Both the position numbers and the translations under genes were made by a program. Positions 1-46,446 of a DNA stretch of 46,446 nt are shown one piece after another. Below the pieces are notes generated by a model. The model had not been told where the DNA came from. It saw only the letters and a program-made list of their open reading frames with translations, and ran no database searches. The stretch is taken from positions 1-46,446 of the forward strand of contig JAQGNY010000052.1 in the NCBI GenBank assembly GCA_028293825.1, given 5' to 3'. Every line of letters starts with the position of its first letter. Within the stretch, counting starts at the first letter, position 1. The DNA comes from Verrucomicrobiaceae bacterium. Lineage in GTDB: Bacteria > Pseudomonadota > Gammaproteobacteria > Pseudomonadales > CAMLJR01.

Positions 1-1953
1 TATGGCACCAAAGATTACCGCAGCGTGGAAGGCGCCGTTAACTTCCCGATCATCGAAAATAAATTGGCGATGCGTATCGCAGGCCAAGTTCGTCGCGGTG
101 ACGGTCTAAATAAAAACATCAGCGGCGGGGCAGACTTCGACAACGTTCATACGAATAGCTACCGTATTTCTTTGCTGTGGCAACCGACCGACAAAATTGA
201 AAACACCACGGTGTGGGATCATTTTCAGGCCGATGAAACCGCATCGATGCTGAGTTTGTTCCGTATAAATGAGCCGGCGCTTGCAGGCTTGGTGAAAGGG
301 TACAACGCCGCTTTCGGGCCTTCGCTGGTTGGTAATCAGGTAGATGCAGGTACGCGCGCGCAATTTGCTGCGGCTCAAGCAGCGGGCTTTCATGCAGGTG
401 CTTCCGATGTGGATGGCGGTTTCGCAAAACGTCATTCGTACGGCGTTTCAAACGACACATCAATCGATCTTGGTTTCGGAACTCTGCGCAATATTTTCGG
501 TTTCCGTCGGCACGATTCCGATGAGCTGATTAACACCCCAGGCACGGGGCCGATGACGGTGAATCTGGGACCAACTACCTTCCCATTTATTTTCTACCAT
601 GCCTCTGCTGTGCGTTCCCGTACCTACCTGTCCGACGAGGTTCAATTGTTCGGCACTGCATTCGACGACAAGCTCGACTGGATTGCCGGCCTGTTCTACA
701 ACGATGACAAAGCTAAAGATCCTAACGGAAGTCAGAGCGATCGCTTTCGTGTAGTGGGTCTGACCCCGTTGCCAACGTTCGTGTCTGCAAATGTCGAGAA
801 CAAAAACAAGGCTGTGTTTGCGCAGCTGGGTTTAGATATTTCAGATTGGGCGCTTGACGGTATGAAAGTGACCGCAGGTGGTCGCTGGAGTAAGGATGAA
901 GTTAATGCATGTGGCGGCGGAAATGCCACGCATTACATGTCCGAGAGTGAGTGCGAGGATGTTTCAAAAAATGGCTTCCCCGGCTCGACTAAACCGATCA
1001 ACACCGACGGAACTGGTATCACCAAAACTGACGATATCGCCGGCAGTTTTACTTTGGGTCTGGATTGGCAAATCACACCTGACACCCTGGTGTATGTAGC
1101 GCATCGCCGTGGCTATCGCGGTGTAGCTGCCAATACACCTACTTTTGAAACTGCGTACACCACCGGCGGTAGCCCGGCCCAAGTTGCTGCGCAAGGCTTT
1201 ACGGTTCCCTGCACGCCGGGCGGCGCGGTAAGTGATTGTCCTAACCTGTTACCGTTTCAATCGACTAAGCCTGAAACGCTTACCGACTGGGAAGTGGGCG
1301 TCAAAAACGATTGGAATATCGGCGATATTAAAGGGCGTATAAACGTTGCTGCGTTTCAGACCGATTATAAAAATGCGGTGCAGTTCATCAACGTCGTAAG
1401 CCTTAGCGGTATTCCTTCTTCAGCGCCAGATCTGCCGACCAACTCATCGGTTGGTGTCAATGCAGCGAATTTGACGATCAAAGGTGTTGAAGCTGATTTA
1501 ACTGTTATCCCCGTTCCGAGCCTTACATTAACGCTGTCGGGATCGTACGTGGATCAAACAGTTGATTCTGTTAGCTCTCCGTCCAGCTTTATTAAGCTAT
1601 CGAAAGACGAGATTACACTCCCAAGTCCAAAGTTCTCCGGTACTTTTGCGTTTAATTGGACGCTGCCAGTGAATCCGCTGGATGGAGATCTCGTCCTTAA
1701 CGGCGATTACTACCACACCGACAAGTTCAGTGGTCAAGGTGGTGAAAACCTGCCGGGATACGATATTGCCAACTTCCGTTTAAGCTGGAATGGAATTGCC
1801 AAAACGCGTCTTGATGTCGCCGCCTATGTTAAGAATGCGTTCGACGAAGAGTACTACTCCTCACCTTCGGTATTGCTGAGCGTGTTTCCCGTTAGCACGG
1901 CGCTTCCGGGTGATCCGCGCACTGTGGGTGTAGAGGCAACCTACCGCTTCTAA
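1..1953 (+). CDS. TonB-dependent receptor, 5'-truncated by window edge
   Basis: The frame is already open at base 1, so the first 650 codons seen are the middle and C-terminal part of a longer outer-membrane receptor. The first residues (YGTKDYRSVEGAVNFPI) look like the plug-to-barrel junction typical of this family, followed by strands such as TPDTLVYVAHRRGYRG, the PETLTDWEVGVKNDW barrel motif and a C-terminal phenylalanine (GVEATYRF) for BamA-dependent insertion. Such receptors import siderophores, vitamins or oligosaccharides using TonB energy. The signal peptide, TonB box and most of the plug lie outside the window, so substrate and regulation cannot be read. The internal GTG at 25 is not a credible start. 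A strong terminator follows. Confidence 0.9.
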   Translation, partial: YGTKDYRSVEGAVNFPIIENKLAMRIAGQVRRGDGLNKNISGGADFDNVHTNSYRISLLWQPTDKIENTTVWDHFQADETASMLSLFRINEPALAGLVKGYNAAFGPSLVGNQVDAGTRAQFAAAQAAGFHAGASDVDGGFAKRHSYGVSNDTSIDLGFGTLRNIFGFRRHDSDELINTPGTGPMTVNLGPTTFPFIFYHASAVRSRTYLSDEVQLFGTAFDDKLDWIAGLFYNDDKAKDPNGSQSDRFRVVGLTPLPTFVSANVENKNKAVFAQLGLDISDWALDGMKVTAGGRWSKDEVNACGGGNATHYMSESECEDVSKNGFPGSTKPINTDGTGITKTDDIAGSFTLGLDWQITPDTLVYVAHRRGYRGVAANTPTFETAYTTGGSPAQVAAQGFTVPCTPGGAVSDCPNLLPFQSTKPETLTDWEVGVKNDWNIGDIKGRINVAAFQTDYKNAVQFINVVSLSGIPSSAPDLPTNSSVGVNAANLTIKGVEADLTVIPVPSLTLTLSGSYVDQTVDSVSSPSSFIKLSKDEITLPSPKFSGTFAFNWTLPVNPLDGDLVLNGDYYHTDKFSGQGGENLPGYDIANFRLSWNGIAKTRLDVAAYVKNAFDEEYYSSPSVLLSVFPVSTALPGDPRTVGVEATYRF

Positions 1954-2035
1954 ATATGAGTAGCTGAGGGTTCGAAGGAGCCCTCAAAGCAGCAGAGCAA
2001 TTCTGTCGCTTTGAAAATGAAATGATAAAGAAAAT

Positions 2036-2071
2036 AAAAACCCGAATCGCGAAAGTGCTTCGGGTTTTTTT
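2036..2071 (+). terminator. Rho-independent terminator after TonB receptor gene
   Basis: CCCGAA (2041-2046) pairs with TTCGGG (2059-2064), preceded by an A-run and followed by seven T. The A/T flanks extend the stem and make it usable from both sides, fitting its place between the receptor gene and the convergent rnfB-like gene. A second hairpin without a T-run, TGAGGG/CCCTCA (1965-1986), lies just downstream of the receptor stop codon. Confidence 0.85.
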
Positions 2072-2140
2072 ATCTAAAACATTTTTCTCGCTCTTTGAAA
2101 GATAAGGGCGCCGAAAACGCCAAGAACTTTATAGCGATAG

Positions 2141-2776
2141 TTAGCTGCGATCAGAAGAAGCTGGGGCGAGCGCTGATTTTTTCGCTTTCGCACGCGCGAT
2201 AGCGTCGCGTACCTCATCTAATTTGCTTTTAGGCTTTAACGTCTCTGTGGTTTTACTTTCAAGCTTTTGTTTGCGCGATGCGCGAAGCTTTTCGCGCTGC
2301 TCGGCTATGCGTTGCAGTCTACTGTTGCGCGCAAGCAAGCGGGTTTTGTAATGCATCGGCTTGTCGAGCTGATCGGAAATCGCGGGCAGCATATCGATGC
2401 AATCGACCGGGCACGGATCGACACACAAATTGCAGCCGGTGCATTCATCGATAATAACGGTATGCATATGTTTGGCTGCGCCGAGAATTGCGTCGACCGG
2501 GCAGGCGTCAATGCATTTGGTGCAGCCGATACATTCTTCTTCGCGAATAAACGCAACCGTTTTTGGTTTAGTGATGCCATCGAGCGGCAAAATATCGCGC
2601 TGTAAAAAAGCCGCGAGTGCAACGATGGTTTTATCGCCGCCGGGCGGGCAGCGATTGATCGGTTCGCCTTTGGCTATCGCTTCAGCATAAGGGCGACAGC
2701 CCGGGTGGCCGCAGTCGCCGCATTGGGTTTGCGGCAGCAAATTGTCGATTGCTTCGATAGTGTCTATTAATTCCAT
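2141..2776 (-). CDS. RnfB-like polyferredoxin lacking the membrane anchor
   Basis: 211 residues. An RnfB-type iron-sulfur domain comes first, with Cys19, Cys22, Cys27 and Cys43 (CX2CX4CX15C). Two bacterial ferredoxin [4Fe-4S] motifs follow, [16 protein letters not shown] and [16 protein letters not shown], then a Lys/Arg-rich tail of about 75 residues. Canonical RnfB/RsxB starts with a transmembrane helix that docks it to the Rnf membrane complex. Here the protein starts at [11 protein letters not shown], and the open frame upstream of 2776 contains no hydrophobic segment. No rnfA, C, D, G or E gene is adjacent. It is probably a soluble electron carrier of the RnfB family; its partner cannot be deduced. 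The gene lies 133 bp downstream of metG on the same strand. Confidence 0.85.
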
Positions 2777-2909
2777 CGGAGTGCTGTCGCCGTTGTGCGA
2801 GAAAATAATAGTGAAGCGTGATTTTTTTCCAACGTAACCGCACGCGTAAGAGTTTTCACGGTGGCGTTATTGAAAGCTTCAAGCACCACAAATTGTCCTC
2901 GCCGCCAGA

Positions 2910-5066
2910 TTATTTCACTTTCATGCCGGGGGTGGCGCCGCTATCCGGTGACAGCAGGAATATGTCTTTTCCACCGGGCCCTGCTGCTAATACCATGCCT
3001 TCGCTCATGCCGAATTTCATTTTGCGCGGCGCGAGATTGGCTACCACAACCGTAAGTTTTCCAATCAACTGTTCGGGCCGATAGGCGGATTTAATACCGG
3101 CAAAAACCTGTCGATTTTCCTCGCCGAGATCGAGCGACAGCTTCAATAATTTATCCGCGCCTTCAACATGTTCGGCCGAGATTATTTTCGCGATACGCAA
3201 ATCGATTTTCGAAAAATCGTCAATGGAGATTATTTCGGCTTTTTCTTCCACAGCTTTTGCTTCCGGTTTTGCGTCAGGTTGTGTAGGTGTGGCTTGCAGC
3301 GAATCACGATTGGCGGCGACTAAAGCATCGATTTGTTTTTGCTCGATGCGAGTCATCAAATGTTTGTATTCGTTAATTTGGTGGTCTGCGGATAGCAGCC
3401 TTTTCGCATCGGCCCACTTCAATTCGGGAATATTTAAGAACTTTTCAACACTTGCTACAAGTGTCGGCAAAATCGGCTTTAAATAAATGCTTAGCAAGCG
3501 AAACATGTTAATTGCATTCGTGCATACCCAGTGCAAATTTTGAATATTGCTGGGCTGATCGGCGATGGTTTTTGCAATCTTCCATGGCTCTGCGCTATTT
3601 ACGAATTGATTAACTTCGTCGGCAAGGCTCATAACTTCGCGCAGAGCAAAGCCGTAATCTCTCTGCTCATACATCTTCTCTAAAACTTCTGAGTGCGCCT
3701 GAAGTCGGTCTATAGGATAAATGGGTTCGCCCCCGCTCAACTTGCCATCGAATAATTTGGTAATAAATCCCGCGCACCGACTCGCAATATTGATGTACTT
3801 CCCCACCAAATCCGAATTCACACGCGCGATGAAATCTTCCAGATTGAGGTCGATATCTTCCATCGTGCCGTTCAGCTTCGCGGCGAAATAATAGCGCAGC
3901 CATTCTGGATTTAATCCGGCGTCGATATACGATTGCGCGGTGATAAAGGTACCGCGGCTTTTCGACATTTTTGCGCCGTCGACGGTAAGAAAGCCGTGCG
4001 CGTTGATCTGTGTCGGTGTGCGATAGCCAGAGTTTTCCAGCATTGCCGGCCAGAACAGCGCGTGAAAATACAGAATGTCTTTACCGATAAAATGCACCAT
4101 CTCGGTGTTTTCAGTTTTTGCTTTTGCAGCATCGAGAAAAGCGCTTTCATCGATTTCTATGCCGAGCGCTTTTTGCTTCTGCACATAATTGCGAAAGCTG
4201 CCGAAGTAACCGACCGGCGCATCGAGCCATACGTAAAAGAATTTATTGTCGGTGCCGGGGATTTTAAAACCAAAGTACGGCGCGTCGCGCGAAATATCCC
4301 AATCGGATAAGCCGGCGGTAAACCATTCGTCGAGTTTATTCGCCGCTTCGTTTTGCAGCTTGCCTGGCTCGCGGGTGAATTCGCGAAGAAATTGCTCGCA
4401 GCGGTTATCGGATAATTTAAAGAAATAATGTTCCGATGCTTTGCGAATTGGTGCGGCGCCGGAAACCACCGAGTACGCATTTTTTAAATCGGTGGGCGCA
4501 TAGGTCGAGCCGCATACTTCGCACGAATCGCCGTACTGATCTTTCGCGCCGCACTTGGGGCATTCGCCTTTGATAAAGCGGTCCGGCAAAAACATTTCTT
4601 TAACCGGATCGTAAAATTGTTCCACCTCGCGCCGCGCGATTAAATCGGCTGCTTCGAGTTTGCTGTAAACGTCTTTGCAGAATGTTTCGTTTTCCGCCGA
4701 ATCGGTTTCGTAGTAATTATCGAAACTGATGTGAAAGCCGCCGAGCAAATTTTCATCGCGCAAATTTGGATTGGCCGGGTTGCTGGCGATCCATTGTTGC
4801 TGCGCATCGAGGCCGCCGAAGAAATCCCGGGTGTGATCTTTTAATACGTTTTCCACCAACGCGCGCGGCGTCAGTCCTTCCTTTTCCGCCCGCAACATAA
4901 TCGGCGTGCCGTGTTGATCGTCGGCGCCGACGTAATGCACTTCATGCCCCTGCATCCGTTGAAAGCGCACCCAGATATCGGTCTGAATATATTCGACCAG
5001 ATGACCGAGGTGAATCGCGCCGTTGGCGTAGGGCAGCGCGCTGGTGACGAGAATGCGGCGGGACAT
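2910..5066 (-). CDS. metG: Methionyl-tRNA synthetase
   Basis: 718 residues, the usual length for the long bacterial dimeric form. It charges tRNA-Met with methionine. Visible signatures are the class I HIGH-type motif in [14 protein letters not shown] near the N-terminus, a zinc knuckle with two CXXC pairs ([18 protein letters not shown]), the KMSKS loop ([11 protein letters not shown]), and a C-terminal OB-fold tRNA-binding domain beginning near [14 protein letters not shown]. The open frame runs upstream to 5252, but the ATG at 5066 gives the family N-terminus [16 protein letters not shown] and has an AAGGA ribosome binding site. The gene is divergent from mrp across a 126-bp intergenic region, a common arrangement in gammaproteobacteria. 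Confidence 0.97.
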
Positions 5067-5099
5067 AAATTTCCTTGAAATAAGCGGGTTTTTTAAAAC

Positions 5100-5128
5100 T
5101 TGGGAAGTCGTGGAAGGGGCGATACTAT
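5100..5128 (+). promoter_or_regulatory. Candidate sigma70 promoter for mrp
   Basis: TTGGGA (5100-5105) and TACTAT (5123-5128) are separated by exactly 17 bp in the metG-mrp divergent region, 65 bp before the mrp start. Read by eye only. Confidence 0.45.
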
Positions 5129-5192
5129 AGCGCACCTCGGGGTTCGGCCCAACCGGCGACCCGTTGCGATCCAGCCTTCTGCAGGAGTTTTC

Positions 5193-6290
5193 ATGTCCGC
5201 GTTTACTCGCACCCAAGTTGAACAAGCACTGCGCGCATGGCGCGATCCGCATCTGGATAAAGATTTATTGCTGACCGGCGCGCTGCGCGATATCGCGATC
5301 GACGGCGAGCATATTCGCATTGCGGTAACGCTGGGTTATGCGGCCGCTAGCGTTAAGGCGCAGTTGATCGGCGAAATCGCCGCCGCTGTGCAGAAGCAAT
5401 TGCCGGGCAGCCAGGTCGAGGTCACTCTCGATTGGCAGATCGAGGCGGCGAAAGCGCAACAAAATCTACCAAATATGCAGCACGTGAAAAACATCGTGGC
5501 GGTTGCCTCGGGCAAAGGTGGCGTCGGCAAATCGACGACCGCGGTAAATCTCGCGCTGGGACTGGCTGCCGAGGGCGCCCGCGTCGGTTTGCTCGACGCC
5601 GATATTTACGGTCCCAGCCTGCCGCTGATGTTGGGCGTGGCGGAAGATACGCGGCCGGCACAGCGCGGTTCGCAAATGCTGGAGCCAATTGCTGCACACG
5701 GCCTGCAAACCATGTCGATCGGCTATTTGCTGACAGAAAATACGCCGGTGGTATGGCGTGGGCCGATGGTCAGCGGCGCGTTACAGCAGCTGCTCAATCA
5801 AACGGCGTGGGAAGATTTGGATTACCTGATTATCGATCTGCCGCCGGGCACCGGCGATATTCAACTGACGCTCGCGCAAAAAGTGCCGGTTGCCGGCGCG
5901 GTGATCGTAACTACGCCGCAGGATATTGCGCTGCTCGATGCGAAAAAAGGTATCGAGATGTTTCGCAAAGTCGATGTGCCGGTGCTCGGTATTGTCGAAA
6001 ACATGGCGGTGCATATCTGCTCGAATTGCGGTCATGCCGATCATTTATTCGGTGAGGGCGGCGGTGAAAAAATTGCGACCGAATACGGCGCGCCATTGCT
6101 CGGTTCGCTGCCGCTAGCGCGATCGATCCGCGAGCAGGCCGATAGCGGTAATCCCACCGTCGCTGCCGAACCCAACGGACCAGTCGCCGCAATTTATCGT
6201 GATATCGCGCGCCGTATGGCCGCGCATTTGGCATTGCGCGCGCAGCAGCAGGGCAATCCATTTCCCAATATTGTTATCAAGAATGACTAA
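5193..6290 (+). CDS. mrp: Mrp/ApbC iron-sulfur cluster carrier ATPase
   Basis: 365 residues. An N-terminal MIP18/DUF59-type domain of about 90 residues is followed by a ParA-like P-loop ATPase. The deviant Walker A is GKGGVGKST, then LLDADIYGP, and a CXXC pair ([11 protein letters not shown]) that bridges the [4Fe-4S] cluster between subunits of the dimer. Proteins of this family bind clusters and pass them to apo-proteins in the cytosol. The ATG at 5193 was chosen because it is preceded by CAGGAG at good spacing and starts the family N-terminus; the frame is open further upstream. Neighbours metG and dcd match the usual gammaproteobacterial context. Confidence 0.95.
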
Positions 6291-6386
6291 GCAGTAACGT
6301 CGAACGCGCGTATAGAAATCGCCGCGCACTAAACGATTGTTAAGTTTTAATCAGCGCATCGAGCAACAAGCGACGAGGAATTTGCA

Positions 6387-6953
6387 GTGAGTATCAAATC
6401 AGATAATTGGATTCGTAGAATGGCGGCGGCGGAAGGAATGATCGAGCCATTCGAGCCGGGGCAAGTGCGCGAGAGCGGCGGCAATCGAATTATTTCCTAC
6501 GGTACATCGAGTTACGGTTACGACGTGCGCTGCGCCGATGAATTTAAAATTTTCACTAACGTGCATTCGGCGACGGTCGATCCGAAAAATTTCGATGAAA
6601 AAAGTTTTGTCGATATCAAAGGCGAGTTCTGCATTATTCCGCCTAACAGTTTCGCGCTGGCGCGCACGGTCGAATATTTCCGTATCCCACGTTCCGTGCT
6701 AACGATTTGTTTGGGCAAATCCACGTACGCGCGTTGCGGCATTATCGTCAACGTCACACCGCTGGAACCGGAATGGGAGGGGCACGTCACGCTGGAGTTT
6801 TCCAACACGACCAATCTGCCGGCAAAAATTTATGCCAACGAAGGCGTCGCGCAAATGCTGTTTTTTGAATCCGACGAAGTGTGTGCAACCAGCTATAAAG
6901 ATCGCGGTGGAAAATATCAGGGGCAGCGCGGCGTTACATTGCCAAGGACTTAA
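6387..6953 (+). CDS. dcd: dCTP deaminase
   Basis: 188 residues, exactly the usual length. It deaminates dCTP to dUTP, which feeds dTMP synthesis after dUTPase. The central trimer active-site stretch is intact: [20 protein letters not shown] carries the substrate-binding Ser/Arg and the catalytic Glu, followed by [19 protein letters not shown] and a Gln in GVAQMLFF. The start is a GTG with GAGGAA upstream. It lies 96 bp after mrp in the same direction and may be co-transcribed. A terminator-like hairpin follows about 70 bp after the stop. Confidence 0.97.
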
Positions 6954-7019
6954 ATTGCGGCCCATTCAAAACGCCGGCTACAAAGTGTACGGAATCTACT
7001 CAATGTCAGAATAAATAAT

Positions 7020-7046
7020 GCGAGGCATGCGCCTCGCGTTATTTTT
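7020..7046 (+). terminator. Bidirectional terminator between dcd and the DUF3108 gene
   Basis: Perfect 7-bp stem GCGAGGC/GCCTCGC (7020-7026 and 7031-7037) with an ATGC loop, followed by GTTATTTTTA on the plus strand and AT-rich sequence on the other side. It sits between convergent genes. Confidence 0.7.
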
Positions 7047-7087
7047 AGCTCAACTGTTTTCTAGTTCAACACAGAGCTCAACGACTT

Positions 7088-7795
7088 TTATTTACCGGTG
7101 ACGGCTTTATCGCCAACAGTCGCCTTCACCAATTTCAACGTATACAAATCATCTTTATCGTATTGATCGATACGCACGATCAAACAGCTCCAATCCGCTG
7201 CCAACCAAATTTCCGTCGGTTTGCCGTCTTGTTTATCCGGGCGAAATTGGCGCAGGTGAATCGTGTTCAGCGTGCCCACTTCGGTTTTGAGCGTGTCCTT
7301 TCCAATCAGCTCGACGCGATAGGTTTTCAGGCGATTGCGGTCGACCAAATCGAAATTGTCGCCGGCGTATTTATCCAGACTCGCGCACACGTTTAATTGC
7401 AGTTGCAGCTGATAGCTGAGCTTGTCGTACGCATTCGGCGTTAATGGCACAACGGCTTGATTGACGGCGTTGGTCACCGAATTATTCGACCAATCGAACG
7501 TTAGTGCCTGGCTTTTGTTTTTGCTGAAAGGATTGTCGAAATTGTAATTAGCCGCTTTGACGTGCGCATTCTGGAAAGTAAACGTCGCATTTTCGTTGAT
7601 GTCGAAATTCATCACGTGCGCGTTGCTTTGTACTTTCCATTGATTGTTCGGCAGCGCTTCCAATTTGCGTTCGCCACGCGCCGATAAAAAACCGTAACTG
7701 GTTTCGTAAATGGCGGAAAACGGTTTCAAGTCGGCGGCGTTAGCCAGCGCTGCGCAGCTCATCAATAAAGCGGCGATTAATTTGCGTTTTAGCAT
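7088..7795 (-). CDS. DUF3108 periplasmic protein
   Basis: 235 residues with a clear Sec signal peptide (MLKRKLIAALLMSCAALANA, then ADLKPFSAIY). The body matches my recollection of the DUF3108 family: short beta-strand segments, FDWSNNSVTN, LSYQLQLQLNV, and the terminal part PTEIWLAADWSCLIVRIDQ. Function is unknown; members are predicted exported lipid-binding-like barrels. The open frame extends to 7888, but the ATG at 7795 begins the signal peptide. The start is 4 bp after the purN stop, so it is very probably translated from the purM-purN transcript, a conserved pseudomonad-type arrangement. Confidence 0.85.
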   Translation of the reverse strand: MLKRKLIAALLMSCAALANAADLKPFSAIYETSYGFLSARGERKLEALPNNQWKVQSNAHVMNFDINENATFTFQNAHVKAANYNFDNPFSKNKSQALTFDWSNNSVTNAVNQAVVPLTPNAYDKLSYQLQLQLNVCASLDKYAGDNFDLVDRNRLKTYRVELIGKDTLKTEVGTLNTIHLRQFRPDKQDGKPTEIWLAADWSCLIVRIDQYDKDDLYTLKLVKATVGDKAVTGK

Positions 7796-7799
7796 TTGT

Positions 7800-8450
7800 T
7801 TAATCCTGATAAATAAAACCAGTATTTGGCAATGGCGCGCCGTCGAGAACAGCGCGGTCGTTGTAGAGCTGCACGCGATTTTCGGCAAACCATTGCGCGG
7901 CTTGCGGATAAATACGGTGCTCGACCTGTAATACGCGCGCCGCTATTTGTTCGGCGTTGTCGCCTGCGAGTATCGGTACACGCGCCTGTAAAATTGCCGG
8001 ACCGCCATCGAGTTGTTCGGTAACGAAATGCACGGTGGCGCCAGCTGCATTGTCGCCGGCATCAAGCGCGCGTTGATGCGTATGCAAGCCCGGGTATTTC
8101 GGCAGCAGTGAAGGATGAATGTTCAATAATTTACCGGCGAAGGGTCGCAAAAAAGCCGGCGTTAATATGCGCATGAAGCCGGCGAGAATGACGAGATCGG
8201 GTCGATAACTTTGCACGCGTGCGCACAGTTCGATATCGAATTGTTCGCGCGTCGCAAATTGTGTGTGATCGATTATTTCAGTCGGAATATTCGCCGCTTG
8301 CGCGCGTTGTAAGCCGGTCGCGCTGGCTTTATTGGTAACGACGCCGACGATGCTGGCGCGCAATTCACCGCGCGCGATGCTATCGATAAATGCCTGCAGG
8401 TTTGAGCCGCTGCCGGAGATCAACACTACCAGGCGGCACACTTCAGGCAT
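7800..8450 (-). CDS. purN: Phosphoribosylglycinamide formyltransferase 1 (GART)
   Basis: 216 residues. It transfers a formyl group from 10-formyl-THF to GAR in purine synthesis. Seen: the N-terminal phosphate-binding loop ([13 protein letters not shown]), the catalytic Asn/His motif [14 protein letters not shown], and the catalytic Asp in EQLDGGPAI. The ATG at 8450 overlaps the end of purM by 8 bp, so the two are translationally coupled. The frame is open further upstream inside purM, but family alignment supports [15 protein letters not shown] as the N-terminus. Confidence 0.96.
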
Positions 8451-9501
8451 TGGTGCGCAAACCGAGTAACTGCACTTGTTCTTCGTCGGCGGCGCGGGCG
8501 GCAATCGAACCGATCACAAACGGTGCTTCGCCTTGAGCGCGCAGTTGTTGCAGCGCTTGCTCCTGCTGTTCGACCGGTACACAGATCACCATGCCGACGC
8601 CGCAGTTAAACGTGCGATACATTTCGCGCGCATCGACACCACCTTGTTGTTCCAGCCAATCGAAAATAGCCGGGCGCTGATACGAAGCGAGATCGATCAC
8701 CGCTTTGGCGTTGTCGGCGAGCACGCGCGGCAGATTTTCCAGCAAGCCGCCGCCGGTGATGTGACACAGCGATTTCACTGTGCTGGTTTTCATCAGCGCC
8801 AATAGCGGTTTGACGTAGATGCGCGTCGGCATCATTAACGCCTGCGCGATGGTGGTGTCGCCGAGCGTTTGCTGTAAATCGGCGTTGCTGACTTCGATAA
8901 TTTTGCGAATCAGCGAATAGCCGTTCGAGTGCGGGCCGGACGATGGCAGTGCGATCAGCACATCGCCCGCGATCACTTTGCTGCCGTCGATGATTTCCGA
9001 TTTTTCGACGACGCCGACCGAAAAGCCGGCCAGATCGTAGTCGTCGCCTTCGTACATGCCGGGCATTTCAGCGGTTTCGCCGCCGACCAAGGCGCAGCCG
9101 GCCAGTTCGCAGCCGCGGCCAATGCCGGTGATCACTTGCTCGGCGGTGTCGACATTGAGACGACCGGTGGCGTAGTAATCGAGGAAAAACAGCGGCTCCG
9201 CGCCGGCGACAACCAGGTCGTTGACGCACATCGCGACCAAGTCGATGCCGATGGTATCGTGAATGCCGAGCTGCATTGCCAGCCGCAGTTTGGTGCCGAC
9301 GCCGTCGGTGCCGGAAACCAGCACCGGCTCGCGATAGCCTTTCGGCAATTCGCACAGCGCGCCGAAACCGCCCAGTCCGCCCAGCACTTCCGGGCGCCGC
9401 GTACGTTTGGCGACGCCTTTGATGCGTTCGACCAGGGCGTCGCCCGCGTCGATGTCAACGCCGGCGTCTTTATAGCTAAGCGAGGGGCGGGGGTCGGTCA
9501 T
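8443..9501 (-). CDS. purM: Phosphoribosylformylglycinamidine cyclo-ligase (AIR synthetase)
   Basis: 352 residues. It closes the imidazole ring of FGAM to AIR with ATP. The N-terminal part shows [34 protein letters not shown] and [14 protein letters not shown]; later [26 protein letters not shown], the glycine-rich [19 protein letters not shown] and [15 protein letters not shown]. The ATG at 9501 begins [14 protein letters not shown]; about 118 upstream codons are open but not family-like. It overlaps purN and is divergent from the DUF2066 gene. Confidence 0.97.
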
Positions 9502-9637
9502 GGGTAGGGTTCCGGCGCTGAGGGATTTTTGGGGAGCGCCATTGTACAGGCAACGCCCGGTCTTAACATCTCGGCGTAAGCGCTGGGCTGATGCGATATT
9601 GGCAATTACAATGCAGGCCTGATCCGAGGAGAGTGCA

Positions 9638-10690
9638 ATGGCGTCGCGATGGCTACGTTTGATGGGCCTGCTGACTGTTTTATGCGCCGCGAGTTTTGCG
9701 GTGCGTGCGGAAGTGGTGCCGGATTTATACGCCGTCAGCGTGCCGGTGTCGGGGCAAAACGCGCCGGAATTGCAGCGCGCGGCGGCCAGCGGCCTGCGTG
9801 AATTGGTGGTTCGCATCAGCGGTCGCAGCGATGCCGAGAACAATCCCGCGCTCACCGCGGCGTTGGCCTCGGCCGATCGCTATCTCGAGCAATACCGCTA
9901 CGAACGCAATTCGGCGAGCGATGCCGGCGGCGCGCCGTGGCTGGCGCAACTGCGCTTTAGCGTCGGCCCGGTCGAACAATTGCTGCGCGGCGCAGGGCTG
10001 CCGATTTGGGGTGCCAATCGACCGGCGCTTCAGCTGTGGCTGGTTGCCGATGACGGCAAAACGCGGCGCTTCGTCGAGGAGGGCGATGCCGTTATCGGCG
10101 CGTCTATTCGCCAGCAAGCGCAGCGTCGCGGTGTGACGATTCGATTTCCGAAAACCTTTGCCGGCGTTTCGACCGACGATGTGATGCAGCTAAACAGCGC
10201 GAAAATCCAGGCCAGCGCGCCGCCGCAACACGGTGAAATACCGTTACTCGGTCAGCTCGCATCGAGCAATGGCGCCTCGTGGAAAAGCCGCTTGGCATTG
10301 ACGACAGGAGCGCAAACGGTGAGCGCTGAAAACGATGGCGCTACCTTGGCGGAAGCATTACGGCCGAGCATCGATAAGTTGATCGACGGTCTTTCGGCGC
10401 AGTACGCATCGGTGGCAAGCGCGGCGGCGGAAGGTGTTTCGCTGCGTGTGTCTGGTATAGAAACTTTCGATGATTACACCGCGCTGCTCAATTATTTGAG
10501 TCGGCTGGCTGCGGTTAAAAGCGCAAATCCAACCCAGGTTGTTAACAACGAGGTTGTTGTGCAGCTGAAAATTCAGGGCAGCATCGAGCAATTAATGCGG
10601 CAATTTGCGCTGGAAAGCCGACTTACGCCAGTGGACGCAACGGCGATGGCAGCGCCGTTACTGTATCGCTGGACGGCGCCGCGAGGCTGA
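9638..10690 (+). CDS. DUF2066 exported protein
   Basis: 350 residues, with a signal peptide ([18 protein letters not shown]) followed by [19 protein letters not shown]. The family segments [16 protein letters not shown] and [20 protein letters not shown], and the fixed place between divergent purM and downstream hda, identify DUF2066. Function is unknown. A GAGGAGAG ribosome binding site precedes the ATG. The stop is one base before the hda start, so the two genes are almost certainly co-translated. Confidence 0.85.
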
Positions 10691-10691
10691 T

Positions 10692-11393
10692 ATGCCACAA
10701 CAATTGCCGCTGTTTCGTCCGCGCACCGATGCCAGCTTCGATAACTTTGTCGTCATTGACGCCAACGCAACGGCGGTGCATGCGTTGCGGCAATGGTTGC
10801 TGCAAACCAACGGCTACGTGTTCTATTTATTCGGCAGTAAAGGTTGTGGGCGCTCGCATCTATTGCAGGCGGCGTGTCGCGATAGCGCGGCGATTTACTT
10901 GCCTATGCAAGAGTTGAAAACGCAGAACCCGCAGGCGGTATGCGAAGGTCTCGAGCACGCTGAAATTGTATGTATCGATGACGTCGATGTAATTCTTACC
11001 GATTTGGCGTGGTGCGAGCAGCTGTTCCATCTTTGCAATCGACTGCTTGCCGCGCAGCGAAAACTGCTGGTCAGCGCCAGCAGCGCCGCGGCGACAGCTC
11101 CCTGTGTACTGCCTGATTTACAGTCCCGATTGAGCTGGGGCGGCAGTTTTAAGCTGTTGCCGCTCGACGACGACGGCTTGGCGCGCGCACTTAAAATTCG
11201 TGCCCGCGAGCGTGGGTTCGACCTCGATGGCGAGGTAATTGCTTACATCCTCGCGCGGTATTCACGTAACATGGAGGCGCTGCTTGCCTTATTACATGAA
11301 CTTGATCGGCATTCCCTTGCAGAGCATAAACGCATTACCATTCCTTTCGTGCGCCGCTTCATCGATGCGGTGGACGCCTCGGGAGAAACGTGA
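10692..11393 (+). CDS. hda: DnaA regulatory inactivator Hda
   Basis: 233 residues. Hda binds the DNA-loaded sliding clamp and promotes ATP hydrolysis by DnaA, preventing re-initiation of replication. The N-terminal clamp-binding pentapeptide QLPLF (residues 4-8) is present. The AAA+ core follows, with P-loop GSKGCGRSH at 48-56, a Walker-B-like segment IVCIDDVDVI, the arginine-rich stretch LKIRARERGFDLDGEV and the lid NMEALLALLHELD. The ATG at 10692 directly follows the DUF2066 stop; longer in-frame starts would overlap DUF2066 and add non-family sequence. Confidence 0.95.
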   Translation: MPQQLPLFRPRTDASFDNFVVIDANATAVHALRQWLLQTNGYVFYLFGSKGCGRSHLLQAACRDSAAIYLPMQELKTQNPQAVCEGLEHAEIVCIDDVDVILTDLAWCEQLFHLCNRLLAAQRKLLVSASSAAATAPCVLPDLQSRLSWGGSFKLLPLDDDGLARALKIRARERGFDLDGEVIAYILARYSRNMEALLALLHELDRHSLAEHKRITIPFVRRFIDAVDASGET

Positions 11394-11405
11394 GTTGAGC
11401 GCGAG

Positions 11406-11451
11406 CAATCGCATAATTCGCGATTGTATCTATCGCATAAGCTCACATAAA
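11406..11451 (+). promoter_or_regulatory. Candidate ompA-like promoter with upstream inverted repeat
   Basis: TTGTAT (11424-11429) and CATAAA (11446-11451) are spaced 16 bp, about 70 bp before the OmpA-like start. The -35 box overlaps the right arm of a 7-bp inverted repeat, CAATCGC (11406-11412) and GCGATTG (11420-11426), which could be an operator or the end of the hda transcript; there is no T-run. Weak evidence. Confidence 0.35.
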
Positions 11452-11522
11452 ATCGCCGCCCCACAAATTGTCGGTTTCTCCGATGAGCGCGGGTGGGCAC
11501 ACAACAAAAGGTTGGAGGACGT

Positions 11523-12575
11523 ATGAAAGCACGTGCATTATCTTCGGTTATGGTCGCAGCGATGGCGTTTGCACCCGTCGCAGTTTTGGCTGAACCGGGC
11601 CAGTTCTATTTGAATCCATTTATCGGCCATCAGTGGTACGACAACGACAGCGGTGTTAAAGACGGCTCGTTCTGGGGCGTCGGTTTCGAGAAACAATTTA
11701 CCGATCAGTACGGTGTTGAAGTGCAATACCTGCGCGACATCAACGGCAAAGCTCGCGATGGCAGCACTGGTATTGATGCAGAGCGCATCCTCGTCGACGG
11801 TATTTACTACACGCCGCGGTTCAGCATGTTCCAGCCGTATCTGAAATTAGGTGCAGGTCACGTACGTTACGCCGCTAACAGCGGCGGCAACAGCGATGGC
11901 ACCGAACTCGGCGCTGGTTTCGGTGCTCGTCTGTTGTTCAATGAGCACTGGTCCGCACGCGTCGAAGCGAAAGCATTGCACGAGTTGGACGACAGCCTGA
12001 CCCACGGTTTGGTATCGATCGGCGTGAGCTATGCGCTGGGCGACACGGCTAAACCAGCACCTGCGCCGAAACCTGCTCCGGTTGTTGCACCGCCGGCTCC
12101 GCTCGATAGCGATGGCGACGGCGTCACCGACGATATCGACAAGTGCCCGAACACACCGCACGGTCGCGAAGTGGATTCGGTTGGTTGCGAATACCATCTC
12201 AACAAAACTGAAGAGATGAAACTCGACATCCTGTTCGCACACGATAAGTCTGACATCACCGACCAATACACCGGTGAAGTTGAACGCGCTGCGAAATTCC
12301 TGAAGCGTTATGCCGATGTGAAAGCAGTGATCGAAGGTCATACCGACAGCGATGGTACTGATGCGTATAACCTGAAACTGTCGCAACGTCGTGCTGACGC
12401 CGTGAAGGATTCGTTGGTTACGCGTTACAACATCGATGCATCGCGTCTGAGCGCAGTTGGCTACGGCGAGTCGCGTCCAGTTGCCAGCAATGCAACGAAA
12501 GACGGCAAAGCACAAAACCGCCGTGTCGTTGCAGTGTTCCAAGCTGAAACAACTGTTCCGGTCATGAAGAAGTAA
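11523..12575 (+). CDS. OmpA-family outer-membrane protein
   Basis: 350 residues. A signal peptide ending VAVLA/EP is followed by an eight-strand-type beta-barrel (GQFYLNPFIGHQWYDND through LVSIGVSYALGD). Next comes a Pro/Ala linker, one calcium-binding thrombospondin-type-3 repeat near residues 195-209 (DSDGDGVTDDIDKCP), and a C-terminal OmpA/MotB peptidoglycan-binding domain (IEGHTDSDGTDAYNLKLSQRR, YGESRP, NRRVVAVF). It tethers the outer membrane to the cell wall. The ATG at 11523 has a strong GGAGG ribosome binding site. Codons look more biased than in the flanking genes, suggesting high expression. It resembles OprF-like and OmpA/OOP proteins; I give no symbol. Confidence 0.92.
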   Translation: MKARALSSVMVAAMAFAPVAVLAEPGQFYLNPFIGHQWYDNDSGVKDGSFWGVGFEKQFTDQYGVEVQYLRDINGKARDGSTGIDAERILVDGIYYTPRFSMFQPYLKLGAGHVRYAANSGGNSDGTELGAGFGARLLFNEHWSARVEAKALHELDDSLTHGLVSIGVSYALGDTAKPAPAPKPAPVVAPPAPLDSDGDGVTDDIDKCPNTPHGREVDSVGCEYHLNKTEEMKLDILFAHDKSDITDQYTGEVERAAKFLKRYADVKAVIEGHTDSDGTDAYNLKLSQRRADAVKDSLVTRYNIDASRLSAVGYGESRPVASNATKDGKAQNRRVVAVFQAETTVPVMKK

Positions 12576-12597
12576 TTCGTCTTCGGATGAAATAAAA

Positions 12598-12624
12598 ATC
12601 CCCGCTGCGGCGGGGATTTTTTTG
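12598..12624 (+). terminator. Strong terminator after the OmpA-like gene
   Basis: Perfect 8-bp stem ATCCCCGC/GCGGGGAT (12598-12605 and 12610-12617) with a TGCG loop, followed by a run of T and preceded by A-rich sequence. It lies 22 bp after the stop codon. Confidence 0.92.
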
Positions 12625-12686
12625 TCTGTCTTTTATCGTCGCGACAATTTTTAAGCTTCGATTTCCATTTGACTCGCAACTCAAAT

Positions 12687-13304
12687 TTAAAACAGCAGGC
12701 CGAGCCAGTTGAACAGATTGGGAAACCAGCTGCCGTCCTGTGCGTCGAGTTGCTGCGAGGCGCTGGCCAAACGCGTTTTCTGTTCCAGCGTAAACTTCGG
12801 ATACTTCGCCAAAAAAACTTGAATCGACTGCTTCTGCAGCGACGGGCAAAAAGCGCTACGCTGAGTGGTGCACGTGCTCGGGTCGGTATTGTCCGCGCAT
12901 TGCGCTGCTGCATTTTGCAGACATGTCGCCGCTTGCGTTTGCAGTACGCGGCACGCTTCGATAATTTCAGTTTCGCATTGCGCTGAGTTGCTCGCTCCCG
13001 AGCAGGTTTTGCTGATCGATTGATTGCACACGTGCTGCAATGTCAGTTCGCGCAGCGCGCCATTTTCCAATTGCTTGCGGCGCGTTGCCGTGCGGTGTGC
13101 TGTTTCAAGCGTGCTGAGGTGAAAATTCTCTTCGAGGAATTGTTCGTCCCAGCATTGCTCGGCGCGGTATTGCAGTTCGCAGCGTGCAATCGTGTTTTGG
13201 CGCCAAGAGAGATTCGGCGTGCTATCGGTTTCGTCTTGCTGTGCACCAGCGGCGGCGGAAAACAACGCAGCGATGAGCAGTAAGCGGGGGTGAGGGGTGG
13301 TCAC
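12687..13304 (-). CDS. Cysteine-rich exported protein of unknown function
   Basis: 205 residues from a GTG at 13304, which gives a compact signal peptide (PHPRLLLIAALFSAAAGA then QQDETD). A longer GTG start at 13361 is possible but would put an odd basic extension before the signal. The mature part contains ten cysteines, several in pairs 6-11 residues apart (CELQYRAEQC, CNQSISKTC), and is mostly helical with high Gln/Thr/Ala. This suggests a disulfide-stabilised periplasmic helical protein. It is last in a run yihY, tlpA-like, acyP, this gene; the thioredoxin-like lipoprotein two genes upstream could be functionally related (inference). I do not recognise the family. Confidence 0.65.
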   Translation of the reverse strand: MTTPHPRLLLIAALFSAAAGAQQDETDSTPNLSWRQNTIARCELQYRAEQCWDEQFLEENFHLSTLETAHRTATRRKQLENGALRELTLQHVCNQSISKTCSGASNSAQCETEIIEACRVLQTQAATCLQNAAAQCADNTDPSTCTTQRSAFCPSLQKQSIQVFLAKYPKFTLEQKTRLASASQQLDAQDGSWFPNLFNWLGLLF

Positions 13305-13365
13305 TGTGCGATATCCCGATCGGAAAAGTGCAGTCAGTATAGAACAGGCTTTCCATCGCACCCGT

Positions 13366-13638
13366 TTAGCGAATCGTGAAGTCGATATGGTCGCCGACGG
13401 GTACTTTACTCAATGCGACATTGGTCACATGTGCGTATGGCGGTCCGCGGTGCAGCGCAGTCGCGACCTGCTGAACCGCGGTTTCGTCGCCGCATAAAAA
13501 CACTTCGACACGGCCATCGGGCACGTTGCGCGTCCAGCCGTTGACGTCGTGATGCTGAGCCTGCGTCGCGACAAAAGCGCGAAACGACACGCCCTGCACC
13601 CGTCCGCTGATGTAACCGTGCAAGGCAATTCGGCTCAC
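13366..13638 (-). CDS. acyP: Acylphosphatase
   Basis: 90 residues, the standard length. It hydrolyses acyl phosphates such as acetyl or carbamoyl phosphate. Both catalytic residues are in place: Arg20 in GRVQGVSFR and Asn38 in GWTRNVPDG. The GTG start overlaps the stop of the thioredoxin-like lipoprotein gene by 4 bp, indicating coupled translation. Confidence 0.95.
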   Translation of the reverse strand: MSRIALHGYISGRVQGVSFRAFVATQAQHHDVNGWTRNVPDGRVEVFLCGDETAVQQVATALHRGPPYAHVTNVALSKVPVGDHIDFTIR

Positions 13639-14117
13639 GGCACCGCGACCGGCTGACCCATCGCCGCCGCTAATGAAGCGCCGGTTTGCGGTCCCACTAG
13701 CGTCGCTTTGAGTTCACCTTCTGGATTAAAAATAAAAGTGGTCGGCAATGCTTCCGGGCGCTGATAGCCGAGTTGCACGGCCGGGTCCTGCAGTAAAACC
13801 GGTAATTCAATATGCAGCTTTTTGATTTGCTGCTGTAGTTTATCGTCTTGCGCGTTGTCGTAATTCACCGCAAATACAGTGGCGGTCGACGCGAACTTCG
13901 CACCGAACTGATTGAGCTCCGGCATTTCCTCGATACACGGCTTGCACCATTCAGCCCAGTAACTAATGACTAACCATTTGCCACGTAAATCGATAAAACG
14001 ACCGCTGGCACCATCGGCGGTGTGGTAATCGGGTTTGCTGCAGGCCGTCAACAGCGCGCAGACGCAAACAAATAACGCGATACTTTTAGGTATTTTCATT
14101 GCTGTTGTTAGTGACAT
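13635..14117 (-). CDS. TlpA-like thioredoxin-fold lipoprotein
   Basis: 160 residues. A lipoprotein signal with lipobox LTAC (IALFVCVCALLTACSKPD) anchors it to a membrane facing the periplasm. The thioredoxin/TlpA fold has the active site WAEWCKPCIEEMPEL (CXXC) and the cis-Pro region EALPTTFIFNPEG. It probably reduces or isomerises disulfides in periplasmic clients. I chose the ATG at 14117 because GAGGACG lies at good spacing; the ATG at 14099 would also begin the signal peptide. Both lie inside the yihY 3' end, so translation is coupled. Confidence 0.88.
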   Translation of the reverse strand: MSLTTAMKIPKSIALFVCVCALLTACSKPDYHTADGASGRFIDLRGKWLVISYWAEWCKPCIEEMPELNQFGAKFASTATVFAVNYDNAQDDKLQQQIKKLHIELPVLLQDPAVQLGYQRPEALPTTFIFNPEGELKATLVGPQTGASLAAAMGQPVAVP

Positions 14118-15372
14118 TGTCGTCCTCAAAAATAGAAGCCAAAGGTAATTGCAATTGCGCACTTTGATAGTCATGCAATTGCGCGAAGCGTTGTTGGAGA
14201 TTTCCAAGCCATTGGGGGCGCGCGGGCGGAAAACTCTCCGCTAGACGCAACGAGTTATCGAAGCACTCGCACAATTCGCGCAGCGTGTAATGGTGCAGGT
14301 TGCGCGCCAATACGAATTCACCGTGTGTGCCGTCTTTAATTAATCCTGCCCGCAGCAACACATCGCGCACCCGGGCCCATTGTTCGGCGGACAGCGAGCA
14401 GTGCCCGAATAAATAATGACGCTGCAATACTTCGCGCTCGGTCAGCAGCGCGCCGTGTTCGTATTTGCGCCACAGCACTTCCAATATGCCGAGCGCCGCG
14501 ATCACATCCGGCAGCTTGCTGCTGCGATTGCCGTAATTGGCGATCGCGTGCGCCGTTTCGGCGCCAGCCAATACGATCACCCACGACGTGTAAATCCACA
14601 GCAGAAATAACGGAATCGCCGCGAATGTGCCGTAAATAAATTGATAGCTGGCATTAGCCATCACGCGTGCGAATACATATTTGGCAATTTCAAAACACAG
14701 CGCACTGGCGAGTCCGCCGGTGGCGGCGTCCTGCAAACGCACACGCGCATTTGGAATGGCGACAAACAGCAAAGTGAAGGCGCTGGCAGTGAGCACGTAC
14801 GGCGTGACGACCAGCAATAATTTGCGCACGCCGAAAATATCGACCTGATCGAACATTAAATGCAACGAGGCGAGATAGGTGCTGATACCGATTGCAAGAC
14901 CAATAAAAAGCGGCCCTAAGCTGAGAATCGCCCAGTAGCGCAAAAAACTGCTCAGCCCCGAGCGATTTTTATGCGCTCGCCAAATCGTGTTGAACTCCTG
15001 TTCTATTTTCATCAGCATCGTCAGCGCAGTCACCGCTAAAAATGCGATGCCGATACCGGTGAGCTTGCGTGCCTGTTCGGAAAACGTCAGTAAATAGCTT
15101 TCAATTTCCTGGCCTGTGCTGGGCAAAAAACGCGAGAAAATAAATTGCTGAATTTGCGAGTCGGCCTGCGAAAACGCCGGCACCGCCGACAGCATCGCGA
15201 ACAACACCGTTAATAACGGCACCACCGCGAACAGGCTCATATAGGTCAGTGCCGCGGCCGTGCGCAAGCAGCGATCGGCTTGAAAGCTCTGCCACACGTG
15301 CCAAATAAAAGCGCACAGCGGATAGCGCTGTAATTGTCGGGCGAGATGAAAAAATCGATCTTGCTTGGTCAC
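14086..15372 (-). CDS. YihY/BrkB-family inner-membrane protein
   Basis: 428 residues. The N-terminal half carries about six transmembrane segments with family motifs AAALTYMSLFAVVPLLTVLF, WILNT-like FNTIWRA, and GTFAAIPLFLLWIYTSWVIVLAGAE. The C-terminal 150 residues are soluble and contain a winged-helix-like part (LLTEREVLQRHYLFGHCSL). The family was once annotated as RNase BN, which is wrong for E. coli; the real role is unclear. It is the first gene of a tight minus-strand run and divergent from arsC across about 80 bp. Confidence 0.92.
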   Translation of the reverse strand: MTKQDRFFHLARQLQRYPLCAFIWHVWQSFQADRCLRTAAALTYMSLFAVVPLLTVLFAMLSAVPAFSQADSQIQQFIFSRFLPSTGQEIESYLLTFSEQARKLTGIGIAFLAVTALTMLMKIEQEFNTIWRAHKNRSGLSSFLRYWAILSLGPLFIGLAIGISTYLASLHLMFDQVDIFGVRKLLLVVTPYVLTASAFTLLFVAIPNARVRLQDAATGGLASALCFEIAKYVFARVMANASYQFIYGTFAAIPLFLLWIYTSWVIVLAGAETAHAIANYGNRSSKLPDVIAALGILEVLWRKYEHGALLTEREVLQRHYLFGHCSLSAEQWARVRDVLLRAGLIKDGTHGEFVLARNLHHYTLRELCECFDNSLRLAESFPPARPQWLGNLQQRFAQLHDYQSAQLQLPLASIFEDDNVTNNSNENT

Positions 15373-15453
15373 GCGAAAGCGCCGTGTATAATGATTGCGG
15401 CCAGTATATCAGAGCTTTTTTGCTCGACTTTTCCCCACTTTAAAGAAGCCTCA

Positions 15454-15807
15454 ATGAGCGATTTCAGCATTTATCACAATCCGCGCTGCAGCAAATCGCG
15501 GCAGACTTTATTGCTGCTTGAGCAGCACGGCATTACCCCGGAAATCGTGCTTTATCTCGAACAGCCACCTTCAAAAAATCAACTCAAGACCTTGCTGCGC
15601 AAACTTGGGCTCAGCGCGCGCGAATTATTGCGCAGCGGTGAAGACGAATACCGCACGCTCAATCTTGGCGATCAGAGCTTGAGCGAAGACGCATTGCTCG
15701 ACGCGATGCATACGCATCCCAAATTAATCGAGCGTCCGATCGTGGTACATGGTGAGCGCGCAATTATCGGTCGGCCGCCGGAATCTATTCTCGAGTTAAT
15801 TGCCTGA
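15454..15807 (+). CDS. ArsC/YfgD-type glutaredoxin-dependent arsenate reductase family protein
   Basis: 117 residues. The N-terminal active site HNPRCSKSRQTL contains Cys12 in the ArsC HX3CX3R pattern, and the C-terminal arginine segment HPKLIERPIVVHGERAIIGRPPE is the family signature. It reduces arsenate with glutathione/glutaredoxin, or acts as the related housekeeping YfgD-type protein. No arsR or arsB is nearby, which favours the housekeeping type. The ATG at 15454 aligns with the family; open upstream sequence is not homologous. The stop overlaps the next ATG (TGATG). Confidence 0.9.
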   Translation: MSDFSIYHNPRCSKSRQTLLLLEQHGITPEIVLYLEQPPSKNQLKTLLRKLGLSARELLRSGEDEYRTLNLGDQSLSEDALLDAMHTHPKLIERPIVVHGERAIIGRPPESILELIA

Positions 15808-16199
15808 TGTCTGACGCCGCTAAAGCAGCTCTTGTGGTTAACGCAGAACGTGCGCGCAAAATGACGTTAGTCAGTTTGGTGTTGATATTGCTGTTGGTCG
15901 CGATCAATACATTAATTGCGCCGACCGGCGGACGCAGCGCCAATGTCGTCGTATGGATCGCGCTGTCGCTGCCATTGCTTGTGGTGCTACCGGGAGTATT
16001 GCGCGGCGGTCTCACCAGCTACACGTGGCTCGGATTTATTTCGTTGTTGTATTTCGCGCAGGCGGTTAGCGCGCTGTTTTCGTCGGCGTCGCGCCGGTAC
16101 GATATTTTGCAGTTGATACTTTCAATCGCGCTATTTTTCGGCGCGTTATTTTTTGTGCGGTGGCGCGCTCGCGCCAATCGTATTGCTGAAACGCTTTGA
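15807..16199 (+). CDS. DUF2069 inner-membrane protein
   Basis: 130 residues with four predicted transmembrane helices (TLVSLVLILLLVAIN, VVVWIALSLPLLVVLPGVL, FISLLYFAQAVSALF, ILQLILSIALFFGALFFVRW). The GLTSYTWLGFISLLYFAQAV segment is typical of DUF2069. Function is unknown. It overlaps the arsC stop and is followed 12 bp later by sppA. In Pseudomonas, as I recall, wrbA sits between arsC and this gene; it is absent here. Confidence 0.85.
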   Translation: MSDAAKAALVVNAERARKMTLVSLVLILLLVAINTLIAPTGGRSANVVVWIALSLPLLVVLPGVLRGGLTSYTWLGFISLLYFAQAVSALFSSASRRYDILQLILSIALFFGALFFVRWRARANRIAETL

Positions 16200-16211
16200 G
16201 GTATTTTCGTT

Positions 16212-18059
16212 ATGGAAGATAAACGGCCTGGTTTGATCAAGCGTACCTTTCGTTTTTTCTGGCGCTTGCTCAATGGATTTCGGCGACTGGTTTTCAATCT
16301 GATTTTTTTAGCCTTTGTTATTTTTATCGTGGCCGGTCTTTTTCATAAAGAGGGTGCCGCAGTGCCGGCCGGCAGCGCGTTGGTTTTGAATCCGTCCGGT
16401 GCGCTGGTCGATCAAATGAGTTATTCCGATCCATTCAGCGGCTTGCTGTCCGGTAACGATGCGCCGGCGGAAACCTTGCTGAGCGATATGATTAAAGCGA
16501 TCGATGTCGCAGCCACCGACGACCGCATTAAATTAATCGTGTTGCAAACCGATGCGCTGCAACACAGCGGCATTAGCAAAACCGAAGAATTGAGCACGGC
16601 GCTGCAACGTTTTCGCGAGCATAAGAAAAACGTGATCGCGGTCGGCGACAGTTTTAGTCAGGATCAATATTTGCTCGCGGCGCAAGCCGATCAAATTTAT
16701 ATGAATCCGATGGGCCAGGTATTGCTGCAGGGCTTTGGCGTTTACTCGAATTATTTCAAATCGGCACTCGATAAATTATTGGTCAGCGTGCACGTGTTTC
16801 GCGTGGGTGCATTTAAATCGGCTGTAGAGCCTTTTCTGCGCGACGACATGTCCGACGAGGTTAAAGAAAATCACCTCGTTTGGTTGAATACGTTGTGGAA
16901 CCAATACAAAGGCAACGTGGCCACGCGCCGCCAAATCGCGCCGGAAAAACTCGACGAATACATTAATAAAATCGACGAAGTATTTGCCGCTTCGCAAGGC
17001 GATACCGGCAAAGCAGCAGTGAGCTGGCATTTGGTCGACGCGTTGAAAACGCGCGATGAAATAAATGAGTTGCTGGTGAAACAAGTCGGCGCGGATGAAA
17101 ACGGCGATTTTCGTGGCATCGATTTTCGCGATTATTTAACCGCGAATAATCATCTCAATGTCGGCACGCACGGCGATCATGTCGGTGTGATCGTGGCGAG
17201 TGGCGTCATCCTCGATGGCGAACAACGCGCCGGTCAGGTCGGCGGCGATACGCTGGCAGGGTTAATTCGGCAGGCGCGCGATGACGAACAAGTCAAAGCG
17301 GTGGTGTTGCGTATTGATAGCGAAGGCGGCAGTGCGTTCGCCTCGGAGATTATTCGCCAGGAATTATTGTCGCTGCAGAAAGCGGGAAAACCCGTTGTTG
17401 TTTCGATGGGCAGCATCGCTGCTTCCGGCGGTTATTGGATTGCGGCATCGGCGGATGAAGTGTGGGCAACACCCGGCACCATTACCGGTTCGATCGGTAT
17501 TTTCGGTGCATTTCCAACAATCGAAAAATCGCTGGATAAGCTCGGCATTCATACCGATGGCGTCGGCACCACGACAATGGCCGGCGCAATGCGCATCGAT
17601 CGGCCGCTCGATCCTATTACGGCGCGCGCCATTCAAAGCAATATCGACAGCGGCTATCAGCATTTTCTAGCAGTGGTAGCAGCGGGTCGCGAGCTTGATG
17701 TCGCGGCGGTCGATAAAATTGCACAGGGACGCGTGTGGTCCGGTAGCGATGCGGTAACAGTAGGATTGGTCGATAAATTGGGCGGCTTGGAGGAGGCCGT
17801 TGCTTCCGCTGCGGCGCGTGCGCAACTTAAAACGTATGACACCGAGTGGATTGAACAACCGCTCAGCATGCCGGAAATATTTATTCAAAAATTAAGCGGC
17901 ACGCTCAGTTATTTCAAGCCGGCTGTCAGCGCCCGTTGGTATGGCGCTGCAGCAATTTTGTCGCCGCTGCGGCCGTTAATCGCCGAGGCACAACGCTTCG
18001 CGCAGCTTAACGATCCGAAATCTATGTACGTTTATTGTGTGGCCTGCGCACGTTTATAG
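16212..18059 (+). CDS. sppA: Signal peptide peptidase SppA, 67-kDa type
   Basis: 615 residues, the long two-repeat form. An N-terminal transmembrane anchor (LVFNLIFLAFVIFIVAGLF) is followed by two ClpP/crotonase-like domains facing the periplasm. The Ser-Lys dyad is visible: Lys202 in RVGAFKSAVEPF (first repeat) and Ser405 in GSIAASGGYWIAA (second repeat). It degrades cleaved signal peptides left in the membrane. The start at 16212 follows TGAGG. Next comes a 170-bp convergent gap with a hairpin, then glpE on the other strand. Confidence 0.95.
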   Translation: MEDKRPGLIKRTFRFFWRLLNGFRRLVFNLIFLAFVIFIVAGLFHKEGAAVPAGSALVLNPSGALVDQMSYSDPFSGLLSGNDAPAETLLSDMIKAIDVAATDDRIKLIVLQTDALQHSGISKTEELSTALQRFREHKKNVIAVGDSFSQDQYLLAAQADQIYMNPMGQVLLQGFGVYSNYFKSALDKLLVSVHVFRVGAFKSAVEPFLRDDMSDEVKENHLVWLNTLWNQYKGNVATRRQIAPEKLDEYINKIDEVFAASQGDTGKAAVSWHLVDALKTRDEINELLVKQVGADENGDFRGIDFRDYLTANNHLNVGTHGDHVGVIVASGVILDGEQRAGQVGGDTLAGLIRQARDDEQVKAVVLRIDSEGGSAFASEIIRQELLSLQKAGKPVVVSMGSIAASGGYWIAASADEVWATPGTITGSIGIFGAFPTIEKSLDKLGIHTDGVGTTTMAGAMRIDRPLDPITARAIQSNIDSGYQHFLAVVAAGRELDVAAVDKIAQGRVWSGSDAVTVGLVDKLGGLEEAVASAAARAQLKTYDTEWIEQPLSMPEIFIQKLSGTLSYFKPAVSARWYGAAAILSPLRPLIAEAQRFAQLNDPKSMYVYCVACARL

Positions 18060-18120
18060 CGTGCGGCTTGGCCGGTGCCGGCGTTCTAAATTATTTAATG
18101 AAGTAGGCGGATAAATTAAA

Positions 18121-18146
18121 TGCTGTCGCACGTCTGTGCGAGAGCA
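18121..18146 (+). terminator. Hairpin between convergent sppA and glpE
   Basis: TGCTGTCGCAC (18121-18131) pairs with GTGCGAGAGCA (18136-18146) with one mismatch and a GTCT loop, followed by TTTCAATTTTG. AT-rich sequence on the other side would let it work in both directions. Confidence 0.6.
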
Positions 18147-18232
18147 TTTCAATTTTGCATCGGTAATTTGAATTGCTGGTAGTTGGAATTAATAGTGAGC
18201 AATTAATAGCGCGGTATTTATTGCCTCCTTAT

Positions 18233-18544
18233 TTAAATCGTAACCGGCAGTAAGTTTTTACACTCCTCGAAGCCGCCATCCAAACTGTAAACCTCCGCAA
18301 AACCTTGCTCGGAAAAAAATTGCGCCGCGCTTTGGCTGCTTATGCCGTGATAACAGCACACGATCAGTGCCGTATCTTTATTGGCGCTGTCGATAAAGGT
18401 GCCGACGTTGCTGTTGTCGAGACGCAACGCGCCTTGAATATGCCCTTGCGCGAAACTCGCTTCGTCGCGGATATCGATCAGTGCCGCGCCCTGCTGCAAT
18501 AAGGTCTGGGCATTTTCTGCGGAAAGATGTTTGAACGTTGTCAT
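18233..18544 (-). CDS. glpE: Thiosulfate sulfurtransferase GlpE
   Basis: 103-residue single-domain rhodanese, transferring sulfane sulfur from thiosulfate to thiophilic acceptors. Seen: ALIDIRDEASFAQGHIQGA, the active-site loop CYHGISS with catalytic Cys64, and YSLDGGFEECK. Length and loop match E. coli GlpE closely. It is cytosolic and monocistronic here, convergent with sppA and divergent from the first PilZ gene. Confidence 0.92.
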   Translation of the reverse strand: MTTFKHLSAENAQTLLQQGAALIDIRDEASFAQGHIQGALRLDNSNVGTFIDSANKDTALIVCCYHGISSQSAAQFFSEQGFAEVYSLDGGFEECKNLLPVTI

Positions 18545-18655
18545 TGGCGAACTCTGACGCTAACAGTTGGGGTCGGCTATCTTAGCATCGGCGCTGCTTT
18601 TTCAAACTTTTGCTAAACTCTGCGCCACTGCTCCCACGGATATACAAAAAGAATT

Positions 18656-19324
18656 ATGCAGTTCGACGATTTGAAATTATCGCCCGGCGCGCGCATGAAG
18701 CTGGTGCTTTCCGGCGTCGGCGGCGATCAGGCGAGTATCCAGAGCAAGTTTATCGGCGCTTATCCGCAGCACTCGATTATCGCAGGGGTGCCGGCAACGG
18801 CTGCGAGCGGTGCATTGGAGGCGGGCAGTAAAGTATTGGTGTCGATGGTGACGCCGACCGATATCGTGACATTTATGACAGCGATTGAAGCGGTTGCTGT
18901 GACACCGTTTCCGCATGTTTTTCTCGCGTATCCGGAATCGATTAATGTGCGCACAGTGCGTTCGGCGGCGCGTGTTAATGTCGGCGTGTCCGCGCAAGTA
19001 ACGAATTTAAGCGCGGATGATTTGGTGGAAATGCACGAAGCGCAGATCCTCGATATGAGTGTCAGCGGACTGCGTCTCGCATCGAAAGAAGCGCTCGGCG
19101 CAATCGGCGACGAATTGGCATTGCATGTGCAGCTCAGTTTCGACAATATCGAACGCAATATCATGTTGGCTGGAATTATTCGCTCGTTGAGTGTTTCGCC
19201 CGTGCGTGGTACGCCGTTTCCACAAACGTGCGGCGTTGAATTTACCTCGATGGCCGACGACAAACGCGTAGTGCTTTACGCCTTCGTGTTTTGCATGATT
19301 CAACGTTTTGGACCGCAAATGTAA
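18656..19324 (+). CDS. PilZ-domain c-di-GMP receptor, YcgR-like (first of pair)
   Basis: 222 residues. An N-terminal YcgR-type domain of about 100 residues is followed by a PilZ domain. The c-di-GMP motifs are intact: RSAAR (RXXXR) in VRTVRSAARVNVG and DMSVSG (DXSXXG) in ILDMSVSGLRLAS. Such proteins act as flagellar brakes or regulate exopolysaccharide when c-di-GMP rises. The ribosome binding site is weak (AAAAAGAATT). A second, diverged PilZ gene follows after 145 bp in the same direction; no flagellar genes are in view. Confidence 0.88.
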   Translation: MQFDDLKLSPGARMKLVLSGVGGDQASIQSKFIGAYPQHSIIAGVPATAASGALEAGSKVLVSMVTPTDIVTFMTAIEAVAVTPFPHVFLAYPESINVRTVRSAARVNVGVSAQVTNLSADDLVEMHEAQILDMSVSGLRLASKEALGAIGDELALHVQLSFDNIERNIMLAGIIRSLSVSPVRGTPFPQTCGVEFTSMADDKRVVLYAFVFCMIQRFGPQM

Positions 19325-19469
19325 TTTCAATGCTGGTTTGTAATCGCGATCCGGCTAGAATTACAGCAATTATTATGAATTGCCGGCGCTACGAATTTTA
19401 CTGACACGAATTTCCGGCAGCACGATTCACCCCGTCATGACGACTTAAACCGGTAGCTTTGCATTCATT

Positions 19470-20144
19470 ATGGATTTTGCTGATTTAAGACTTCCCGTCG
19501 CCACCCGCATGCAATTAAATTTTATCGGGCTCGATTACAAGCGTTATCCAAGCGAAGCATCGCTGCTCGGTTATCGCGCACGCGAATCCGTTCTGGTGTA
19601 TTTGCCGAAGAAACCGCCGCAGGTGTTATTGCGTGAGGGCGTTAAGCTCGAAGCGAAAACCGTGTTGCAAATGGGCATCGTCAGTTTTTCATCGACCATC
19701 CAATTGATTTGCGAACAACCGTACACGTATTTGCATTTCACCTGGCCGCATAAAGTCGAACTCGAACCGCTGCGGCGCTACCCGCGCTTTCCGCTCGATA
19801 CCGCGCTGACGTTGACTGCGGTGAGTGCGCAGGGCATTGCCACCGCGCGGCTGCGTGGGTGTTTTCGCGATATGAGTTTGCAGGGCGCGCGCATCGCATT
19901 GGAAAAAGCATTGCCGGAAAGTTTGAGCAAGGTATTGATTCACGCGAAGGTAGCAGTGGCCGGAATGAACCAGTCGCTAGAGCTGCACGGTGAAGTAAAA
20001 CGCGCCTTCGGCCGCGACGAAAAATCCACTGATCCGAATTTTCATTACGGCATTTCGTTTACCGAATTGCCGCCGCCGCAACGCTTGTTATTACTGGCGT
20101 TATGTCAGGAGTTGCAAGGCGTGTCGATGCACGGCGGCATGTAA
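19470..20144 (+). CDS. PilZ-domain c-di-GMP receptor, YcgR-like (second of pair)
   Basis: 224 residues with the same architecture and nearly the same length as the preceding gene, opening with a similar MDFADLRLPVATRMQLNF. The PilZ motifs are RRYPR (RXXXR) and DMSLQG (DXSXXG), both complete, so c-di-GMP binding is expected. Sequence between motifs has diverged strongly, so this is an old duplication rather than a recent one. It converges on the cls gene with only 13 bp between stop codons. Confidence 0.87.
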   Translation: MDFADLRLPVATRMQLNFIGLDYKRYPSEASLLGYRARESVLVYLPKKPPQVLLREGVKLEAKTVLQMGIVSFSSTIQLICEQPYTYLHFTWPHKVELEPLRRYPRFPLDTALTLTAVSAQGIATARLRGCFRDMSLQGARIALEKALPESLSKVLIHAKVAVAGMNQSLELHGEVKRAFGRDEKSTDPNFHYGISFTELPPPQRLLLLALCQELQGVSMHGGM

Positions 20145-20151
20145 GTCAAAA

Positions 20152-20175
20152 GCCCATTTACAGAATGGGCGCCAA
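20152..20175 (-). terminator. Hairpin overlapping the cls stop codon
   Basis: Perfect 7-bp stem GCCCATT/AATGGGC (20152-20158 and 20164-20170) with a 5-nt loop. On the minus strand it is followed by TTTTGACTT. The cls stop codon (20158-20160) lies at the loop edge, so the terminator begins inside the coding sequence. Confidence 0.5.
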
Positions 20176-21597
20176 CAAATAAGAACAGCGCACGGCAAGC
20201 CGAAATAATATTCCGCGCTTCGCCACTTCACCACGCGGCAACAAGCGACTGCGGCTGAAATCCCGCTCCAGCATCGTTTCAACCTGCGTGGCAAAGTCGC
20301 TGTCGTTCGCAATGACTCCAATTTCGAAATTCAAGCGGAACGAACGATTGTCCAGGTTCGCCGTACCGATCAGCGCGCACTCGTTATCGACCAGCCACAC
20401 CTTTTGATGCAGAAATCCAGCTTGATAGCGATACACCTTTACACCGGTTTCCTGCACTTCATCCAAACTTGCGAAAGACGACAACCACACCATGCGCTTG
20501 TCGGGTTTTTCCGGTAGCAGGATGCGCACGTCGACGCCGCGCAATGCCGCCAGTTGCAGCGCATTAATAATCGATGGGTCCGGCACGAAATACGGACTGA
20601 CAATCCACAGCCGTTTTTTCGCCACCTGCGTCAATTGTTGAAACAGCAGCAGACACGTTTCCATGTGATCGGCCGGCCCAGTGGGAATGACCAGCGCATC
20701 GATGGCGCCGGCGCCTTCAGCCGGAATATGCCAGTTCAGTTCCGGCACCTGCTCGCAGGCCCAGTACCAATCCTCGACAAAGGTCAGTTGCAGCGCGTGC
20801 ACGGCGGGGCCTCGAATGAGCAGACTGGTATCGCGCCACGGCGTCAATATCGGGTGCTTATCGAGATATTCGTCGCCGATATTGCTGCCGCCCAACATGC
20901 CGATTTCGCCGTCGACCACGACAATTTTGCGATGATTGCGAAAATTCAATTGCAGCCGATTACGCCGGCCCTTGGTGGTATGGAACGAGCGAATATCGAC
21001 GCCGCCCGCGCGCAGACTATTGATGTAGTGGCGCCCGAGTTTAAAGCTGCCGACTTCGTCGTAAAGAAAATAAACCGTTACGCCCTGTTGCGCTTTCGCG
21101 ATTAATTTGTCGCGCAGCTGACCGCCGATATCGTCGTCGCGAACGATGTAATATTCGAGCAGGATGTAATTTTTAGCGCTGTCGATAGCGGCGAATAACG
21201 CAGCGAAAATGTCGATGCCATTAATTAGTAAATCGACGGCATTGCCGCGCGTGTACGGCATTTGCGCGAGACGTTCCAGCACGCGTTGATACGCTTCGGT
21301 GTGCTCGGGAACTTGTGCGTGCAACGCGCGACGGGGGATATGTACGCAGGACTTACTGATGCGCCGCGCCTTCGCATAACCGCGAAATTTGCGCCGTCCA
21401 AAAATCCAGTACAGTGGCAGCATTACCGTCGGCATCAACATCAACGACAGCGACCACGCCAGCGCGCCCTGCGCCGTGCGCGTTTTTAAAATCGCTTCGA
21501 TGGCGGCGACAATCGCCAGCAGCTGCACCGCGATCGTATAAATCGCAATCGCGGCCAAATCAAGATTGTGAATCCAGTGTTTCAGCGTGTCGATCAT
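20158..21597 (-). CDS. cls: Cardiolipin synthase (phospholipase D family)
   Basis: 479 residues. Two N-terminal transmembrane helices are followed by two PLD domains, each with a complete HKD motif: NHRKIVVVDGEIGMLGGSN and HQKVWLVDNECALIGTAN (HXKX4D). It condenses phosphatidylglycerol molecules to cardiolipin at the inner membrane. Length and twin-HKD layout match ClsA-type enzymes. The gene is divergent from the Nudix gene with a repeat-containing 187-bp spacer. Confidence 0.94.
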   Translation of the reverse strand: MIDTLKHWIHNLDLAAIAIYTIAVQLLAIVAAIEAILKTRTAQGALAWSLSLMLMPTVMLPLYWIFGRRKFRGYAKARRISKSCVHIPRRALHAQVPEHTEAYQRVLERLAQMPYTRGNAVDLLINGIDIFAALFAAIDSAKNYILLEYYIVRDDDIGGQLRDKLIAKAQQGVTVYFLYDEVGSFKLGRHYINSLRAGGVDIRSFHTTKGRRNRLQLNFRNHRKIVVVDGEIGMLGGSNIGDEYLDKHPILTPWRDTSLLIRGPAVHALQLTFVEDWYWACEQVPELNWHIPAEGAGAIDALVIPTGPADHMETCLLLFQQLTQVAKKRLWIVSPYFVPDPSIINALQLAALRGVDVRILLPEKPDKRMVWLSSFASLDEVQETGVKVYRYQAGFLHQKVWLVDNECALIGTANLDNRSFRLNFEIGVIANDSDFATQVETMLERDFSRSRLLPRGEVAKRGILFRLAVRCSYLLAPIL

Positions 21598-21651
21598 GTG
21601 CGTTGAGTGATGTTGCCTCGATCGTTATTCTGAGTGCCCTGTGGCGCAGCG

Positions 21652-21747
21652 ATGAAAGTGCCTGTAAGTGAAAAGAACAGCAAGTCGAAAACGAATGGTG
21701 CGTTGAAGCTAAACGGTAAATTGAAAATGAATGGCCAAGTGAAATGA
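21652..21747 (+). repeat. Three 18-bp degenerate tandem units within a possible 31-codon ORF
   Basis: Units at 21688-21705, 21706-21723 and 21724-21741 follow the pattern AAR-NNN-AAY-GGY-NNN-(T/G)TG. They lie in an ORF from ATG 21652 to TGA 21747 and encode K-T-N-G-A-L, K-L-N-G-K-L and K-M-N-G-Q-V. No good ribosome binding site precedes the ATG. Differences fall partly at third positions, which would fit selection on the peptide, but three units are too few to decide. It may simply be a decaying minisatellite. Confidence 0.4.
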
Positions 21748-21784
21748 ATAATACGGCGAAAGTGAAGCGTAACGGGAGAATACA

Positions 21785-22456
21785 TTGAGCGCGATCAGAC
21801 CGGCAGCAACCGTAGTTTTACTGCGGGAAAATCGCGGCAACGTCGAAACGCTGTTGTTGCAGCGTCAAGCAGCGGTGCAATTCGCCAGCGGCATGTGGGT
21901 ATTTCCCGGGGGGCGCATTGATGAAACCGATTTCGACGGCGCTAATAACGACATTGTCAGCGCTGCCAAAAAGGCCGCGATCCGCGAAACGCGCGAGGAA
22001 ACCGGTCTCGATATCGCCGATTGCACGCTGGAATTATTCGCGCACTGGACCACGCCCGAAGGCGAAGTTAAGCGCTATGCGACGTGGTTTTTAATCGCGG
22101 CCATCGGCGCGCATGGCGATGTAATTGTCGACGGCGGTGAAATCGGCGCCTATCGCTGGCTGACACCGGCGGCGGCAATTGCCACACACCGCGCCGGCGA
22201 TTTAAAAATCATGCCGCCGACATTCACCGTGCTGCACGAAATGAACAGCTGCGCCAATATCGCCGCAATATTCGCGATGTACCGCGCGCGTCCGTTACTG
22301 GAAATTCATCCGCGCCGTATAAAAACAGAAGCTGGATTAATCACCCTGTACAACGGCGATAGCGGTTACGACAGCGGCGATACCGCACTGCCCGGCACGC
22401 GCCATCGCATGCTGCATCTTACCGATGGTTTGCACTACGTGCGCGATGTGGAGTGA
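21785..22456 (+). CDS. Nudix hydrolase, NUDT7/19-like insert type
   Basis: 223 residues from a TTG start preceded by GGGAG. The Nudix box is present but interrupted: GGRIDETDF begins it, and AAIRETREETGLDI ends it after an insertion of about 20 residues. This resembles the coenzyme-A/acyl-CoA type Nudix proteins (NUDT7/NUDT19 group), so a CoA derivative is a possible substrate (inference). The C-terminal part contains IKTEAGLITLYNGDSGYDS and a His/Arg-rich end. A generic nucleotide-diphosphate role is the alternative. Confidence 0.85.
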   Translation: MSAIRPAATVVLLRENRGNVETLLLQRQAAVQFASGMWVFPGGRIDETDFDGANNDIVSAAKKAAIRETREETGLDIADCTLELFAHWTTPEGEVKRYATWFLIAAIGAHGDVIVDGGEIGAYRWLTPAAAIATHRAGDLKIMPPTFTVLHEMNSCANIAAIFAMYRARPLLEIHPRRIKTEAGLITLYNGDSGYDSGDTALPGTRHRMLHLTDGLHYVRDVE

Positions 22457-22525
22457 TCGCGCAATAACTAGAAATGATTTTTTCCCGAATTAAATGCTGC
22501 AATTAAATTCAACGGAGTGAATACG

Positions 22526-23101
22526 GTGAAAGCGTTTTCAATAAAACATGTTGTTGTAAGCGTTGCGATATTTTCGCTGACTTTATTTTTCGCATCGGTA
22601 CTTGCCGCTGACGATATCGAAACCGAGGGCCGCCGCGTGCTGTTTATGAACAAAGCCGACGCGGCGAAAATCGCCAGCGTCGTTTACGACGAAGCGGGCT
22701 GGCTGCAATTCAAAAGCGCAACGTTATACATTTGGCAGGGCGGTGTGGCCTCGCCGATGGGGCAGGCGCATCTGTTGCGACCGGGCGATTTAAATATCCA
22801 TCGCGATTTGGATACGCTCACCGCTTTCTACAACACGCCCGTGCTTAAAAAAGCATTGAATGCAGTGGGTTTCACCCCGCAGACCTACGCTATCTGGGAT
22901 AAAGGATTGATCGCGAATAGAGTTGCCGTGGGTCTCACGAAGGGCTTCGTAAAACAGCCGCCGCCCGCCAGCGCTTACAACACGCACGATGCGAATTACC
23001 GATTCGTATGGAATCATCGAGACGACATCGACGCCTTCGATGCGCAGTTAATGCAGGTGATGACCGAGGGTGCTATCGATGATGGCGAAGATAAAAATTG
23101 A
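22526..23101 (+). CDS. Exported protein of unknown function
   Basis: 191 residues from the GTG at 22526, which has GGAG eight bases upstream; a GTG three codons earlier is the alternative. The signal peptide HVVVSVAIFSLTLFFASVLA is followed by ADDIETEGRR. The mature protein has no cysteine and no motif I recognise. It contains several Trp/Tyr (WLQFKSATLYIWQGG, FVWNHRDDIDAFD) and a QPPPASAYNTHDANYRF stretch, with an acidic end. It lies 69 bp after the Nudix gene in the same direction and may share its transcript, and it converges on the CLC gene. Confidence 0.7.
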   Translation: MKAFSIKHVVVSVAIFSLTLFFASVLAADDIETEGRRVLFMNKADAAKIASVVYDEAGWLQFKSATLYIWQGGVASPMGQAHLLRPGDLNIHRDLDTLTAFYNTPVLKKALNAVGFTPQTYAIWDKGLIANRVAVGLTKGFVKQPPPASAYNTHDANYRFVWNHRDDIDAFDAQLMQVMTEGAIDDGEDKN

Positions 23102-23224
23102 TTGTGTATGCCCGTTCATACGAGCGTGCCAATCTAATAAAACCAAGCACCGGCTAATAGTTAATTTAATCAATGCGGACAATCCCGCCATCGAAAGCAG
23201 ACATCGCACCTGTTTGCCGTTTTT

Positions 23225-24538
23225 TTATTCGTCGGCAGATTTATTCACGGCTTCGATTTTCACTTCACGTTGATGCGCAGGTCCGTCGCTGAGGCGCATA
23301 TTTTCCGGCAGCGGACGATGCTTGGTGAGGCCAATCCGTTGCGCGCGATAAATACCGCTATGTCCCGAGAATAAATAACTGACGACGCAGGCGATGCCGG
23401 CGTAAGAACCAATTTCGCCGCCGAATAACTCCATTGCCATGATGGTCGAGGCCAGCGGGGTATTCGCAGCGCCGGCAAACACGGCGACAAAGCCGAGCCC
23501 TGCGAGCAGCGGAAACGGCATCTGCAACAGCGGCGCCAATGCATTGCCGAGCGTCGCGCCGATATAAAACAACGGCGTCACTTCGCCGCCTTTAAAGCCG
23601 GTTCCCAATGACGCGATGGTGAAACCCATTTTGCCGAGGAAATCCCATGGCGCCAGCGGCGTCTGAAACGCATCGACGATAACGGGGATGCCGAGGCCAA
23701 TGTAGCGATCGGTGCCGACCAACCACACCGCGATCGCCACCGCGATGCCGCCGCAAAGCGGGCGCAGCGGCGCGTACTTAATCCGCTTTTTAACGACAGC
23801 ACTCAACGCATGCGTAGCGGCGGCGAATAGCATGCCGACCAAGCCGAACAGCACGCCGGCAATCAATGTCGCGCCGATCGTCCACGCAGTGAGCGGCGGA
23901 ACAAAAGGCACGCTGTAATGAGTGTGGTGAACGCCCCAGCACAAACCGACTTGATCGGCCACAATTGCCGCAATAAAGCACGGCAGAATCGCGTCGTAAC
24001 GCAGCCGTCCAATCGCGAGCACTTCCAACCCGAATACCGCACCGGCCACCGGCGTTCCAAACACCGACGCAAAACCCGCGCTAATGCCTGCCATCAACAA
24101 AATGCGCCGTTGTTCGTGACGTAATTTAAAAACATGCGTGAGCTGATCGGCCAGCGCCGCGCCCATTTGCACCGCCGTGCCTTCGCGGCCGACCGACGCG
24201 CCAAACAAATGCGAAATCAACGTGCCGCCCAACACCAAGGGCGCCAGCCGCAGAGGCACTACTTTTTTCGGGTCGTGAATTTCATCGATGATCAAATTGT
24301 TGCCGGCTTCGACATCCGCGCCGAAGCGCAAATAAATCCAGCCCACTGCAAAACCCGCGACAGGCAGCAGCCCAATCAACCACGGATACGCCTCGCGCGT
24401 ATGCGTGACCCACTCGAGCGCGAACAGAAAAAATGCTGAGGCTGTGCCGGCGAGTGCGGCCACCAAGCAGGCAAAGAAAATCCATTTGCCGATATAGGGC
24501 AGCAGATCAAATTGTGCGAGATTTAAAAAGCGTTTCAT
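23225..24538 (-). CDS. CLC-family fluoride/proton antiporter (CLC-F type)
   Basis: 437 residues, 10 or more membrane helices with the CLC fold. Two positions mark the fluoride clade. The central-serine motif GSGIP of chloride CLCs is replaced by GNNLI (79-83), and the gating motif is GREGT (117-121, gating Glu119) rather than GREGP. The later helix motif is GTGFKGGEVTP (312-322). CLC-F proteins expel fluoride from the cytosol using the proton gradient. The ATG at 24538 begins MKRFLNLAQF; the open upstream frame lies inside the leader RNA. The fluoride riboswitch upstream supports the substrate strongly. Generic annotation would be a voltage-gated chloride channel. Confidence 0.93.
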   Translation of the reverse strand: MKRFLNLAQFDLLPYIGKWIFFACLVAALAGTASAFFLFALEWVTHTREAYPWLIGLLPVAGFAVGWIYLRFGADVEAGNNLIIDEIHDPKKVVPLRLAPLVLGGTLISHLFGASVGREGTAVQMGAALADQLTHVFKLRHEQRRILLMAGISAGFASVFGTPVAGAVFGLEVLAIGRLRYDAILPCFIAAIVADQVGLCWGVHHTHYSVPFVPPLTAWTIGATLIAGVLFGLVGMLFAAATHALSAVVKKRIKYAPLRPLCGGIAVAIAVWLVGTDRYIGLGIPVIVDAFQTPLAPWDFLGKMGFTIASLGTGFKGGEVTPLFYIGATLGNALAPLLQMPFPLLAGLGFVAVFAGAANTPLASTIMAMELFGGEIGSYAGIACVVSYLFSGHSGIYRAQRIGLTKHRPLPENMRLSDGPAHQREVKIEAVNKSADE

Positions 24539-24655
24539 GCAATCCCAATTTGTCGGGTGAGCAAACTTGGGCGAGGGGAGCTGTAGGTACGGACCGCATT
24601 TGCAAGCCTGAGTCTGCGAACTACAGCGCCTCGGCTGACCCAAGATCGGCTGTAG
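24539..24655 (-). promoter_or_regulatory. Putative translational expression platform of the fluoride riboswitch
   Basis: In transcript order: CTACAGC ending the aptamer (24655-24649), CTTGGG (24644-24639), CGAGG, GCTGTAG (24627-24621), CTACAGC (24586-24580), CCTCG, CCCAAG (24571-24566), and TTGGG overlapping the likely ribosome binding site (24548-24544). The segments CTTGGG, CGAGG and GCTGTAG can pair in nested order with CCCAAG, CCTCG and the second CTACAGC (18 bp). Alternatively GCTGTAG can pair with the aptamer's CTACAGC, freeing CCCAAGTTTG to close on CAAATTGGG and mask the site. There is no T-run, so control of translation is more likely than termination. Folding was judged by eye. Confidence 0.6.
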
Positions 24656-24705
24656 GCATCATCAGCCACCCGAGCGGTGGCGGCTCAAGGAGGCATGCCA
24701 TCTCC
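24648..24705 (-). promoter_or_regulatory. Fluoride riboswitch aptamer (crcB motif)
   Basis: Minus-strand sequence begins GGAGATGGCATGCCTCC, has GAGCCGCCACC, then GGTGGCTGATGATGCC and the conserved end CTACAG. Stem 1 is GGAG/CTCC, stem 2 is GCCGCCACC with GGTGGC, and loop GGCAT can form the pseudoknot with ATGCC near the 3' end. This matches the crcB/fluoride motif, including the conserved GATGG and TGATGATGCCTACAG elements known from Pseudomonas syringae. It lies 110 bases upstream of a CLC-F gene on the same strand. Confidence 0.93.
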
Positions 24706-24715
24706 TGCGGCGAGA

Positions 24716-24744
24716 ACTATAGCAACGCACCCTACGTGAAACAA
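24716..24744 (-). promoter_or_regulatory. Promoter of the fluoride riboswitch-CLC transcript
   Basis: On the minus strand TTGTTT (24744-24739) and TATAGT (24721-24716) are spaced 17 bp. A start about 7 bases downstream of the -10 box would place the first transcribed base a few nucleotides before the aptamer, as expected for a riboswitch. Confidence 0.65.
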
Positions 24745-24819
24745 CCTAAGCCAATAATCGGCGCGGTGCTAAAGCGGCGCCTCCGATTGCCGATATACCC
24801 ACAAAGTTCGCGCAAAAAA

Positions 24820-26343
24820 ATGACGATACCCTATGACCGTAAATGGAATTGGCGCCGCTGCCACAGTCGGGTTTACACGCGTGCCACCTCGTTCGAAATC
24901 GACAAGGGCACTTCGGCGATAACTCCATCAAGCAGCGATGCCGCGCTGTCGTCGATAATGTCACCAGCCGTTGAAATCACGCTCGGCAATACGCCGGCCA
25001 CCGCCATCACCTACGACAAAACAATAACGAGCAAGGCCGAACGACTGTGGTCGTCGCCACCGAGCGATGACGTCAGCCGCGCGATGGCGAACAATTTAAC
25101 GACGCATGCGAGCCTGGGCACATTGTCATCGTTGCTGAATGGATTGGGCTCGAAGTTAATAAATGGATTTTTAAAAACACAAAGTAATTTTGAGCAGACG
25201 GTTGTTGCCTATCGATACGGCGCGCGCGGCGCATCCGCACTCGATGCCACTACCAACGCCAGCGCGATAAAAAGTGCGAAGAATCTTTCCAACAACATCA
25301 GCCTGAAAATTCATACCGCCTCCGGCAAGGACGTTGAAATCGCCATCACCTTCGGCGGCGACGGCCAATCGATTCAAGACAGCTTGAGCGTCGAGATTCA
25401 CAGCTCCGCCAAGTTAACCGCTGCCGAGCAAGCCGCCATCGCCAAATTATCGAAGGGCTTCGACGCGGCGCTACAGGGCATTGGCGGCGACGCACCTACT
25501 GTCGATGTATCCGGTCTGGTCGATTTCGACACCACGGTTTTATCCGGTGTTGATTTGAGCGTGCGTGCCACCTCAGCGACGAACGGTTTGCAGGCGCTGG
25601 ATTTTCACGCGGATGCCACACGCAGAAGTTTAACGATGCAAAGCGCGGCAGGTAGAGTGGGGGTGGCCGTCGATTTATCTGCGCCGGCAACATGGGGATC
25701 GCGAGCGCAACAGCAAAGCGCTGTGCAGAATTATTTAAATCAGTTCGACGCCGCCAATAAACGCGCGCACGCCGGCCTGGTTTTGTTGGAGCAATTCAAA
25801 GATGCGTTTGCGCAACTTAATTCCGATTACCCTTCTGCGAATCAGACGAAAGGCACGTTGCCCGTATTGTCACTGAGCGACAAAGACCGCTCGGTTTTAT
25901 CAGGGCTCGGCGATTTTCAGGCATCGATGAGAGGCGATTTCTATAACGGCTCGCCCACACATGTCATCACCGAGGCCGGCCATATCGATTATCAAATCTC
26001 GCAACACACAAAAACCAACGGCGAATTCAAAAGCCGCGATTTATCCGTGGCGCAAACGCAATCGGCTAAATTGATTGCGAGCTTTGCCAAAAGCCGCAGC
26101 GGCGCCATGCTCGATCCCAAAGCCGGCAACTACGACATCTACCGTATCAACGACGAGAACACCGCGACGACTGCCTTTGAATACAGCAACGGCGAATTAA
26201 AAAACGCCTTCGTCAAAACCCTCACCAATCAATCCGAGCATTACGAAAAACTCCTCAACCATAAGATCGTCGAGCAAAAAGAAACGCCGTACAAGAACTT
26301 CACCGTGCGGGATATCACGGAGATTTTACGGAAGGCGGATTAG
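24820..26343 (+). CDS. Large orphan protein, function unknown
   Basis: 507 residues if started at the ATG at 24820; the open frame upstream covers the antisense of the riboswitch and is not credible coding. An ATG at 24958 (MSPAVEITLGNTP) is the other candidate; neither has a good ribosome binding site. There is no signal peptide or membrane helix. The protein is rich in Ala, Ser, Thr and Asn. A beta-rich middle section (NNISLKIHTASGKDVEIAIT, DVSGLVDFDTTVLSGVDLSV) is followed by a helical Gln-rich part and a Lys-rich C-terminus (HKIVEQKETPYKNFTVRDI). It resembles surface or flagellar-type hypothetical proteins seen in related marine gammaproteobacteria, but I cannot name a family. Confidence 0.65.
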   Translation: MTIPYDRKWNWRRCHSRVYTRATSFEIDKGTSAITPSSSDAALSSIMSPAVEITLGNTPATAITYDKTITSKAERLWSSPPSDDVSRAMANNLTTHASLGTLSSLLNGLGSKLINGFLKTQSNFEQTVVAYRYGARGASALDATTNASAIKSAKNLSNNISLKIHTASGKDVEIAITFGGDGQSIQDSLSVEIHSSAKLTAAEQAAIAKLSKGFDAALQGIGGDAPTVDVSGLVDFDTTVLSGVDLSVRATSATNGLQALDFHADATRRSLTMQSAAGRVGVAVDLSAPATWGSRAQQQSAVQNYLNQFDAANKRAHAGLVLLEQFKDAFAQLNSDYPSANQTKGTLPVLSLSDKDRSVLSGLGDFQASMRGDFYNGSPTHVITEAGHIDYQISQHTKTNGEFKSRDLSVAQTQSAKLIASFAKSRSGAMLDPKAGNYDIYRINDENTATTAFEYSNGELKNAFVKTLTNQSEHYEKLLNHKIVEQKETPYKNFTVRDITEILRKAD

Positions 26344-26378
26344 GGATTTCGGTGCGAAAAATATTTGCTAGCGCATAT

Positions 26379-26888
26379 TTAATAGTATTCATTGACGGTA
26401 TAACTCTCAGGCGCACCACCGTCGTCATCTGAAATGCGTTTAGCAAAAATTTCCTGGAGCTCTGAATTGTTTTGCAGCGCAGTGAAGTATCCACGGGCTG
26501 ATACGACAAGTGCCGCGTATAAATCCTGTGCGTTTAGCATTGTGACGCTATGATTCTTGGAGAGGTGTAGTCGAGACTGCCCCGAAACTAAGCCAAAATT
26601 ACCCGGATTGAATGAATGAACCATTAAGTTTCTTGCCTTCCATAGATCGGGGCCAAATGGTCGCAGCTCAAGGGGCAGGAATAGTCCAGCGAAAGATCGA
26701 AATCTCAGTCCAGGTAGTTTTTCAGCAGAATAGGCTCCAGCAAGTACATCTAAAGCGGTAAGAAATATAAGAAACGCGAGGAACATTCCAGTTTCATCGA
26801 GGAGGCGCGGAATACAGTCGAGGTACAACTTGTCAAAGTTCAACTGGAACTCGTAAATGTCTTTGTGCAACTGATCTGTGATGGACAC
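26379..26888 (-). CDS. HEPN-like protein (RX4H motif)
   Basis: 169 residues from the GTG at 26888, preceded by GAGGCGG; a TTG five codons upstream is the alternative. It is mainly helical. The segment DLWKARNLMVHSFNPGNFG has Arg86 and His91 in the RX4-6H arrangement characteristic of HEPN domains, preceded by the family-like pattern ALDVLAGAYSA and LRFRSFAGLFLPLE. HEPN proteins are often RNases in toxin-antitoxin or anti-phage modules, but many are structural. No nucleotidyltransferase (MNT) partner is adjacent. The gene lies in an AT-rich accessory stretch. Family assignment comes from motif and pattern only. Confidence 0.55.
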   Translation of the reverse strand: MSITDQLHKDIYEFQLNFDKLYLDCIPRLLDETGMFLAFLIFLTALDVLAGAYSAEKLPGLRFRSFAGLFLPLELRPFGPDLWKARNLMVHSFNPGNFGLVSGQSRLHLSKNHSVTMLNAQDLYAALVVSARGYFTALQNNSELQEIFAKRISDDDGGAPESYTVNEYY

Positions 26889-26947
26889 GTAATTCCGCCT
26901 CAATACTCAAAAAATAGCCGGCTCGGCTGCTTTGTTGTTTGGCCCAC

Positions 26948-27421
26948 TCAGTCTTTCGAGTCCGCCGGAAAAGGAATGTGTGCTTTATGGACCCTGCTTA
27001 AACCGCTTGTAAACCAAAATGTCATCCCGACCATATAGCCGCTAACTAGCATCGCTATGTAGAGATTTAACGAATTATTTTCGACCGTGGGTTGATTAAA
27101 CTCGAACCACGTAGAGAGAATGAAAGTTGGTATAAATGCGGCCCCCAAGCTAACGGTCCAAATATTTATACTTCCTAATTTTCGCATGAAGATATAGGCG
27201 GGAACTCCAAGCACTATTTCTAACAAATAACCGCTCGGAACACCCATCACCATAAATAGTACGAAAAATGAAATTAAATCTTTGAAGTTTTTGTAGTTCC
27301 ACTGATATTGCTGATGCCCTGAAATTAATCCCGCCGAAAATACAATGAGCAGCAGAGTAATCGGTCCAACTAATGGGGAAATTATCCCGGCAAATATTAA
27401 TTTATCGGCCCTATTTTTCAT
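26948..27421 (-). CDS. Four-helix membrane protein, unknown function
   Basis: 157 residues with four predicted membrane helices (LVGPITLLLIVFSAGLI, DLISFFVLFMVMGVPSGYLL, IWTVSLGAAFIPTFILS, IAMLVSGYMVGMTFWF) and a cytosolic start MKNRADK. No motif suggests transport or enzymatic activity. Codon use is AT-rich compared with flanking core genes, consistent with acquisition. The start overlaps the end of the upstream damaged gene (ATGAAAAATAG), indicating translational coupling. Confidence 0.6.
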   Translation of the reverse strand: MKNRADKLIFAGIISPLVGPITLLLIVFSAGLISGHQQYQWNYKNFKDLISFFVLFMVMGVPSGYLLEIVLGVPAYIFMRKLGSINIWTVSLGAAFIPTFILSTWFEFNQPTVENNSLNLYIAMLVSGYMVGMTFWFTSGLSRVHKAHIPFPADSKD

Positions 27422-27781
27422 TTCGGTATATGGCCCCTGAATTAAGGCGCATCAACGCGATTCGACAAGAAAACAGATAAAGCACTACTAACTGAAGCAT
27501 TGCTTTGAGCGCAAAAATGGACCACACTTTTTTTTCCAAAGACACCTTATGCGCTTCAAAATTTTTCGCGAAATTTTTTATCGATCCATCAATTATTTCT
27601 TCGCGAGTGGAGTTGGGAGAGGCTTTACACTCAGGGCTACTTCTCACTTGTACCAGGTGAGATTTGAACACTAAATTTCGGGAATTTTGAATGCAGCGCC
27701 GATCAGAATGCACAGGAAAACTCCTAAGAGGATCTGGCAAAAAACCGAAAGTGCAGTCTTACTTGGCTTGTATTTGCTCAT
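27411..27781 (-). pseudogene. Apparently frameshifted two-helix membrane protein gene
   Basis: From the ATG at 27781 (preceded by AGGTTGGAT) a frame encodes 36 residues with one hydrophobic helix (VFCQILLGVFLCILIGAAF) and stops with TAG. A second frame continues to 27411 with KNFAKNFEAHKVSLEKKVWS and a second helix (FALKAMLQLVVLYLFSC), ending in overlap with the next gene's ATG. Joining the two frames near 27680 gives one protein of roughly 120 residues with a helix at each end. This suggests a frameshift mutation or a sequencing error. Two separate small genes is the alternative. Confidence 0.4.
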
Positions 27782-28056
27782 ATCCAACCTAGTTATTTGC
27801 TGAGGCCGCACGATTATTTAAAAAGCTGAGCGCGAAGCGGCGATTGATTTGTCTTTTGGCTGTGAATACAGATACGCTGTTTATGCAATCCATTCTCACA
27901 GCCTCTCAAAACTCTCTAGAAAGCTGCAACAACGTAAGTGATTGGGTTGCTTTCCGTAGCCGTGTGAAGAGTTAGTTGGAACTTCCGAGTCTGTCTACTT
28001 AACGAAATGAGCAAGTCGTGTGATTGGCGCAATATTATTGCGCGCTACGGGTTGGA

Positions 28057-28350
28057 TTAATAATTCGCAGTAGTGCGCAGCACGCCATACATCGTGGAGC
28101 TAACCAATACCGCGCCGAATAAAACGATGTAGCGCATGCGAACCGCTTGTACTGAATTAAATAAAAAAAGATTGCCAAATATGCAGATGACTGCGAGGAG
28201 AAAGCCGTACATGTGTGCGTTTGTATCGGGAATAAATTTCGATAAGAACGATGGCACGGCGATGCTGCTAAATAGAATTAAAAAGAAAAGCCATTTGGAT
28301 ACGTGTTGCTTGGGCTTCGATAGACGGCTGAAGGGGGTGGTGCTTAACAT
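28057..28350 (-). CDS. Small membrane protein, unknown function
   Basis: 97 residues from the ATG at 28350, which has GGAG upstream (the frame is open to 28410). Three hydrophobic helices are seen: WLFFLILFSSIAVPSFLS, MYGFLLAVICIFGNLFLF and YIVLFGAVLVSSTMYGVL. The N-terminus is basic and cytosolic (PFSRLSKPKQHVSK). I do not recognise a family. It stands alone, with 275 bp on one side and 322 bp on the other in which I see no convincing gene. Confidence 0.55.
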   Translation of the reverse strand: MLSTTPFSRLSKPKQHVSKWLFFLILFSSIAVPSFLSKFIPDTNAHMYGFLLAVICIFGNLFLFNSVQAVRMRYIVLFGAVLVSSTMYGVLRTTANY

Positions 28351-28672
28351 TTTACTGACTCCGTGTAAGTGTCTAATGCAGTGCTTGCGATAAGCGGCGA
28401 GCGTTAGCATAAATGACGCATCAAGCGACTGAAAGTGTTAGAGAAAATTCCACATACAGTGCGAATGTAAACCAACGCTACTGGACAAAGACCAACAACG
28501 CGCGCCGCAAAATAAATTCATTCGATGCTTTGTTATCTCGTCGATATGGGTTTTTCGCAGTATTGGACGAAGCCGCTGGAGCTGCGCCAAACGATGGACC
28601 TGCTGCGAAAAGTACTTGCGGACGAGCCTGCGTGAAATTAAATAATCGGTCGTTCTTTACCGTTATTGGCTC

Positions 28673-28939
28673 TTATCGCAACTGACTATCCTTGCTGCCT
28701 CGTCGGTTGTAGCCGCTGAAATGTTCATCTTCTTGATCTGCAATTTCCTGACACTTCACGCACAGGCGCACGCCGGGTACGGCTTGTTGGCGGGCCACCG
28801 GGATTTTCACGCCGCACTCCTCGCAATGTGTCAGGCTCGGACCTTTATTTAAGCGCGCGCGGGCGCGTTTCACTTCGTCTTCGATGGTGGCGTCGATCTG
28901 ATCCTGGACCGCGCCTTCAGGTGCCCAGCCGGTTGCCAT
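28673..28939 (-). CDS. ybiI: DksA/TraR-type zinc-finger protein (YbiI-like)
   Basis: 88 residues, almost collinear with E. coli YbiI: MATGWAPEGAVQDQID at the start, the C4 zinc finger CEECGVKIPVARQQAVPGVR...CVKC in the middle, and the characteristic end GYNRRGSKDSQLR. It lacks the long DksA coiled coil, so it is not expected to act on RNA polymerase as DksA does; its role is unknown. It marks the return to core genome after the AT-rich stretch. Confidence 0.9.
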   Translation of the reverse strand: MATGWAPEGAVQDQIDATIEDEVKRARARLNKGPSLTHCEECGVKIPVARQQAVPGVRLCVKCQEIADQEDEHFSGYNRRGSKDSQLR

Positions 28940-29116
28940 GATGTAGCCCTCGCGATTGGTTAGTTTTTTATTTCGGTGCGTGCACTGCGTGGAGAATGAT
29001 AGTGATAGTGATTCGATACGGGCAGGGCGAGAATAGTTTCATCGGATCATTTCGCTGCGCCCCGGGTCATATAGCGGGTACGTTACATTTGAGGCTATTC
29101 AGAGACTGTGCTGTTA

Positions 29117-30164
<1,048 letters not shown>

Positions 30165-30628
30165 GGAGATGCTTTACAAGTCACGGTCGAGGTAAGGCAA
30201 CGGCTTTGACGGGTCCGCACTTGGCGTACCCAAGAAAGAAGTACGGTGAAAACGTGATGCTTCTTCATGTGTCCGCTGGCTAATTGGCCAACGGCCCCGT
30301 CCATATTTTCAAACTAAACACACCGCATCAGTTCATCTTGATTCTTGAATCAAAAAAAACAAACGCATCATCGGCCGGCGCATTTCGTCGATTCCTGTGC
30401 GGAGTAAAAGCCAGCTTCGCGCACAGGGCCGATTGTGCTTTGCAGCCACGTCAAAAATAACGCACCTGTGGTTGTCCGCTGACGCGGATAAATCAGTTTT
30501 CGCATTCTCGCTTTTCAGAACATCTAATCGCGTCGCGTGTGCGTATCCCTCTGCACGGACAATCTTGGCCGTACCCTGATTTTCGCGGGCGACCGCTTGG
30601 GTTTGCATGAAAATTGGGTTCAGGAAGC
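30165..30628. other. 464-bp intergenic region upstream of the ECF sigma gene
   Basis: No credible gene was found. It holds a 12-bp palindrome GATTCTTGAATC (30339-30350) followed by an A-run, the structured inverted repeats at 30370-30433, a two-block motif GCATTTC (30380) with GTAAA (30404-30408), and a small hairpin TCCGC/GCGGA near 30480. An open frame on the minus strand (30797 down to 30333) crosses into the sigma gene and has no family-like content. Confidence 0.6.
30370..30433 (+). repeat. Nested inverted repeats, possible structured leader RNA
   Basis: Outer arms ATCGGCC (30370-30376) and GGCCGAT (30427-30433), inner arms CCTGTGCG (30394-30401) and CGCACAGG (30420-30427), all perfect, with an 18-nt apical loop. 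The base at 30427 is shared between the two stems. It lies about 195 bases before the ECF sigma start, and the GTAAA of a candidate promoter falls in the apical loop. Confidence 0.5.
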
Positions 30629-31300
30629 ATGGCGATTTTTTATAATAAGCGAGCCCCGATAGCAGCGAACGCCGGAACCGGCGGGCACGGCGGCGAGGTT
30701 TGTAACGGCAGCAAGAATCGCACACAGGGCGCGACTCAAACTGGCGCGGAATTGCTTCCTCTGCTGGAATGTATTCAAGCCGGCGATCAAGCGGCACTGG
30801 GACAGCTGTACGATCTAACGTTGTCGAAGGTGTATGGCTTGGTGCTGCGCATTGTCTCGGCGCCCGCCGATGCGGAAGAGGTCACGTGCGATGTGTTCCA
30901 TCAAATCTGGCGCAGTGCCAAGCAGTTCGATTGCAATCGCGGTAATCCCTGGCAATGGATAATGGTGATTGCGCGCAGTCGAGCACTGGATCGCTATCGC
31001 GAGCGGCGGCAACATCGCTACGAAGTGCATCTGCCCGAGGCAATAACTGCGTATTCAGTAGAGCAAGTGGCGGAATCGCATTCGCCGTGGCAAGAATTTG
31101 AAAGCGGCAGCGCGGTGCAGATCGCCATCGCTTCGCTCAGCCCGATCCAATCCGAATTAATGCGGATGGCGTTCTTTCAGGGTTTAACGCATCAAGAGAT
31201 TGCAGAGGTGAAGCAATTGCCATTGGGCACCGTCAAGTCGCATATCAACCGCGCCGCAGCCACGCTGCGCAAGACGTTATCGCCCGCTGATTTACGATGA
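30629..31300 (+). CDS. ECF-type RNA polymerase sigma factor
   Basis: 223 residues. Region 2 is LGQLYDLTLSKVYGLVLRIV...AEEVTCDVFHQIWRSAKQFD with WQWIMVIARSRALDRYRERR, and region 4 has the helix-turn-helix GLTHQEIAEVKQLPLGTVKSH. It matches group IV sigma factors, the type paired with ChrR anti-sigma proteins that respond to singlet oxygen or peroxides in alphaproteobacteria. Start choice is uncertain: the ATG at 30629 was taken, with a TTG at 30614 possible; the first 45 residues are not part of the sigma fold. The stop overlaps the ATG of the cupin gene. Confidence 0.9.
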   Translation: MAIFYNKRAPIAANAGTGGHGGEVCNGSKNRTQGATQTGAELLPLLECIQAGDQAALGQLYDLTLSKVYGLVLRIVSAPADAEEVTCDVFHQIWRSAKQFDCNRGNPWQWIMVIARSRALDRYRERRQHRYEVHLPEAITAYSVEQVAESHSPWQEFESGSAVQIAIASLSPIQSELMRMAFFQGLTHQEIAEVKQLPLGTVKSHINRAAATLRKTLSPADLR

Positions 31301-31803
31301 AACCGCCTAAGCGCCCAAACAAACCGGCGACCGATGATGTGCTCGACGAGGCGACCGTTGCCAAGCTGGCCGATGCCGTCTCACCCGTTTCGCCACCGCC
31401 TGAATTAGCTGCCCGTATGCGCGAGCGCGTTATGGAAACCGCGCAACTCAGCGCGACCGAAGTCGTGCGTGCCGAAGAGGGAGAGTGGAAGAAAATACTG
31501 CCCGGCATTCGCATCAAAACACTGCATCTCGATATCGAAAGCGGCACCCAGACATCGCTATGGCGGCTCGAGGCGGGCGCACGCGTGCCGCCGCATCCGC
31601 ACTCGAAAGATGAGGAGTGCCTGATTCTGGAAGGCACCATCACGCATGACGGCAACACCTACGGGCAGGGCGATTATTTGTATGCGAGCCCCGGTATTCG
31701 TCATCGCGATTTCATCTCTCCAACCGGCGCGTTGATATTGATTAGAGGCGAGCGTATTCCCAGCAAATTGCTGCTGAATCTCGCCATGTTGCTGCCGCAC
31801 TGA
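31297..31803 (+). CDS. ChrR-like cupin protein, probable partner of the ECF sigma
   Basis: 168 residues. A C-terminal cupin has the metal-ligand pattern His100, His102 and Glu106 (PPHPHSKDEE) and His136 (SPGIRHRDF). The first 60 residues are low-complexity linker with PPPELAARMRERVM. Classical ChrR has an N-terminal zinc anti-sigma domain with an HXXXCXXC motif; I do not see one here, and the only cysteine is Cys108 inside the cupin. It is coupled to the sigma gene (ATGA overlap), so a regulatory role is likely but by a different contact than canonical ChrR. A simple stress-response cupin is the alternative. Confidence 0.85.
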   Translation: MKPPKRPNKPATDDVLDEATVAKLADAVSPVSPPPELAARMRERVMETAQLSATEVVRAEEGEWKKILPGIRIKTLHLDIESGTQTSLWRLEAGARVPPHPHSKDEECLILEGTITHDGNTYGQGDYLYASPGIRHRDFISPTGALILIRGERIPSKLLLNLAMLLPH

Positions 31804-31926
31804 CATTTCGTACGCGCAATATCGATCTACCGATTCCGTATAAAAATGGATTCAGCGTTTGCTTCGCAAGCATTGAGATGTTTTGAAATGAGCGGAGAAA
31901 ACAGAGTGAACTGGCGTGAGCAAACC

Positions 31927-33036
31927 TCAGCCCGCAGCCCTTTGCACTAGCCAAACCATTGCCAGCACGGCGATAGCCGACGAACCCCATGGCATTACGC
32001 CGGCGCGATAAAATCGCGTCGCGCGCAGCACGTAAGCCAGCGGCATCACGGCTAACACCACCGCCAGTTGCCCCACTTCCACACCGAGATTGAACGCCAC
32101 CAGCGACAGCAAGCGCGCGCCGGATGGCAACCCCATATCCGCCAGCACCGACGCAAAACCGAAACCGTGCAATAGGCCGAATAGAAACGCGATGCGCCAG
32201 CGGCCTTCGGTGACTTTGGGGAATAGATTGTTTAGCGCGGCGACGATGATCGAGGCCGCGATCACCGATTCGGTCAGCCGACTCGGCAGCCGGATCACAT
32301 CGAATGCGGCCAGCGACAGCGTAATCGAGTGCGCCAGCGTGAATGCCGTGACCACTTTGAGGATGTTCAGAAATGCCGGTCGCGCCAGCGGCACCGGTTG
32401 CCAGCGTTTGCCGGTACGCAACAACACGGCCGGCAGCAGCAGCGACAACAGAAATAGCAGGTGATCGATACCGCTCCAGATATGCCATATGCCGGTGCTC
32501 AGATACTCGACGAAGGTGCGCCATTGCGTCGGTTGGCCGAAGGCAAAGGTTTGCGTGCTCTGTTTGCCGCCGAGCACCGCCGTTTGCGTCGCGCCCCACG
32601 CGGTAAGTGTTAGCAGTCCTCGATGCGATGGATCGACATCGGCGAGCAATCGATAGTCGATATGGAACGTGTCGGGTTGCTCGTTGCAGACGGCGGTAAA
32701 CGGCAGCCATAAATAATTGCCGTCCACGCGTTCGTTGACCTTTACGCTGTCAGTCGTGATCGCGCAGGGCTGGGCGGTATCGATCAACAAATGCGATTGT
32801 AGATAAGTGCCAAGCACCGCTTGATGCGCGCGCAATTCGCCCCAGCTCACTTGGCCGTCGTTATTGCCGTCGAGGCCGACTGCCATTTCGCCATCGCGAA
32901 TAGCCAGTTCAAGCGTGCCGGAAATCGTTTTGCCTTCGACGTTCAGCGTGAGAAACCCATTGCTGGCAATGTGCGCCTGCGCGCTATTGAACATCAGCAT
33001 GGTTAGCAGTGCCAAGCCGATTTGTTTAAGCGTCAT
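31927..33036 (-). CDS. HupE/UreJ-family membrane protein with EF-hand-like loop
   Basis: 369 residues. Signal peptide (LLTMLMFNSAQA), an exported domain of about 150 residues, then six or seven membrane helices with the HupE/UreJ_2 histidine motifs WHIWSGIDHLLFLLSL, FTLAHSITLSLAAFD and LFGLLHGFGFASVL. The exported part contains a perfect EF-hand loop, DGNNDGQVSWGE (56-67). HupE/UreJ relatives move nickel or cobalt, but this large-ectodomain branch has no demonstrated substrate that I know of. The ATG at 33036 overlaps the stop of the TPR gene (TGATG). Last gene of a four-gene operon. Confidence 0.88.
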   Translation of the reverse strand: MTLKQIGLALLTMLMFNSAQAHIASNGFLTLNVEGKTISGTLELAIRDGEMAVGLDGNNDGQVSWGELRAHQAVLGTYLQSHLLIDTAQPCAITTDSVKVNERVDGNYLWLPFTAVCNEQPDTFHIDYRLLADVDPSHRGLLTLTAWGATQTAVLGGKQSTQTFAFGQPTQWRTFVEYLSTGIWHIWSGIDHLLFLLSLLLPAVLLRTGKRWQPVPLARPAFLNILKVVTAFTLAHSITLSLAAFDVIRLPSRLTESVIAASIIVAALNNLFPKVTEGRWRIAFLFGLLHGFGFASVLADMGLPSGARLLSLVAFNLGVEVGQLAVVLAVMPLAYVLRATRFYRAGVMPWGSSAIAVLAMVWLVQRAAG

Positions 33037-34307
33037 CACAGCGAATCCGCCATGTTAGTCGGCGCATTTTTAGTGGTCAGCGCCGTCGCGGTGGGATGGG
33101 CAGTGACGCCGGTAAGGCGCGAGGTAATCGCCTCGATACGCACGTCCTGCAAATTATTCGCCCGCACAAAATCGAGCGCCGATTGCGCCTGTGTTATTGC
33201 CCCGGCCGCCTGCGCGGCGTGTAGCAATACCAGCACATCGTCGTTTTCGTGTTGCACCTGCCAGTTGATAAGCGCGACCTGCAATGCGACGCGCGGTTGC
33301 TCCTGTACTTCCAGTAAAAAACGCGCCTGTTCGCGCCGATGAATGCCTTCGCCGCGTTGCTCCTCTGCCGCAAACGCAGCAGTCAGACGTGCGCGACTGG
33401 CGTCCAATCCCGGGTCGCGTAGTTGCTTCTGGGCGATGGCGATGCGCAGTAACAAGGGTTCGATGCTGTCTTGCCCTTTCAGCAATGTCAGCACTTCGCG
33501 TGCACGCTGACTGTGCAGCAATAAATCGGCATACGCAGCCTTCAGATAAAAGTCGTCGGGCGCCGCGCGCAGTCCATTTTGAAACCAGTGCTCGGCGTCG
33601 CCGTCGCGGCCCAGGCGCAACGCCATTTCGCCCAATTCGGAATCGCGCCAGGCGCGCTCTGCTGCCGGCATCCCCTGTGACGACAACTGGCTGATGCGCG
33701 CATAGGCCGCCGGCAGGTCGCCGGTTAAACCATGCAGACTTTGCGTGCACAGTTCGGTGACTTCGCTGGCGGCGCGTTGGCTCAGTTGCTCGCAACTGGC
33801 GAGCGCTTCGTCGTAACGGCCGAGCACACGCAGAATGGTGGCGCGGGTTAGTAGCGCTTGCGCATCGTCGCGACGCAGTTTCAGCGCTTGATCGATGACA
33901 GCTAATGCGGGGGTGAAATCATGCCGGCTTTGCAGCACGGTCGCGTGCAGTACCAGCGCATCGGCGGACATATTCGGTCCGCTCAACCACGGCTCCAGCA
34001 CCGCTTCGGCGTAACCCAGAAAGCGCAAATCGCCGCTGCTGCGCGCCTGTTTTATGTAGAAGTGAGCCAGCGGCAACGCCACGTCGATGCGTGTACGGGC
34101 CAGATCGCGCGCGGATAATTCGGTATGGCGAGCGCCCGCCGGAATGGTCGCCAATATCTGGCGATCATCGCTGGGCTCATAGGCTTTTGCAGCGGCATTG
34201 CTGCTCTGAAAAAGACCGATCTGAACGAGAAGTGCCAGTACAAAAAACCGACGCGGCGAGTGATTGCCGCGCAAGTTCGGTCGTGCCATTCGCTGACTAT
34301 GGTGCAT
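33036..34307 (-). CDS. Exported tetratricopeptide-repeat protein
   Basis: 423 residues. An N-terminal hydrophobic segment (RFFVLALLVQIGLFQSSNA) acts as signal or anchor. The rest is alpha-helical with TPR-like repeats, for example FTPALAVIDQALKLRRDDAQ, YDEALASCEQLSQRA and DAEHWFQNGLRAAPDDFYLK. It is probably a periplasmic scaffold for neighbouring products. The start lies 8 bp after the lipoprotein stop and the stop overlaps the HupE-like start, so all are made from one mRNA. Confidence 0.82.
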   Translation of the reverse strand: MHHSQRMARPNLRGNHSPRRFFVLALLVQIGLFQSSNAAAKAYEPSDDRQILATIPAGARHTELSARDLARTRIDVALPLAHFYIKQARSSGDLRFLGYAEAVLEPWLSGPNMSADALVLHATVLQSRHDFTPALAVIDQALKLRRDDAQALLTRATILRVLGRYDEALASCEQLSQRAASEVTELCTQSLHGLTGDLPAAYARISQLSSQGMPAAERAWRDSELGEMALRLGRDGDAEHWFQNGLRAAPDDFYLKAAYADLLLHSQRAREVLTLLKGQDSIEPLLLRIAIAQKQLRDPGLDASRARLTAAFAAEEQRGEGIHRREQARFLLEVQEQPRVALQVALINWQVQHENDDVLVLLHAAQAAGAITQAQSALDFVRANNLQDVRIEAITSRLTGVTAHPTATALTTKNAPTNMADSL

Positions 34308-34315
34308 AGCCAGTT

Positions 34316-34573
34316 CTACTGCGCGTTTACAGTGGCTGGTGGGTTGGTGTCGTCGTCACCCAGTGTCGCTTTGCCGTCATTAACTTGGATGGGGTCGGCT
34401 GTCTCCGAACTCGTTTCAGTCAGTTTCTGCACCTGCGCAGTGTCGTAGGTCTGCGTTGTAGCCGCAGCGGGAGGGGGCGAGTGGTGCGACCCGCCGTCGC
34501 CACCGCAGGCGTGCAGTAACAGCGCGCAGGCAGCGAGCGCTCCAGTTTTAAGTAATACGTTTTTCATCGTCAT
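34316..34573 (-). CDS. Small lipoprotein
   Basis: 85 residues. Lipoprotein signal KTGALAACALLLHAC with lipidated Cys23, then GGDGGSHHSPPPAAATT, and an acidic Thr/Asp/Asn-rich tail (KATLGDDDTNPPATVNAQ). No domain is apparent. GAGGACG at good spacing selects the ATG at 34573. It lies 10 bp after the DUF4331 stop and 8 bp before the TPR start, inside the four-gene operon. Confidence 0.75.
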   Translation of the reverse strand: MTMKNVLLKTGALAACALLLHACGGDGGSHHSPPPAAATTQTYDTAQVQKLTETSSETADPIQVNDGKATLGDDDTNPPATVNAQ

Positions 34574-34583
34574 GGCCGCGTCC

Positions 34584-36128
34584 TCAATCCGATACGCCGT
34601 TGGGCGAGCCGCCGACAGGCGTGTTCAGGTACGGGAACACTTGCAGGTAGTCGGCCGGGTTGGGCAGAGCGCCATCGGTAAAGTGCAATTGACGCGAGCC
34701 GCTGGATGCGGGGTCCGGGTCTTGCGCACTGCCATCGAATGGCGACAGAAGCACACCCATGGCGACACGCAATTCGATATCGACTACGTCGTCAATCGGG
34801 CGACGACCGTTCGGAAAGCCCGCTTTATCGCCCGCCAATACGCCGAGATCCTGCTGCGATCCCACCGGCGTGATGTCGGTGCTGGTGTTCAGGCGCAGCT
34901 CTTCGGAAGCGACCACATTGGCCGGTTTATTCAGTCCATCCACGCCGGTCAGAAACGCCGCTACCAGATCGGTACGCGGGTACACGTTTGGCGCTTTCAC
35001 ACCGGCACCGCCGAATAATGCTTGCAACAGCACCGGCAGCGACGGATTGGTTACGTAATCGGCAAACTGTTTATCGTTGATCGGCTGCGAGCCGTTGAAA
35101 CGATCCTTGTCCGGCAAGCCGATAACGAGTTCGTTGACCAGCGGTGCGCCGAGACGCGACACCTGCACCCAGGCGCCGCCGCGCAATTCGGTGCCGGTGG
35201 GGCGTGGAATCGGGCCGACACTGGCCACGCTCTTATCGTTCTGTGGCGCCGGGTTGAGAATGGCCGCCTGCCGCATGCTGGCGGTAGTCCAGCCGCCAAT
35301 GACCGGTTCGGTGCCAGCGGTCAGGCAGGCGGTTGGGATTTCCAGTGCCAGCGAGGTCACGTTCTTGTCGGCCAATGTGTTCGGCTCCAGCGAGCGTGCA
35401 TTGGCTCCGGGCGCCAGTTCCTCGGCCGGGTATTTGATATTCACCAAGTCGAATGTTTCGCCGAGGTTGACGACGAAGCCATCCTTGCGCTGTCCGACAA
35501 ATACTTTGCCCGGTGTGTCGCAGCCGGGAATCGTAATTGTGTGCACGAAGGTGTTGGCGTACGCGGCGTAGCCGGGAATCGATTTGGCGCCGATGTTGTC
35601 CAGCGGTTTGGTAAAACTAGAGCCGCCAGTGGTGGCATCGACCACAGCCGTTGCGGTGCCATGCCGGCGGTCGCCGCGCACCAGCGTGAGCGTGTAGGTT
35701 TCTGCAACATTCTGCGCGCTGGTATCGGTGGCGCTGACCGGCCCGATATTGCTGAGCGGCACCGGTATCGATTTAGTGCCGGCCATTACCGCAAGGCCCT
35801 GACGGTTGGTTTGAAAGCGAAACTGGAAGGTCAGATCTTCGACGCCATTGCCGTTGTTATCGACATGAATTTCATACAGCGCTTTCGGATCGAGCGTGAA
35901 GTAGTTGGGGCCGCCGTATGCATCCTGAAGTGGCAGGTAGTTCGCGATCAGCGTGACGTAGGCGGACCGATTCGCCTCGTAACTGCGAAACATGTAGAAA
36001 TCGCTGGCATCCACTTTCGGCAGGCTGGTGATGAAAGGTGCTTCGCGATGGCTGGACGCCATCAGCCCCGTGGAAGCTGTAACGGCGATCGTGCTTAGCA
36101 ATAAACCCAGTCGAATATGACCTTTCAT
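34584..36128 (-). CDS. DUF4331 exported protein
   Basis: 514 residues. A signal peptide (GLLLSTIAVTASTGLMA) leads directly into the family hallmark SSHREAPFITSLPKVDASD (His27-Arg28-Glu29) and FYMFRSYEANRSAYVTLIANYLP. The Asp/Asn-rich strand EIHVDNNGNGVEDLTFQF may bind calcium (inference). Family function is unknown. AAGGAG precedes the ATG by eight bases. It is the first gene of an operon with lipoprotein, TPR and HupE-like genes, and it converges, through them, on the ECF sigma-cupin pair. Its upstream region carries direct repeats and a motif similar to one before the sigma gene. Confidence 0.9.
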   Translation of the reverse strand: MKGHIRLGLLLSTIAVTASTGLMASSHREAPFITSLPKVDASDFYMFRSYEANRSAYVTLIANYLPLQDAYGGPNYFTLDPKALYEIHVDNNGNGVEDLTFQFRFQTNRQGLAVMAGTKSIPVPLSNIGPVSATDTSAQNVAETYTLTLVRGDRRHGTATAVVDATTGGSSFTKPLDNIGAKSIPGYAAYANTFVHTITIPGCDTPGKVFVGQRKDGFVVNLGETFDLVNIKYPAEELAPGANARSLEPNTLADKNVTSLALEIPTACLTAGTEPVIGGWTTASMRQAAILNPAPQNDKSVASVGPIPRPTGTELRGGAWVQVSRLGAPLVNELVIGLPDKDRFNGSQPINDKQFADYVTNPSLPVLLQALFGGAGVKAPNVYPRTDLVAAFLTGVDGLNKPANVVASEELRLNTSTDITPVGSQQDLGVLAGDKAGFPNGRRPIDDVVDIELRVAMGVLLSPFDGSAQDPDPASSGSRQLHFTDGALPNPADYLQVFPYLNTPVGGSPNGVSD

Positions 36129-36474
36129 GCCTGTATCTCCTTTCCGATAGTTGCCGCCCGATAGTTGGCGAATTAGTTATTGGTGTATTAAGTGGACGAA
36201 GCTAAATCGGCTTCTGTTCACCCTTTACGGAGCGGATGCGAAGGAGGGATGCACTTTTGGAAAAAATAATCTGGCGCCGCCGCAAGTGGCGCAATGTGCT
36301 TGCCGGCTACATCAACACAGGCTTCAAGTTACGCAGCGCAGCTGATAGAGTCGGTGCAGGACGCGCGGAATTTCTTCATCCCCAGTCGCGACATTCCCAT
36401 CAGCCAATCATTGAGCGCCGCAGCGACTTCCGCGCGTTCCGGTGATCGCTGAGCAATCGATAGGCGAGGCGCCG
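36129..36474. other. 346-bp region between the DUF4331 and MBL-rhodanese genes
   Basis: Contains two copies of CCGATAGTTG (36144-36153 and 36158-36167), and on the minus strand GCATCCC (from 36252) and GTAAA (36228-36224), a candidate promoter for the DUF4331 operon. Near 36277-36295 lies a hairpin GCGCCGC/GTGGCGC. On the minus strand an open stretch of about 50 codons ending at 36329 (RAEVAAALNDWLMGMSRLGM) looks protein-like but has no proper start and may be the relic of a lost gene. Confidence 0.5.
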
Positions 36475-37524
36475 ATGATCTTCGAACAAATCACCACCGG
36501 CGGCTGTCAGTCGTATTTGATCGGCTGTCCCGACACTTGCGTGGCCGCGCTGATTGATCCCGAGAGCAGCCAGATTGATCGCTACCTCGCACTGGCTGCG
36601 CGCGACGGTCTGCGGATTCACTACGCCATCGATACGCATACCCATGCCGATCACTTTTCGGCGTTGCGCCTGCTGGCGGAAAAGTTGGGCTTGAAAACCG
36701 TGATGCATCGACAGAGCAGTTACCGGGGCGTCGATATGCGTGTCGATCACGGCGAGCTAATTGTCGTCGGCAAGTTGCGCCTGAACGTGTTGTACACGCC
36801 CGGCCACACCAACGATTCGATGTGTCTGATCGCCGAAGACCGTGTATTTACCGGCGATACCTTGTTGATCGGCGGCACCGGCCGTACTGACCTGCCCACC
36901 GGCGATCCGAACGCGCTGTACGACAGTTTGTTTCAACGGTTACTGCTGCTCGACCCGGCGCTGTTGGTATATCCGGCGCACGATTACAAAGGGCGCGGCC
37001 ATTCGACTATCGGCGCCGAAATTGTGGAAAATCCCCGCTTACAGCGCCGCGAGCGCGATGACTTCGTGGCAATGATGCACGCGCTCGACCTGAGCATGCC
37101 GACCCATTTGACCGAAGCGCTGCGAACCAATATGAGCGGCGGCAAAACGATAGCCGAGATGCTGGCCGAAGCGGCCGCGTCGGTGTCGTTTATGTCGCTG
37201 GCGGAGTTGCGCCGTCAGATCGACGAGCAGCCCGGCGATCTGGTGATACTCGACGTGCGTGAACGCGAGGCGTATTTGAGCGGTCATGTGCGCGGCGCAC
37301 TTCTGTTGCCGCGCGGTCAGCTCGAACTGCGTGTCAACGAAGAATTACCCAATCCAACCCAGCGCGTACTGACGATTTGCGAGTACGGCCGCATCTCGAC
37401 GCTGGCCGCCGCGACGTTGCACGAGATGGGGTTTCAACGCGCCATTGCGCTGGATGGTGGGATGAAAGGCTGGCGGGACGCGGGCTATCCGCTTGATACG
37501 GGGGCCGATCCGCAGGCCGATTGA
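36475..37524 (+). CDS. Persulfide dioxygenase-rhodanese fusion protein
   Basis: 349 residues. The N-terminal metallo-beta-lactamase domain of the ETHE1 type shows DTHTHADHFSAL, YTPGHTNDSMC, FTGDTLLIGG and YPAHDYKGRGHSTIGAE, which hold a mononuclear iron oxidising glutathione persulfide to sulfite. A C-terminal rhodanese domain has VILDVREREAYLSGHVRGA and the active-site Cys in LTICEYGRIS. The fusion matches the PRF-type enzymes of sulfide detoxification. The ATG at 36475 has GGCGAGG upstream; a GTG at 36442 is possible. glpE at 18.2 kb is a second rhodanese in the window. Confidence 0.9.
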   Translation: MIFEQITTGGCQSYLIGCPDTCVAALIDPESSQIDRYLALAARDGLRIHYAIDTHTHADHFSALRLLAEKLGLKTVMHRQSSYRGVDMRVDHGELIVVGKLRLNVLYTPGHTNDSMCLIAEDRVFTGDTLLIGGTGRTDLPTGDPNALYDSLFQRLLLLDPALLVYPAHDYKGRGHSTIGAEIVENPRLQRRERDDFVAMMHALDLSMPTHLTEALRTNMSGGKTIAEMLAEAAASVSFMSLAELRRQIDEQPGDLVILDVREREAYLSGHVRGALLLPRGQLELRVNEELPNPTQRVLTICEYGRISTLAAATLHEMGFQRAIALDGGMKGWRDAGYPLDTGADPQAD

Positions 37525-37715
37525 TCTCGGCGTCCGATTGGCAATTCTCGCTCGCGAGGCGTCGCGCGATATGAACTTCGCACACGACTCACCGCATTGG
37601 TCGTGCCGTTGGCGACAAAGTGGTATCGATTTTGCCCCTGTTTATAGGCTAATTCCGCACTTCTTGTTCGTTGTCACCATTTCCCATTACCACCTCACGT
37701 CATTTGGAGAGACTT

Positions 37716-38375
37716 ATGAAAATTGCCCTGATCGGCGCCACTGGATTTGTCGGCACCGCAGTACTAGCGGAGCTGCTGCAACGCCACCATGAAGTGACCG
37801 CGTTAGTGCGCGATCCCGCGAAACTCGGCGCCCGTCCCGGCTTGTCGACAGTCGTTGCCGACGCGTATAACGCCGAGTCCGTTGCCGCAGCGGTGCGTGG
37901 TCACGATGCCGTCGTTTCGGCCTTCAATCCCGGCTGGAACGACACCGCGCTCTACGACAATTTCCTGCGCGGCAGTGCCACGATCGGACGTGGTGTGGAG
38001 GCCAGTGGCGTCAAGCGTCTGTTGGTCGTCGGCGGCGCCGGCAGTCTGTTTGTCGCGCCGGGTGTGCAGTTGGTCGATACGCCGAATTTCGCCGACCATA
38101 TTCCGGCCAATGTTATTCCGGGTGTACACGCGGCCCGCGATGCACTCACCGCATTGCGCGGCAATACGGCGTTGGATTGGACTTTCCTGAGCCCGCCGGC
38201 ATTGCTCGCGGCGGGCGAGCGCAGCGGTGTGTACCGTGTCGGCGGTGAAAACTTATTACTGGCCGGCGACCGGCCCGCCGGAATCTCGGTCGCTGATCTG
38301 GCGGTGGCGATTGCCGACGAGATTGAGCAGCCGCGCCATCTCCGCGCTCGCTTCACAGTGGCGTCACTCACGTAA
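37716..38375 (+). CDS. NAD(P)-binding Rossmann oxidoreductase (atypical SDR)
   Basis: 219 residues, an extended-type short-chain dehydrogenase/NmrA-like protein. The dinucleotide loop is IGATGFVGTAVL near the N-terminus, followed by VTALVRDPAKL, AAVRGHDAVVSAF and RLLVVGGAGSLFVA. No YXXXK catalytic pair is evident, so it may be a redox sensor or NAD(P)-binding protein of the YesF/NmrA group rather than a dehydrogenase. The start has GGAGAG upstream. The MFS gene begins 8 bp downstream, so the two form an operon. Confidence 0.87.
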   Translation: MKIALIGATGFVGTAVLAELLQRHHEVTALVRDPAKLGARPGLSTVVADAYNAESVAAAVRGHDAVVSAFNPGWNDTALYDNFLRGSATIGRGVEASGVKRLLVVGGAGSLFVAPGVQLVDTPNFADHIPANVIPGVHAARDALTALRGNTALDWTFLSPPALLAAGERSGVYRVGGENLLLAGDRPAGISVADLAVAIADEIEQPRHLRARFTVASLT

Positions 38376-38383
38376 GGATTGTT

Positions 38384-39628
38384 ATGTCAGACCCTTTGCA
38401 AGCCGGGCAAATTGAAGCGGCGCGCAGTGACACTTCGAGCCGCTCCGATTCACCCACGCGCGCGCATTCTGCTCATTATTTGCGCGCGGTGCTGGCGCTC
38501 GGCGTCGGTGGCTTCTCCATCGGCACCGGCGAGTTCGTGATCATGGGCCTGCTGCCGGAGGTGGCGCGCGATGTCGGCGTCACCATCCCCGAGGCCGGTC
38601 ACTTGATCAGCGCCTACGCGCTCGGTGTCGTGATCGGCGCGCCGGTGCTGGCGGTGCTCGCCGCCCGTTGGCCGCGCCGCGCATTGCTGATTGCGTTGAT
38701 GGGGTTTTATGCGCTCGCCAATTTTGCGACCGCGCTGGTGCCGGGGTATTTCGTGGTCGGCATGATGCGGTTCGCGTCTGGGCTGCCGCATGGCACTTAC
38801 TTCGGGGTCGCGGCGCTGGTGGCCGCTGCGTTAGCGCCACCGAACCAGCGCGCCCGCGCGGTCGGTTTCGTGATGCTCGGTTTGACCACGGCGATGCTGC
38901 TGGGGGTGCCGCTGGCCGCTTGGCTCGGACAACAGTTCGGCTGGCGCGCGGCGTTCGTGTTGGTCGGTAGTATTGCGCTGCTCGCGTCGCTACTGATTTG
39001 CTACGGCGTGCCCGATCTGCCGGTCCACGCGGATGCCAGTCCGATGCGTGAGCTGGGTGCGCTGGCGCGTCCGCAAGTGTGGTTGACGCTGGCGATTGCG
39101 GGCATTGGTTTCGGCGGTATGTTCTGCGTCTACAGCTATATCAAACCAACGCTGATCGAAGTCAGCGGCCTCACCATCGCCGAGTTGCCGCTGGTGCTGG
39201 CGCTGTTCGGTTGCGGCGGTGTCGTTGGCAATTTGATCGGCGCGCGTTTGGCCGACCGCGCGCTGATGCCGACCATTGGCGGCGCACTCGTGTATTCGGC
39301 GGTGTTGCTGGCCAGCTTCGGTACGCTCGCGCAGTTCGTGCCGACGGCAATGCTCGGTGTATTCCTGCTCGGCACGCTGGTATCGCTCGGGCCAGCTTTG
39401 CAGATTCGGTTGATGGATGTGGCCGGCGATGCGCAGACCTTGGCGGCGGCGCTGAACCACTCGGCATTCAATTTCGCCAACGCGCTCGGCGCCTGGCTCG
39501 GTGGTTTGGCCATCATCGCTGGCTGGGGCTGGACTTCGCTCGGCTGGGTCGGCGCGCTGTTGTCGATTGGCGGGTTGGTGGTGTTCGCTGCGTCGCTGGC
39601 ATTGCAACGGTCGAACAGGGCGGTATGA
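38384..39628 (+). CDS. MFS exporter of the DHA1/AraJ-YdhP type
   Basis: 414 residues with twelve predicted membrane helices. The first helix signature GGFSIGTGEFVIMGLLPEVA is characteristic of this drug/sugar efflux group, and motif A is degenerate (AARWPRRALLIALM). The region RFASGLPHGTYFGVAA is also typical. It probably exports a small organic compound or sugar; the co-transcribed NAD(P)-binding protein does not tell which. AAGGA precedes the ATG. High GC at third positions agrees with neighbours. Confidence 0.9.
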   Translation: MSDPLQAGQIEAARSDTSSRSDSPTRAHSAHYLRAVLALGVGGFSIGTGEFVIMGLLPEVARDVGVTIPEAGHLISAYALGVVIGAPVLAVLAARWPRRALLIALMGFYALANFATALVPGYFVVGMMRFASGLPHGTYFGVAALVAAALAPPNQRARAVGFVMLGLTTAMLLGVPLAAWLGQQFGWRAAFVLVGSIALLASLLICYGVPDLPVHADASPMRELGALARPQVWLTLAIAGIGFGGMFCVYSYIKPTLIEVSGLTIAELPLVLALFGCGGVVGNLIGARLADRALMPTIGGALVYSAVLLASFGTLAQFVPTAMLGVFLLGTLVSLGPALQIRLMDVAGDAQTLAAALNHSAFNFANALGAWLGGLAIIAGWGWTSLGWVGALLSIGGLVVFAASLALQRSNRAV

Positions 39629-39741
39629 AGTGATCATTACCCACTGCGGTGACTGAGCGGACGCGAATCGGCTCGGTTTTAGCGGTGGCGATATTTCGTT
39701 GCAGAGATAATTGCGAAAGGCTTACAACCAACCAATCGGCA

Positions 39742-39777
39742 CAAACCGATAAATCCTCAACCAATTTATTCGGTTTG
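39742..39777 (+). repeat. Inverted repeat between MFS and ABC-F genes
   Basis: CAAACCGA (39742-39749) and TCGGTTTG (39770-39777) are perfect 8-bp arms with a 20-nt loop in the 175-bp gap between convergent genes. No T-run follows, so it is only a weak terminator candidate. Confidence 0.35.
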
Positions 39778-39803
39778 CGCGTCTGTGTTAGTTGAATGAA
39801 ACC

Positions 39804-41435
39804 TCATTCAATCCCCTGGCTGCTCAAATACTCCTCATAGCTGCCACGGTAGTCGACGATGGTGCGGTCGGTTTTCATATCGATAATGCGCGTCGCCAGC
39901 GACGATACAAATTCGCGGTCGTGCGAGACGAAGATGACGGTGCCGGGGAATTTTTCGACCGCGCCGTTCAGCGATTCGATCGATTCCATATCGAGATGGT
40001 TGGTCGGCTCGTCCAGCAATAACACGTTGCGGCGCAGCAGCATCAGCTTGCCGAACAACATACGGCCCTGTTCGCCGCCGGAAATAACCTTCACCGATTT
40101 TTTTACATCATCGCCGGAGAACAGCAGACGGCCGAGCGTGCCGCGCACCAGCGTTTCGACATCGGCACCATCGAAGCCGCCTTCGCGCACCCATTGCCAG
40201 ATCCATTCGGTGAGGTTGGTGTCCTCGGCAAAATCAGCGCTATGGTCCTGGCCGAAGTAACCGACCTTGGCTTTTTCCGCCCATTTCACGTCGCCTTTCT
40301 GTGGTGTTAAACCATCGAGCGCTGCGGTGGCGAGCAAGCGCAATAGCGTAGTTTTGCCGACGCCGTTCTCACCGATAATGGCGATTTTCTCGCCGGCATC
40401 GATGCTGGCGGAAAAGTTTTTAATGATTGGCGTTGCGCTGTCGTAGCCGAACGTTAAATGCTCGAGGGTTAGCGCCAGACGGTGCAGTTTGTCCTTGTCG
40501 TCGTACTCGAAACGCATCCACGGATATTGCCGCGACGACGGTTTCATATCCTCGACTTTGATTTTTTCGATCAGTTTGGCGCGCGAGGTGGCCTGCCGCG
40601 CTTTCGATTTATTGGCGGAGAAGCGGCGCACGAATTCCTGCAAATCGGCGACTTTTTCTTTCGCCTTGGCGTTGGCGGTCAGCAGGCGATTGCGCGCGGT
40701 GATCGAGGCTTCCATGTAGTCGTCGTAATTGCCCGGGTAAATCTGGATGCGGCCGTAATCGAGGTCGGCCATGTGCGTGCAGACCTGATTCAAAAAGTGC
40801 CGGTCGTGGGAAATGATGATCATCGTGCTTTCGCGGTCGTTGAGCACATTTTCGAGCCAGCGAATCGTATTGATGTCGAGGTTGTTGGTCGGTTCGTCGA
40901 GCAACAGAATATTCGGATTGGCGAACAGCGCCTGACACAGCAGCACGCGCAGCTTCCAGCCCGGCGCGACTTCGCGCATCGGCCCGTTGTGCTGCTCAAT
41001 CGGAATGCCGACGCCCATCAACAATTCGCCGGCGCGCGATTCGGCGGTGTAACCATCGTACTCGGCAAACTTTTCCTCGAGCTCGGCGGCGTGCATGTAA
41101 TCGGCTTCGGTGGCTTCGAGATTCGCGTAAATCGCGTCCTTCTCGCTCATGCAGGCCCACATCTGCTCGTGGCCCATCATCACCACGTCAAGCACGCGCT
41201 GGTCTTCGTAACCGAACTGATCCTGGCGCAGAAACACCATGCGCTCGCCGCTATCGAGCGATACATTGCCGGCCGACGTTTCCAGCTCACCGGCCAGAAT
41301 TTTCATAAACGTCGATTTACCCGCGCCATTGGCGCCAATCAGGCCGTAGCGATTGCCGTCGCCAAATTTAACCGAGACATTTTCGAACAACGGCTTGGCG
41401 CCGAACTGCATGGTGATATTGGATGCAACTAACAC
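39804..41435 (-). CDS. ybiT: ABC-F family ATPase, YbiT type
   Basis: 543 residues with two ATP-binding cassettes and no membrane segment. Walker A motifs are GANGAGKST and GENGVGKTT; Walker B motifs are [13 protein letters not shown] and [12 protein letters not shown]. The first signature region [20 protein letters not shown] is diagnostic of YbiT, as is the inter-domain arm [24 protein letters not shown] proteins act on the ribosome at the E site during stalled translation. It starts with GTG at 41435 and AGGA upstream. It lies 65 bp downstream of the MscS-type gene on the same strand. Confidence 0.94.
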
Positions 41436-41500
41436 AGCGTGTAATCCTGATGGTTAAGTGTGGCTTGTGATGGTTAGGTGGTGATGTTGAGTATGGGCGG

Positions 41501-43879
41501 CTAGGGCGATACACCGGGTTTAGACGCGCTGCTGGAAGGCTCGTACAGCGGGATTTTTGCATCCTGCAGCCGGCGCAGCAATTCGAACATGATATCGCTG
41601 CGCACCGCGTAAGCCAGGCGCGGGCTGCTGACGAAGGCGGTGGCGTTGAACAGCATGCGCCCGCCGCTGACATCATCCAGAAATACCGATGGCGCCGGGT
41701 CTTTCAGCACTTCGGAGTGGGCTGCCAGCAGTTCCAGCAGGGTCGCTTTCAGGAGCGCCGCGTCGGTGTTCAACGGCATCGGCACCAGCAGCTTTACCAG
41801 TCCTTCCGCAATCGGATTGGTGCGGTTGCGAACGACCTTCGTAATCAATTCGGAGTTCGGCACCAGGATAGTGACGCGATCGCCAGTGCGAATTTCGGTG
41901 GTGCGCACGTTGATCCGGCGCACATCGCCTTCGGCATCGCCTACCACCACCCAGTCTCCCACCTTGACCGGGCGCTCGATTAACAGAATCAGGCCCGACA
42001 CGAAGTTCTGCACGATGGCTTGCAGGCCGAAGCCGATGCCCACCGACAGCGCGCTGGCAATCCACGTCACTTTCTCCAGACCGACCCCAACCGCCGACAG
42101 CGCCATGGCGATGGCGATGATGACGCCGGCGTAGCCCACCAGGCTCGTCAACGACACCTGCATGCCGGGTTCAAGCTCCGTGGTCGGCAGGTATTTGTCC
42201 GAAAACCAGGTCTTCAGCAGTCGAAACAGGAAGCTTGCGACAATCAACACCAGCAGTGCGCGTACCACCACGCCGGGGCTGATACTCAACTCCCCAATGG
42301 CAATACCGCTGCCTAACGCGCGCTGCATTTGGGTCAGCAAATCGCCAGGGCCGACGCCGTCCGCACCGATCAGAGCAGACACCGCCACCAGCACCAGGAT
42401 TATGCGAAATGCCGCCGACAGCAGCACCGCGGCTTGGTCAAGCCGGCGCGATGCCAGCCCGAAATGCGCTCCGAGCGCGCGCCCGGCGAGACCGTCTGCA
42501 GCCAGTGCCGTGGTCAGAAAGTGGTCGCACAGCTGCAGCAGCAGGAATAGCAATGACACCACCACTAATGCCCAAACGGCTTGCTTGGCGACGAAACTCG
42601 CCAGCGCGATATAGCCCGTGATCAACCCCACCAAACACACCGCCAGCGCCAGCCAGCCGAGGGTGACGCCGATATTCAGACCTAATTCGCGGCGTTCGTT
42701 GCGGCGTTCCGGGTCGGTCGCGTCCACTTTGCGACTGGCGCGACGAATGCGCACCAGTGCATAGAGCAGCACCGCGCTCAGCAGCAGTGTGCCTGCCGTG
42801 TTGGTGGCGACCGACAGCGGCAGACTGCCGCGGATCAAGTCGGTGGTGAATTCAATTAGCGCCGAGAAGAATATCGCTACGGCCAGCAATGTCGGGGCAA
42901 AACGTAGCGCGCTGGCGATCTCATCGGATACCGGCGCCAGCCGCCACGACGGGTTCTGTCTCGACAGCAGCGCGCGGCCAAGACCAGCCACCAACGCCGA
43001 AAAACTGAGCAGGCCGATGGCGTGTTGGCTCAGCACAACCAACTGTTCGGTCAGCGCATTAGCGCCAGCGAAACCTTCATAAACAAGTCGTGCGCAGATC
43101 CAGGTTGACGCCGTAAATAGCGCCGCGATGCCGAACGCGAGAGCAGAGCGTCGCAACTGACCGGACGGAATCGTCATCGTCGTTTTGTAGCGAATGAAGC
43201 GCTCGCCGGCCCAGCGCCCGGCGCCCAACACCACCAGACCGATAATCGTCAGCAGCCAGAAACGACCGCGCGCGCCAACAGCGGTAGCCGTGGCCCACGC
43301 GTTGCCACCATCGGCGAGCAGCGCGTCCCAGCTGGCGCTGTCGCTGGGCCAGCTCGACGCCAGCGAGGTCCAGAACTCGGCCGAATACGGTGCTGCGGTG
43401 CGTTGAAACAGCTCGACCTCAAAGCGGTTGCGACGGAGCTGGGCGACGCGATCGGCGACCTGGCTGGCTTCGACCGCGAGCAGGCGCGCCTGCCGAATCT
43501 GCGCATCGACGTCATTGCGGCGCGCGGTCAGGTCGGCGCGGCGCTTACGCACCTCGGCGGCTTCCTGCGCCGGGTCCTCGGGCGCGGCCCCGAGCTCGAC
43601 GATGCGCGCATCCAAACTGGACAGCTCCGGCTCCAACGAAGTAGCCAATGCGTCGGCCTGGACCTGAAACGTCATCGCGGATTGGCGCGCGCGCGCCAGC
43701 GTGTCGGCATCTGCGTCGGCTAGATGCTTGTCAATTCGGTTGAGCTCGGCGCGCATGGCATCGAGTGTCGGCGGCGGCGTGTCTTGCGCCACTGCGCCAC
43801 CGGCGCCCAGCCACAGGCATGCGAGCAACAACAAAAACCCGCTGCGGCGGACCCGCGATAACGATGTTGCTAAAGCCAT
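41501..43879 (-). CDS. Large MscS-type mechanosensitive channel with DUF3772 domain
   Basis: 792 residues. A signal peptide (SGFLLLLACLWLGAGGAVA) is followed by a periplasmic coiled-coil part (LDAMRAELNRIDKHLADADA, helical to about residue 165, the DUF3772 region). About ten membrane helices come next, then the MscS core with pore helix and beta domain (SALSVGIGFGLQAIVQNFVS, LLIERPVKVGDWVVVGD, VRTTEIRTGDRVTILVPNSEL). It resembles MscK/YbiO-like large channels that open under hypo-osmotic tension. The ATG at 43879 has CGGAG at good spacing; the open frame continues to 43951. Confidence 0.92.
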   Translation of the reverse strand: MALATSLSRVRRSGFLLLLACLWLGAGGAVAQDTPPPTLDAMRAELNRIDKHLADADADTLARARQSAMTFQVQADALATSLEPELSSLDARIVELGAAPEDPAQEAAEVRKRRADLTARRNDVDAQIRQARLLAVEASQVADRVAQLRRNRFEVELFQRTAAPYSAEFWTSLASSWPSDSASWDALLADGGNAWATATAVGARGRFWLLTIIGLVVLGAGRWAGERFIRYKTTMTIPSGQLRRSALAFGIAALFTASTWICARLVYEGFAGANALTEQLVVLSQHAIGLLSFSALVAGLGRALLSRQNPSWRLAPVSDEIASALRFAPTLLAVAIFFSALIEFTTDLIRGSLPLSVATNTAGTLLLSAVLLYALVRIRRASRKVDATDPERRNERRELGLNIGVTLGWLALAVCLVGLITGYIALASFVAKQAVWALVVVSLLFLLLQLCDHFLTTALAADGLAGRALGAHFGLASRRLDQAAVLLSAAFRIILVLVAVSALIGADGVGPGDLLTQMQRALGSGIAIGELSISPGVVVRALLVLIVASFLFRLLKTWFSDKYLPTTELEPGMQVSLTSLVGYAGVIIAIAMALSAVGVGLEKVTWIASALSVGIGFGLQAIVQNFVSGLILLIERPVKVGDWVVVGDAEGDVRRINVRTTEIRTGDRVTILVPNSELITKVVRNRTNPIAEGLVKLLVPMPLNTDAALLKATLLELLAAHSEVLKDPAPSVFLDDVSGGRMLFNATAFVSSPRLAYAVRSDIMFELLRRLQDAKIPLYEPSSSASKPGVSP

Positions 43880-46446
<2,567 letters not shown>

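Follow-up and report, generated by a model that had tools for sequence, protein, structure and literature searches.

Background

What might a secreted DUF4331 protein, a small lipoprotein, an exported TPR protein and a HupE-type membrane protein accomplish together, and does the ECF sigma factor encoded beside them control their expression? This question is raised by six genes within a 46,446-nucleotide stretch of contig JAQGNY010000052.1 (assembly GCA_028293825.1), which is termed here the window. A first-pass annotation regarded these genes as a possible envelope response to oxidative signals. The analysis described here, which is based on sequence comparisons and structural models, instead suggests an ECF-controlled envelope system that would capture a transition metal, with Ni(II) or Cu(II) the likeliest candidates, for delivery to a permease; this reading is given just better than an even chance of being correct. 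It would turn DUF4331, a domain of unknown function, into a testable metal-binding candidate for which a promoter motif, a regulator and a permease as partner can be named.

Organization of the locus

The open reading frames and translations of the window reveal two compact units: a sigma/cupin pair on the forward strand and a four-gene operon on the reverse strand. The pair consists of a gene for a SigK-like ECF sigma factor (Sigma70_r2/r4), which starts at TTG 30614 or ATG 30629 and ends at 31300, and, joined to it by an ATGA overlap, a gene (31297..31803) for a cytosolic ChrR-cupin protein (PF12973, 9.9e-21), a putative anti-sigma factor. The operon starts with the gene for the DUF4331 protein (34584..36128; PF14224, 2.7e-144), which is followed after 10 bp by that for the small lipoprotein (34316..34573, recognized by alignment), after a further 8 bp by that for the TPR protein (33036..34307; TPR_2) and, through a 1-bp TGATG overlap, by a gene (31927..33036) that couples an anglerase-like ectodomain to a HupE/UreJ_2 permease (HupE_UreJ_2, PF13795, 9.4e-49). 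Every reading frame and gap described in the first-pass annotation was thus reproduced. Signal peptides and a lipobox, recognized by eye, are the grounds on which the operon's products are taken to be exported.

Conservation of the operon

Locus counts refer to 86 loci, from which the window itself (L002) and loci L006 and L008 had been left out beforehand. Where no less than 4.5 kb beyond DUF4331 is available (69 cases), the lipoprotein gene follows in 61, the TPR gene in 49 and the HupE gene in 43, and in 20 neither TPR nor HupE follows on the DUF4331 strand. Because many Pseudomonadota, as well as Nitrospira moscoviensis, share this gene order, the neighbourhood is not due to chance; the TPR gene, too, is kept in the operon across loci. 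Partial or rearranged sets occur in records labelled Planctomycetota, Myxococcales, Kofleriaceae and Deinococcales, and three Acinetobacter loci (L025, L033 and L034) encode DUF4331, the lipoprotein and the TPR protein, HupE being absent from the stretch examined. At the level of genomes, HupE_UreJ_2 (E ≤ 1e-30) was found in 22 of 24 genomes whose DUF4331 match is strong (E ≤ 1e-80) and in 3 of 24 without DUF4331; in 18 of the former 24 it lies no more than 5 kb from DUF4331. The genomes without DUF4331 are non-hits of the DUF4331 genome search, unmatched for size (six are smaller than 2 Mb); among them, G064 also shows a partial HupE_UreJ_2 match (4.5e-18), and two others show weak ones. Judged from gene order, DUF4331, lipoprotein, TPR and HupE are a conserved four-gene unit.

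The sigma factor and its partners

A SigK-like sigma gene occurs in 43 of the 86 loci and was not seen in 43, in some of which the contig ends. Relative to the operon, 19 of 46 sigma genes are divergent, 14 lie downstream on the same strand and 13 are placed otherwise. The closest solved relative of the window's sigma factor is SigK of M. tuberculosis (4NQW, 3.8e-23), and the NCBIfam SigK profile is its top match, yet falls under that profile's cut-off (140.7 of 226 bits). Sequence motifs place an RskA-type protein beside 27 of the 46 sigma genes (three of these motif-based labels were checked by Pfam, and 7 of the 46 have an unassigned partner). In the window, the partner is the cupin protein rather than an RskA membrane anti-sigma factor. 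Across these loci, the sigma lineage has kept its place beside the same operon but appears to have switched between classes of anti-sigma factor, a natural experiment in signal rewiring.

Alignment indicates that the cupin protein keeps H100, H102, E106 and H136 as an H-x-H-x3-E ... H set of ligands; their counterparts in ChrR are the cupin ligands at 141, 143, 147 and 177, of which E147 and H177 (corresponding to E106 and H136) are required for the singlet-oxygen response, according to excerpts of PMC6852236. The ChrR match is confined to the cupin domain, and the ZAS zinc anti-sigma domain is absent, the N-terminus being unmatched and containing no H-x3-C-x2-C. Hence, calling this protein a ChrR-type cupin was right for the cupin domain itself (PF12973) but not for the zinc anti-sigma domain, and the oxidative signal read from that label loses its footing, given the missing domain and the RskA-type anti-sigma factors at 27 of 46 sigma genes. 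Because the cupin's metal ligands are retained, an oxidative or a metal signal is possible in the window. The idea that the cupin protein's N-terminus is a trimmed RskA anti-sigma domain was rejected (hhalign probability 0.9%), by what is a weak test in that some RskA rows carry wrong N-terminal extensions.

A shared promoter-like motif

The motif GCATCC-N16/17-CGTA occurs upstream of DUF4331 in 61 of 84 loci (285 bp scanned), versus a mean of 1.8 and a maximum of 5 in shuffles that preserved two-base blocks but not the complete dinucleotide composition, and versus 26 of 1057 control genes (250 bp scanned). The window's operon carries an exact GCATCC-N17-CGTA (36226..36252, reverse strand) 97 bp upstream of the DUF4331 ATG. 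The motif is missing before 23 of the 84 DUF4331 genes, including 6 of 13 in cupin-type loci. Upstream of the window's sigma gene (by about 70-85 bp) is a weaker site, ACATCT-N16-CGTA (30520..30545, forward strand), which scores 11.9 with a leave-one-out matrix, the runner-up in the same upstream region scoring 1.4; 18 of 46 sigma upstream regions, placed by profile coordinates, score at least 11.9, a level that background sequence reaches once in every 47 kb of strand. By itself, the matrix is not specific, because the top score in the window (17.3) falls within the sigma coding sequence and another match lies in the convergent gap.

Where TPR and HupE genes are separated from DUF4331, they have their own motif site at L047, L055, L086 and L108, and none at L038, L054, L065 and L085 (at L042 the stretch is too short to judge). 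Genome-wide, the exact pattern GCATCC-N16/17-CGTA occurs 6 times in genome G000 versus 23 times for a reversed-pattern control, and, judged from long reading frames only, no convincing upstream position was seen for the five sites outside the operon. The longer exact pattern TGCATCC-N16/17-CGTA has 69 sites in 24 DUF4331 genomes (10 of them within 250 bp before a DUF4331 match) versus 30 sites in 24 other genomes, a count that is not independent of the discovery set, since at least one genome (G205) shares its site with locus L024.

The co-occurrence of the sigma pair with the DUF4331 operon, which the first-pass annotation had offered as a test of its proposal, is thus conserved across loci. 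Because of this co-occurrence and because a single promoter-like motif precedes both the operon and many of the sigma genes, the pair and the operon appear to belong together, and a regulatory link between them is, on these sequence patterns, very probable.

A HupE-type permease with an anglerase-like ectodomain

The HupE protein is predicted to begin, after signal cleavage read by rule, with His22: the A21/H22 junction is invariant in all 39 aligned HupE proteins, the set to which such N-terminal figures refer. Within its model (pLDDT 91.6), the ectodomain superimposes upon the copper-bound anglerase domain 9GCE with a Z score of 12.4 and an rmsd of 2.7 over 129 aligned residues, and Foldseek gives 2.4e-6 for the same pair. 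The zinc-binding proteins ZrgA and PA4063 fit the fold about equally well (Z of 12.4 and 11.4), but were solved as separate proteins, whose chains lack a HupE domain. A DUF6702 match in the ectodomain is weak (0.021). Thus, as modelled, the HupE protein has an ectodomain of the copper-site type that starts with histidine. The ectodomain also contains an EF-hand-like loop (residues 56-67), whose D56, D60 and E67 are invariant in 39 of 39 proteins and which makes a calcium role for this domain possible.

An ectodomain of this type was characterized in 2025 (PMC12537917). That paper proposes that anglerase-HupE proteins capture and take up metal, and it terms HupE/UreJ-2 domains known nickel permeases; the statement that none of the operon's products has a known function is consequently outdated for the HupE protein. 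The Ang-1 anglerase-HupE/UreJ-2 permease (RbAng-1a, 9GCE) likewise has a signal peptide, an N-terminal His, an Ig-like beta-sandwich and a HupE/UreJ_2 membrane domain. It differs in that no similarity between the ectodomain sequences was detected (RbAng-1a was not among the PDB matches of the window's ectodomain in a profile search at E ≤ 0.1 or a single-sequence search at E ≤ 10), in that the window's protein has the EF-hand-like loop and, as far as the excerpts of PMC12537917 go, in that its gene shares an operon with those for DUF4331, the lipoprotein and the TPR protein, accompanied by an ECF sigma factor gene. A short HupE paralogue is present at L042.

DUF4331 and the lipoprotein

Signal cleavage of DUF4331, read by rule from sequence, predicts that the window's mature protein begins with Ser-Ser-His, that is, with an X-X-His (ATCUN) motif for nickel or copper. 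X-X-His follows the predicted cleavage site in all 86 readable N-termini, the window's included (L007 being unread), as well as in 10 of 11 distant members (L005 is counted in both sets), while the two residues before the His vary (SS, AN, AD, SD). In the DUF4331 model (pTM 0.86), residues 1-27 have pLDDT below 50, as would be expected for a flexible metal site. Elsewhere, a D-N-N-G-D loop has D90, N91 and G93 invariant in 49 aligned proteins. Foldseek yielded no match for the model at E ≤ 0.001, and the DUF4331 profile retrieved a single PDB row at E ≤ 1 (E 0.58), an absence of fold matches that is not evidence for a new fold. Ethylbenzene dehydrogenase gamma (2IVF_C) was rejected as a fold relative, its VIA Z of 5.0 being not above background (the best, 5.6, belongs to an antibody chain). 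No paper naming DUF4331 was found in PMC. The lipoprotein has an invariant Cys23 (31 of 31) and two acidic E-T-x-x-P-like repeats.

Metal-related neighbours

In 11 of 86 loci, a TonB receptor of one and the same family is encoded within 1 kb of the operon or the sigma gene. Four of these receptor genes follow the operon on its strand at a distance below 100 bp; the receptor at L071, whose nearest PDB entries are the YncD/PQQ transporter and BtuB, carries an exact motif site. Genes for DUF4198 of the nickel-binding type (PMC12537917) occur in five DUF4331 loci. NikR (PF08753, 3e-32) is encoded at one locus only, L065 of Nitrospira moscoviensis, where its gene and that of a TonB receptor diverge from the operon. 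These neighbours favour import, perhaps of nickel. Comparison of two nickel enzymes (E ≤ 1e-40) found urease in 12 of 24 genomes with DUF4331 versus 8 of 24 without, and NiFe hydrogenase in 6 versus 3; 8 of the 24 operon genomes lack both, which weighs against the metal-capture reading, and the window's genome lacks a NiFe hydrogenase match and has one to urease. These enzyme counts give no clear sign of a nickel link.

Proposed mechanism and alternatives

A transition-metal role for the system is judged probable, and uptake is modestly preferred as the direction, both having been rated slightly higher because of the TonB receptor distances and NikR. The suggestion in the first-pass annotation of a metal or calcium link accordingly holds in part for metal (through the copper-bound His1 fold, the ATCUN N-terminus and the nearby metal-import genes), calcium being possible on account of the EF-hand-like loop.

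The evidence for metal sites, namely the 9GCE-like ectodomain and the X-X-His ends, would serve equally well a buffering or detoxification system whose proteins bind envelope copper or nickel protectively under metal or oxidative stress, with HupE as sensor, assembly factor or exporter, and the cupin's retention of the counterparts of ChrR's singlet-oxygen ligands would suit such a role (PMC6852236, excerpts). However, what excerpts of PMC12537917 propose for anglerase-HupE proteins, with their nickel permease domains, is capture and uptake, and TonB receptors in 11 loci, one bearing the motif, suit import; buffering is considered unlikely, albeit worth keeping in mind. Zinc uptake analogous to that by ZrgA or PA4063 would account for their fold matches being about as good as that of 9GCE, but an N-terminal His and an ATCUN end speak rather for Cu(II) and Ni(II), and RbAng-1a is slightly destabilized by Zn (PMC12537917, excerpts), which leaves this alternative quite improbable.

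Calcium might instead be bound by the HupE EF-hand-like and DUF4331 D-N-N-G-D loops as part of a calcium-linked envelope response, with transition metals not being the substrate. The invariance of D56, D60 and E67 in the one and of D90, N91 and G93 in the other would then be explained, but loops of this type are common structural calcium sites, and the invariant His1, the X-X-His ends and the match to a copper-bound structure would not be; such a response seems improbable. That the sigma pair and the operon are chance neighbours could be argued from the loci where the sigma gene was not seen and from the weakness of the window sigma's own site, yet the association is kept across divergent, downstream and other orientations with a common motif, and coincidence is very improbable indeed.

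Under the preferred reading of metal capture for a permease, the sigma factor, held by the cupin protein in the window and by RskA-type proteins in many relatives, would transcribe the operon once released by a signal. Secreted DUF4331 would bind the metal via its ATCUN end and hand it, perhaps on a scaffold of the TPR protein and the lipoprotein, to the anglerase domain's His1, from which the HupE-type channel would be loaded; the EF-hand-like loop may tune this transfer with Ca2+. A bolder version, which is tentative and as a whole rather doubtful, is that DUF4331 is a widespread secreted ATCUN family that passes Ni(II) or Cu(II), which TonB receptors would bring in for some species, directly to the His1 anglerase-permease, forming a relay of N-terminal ligands that is tuned by a Ca2+ loop and switched by a SigK-like factor whose anti-sigma partners, RskA-type or cytosolic cupin, have been exchanged.

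Relationship to known systems

The DUF4198 and DUF6702 N-terminal-His metal proteins, insofar as excerpts of PMC12537917 describe them, are similarly exported with an N-terminal metal ligand (and DUF4198 occurs at DUF4331 loci, as noted above); they differ in not being HupE-fused in the cases described and in starting with His1, where DUF4331 has X-X-His. The ECF11 RpoE-ChrR pair of R. sphaeroides resembles the window's pair in having a cupin-like domain with H, H, E and H metal ligands, but the window's cupin lacks the zinc anti-sigma domain and its sigma factor is nearer to SigK. The SigK-RskA (ECF19) cassette of M. tuberculosis, also present as mpt83-sigK-rskA in Yersinia (PMC7509140, excerpts), differs in that a soluble cupin replaces RskA in the window and the DUF4331 operon is the linked target. 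Its likeness lies in the window sigma's being nearest SigK among solved structures, in the RskA-type partners of 27 of the 46 sigma genes and in a fasciclin gene at locus L018 that carries the promoter-like motif.

Conservation of the operon

An ORF check of the window confirms the positions, overlaps and gaps that the first-pass annotation assigned to six genes, and profile matches agree with its family names: an ECF sigma gene (30614-31300, +) and a cupin gene (31297-31803, +) converge on a minus-strand operon encoding a DUF4331 protein (34584-36128), a lipoprotein (34316-34573), a TPR protein (33036-34307) and a HupE-type protein (31927-33036). A neighborhood search, which that annotation had proposed, reveals that DUF4331, HupE_UreJ_2 and an ECF gene recur together across loci and genomes. 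For this search, the best 80 of 260 loci matching in a DUF4331 protein scan were sampled, loci from related genomes were added, and iterated profiles built from the six window proteins were searched against all of them. Gene order was counted over 80 loci (81 DUF4331 genes), where 12 cases with short flanks were excluded and 69 retained at least 4.5 kb after DUF4331. Within these 69 cases (from the best 80 of 260 loci), DUF4331 is followed on the same strand by the lipoprotein in 61, by the TPR protein in 49, by HupE in 43 and by the full set of three in 41; neither TPR nor HupE lies behind it in 20.

Of 323 genomes from the window's class, 28 contain DUF4331; the window genome has a single match each to DUF4331 and HupE_UreJ_2, and both fall in this operon. 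When 24 genomes with DUF4331 (E ≤ 1e-80) were compared with 24 genomes lacking a match, HupE_UreJ_2 (E ≤ 1e-30) was found in 22 of the former versus 3 of the latter, and in 18 of the 24 DUF4331 genomes it lies at most 5 kb from the DUF4331 match. Three genomes (G132, G228 and G243) have DUF4331 proteins that are more distant; in them the two profile matches are separated by 625-834 bp, leaving room for little beyond the HupE ectodomain, which suggests that DUF4331 and HupE constitute a minimal pair.

Several features of individual genes may be recorded here. The DUF4331-lipoprotein pair is duplicated in tandem at one locus (L087, 9920-13805). The lipoproteins (34316-34573 in the window, and its aligned relatives) are tiny and conserve little except the cysteine; many of them carry, twice near the C-terminus, an acidic motif resembling S-E-T-x-D-P-x-x-V, possibly a docking peptide. 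Divergent from the window operon is a metallo-beta-lactamase/rhodanese fusion gene (36442-37524), same-cluster relatives of which are present at L021, L025 and L049.

Apparent N-terminal metal ligands

Predicted signal-peptide cleavage of DUF4331 leaves X-X-His at the N-terminus in all 86 proteins, the window's included, whose N-termini could be read by pattern (that of L007 could not): A/SSH, with the slash marking cleavage, in 81, S/SSH in 2, and A/ADH, G/ASH and A/ASH in 1 each. Likewise, 10 of the 11 distant members whose N-terminus falls within the locus sequence have A or S and then X-X-His, X-X being SS, AN, AD or SD (the N-terminus of L007 is ambiguous; that of L005 is already counted among the 86). 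A free amine and a histidine in third place make up the ATCUN motif, which binds Cu(II) and Ni(II). The DUF4331 structure model has a pTM of 0.86; because its residues 1-27 have pLDDT below 50, the modelled fold does not account for the conserved X-X-His.

In all 39 aligned HupE relatives a histidine directly follows the predicted signal peptide. Judging from these N-termini, it seems that two products of one operon, DUF4331 and HupE, present metal ligands at their N-terminal ends. The modelled HupE ectodomain (model pLDDT 91.6) superposes on the copper-bound Ang-1 domain--the anglerase ectodomain of a HupE/UreJ-2 protein (PDB 9GCE)--with a Z of 12.4 (rmsd 2.7 across 129 residues), and on the zinc proteins ZrgA and PA4063 with Z 11-12. 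The Ang-1 domain binds Cu with a Kd of 73.6 nM and Ni with 220 nM, copper being liganded by His1 and Asn41, and proteins of this type are proposed to fish for metal and to feed the permease (PMC12537917). The HupE proteins also have an EF-hand-like loop in which D56, D60 and E67 are invariant (39 aligned proteins); in the model it lies between strands 2 and 3, where three helices are described for Ang-1 (PMC12537917), and it may bind Ca2+ or shape the metal site.

Genes surrounding the operon are relevant to this reading. Eleven of the 86 loci contain TonB receptors of a single cluster, always within 1 kb of the operon or sigma gene; those of L016 (8823-10910), L025 (13018-15135), L033 and L034 are less than 100 bp behind the operon on the same strand. 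Pfam confirms six of the 11 (L016, L025, L035, L058, L018 at 16195-18348 and L071 at 6229-8280) and the plug domain confirms that of L065; the nearest solved relatives of the L071 receptor are the YncD/PQQ transporter and BtuB. DUF4198, of which a characterized member binds nickel (PMC12537917), occurs in 5 loci (L019, L051, L057, L070 and L081). In the complete genome of Nitrospira moscoviensis (L065) a NikR gene (PF08753, 3e-32) and the TonB receptor (together 7049-9668) are divergent from DUF4331, and a TonB-like gene (11693-12835; TonB_C 0.00023, below the cut-off) sits within the operon, flanked by the lipoprotein and TPR genes; across the sampled loci NikR was found at L065 only. These neighbors slightly raise the odds of a transition-metal role and of uptake. 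Nickel enzymes did not clearly track with the operon among the 24 genomes with and 24 without DUF4331.

Exchange of the sigma factor partner

The description of the cupin as ChrR-type stands in part: its match to ChrR, in which all four metal ligands are kept (H100, H102, E106 and H136), is confined to the cupin domain, and the zinc-type anti-sigma domain is absent, so that by definition this is not a ChrR pair. At one related locus (L063) an H-x3-C-x2-C stretch precedes the cupin. Elsewhere the gene following sigma is often a membrane RskA-type gene, one cluster of which spans 21 loci (PF10099 being confirmed at L001, L012 and L019). By sequence motif, the partners of 46 sigma genes are RskA-type in 27 cases, cupin in 12 and without assignment in 7. 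On the sigma tree, a single branch unites 10 of the 12 cupin-linked sigmas; its support of 86/87 falls short of the strict mark set by the tree program. None of 500 shuffles clusters the cupin label as strongly. The nearest relative of the window sigma among solved structures is SigK, but its partner is a cupin only and the pair is therefore not SigK-RskA by definition. Profile comparison, in which some RskA rows have wrong N-terminal extensions, found no relation between the window cupin partner and RskA. Longer proteins occupy the anti-sigma position at L073 (1451-2272) and L084 (7168-8109), apparently with two cupin domains each.

Both the permease and the sigma factor belong to types already known; what appears to be new is the operon, together with the reading of DUF4331 as an ATCUN protein and the exchange of anti-sigma factors. 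PMC full text, which covers neither most subscription papers nor any preprints, yielded no paper on DUF4331 (PF14224), and the Ang-1 neighbors named in the available parts of PMC12537917 are DUF4198, indigoidine A-like and PfkB, without DUF4331.

A shared promoter-like motif

Among 86 loci, the window's included (sampled from the best 80 of 260 and related genomes), 43 contain a related ECF gene, and 38 of 46 such genes lie no more than 1.5 kb from an operon gene, in every orientation. Upstream of DUF4331, GCATCC-N16/17-CGTA occurs with at most one mismatch in 61 of 84 regions, as compared with a mean of 1.8 (maximum 5) in shuffles of these regions and with 26 of 1057 other genes of the same loci. 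It also occurs on the reverse strand in 18 of 84 DUF4331 and 14 of 46 sigma upstream regions, probably in part owing to divergent sigma genes with a common upstream region. Separate TPR-HupE pairs have a site at L047, L055, L086 and L108 and none in the scans of L038, L054, L065 and L085; the L071 TonB receptor gene has an exact site. Before DUF4331, the spacer has 17 rather than 16 bases in four of the seven cupin-type loci where a site is present (window, L041, L063 and L088) versus 1 of 54 others.

In the window, with its own sites excluded from the matrix, the operon site (GCATCC-N17-CGTA, 36226-36252, -) scores 14.3 and the sigma site (ACATCT-N16-CGTA, 30520-30545, +), roughly 70-85 bp before the start, scores 11.9, the runner-up there scoring 1.4. 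A score of at least 11.9 is reached in 18 of 46 sigma upstream regions (window included), against a background of 1 per 47 kb of strand; 14 of the 46 sigma genes follow DUF4331 downstream on the same strand and so may not need their own promoter. The window's top score (17.3) falls within the sigma coding sequence, ahead of the cupin gene (31027-31053, +), a match of 12.9 lies antisense in the convergent gap (31828-31853, -), and the 5 matches of at least 11.9 in the whole window compare with an average of 1.7, and up to 5, in shuffles--all of which weighs against the matrix alone proving a promoter. The two additional matches could represent an internal promoter, antisense RNA or chance.

The motif also occurs, with one mismatch, at a fasciclin-domain gene of L018 (18554-19144), recalling the SigK fasciclin cassette, and exactly at an FAD amine-oxidase-like gene of L013 (6030-7328).
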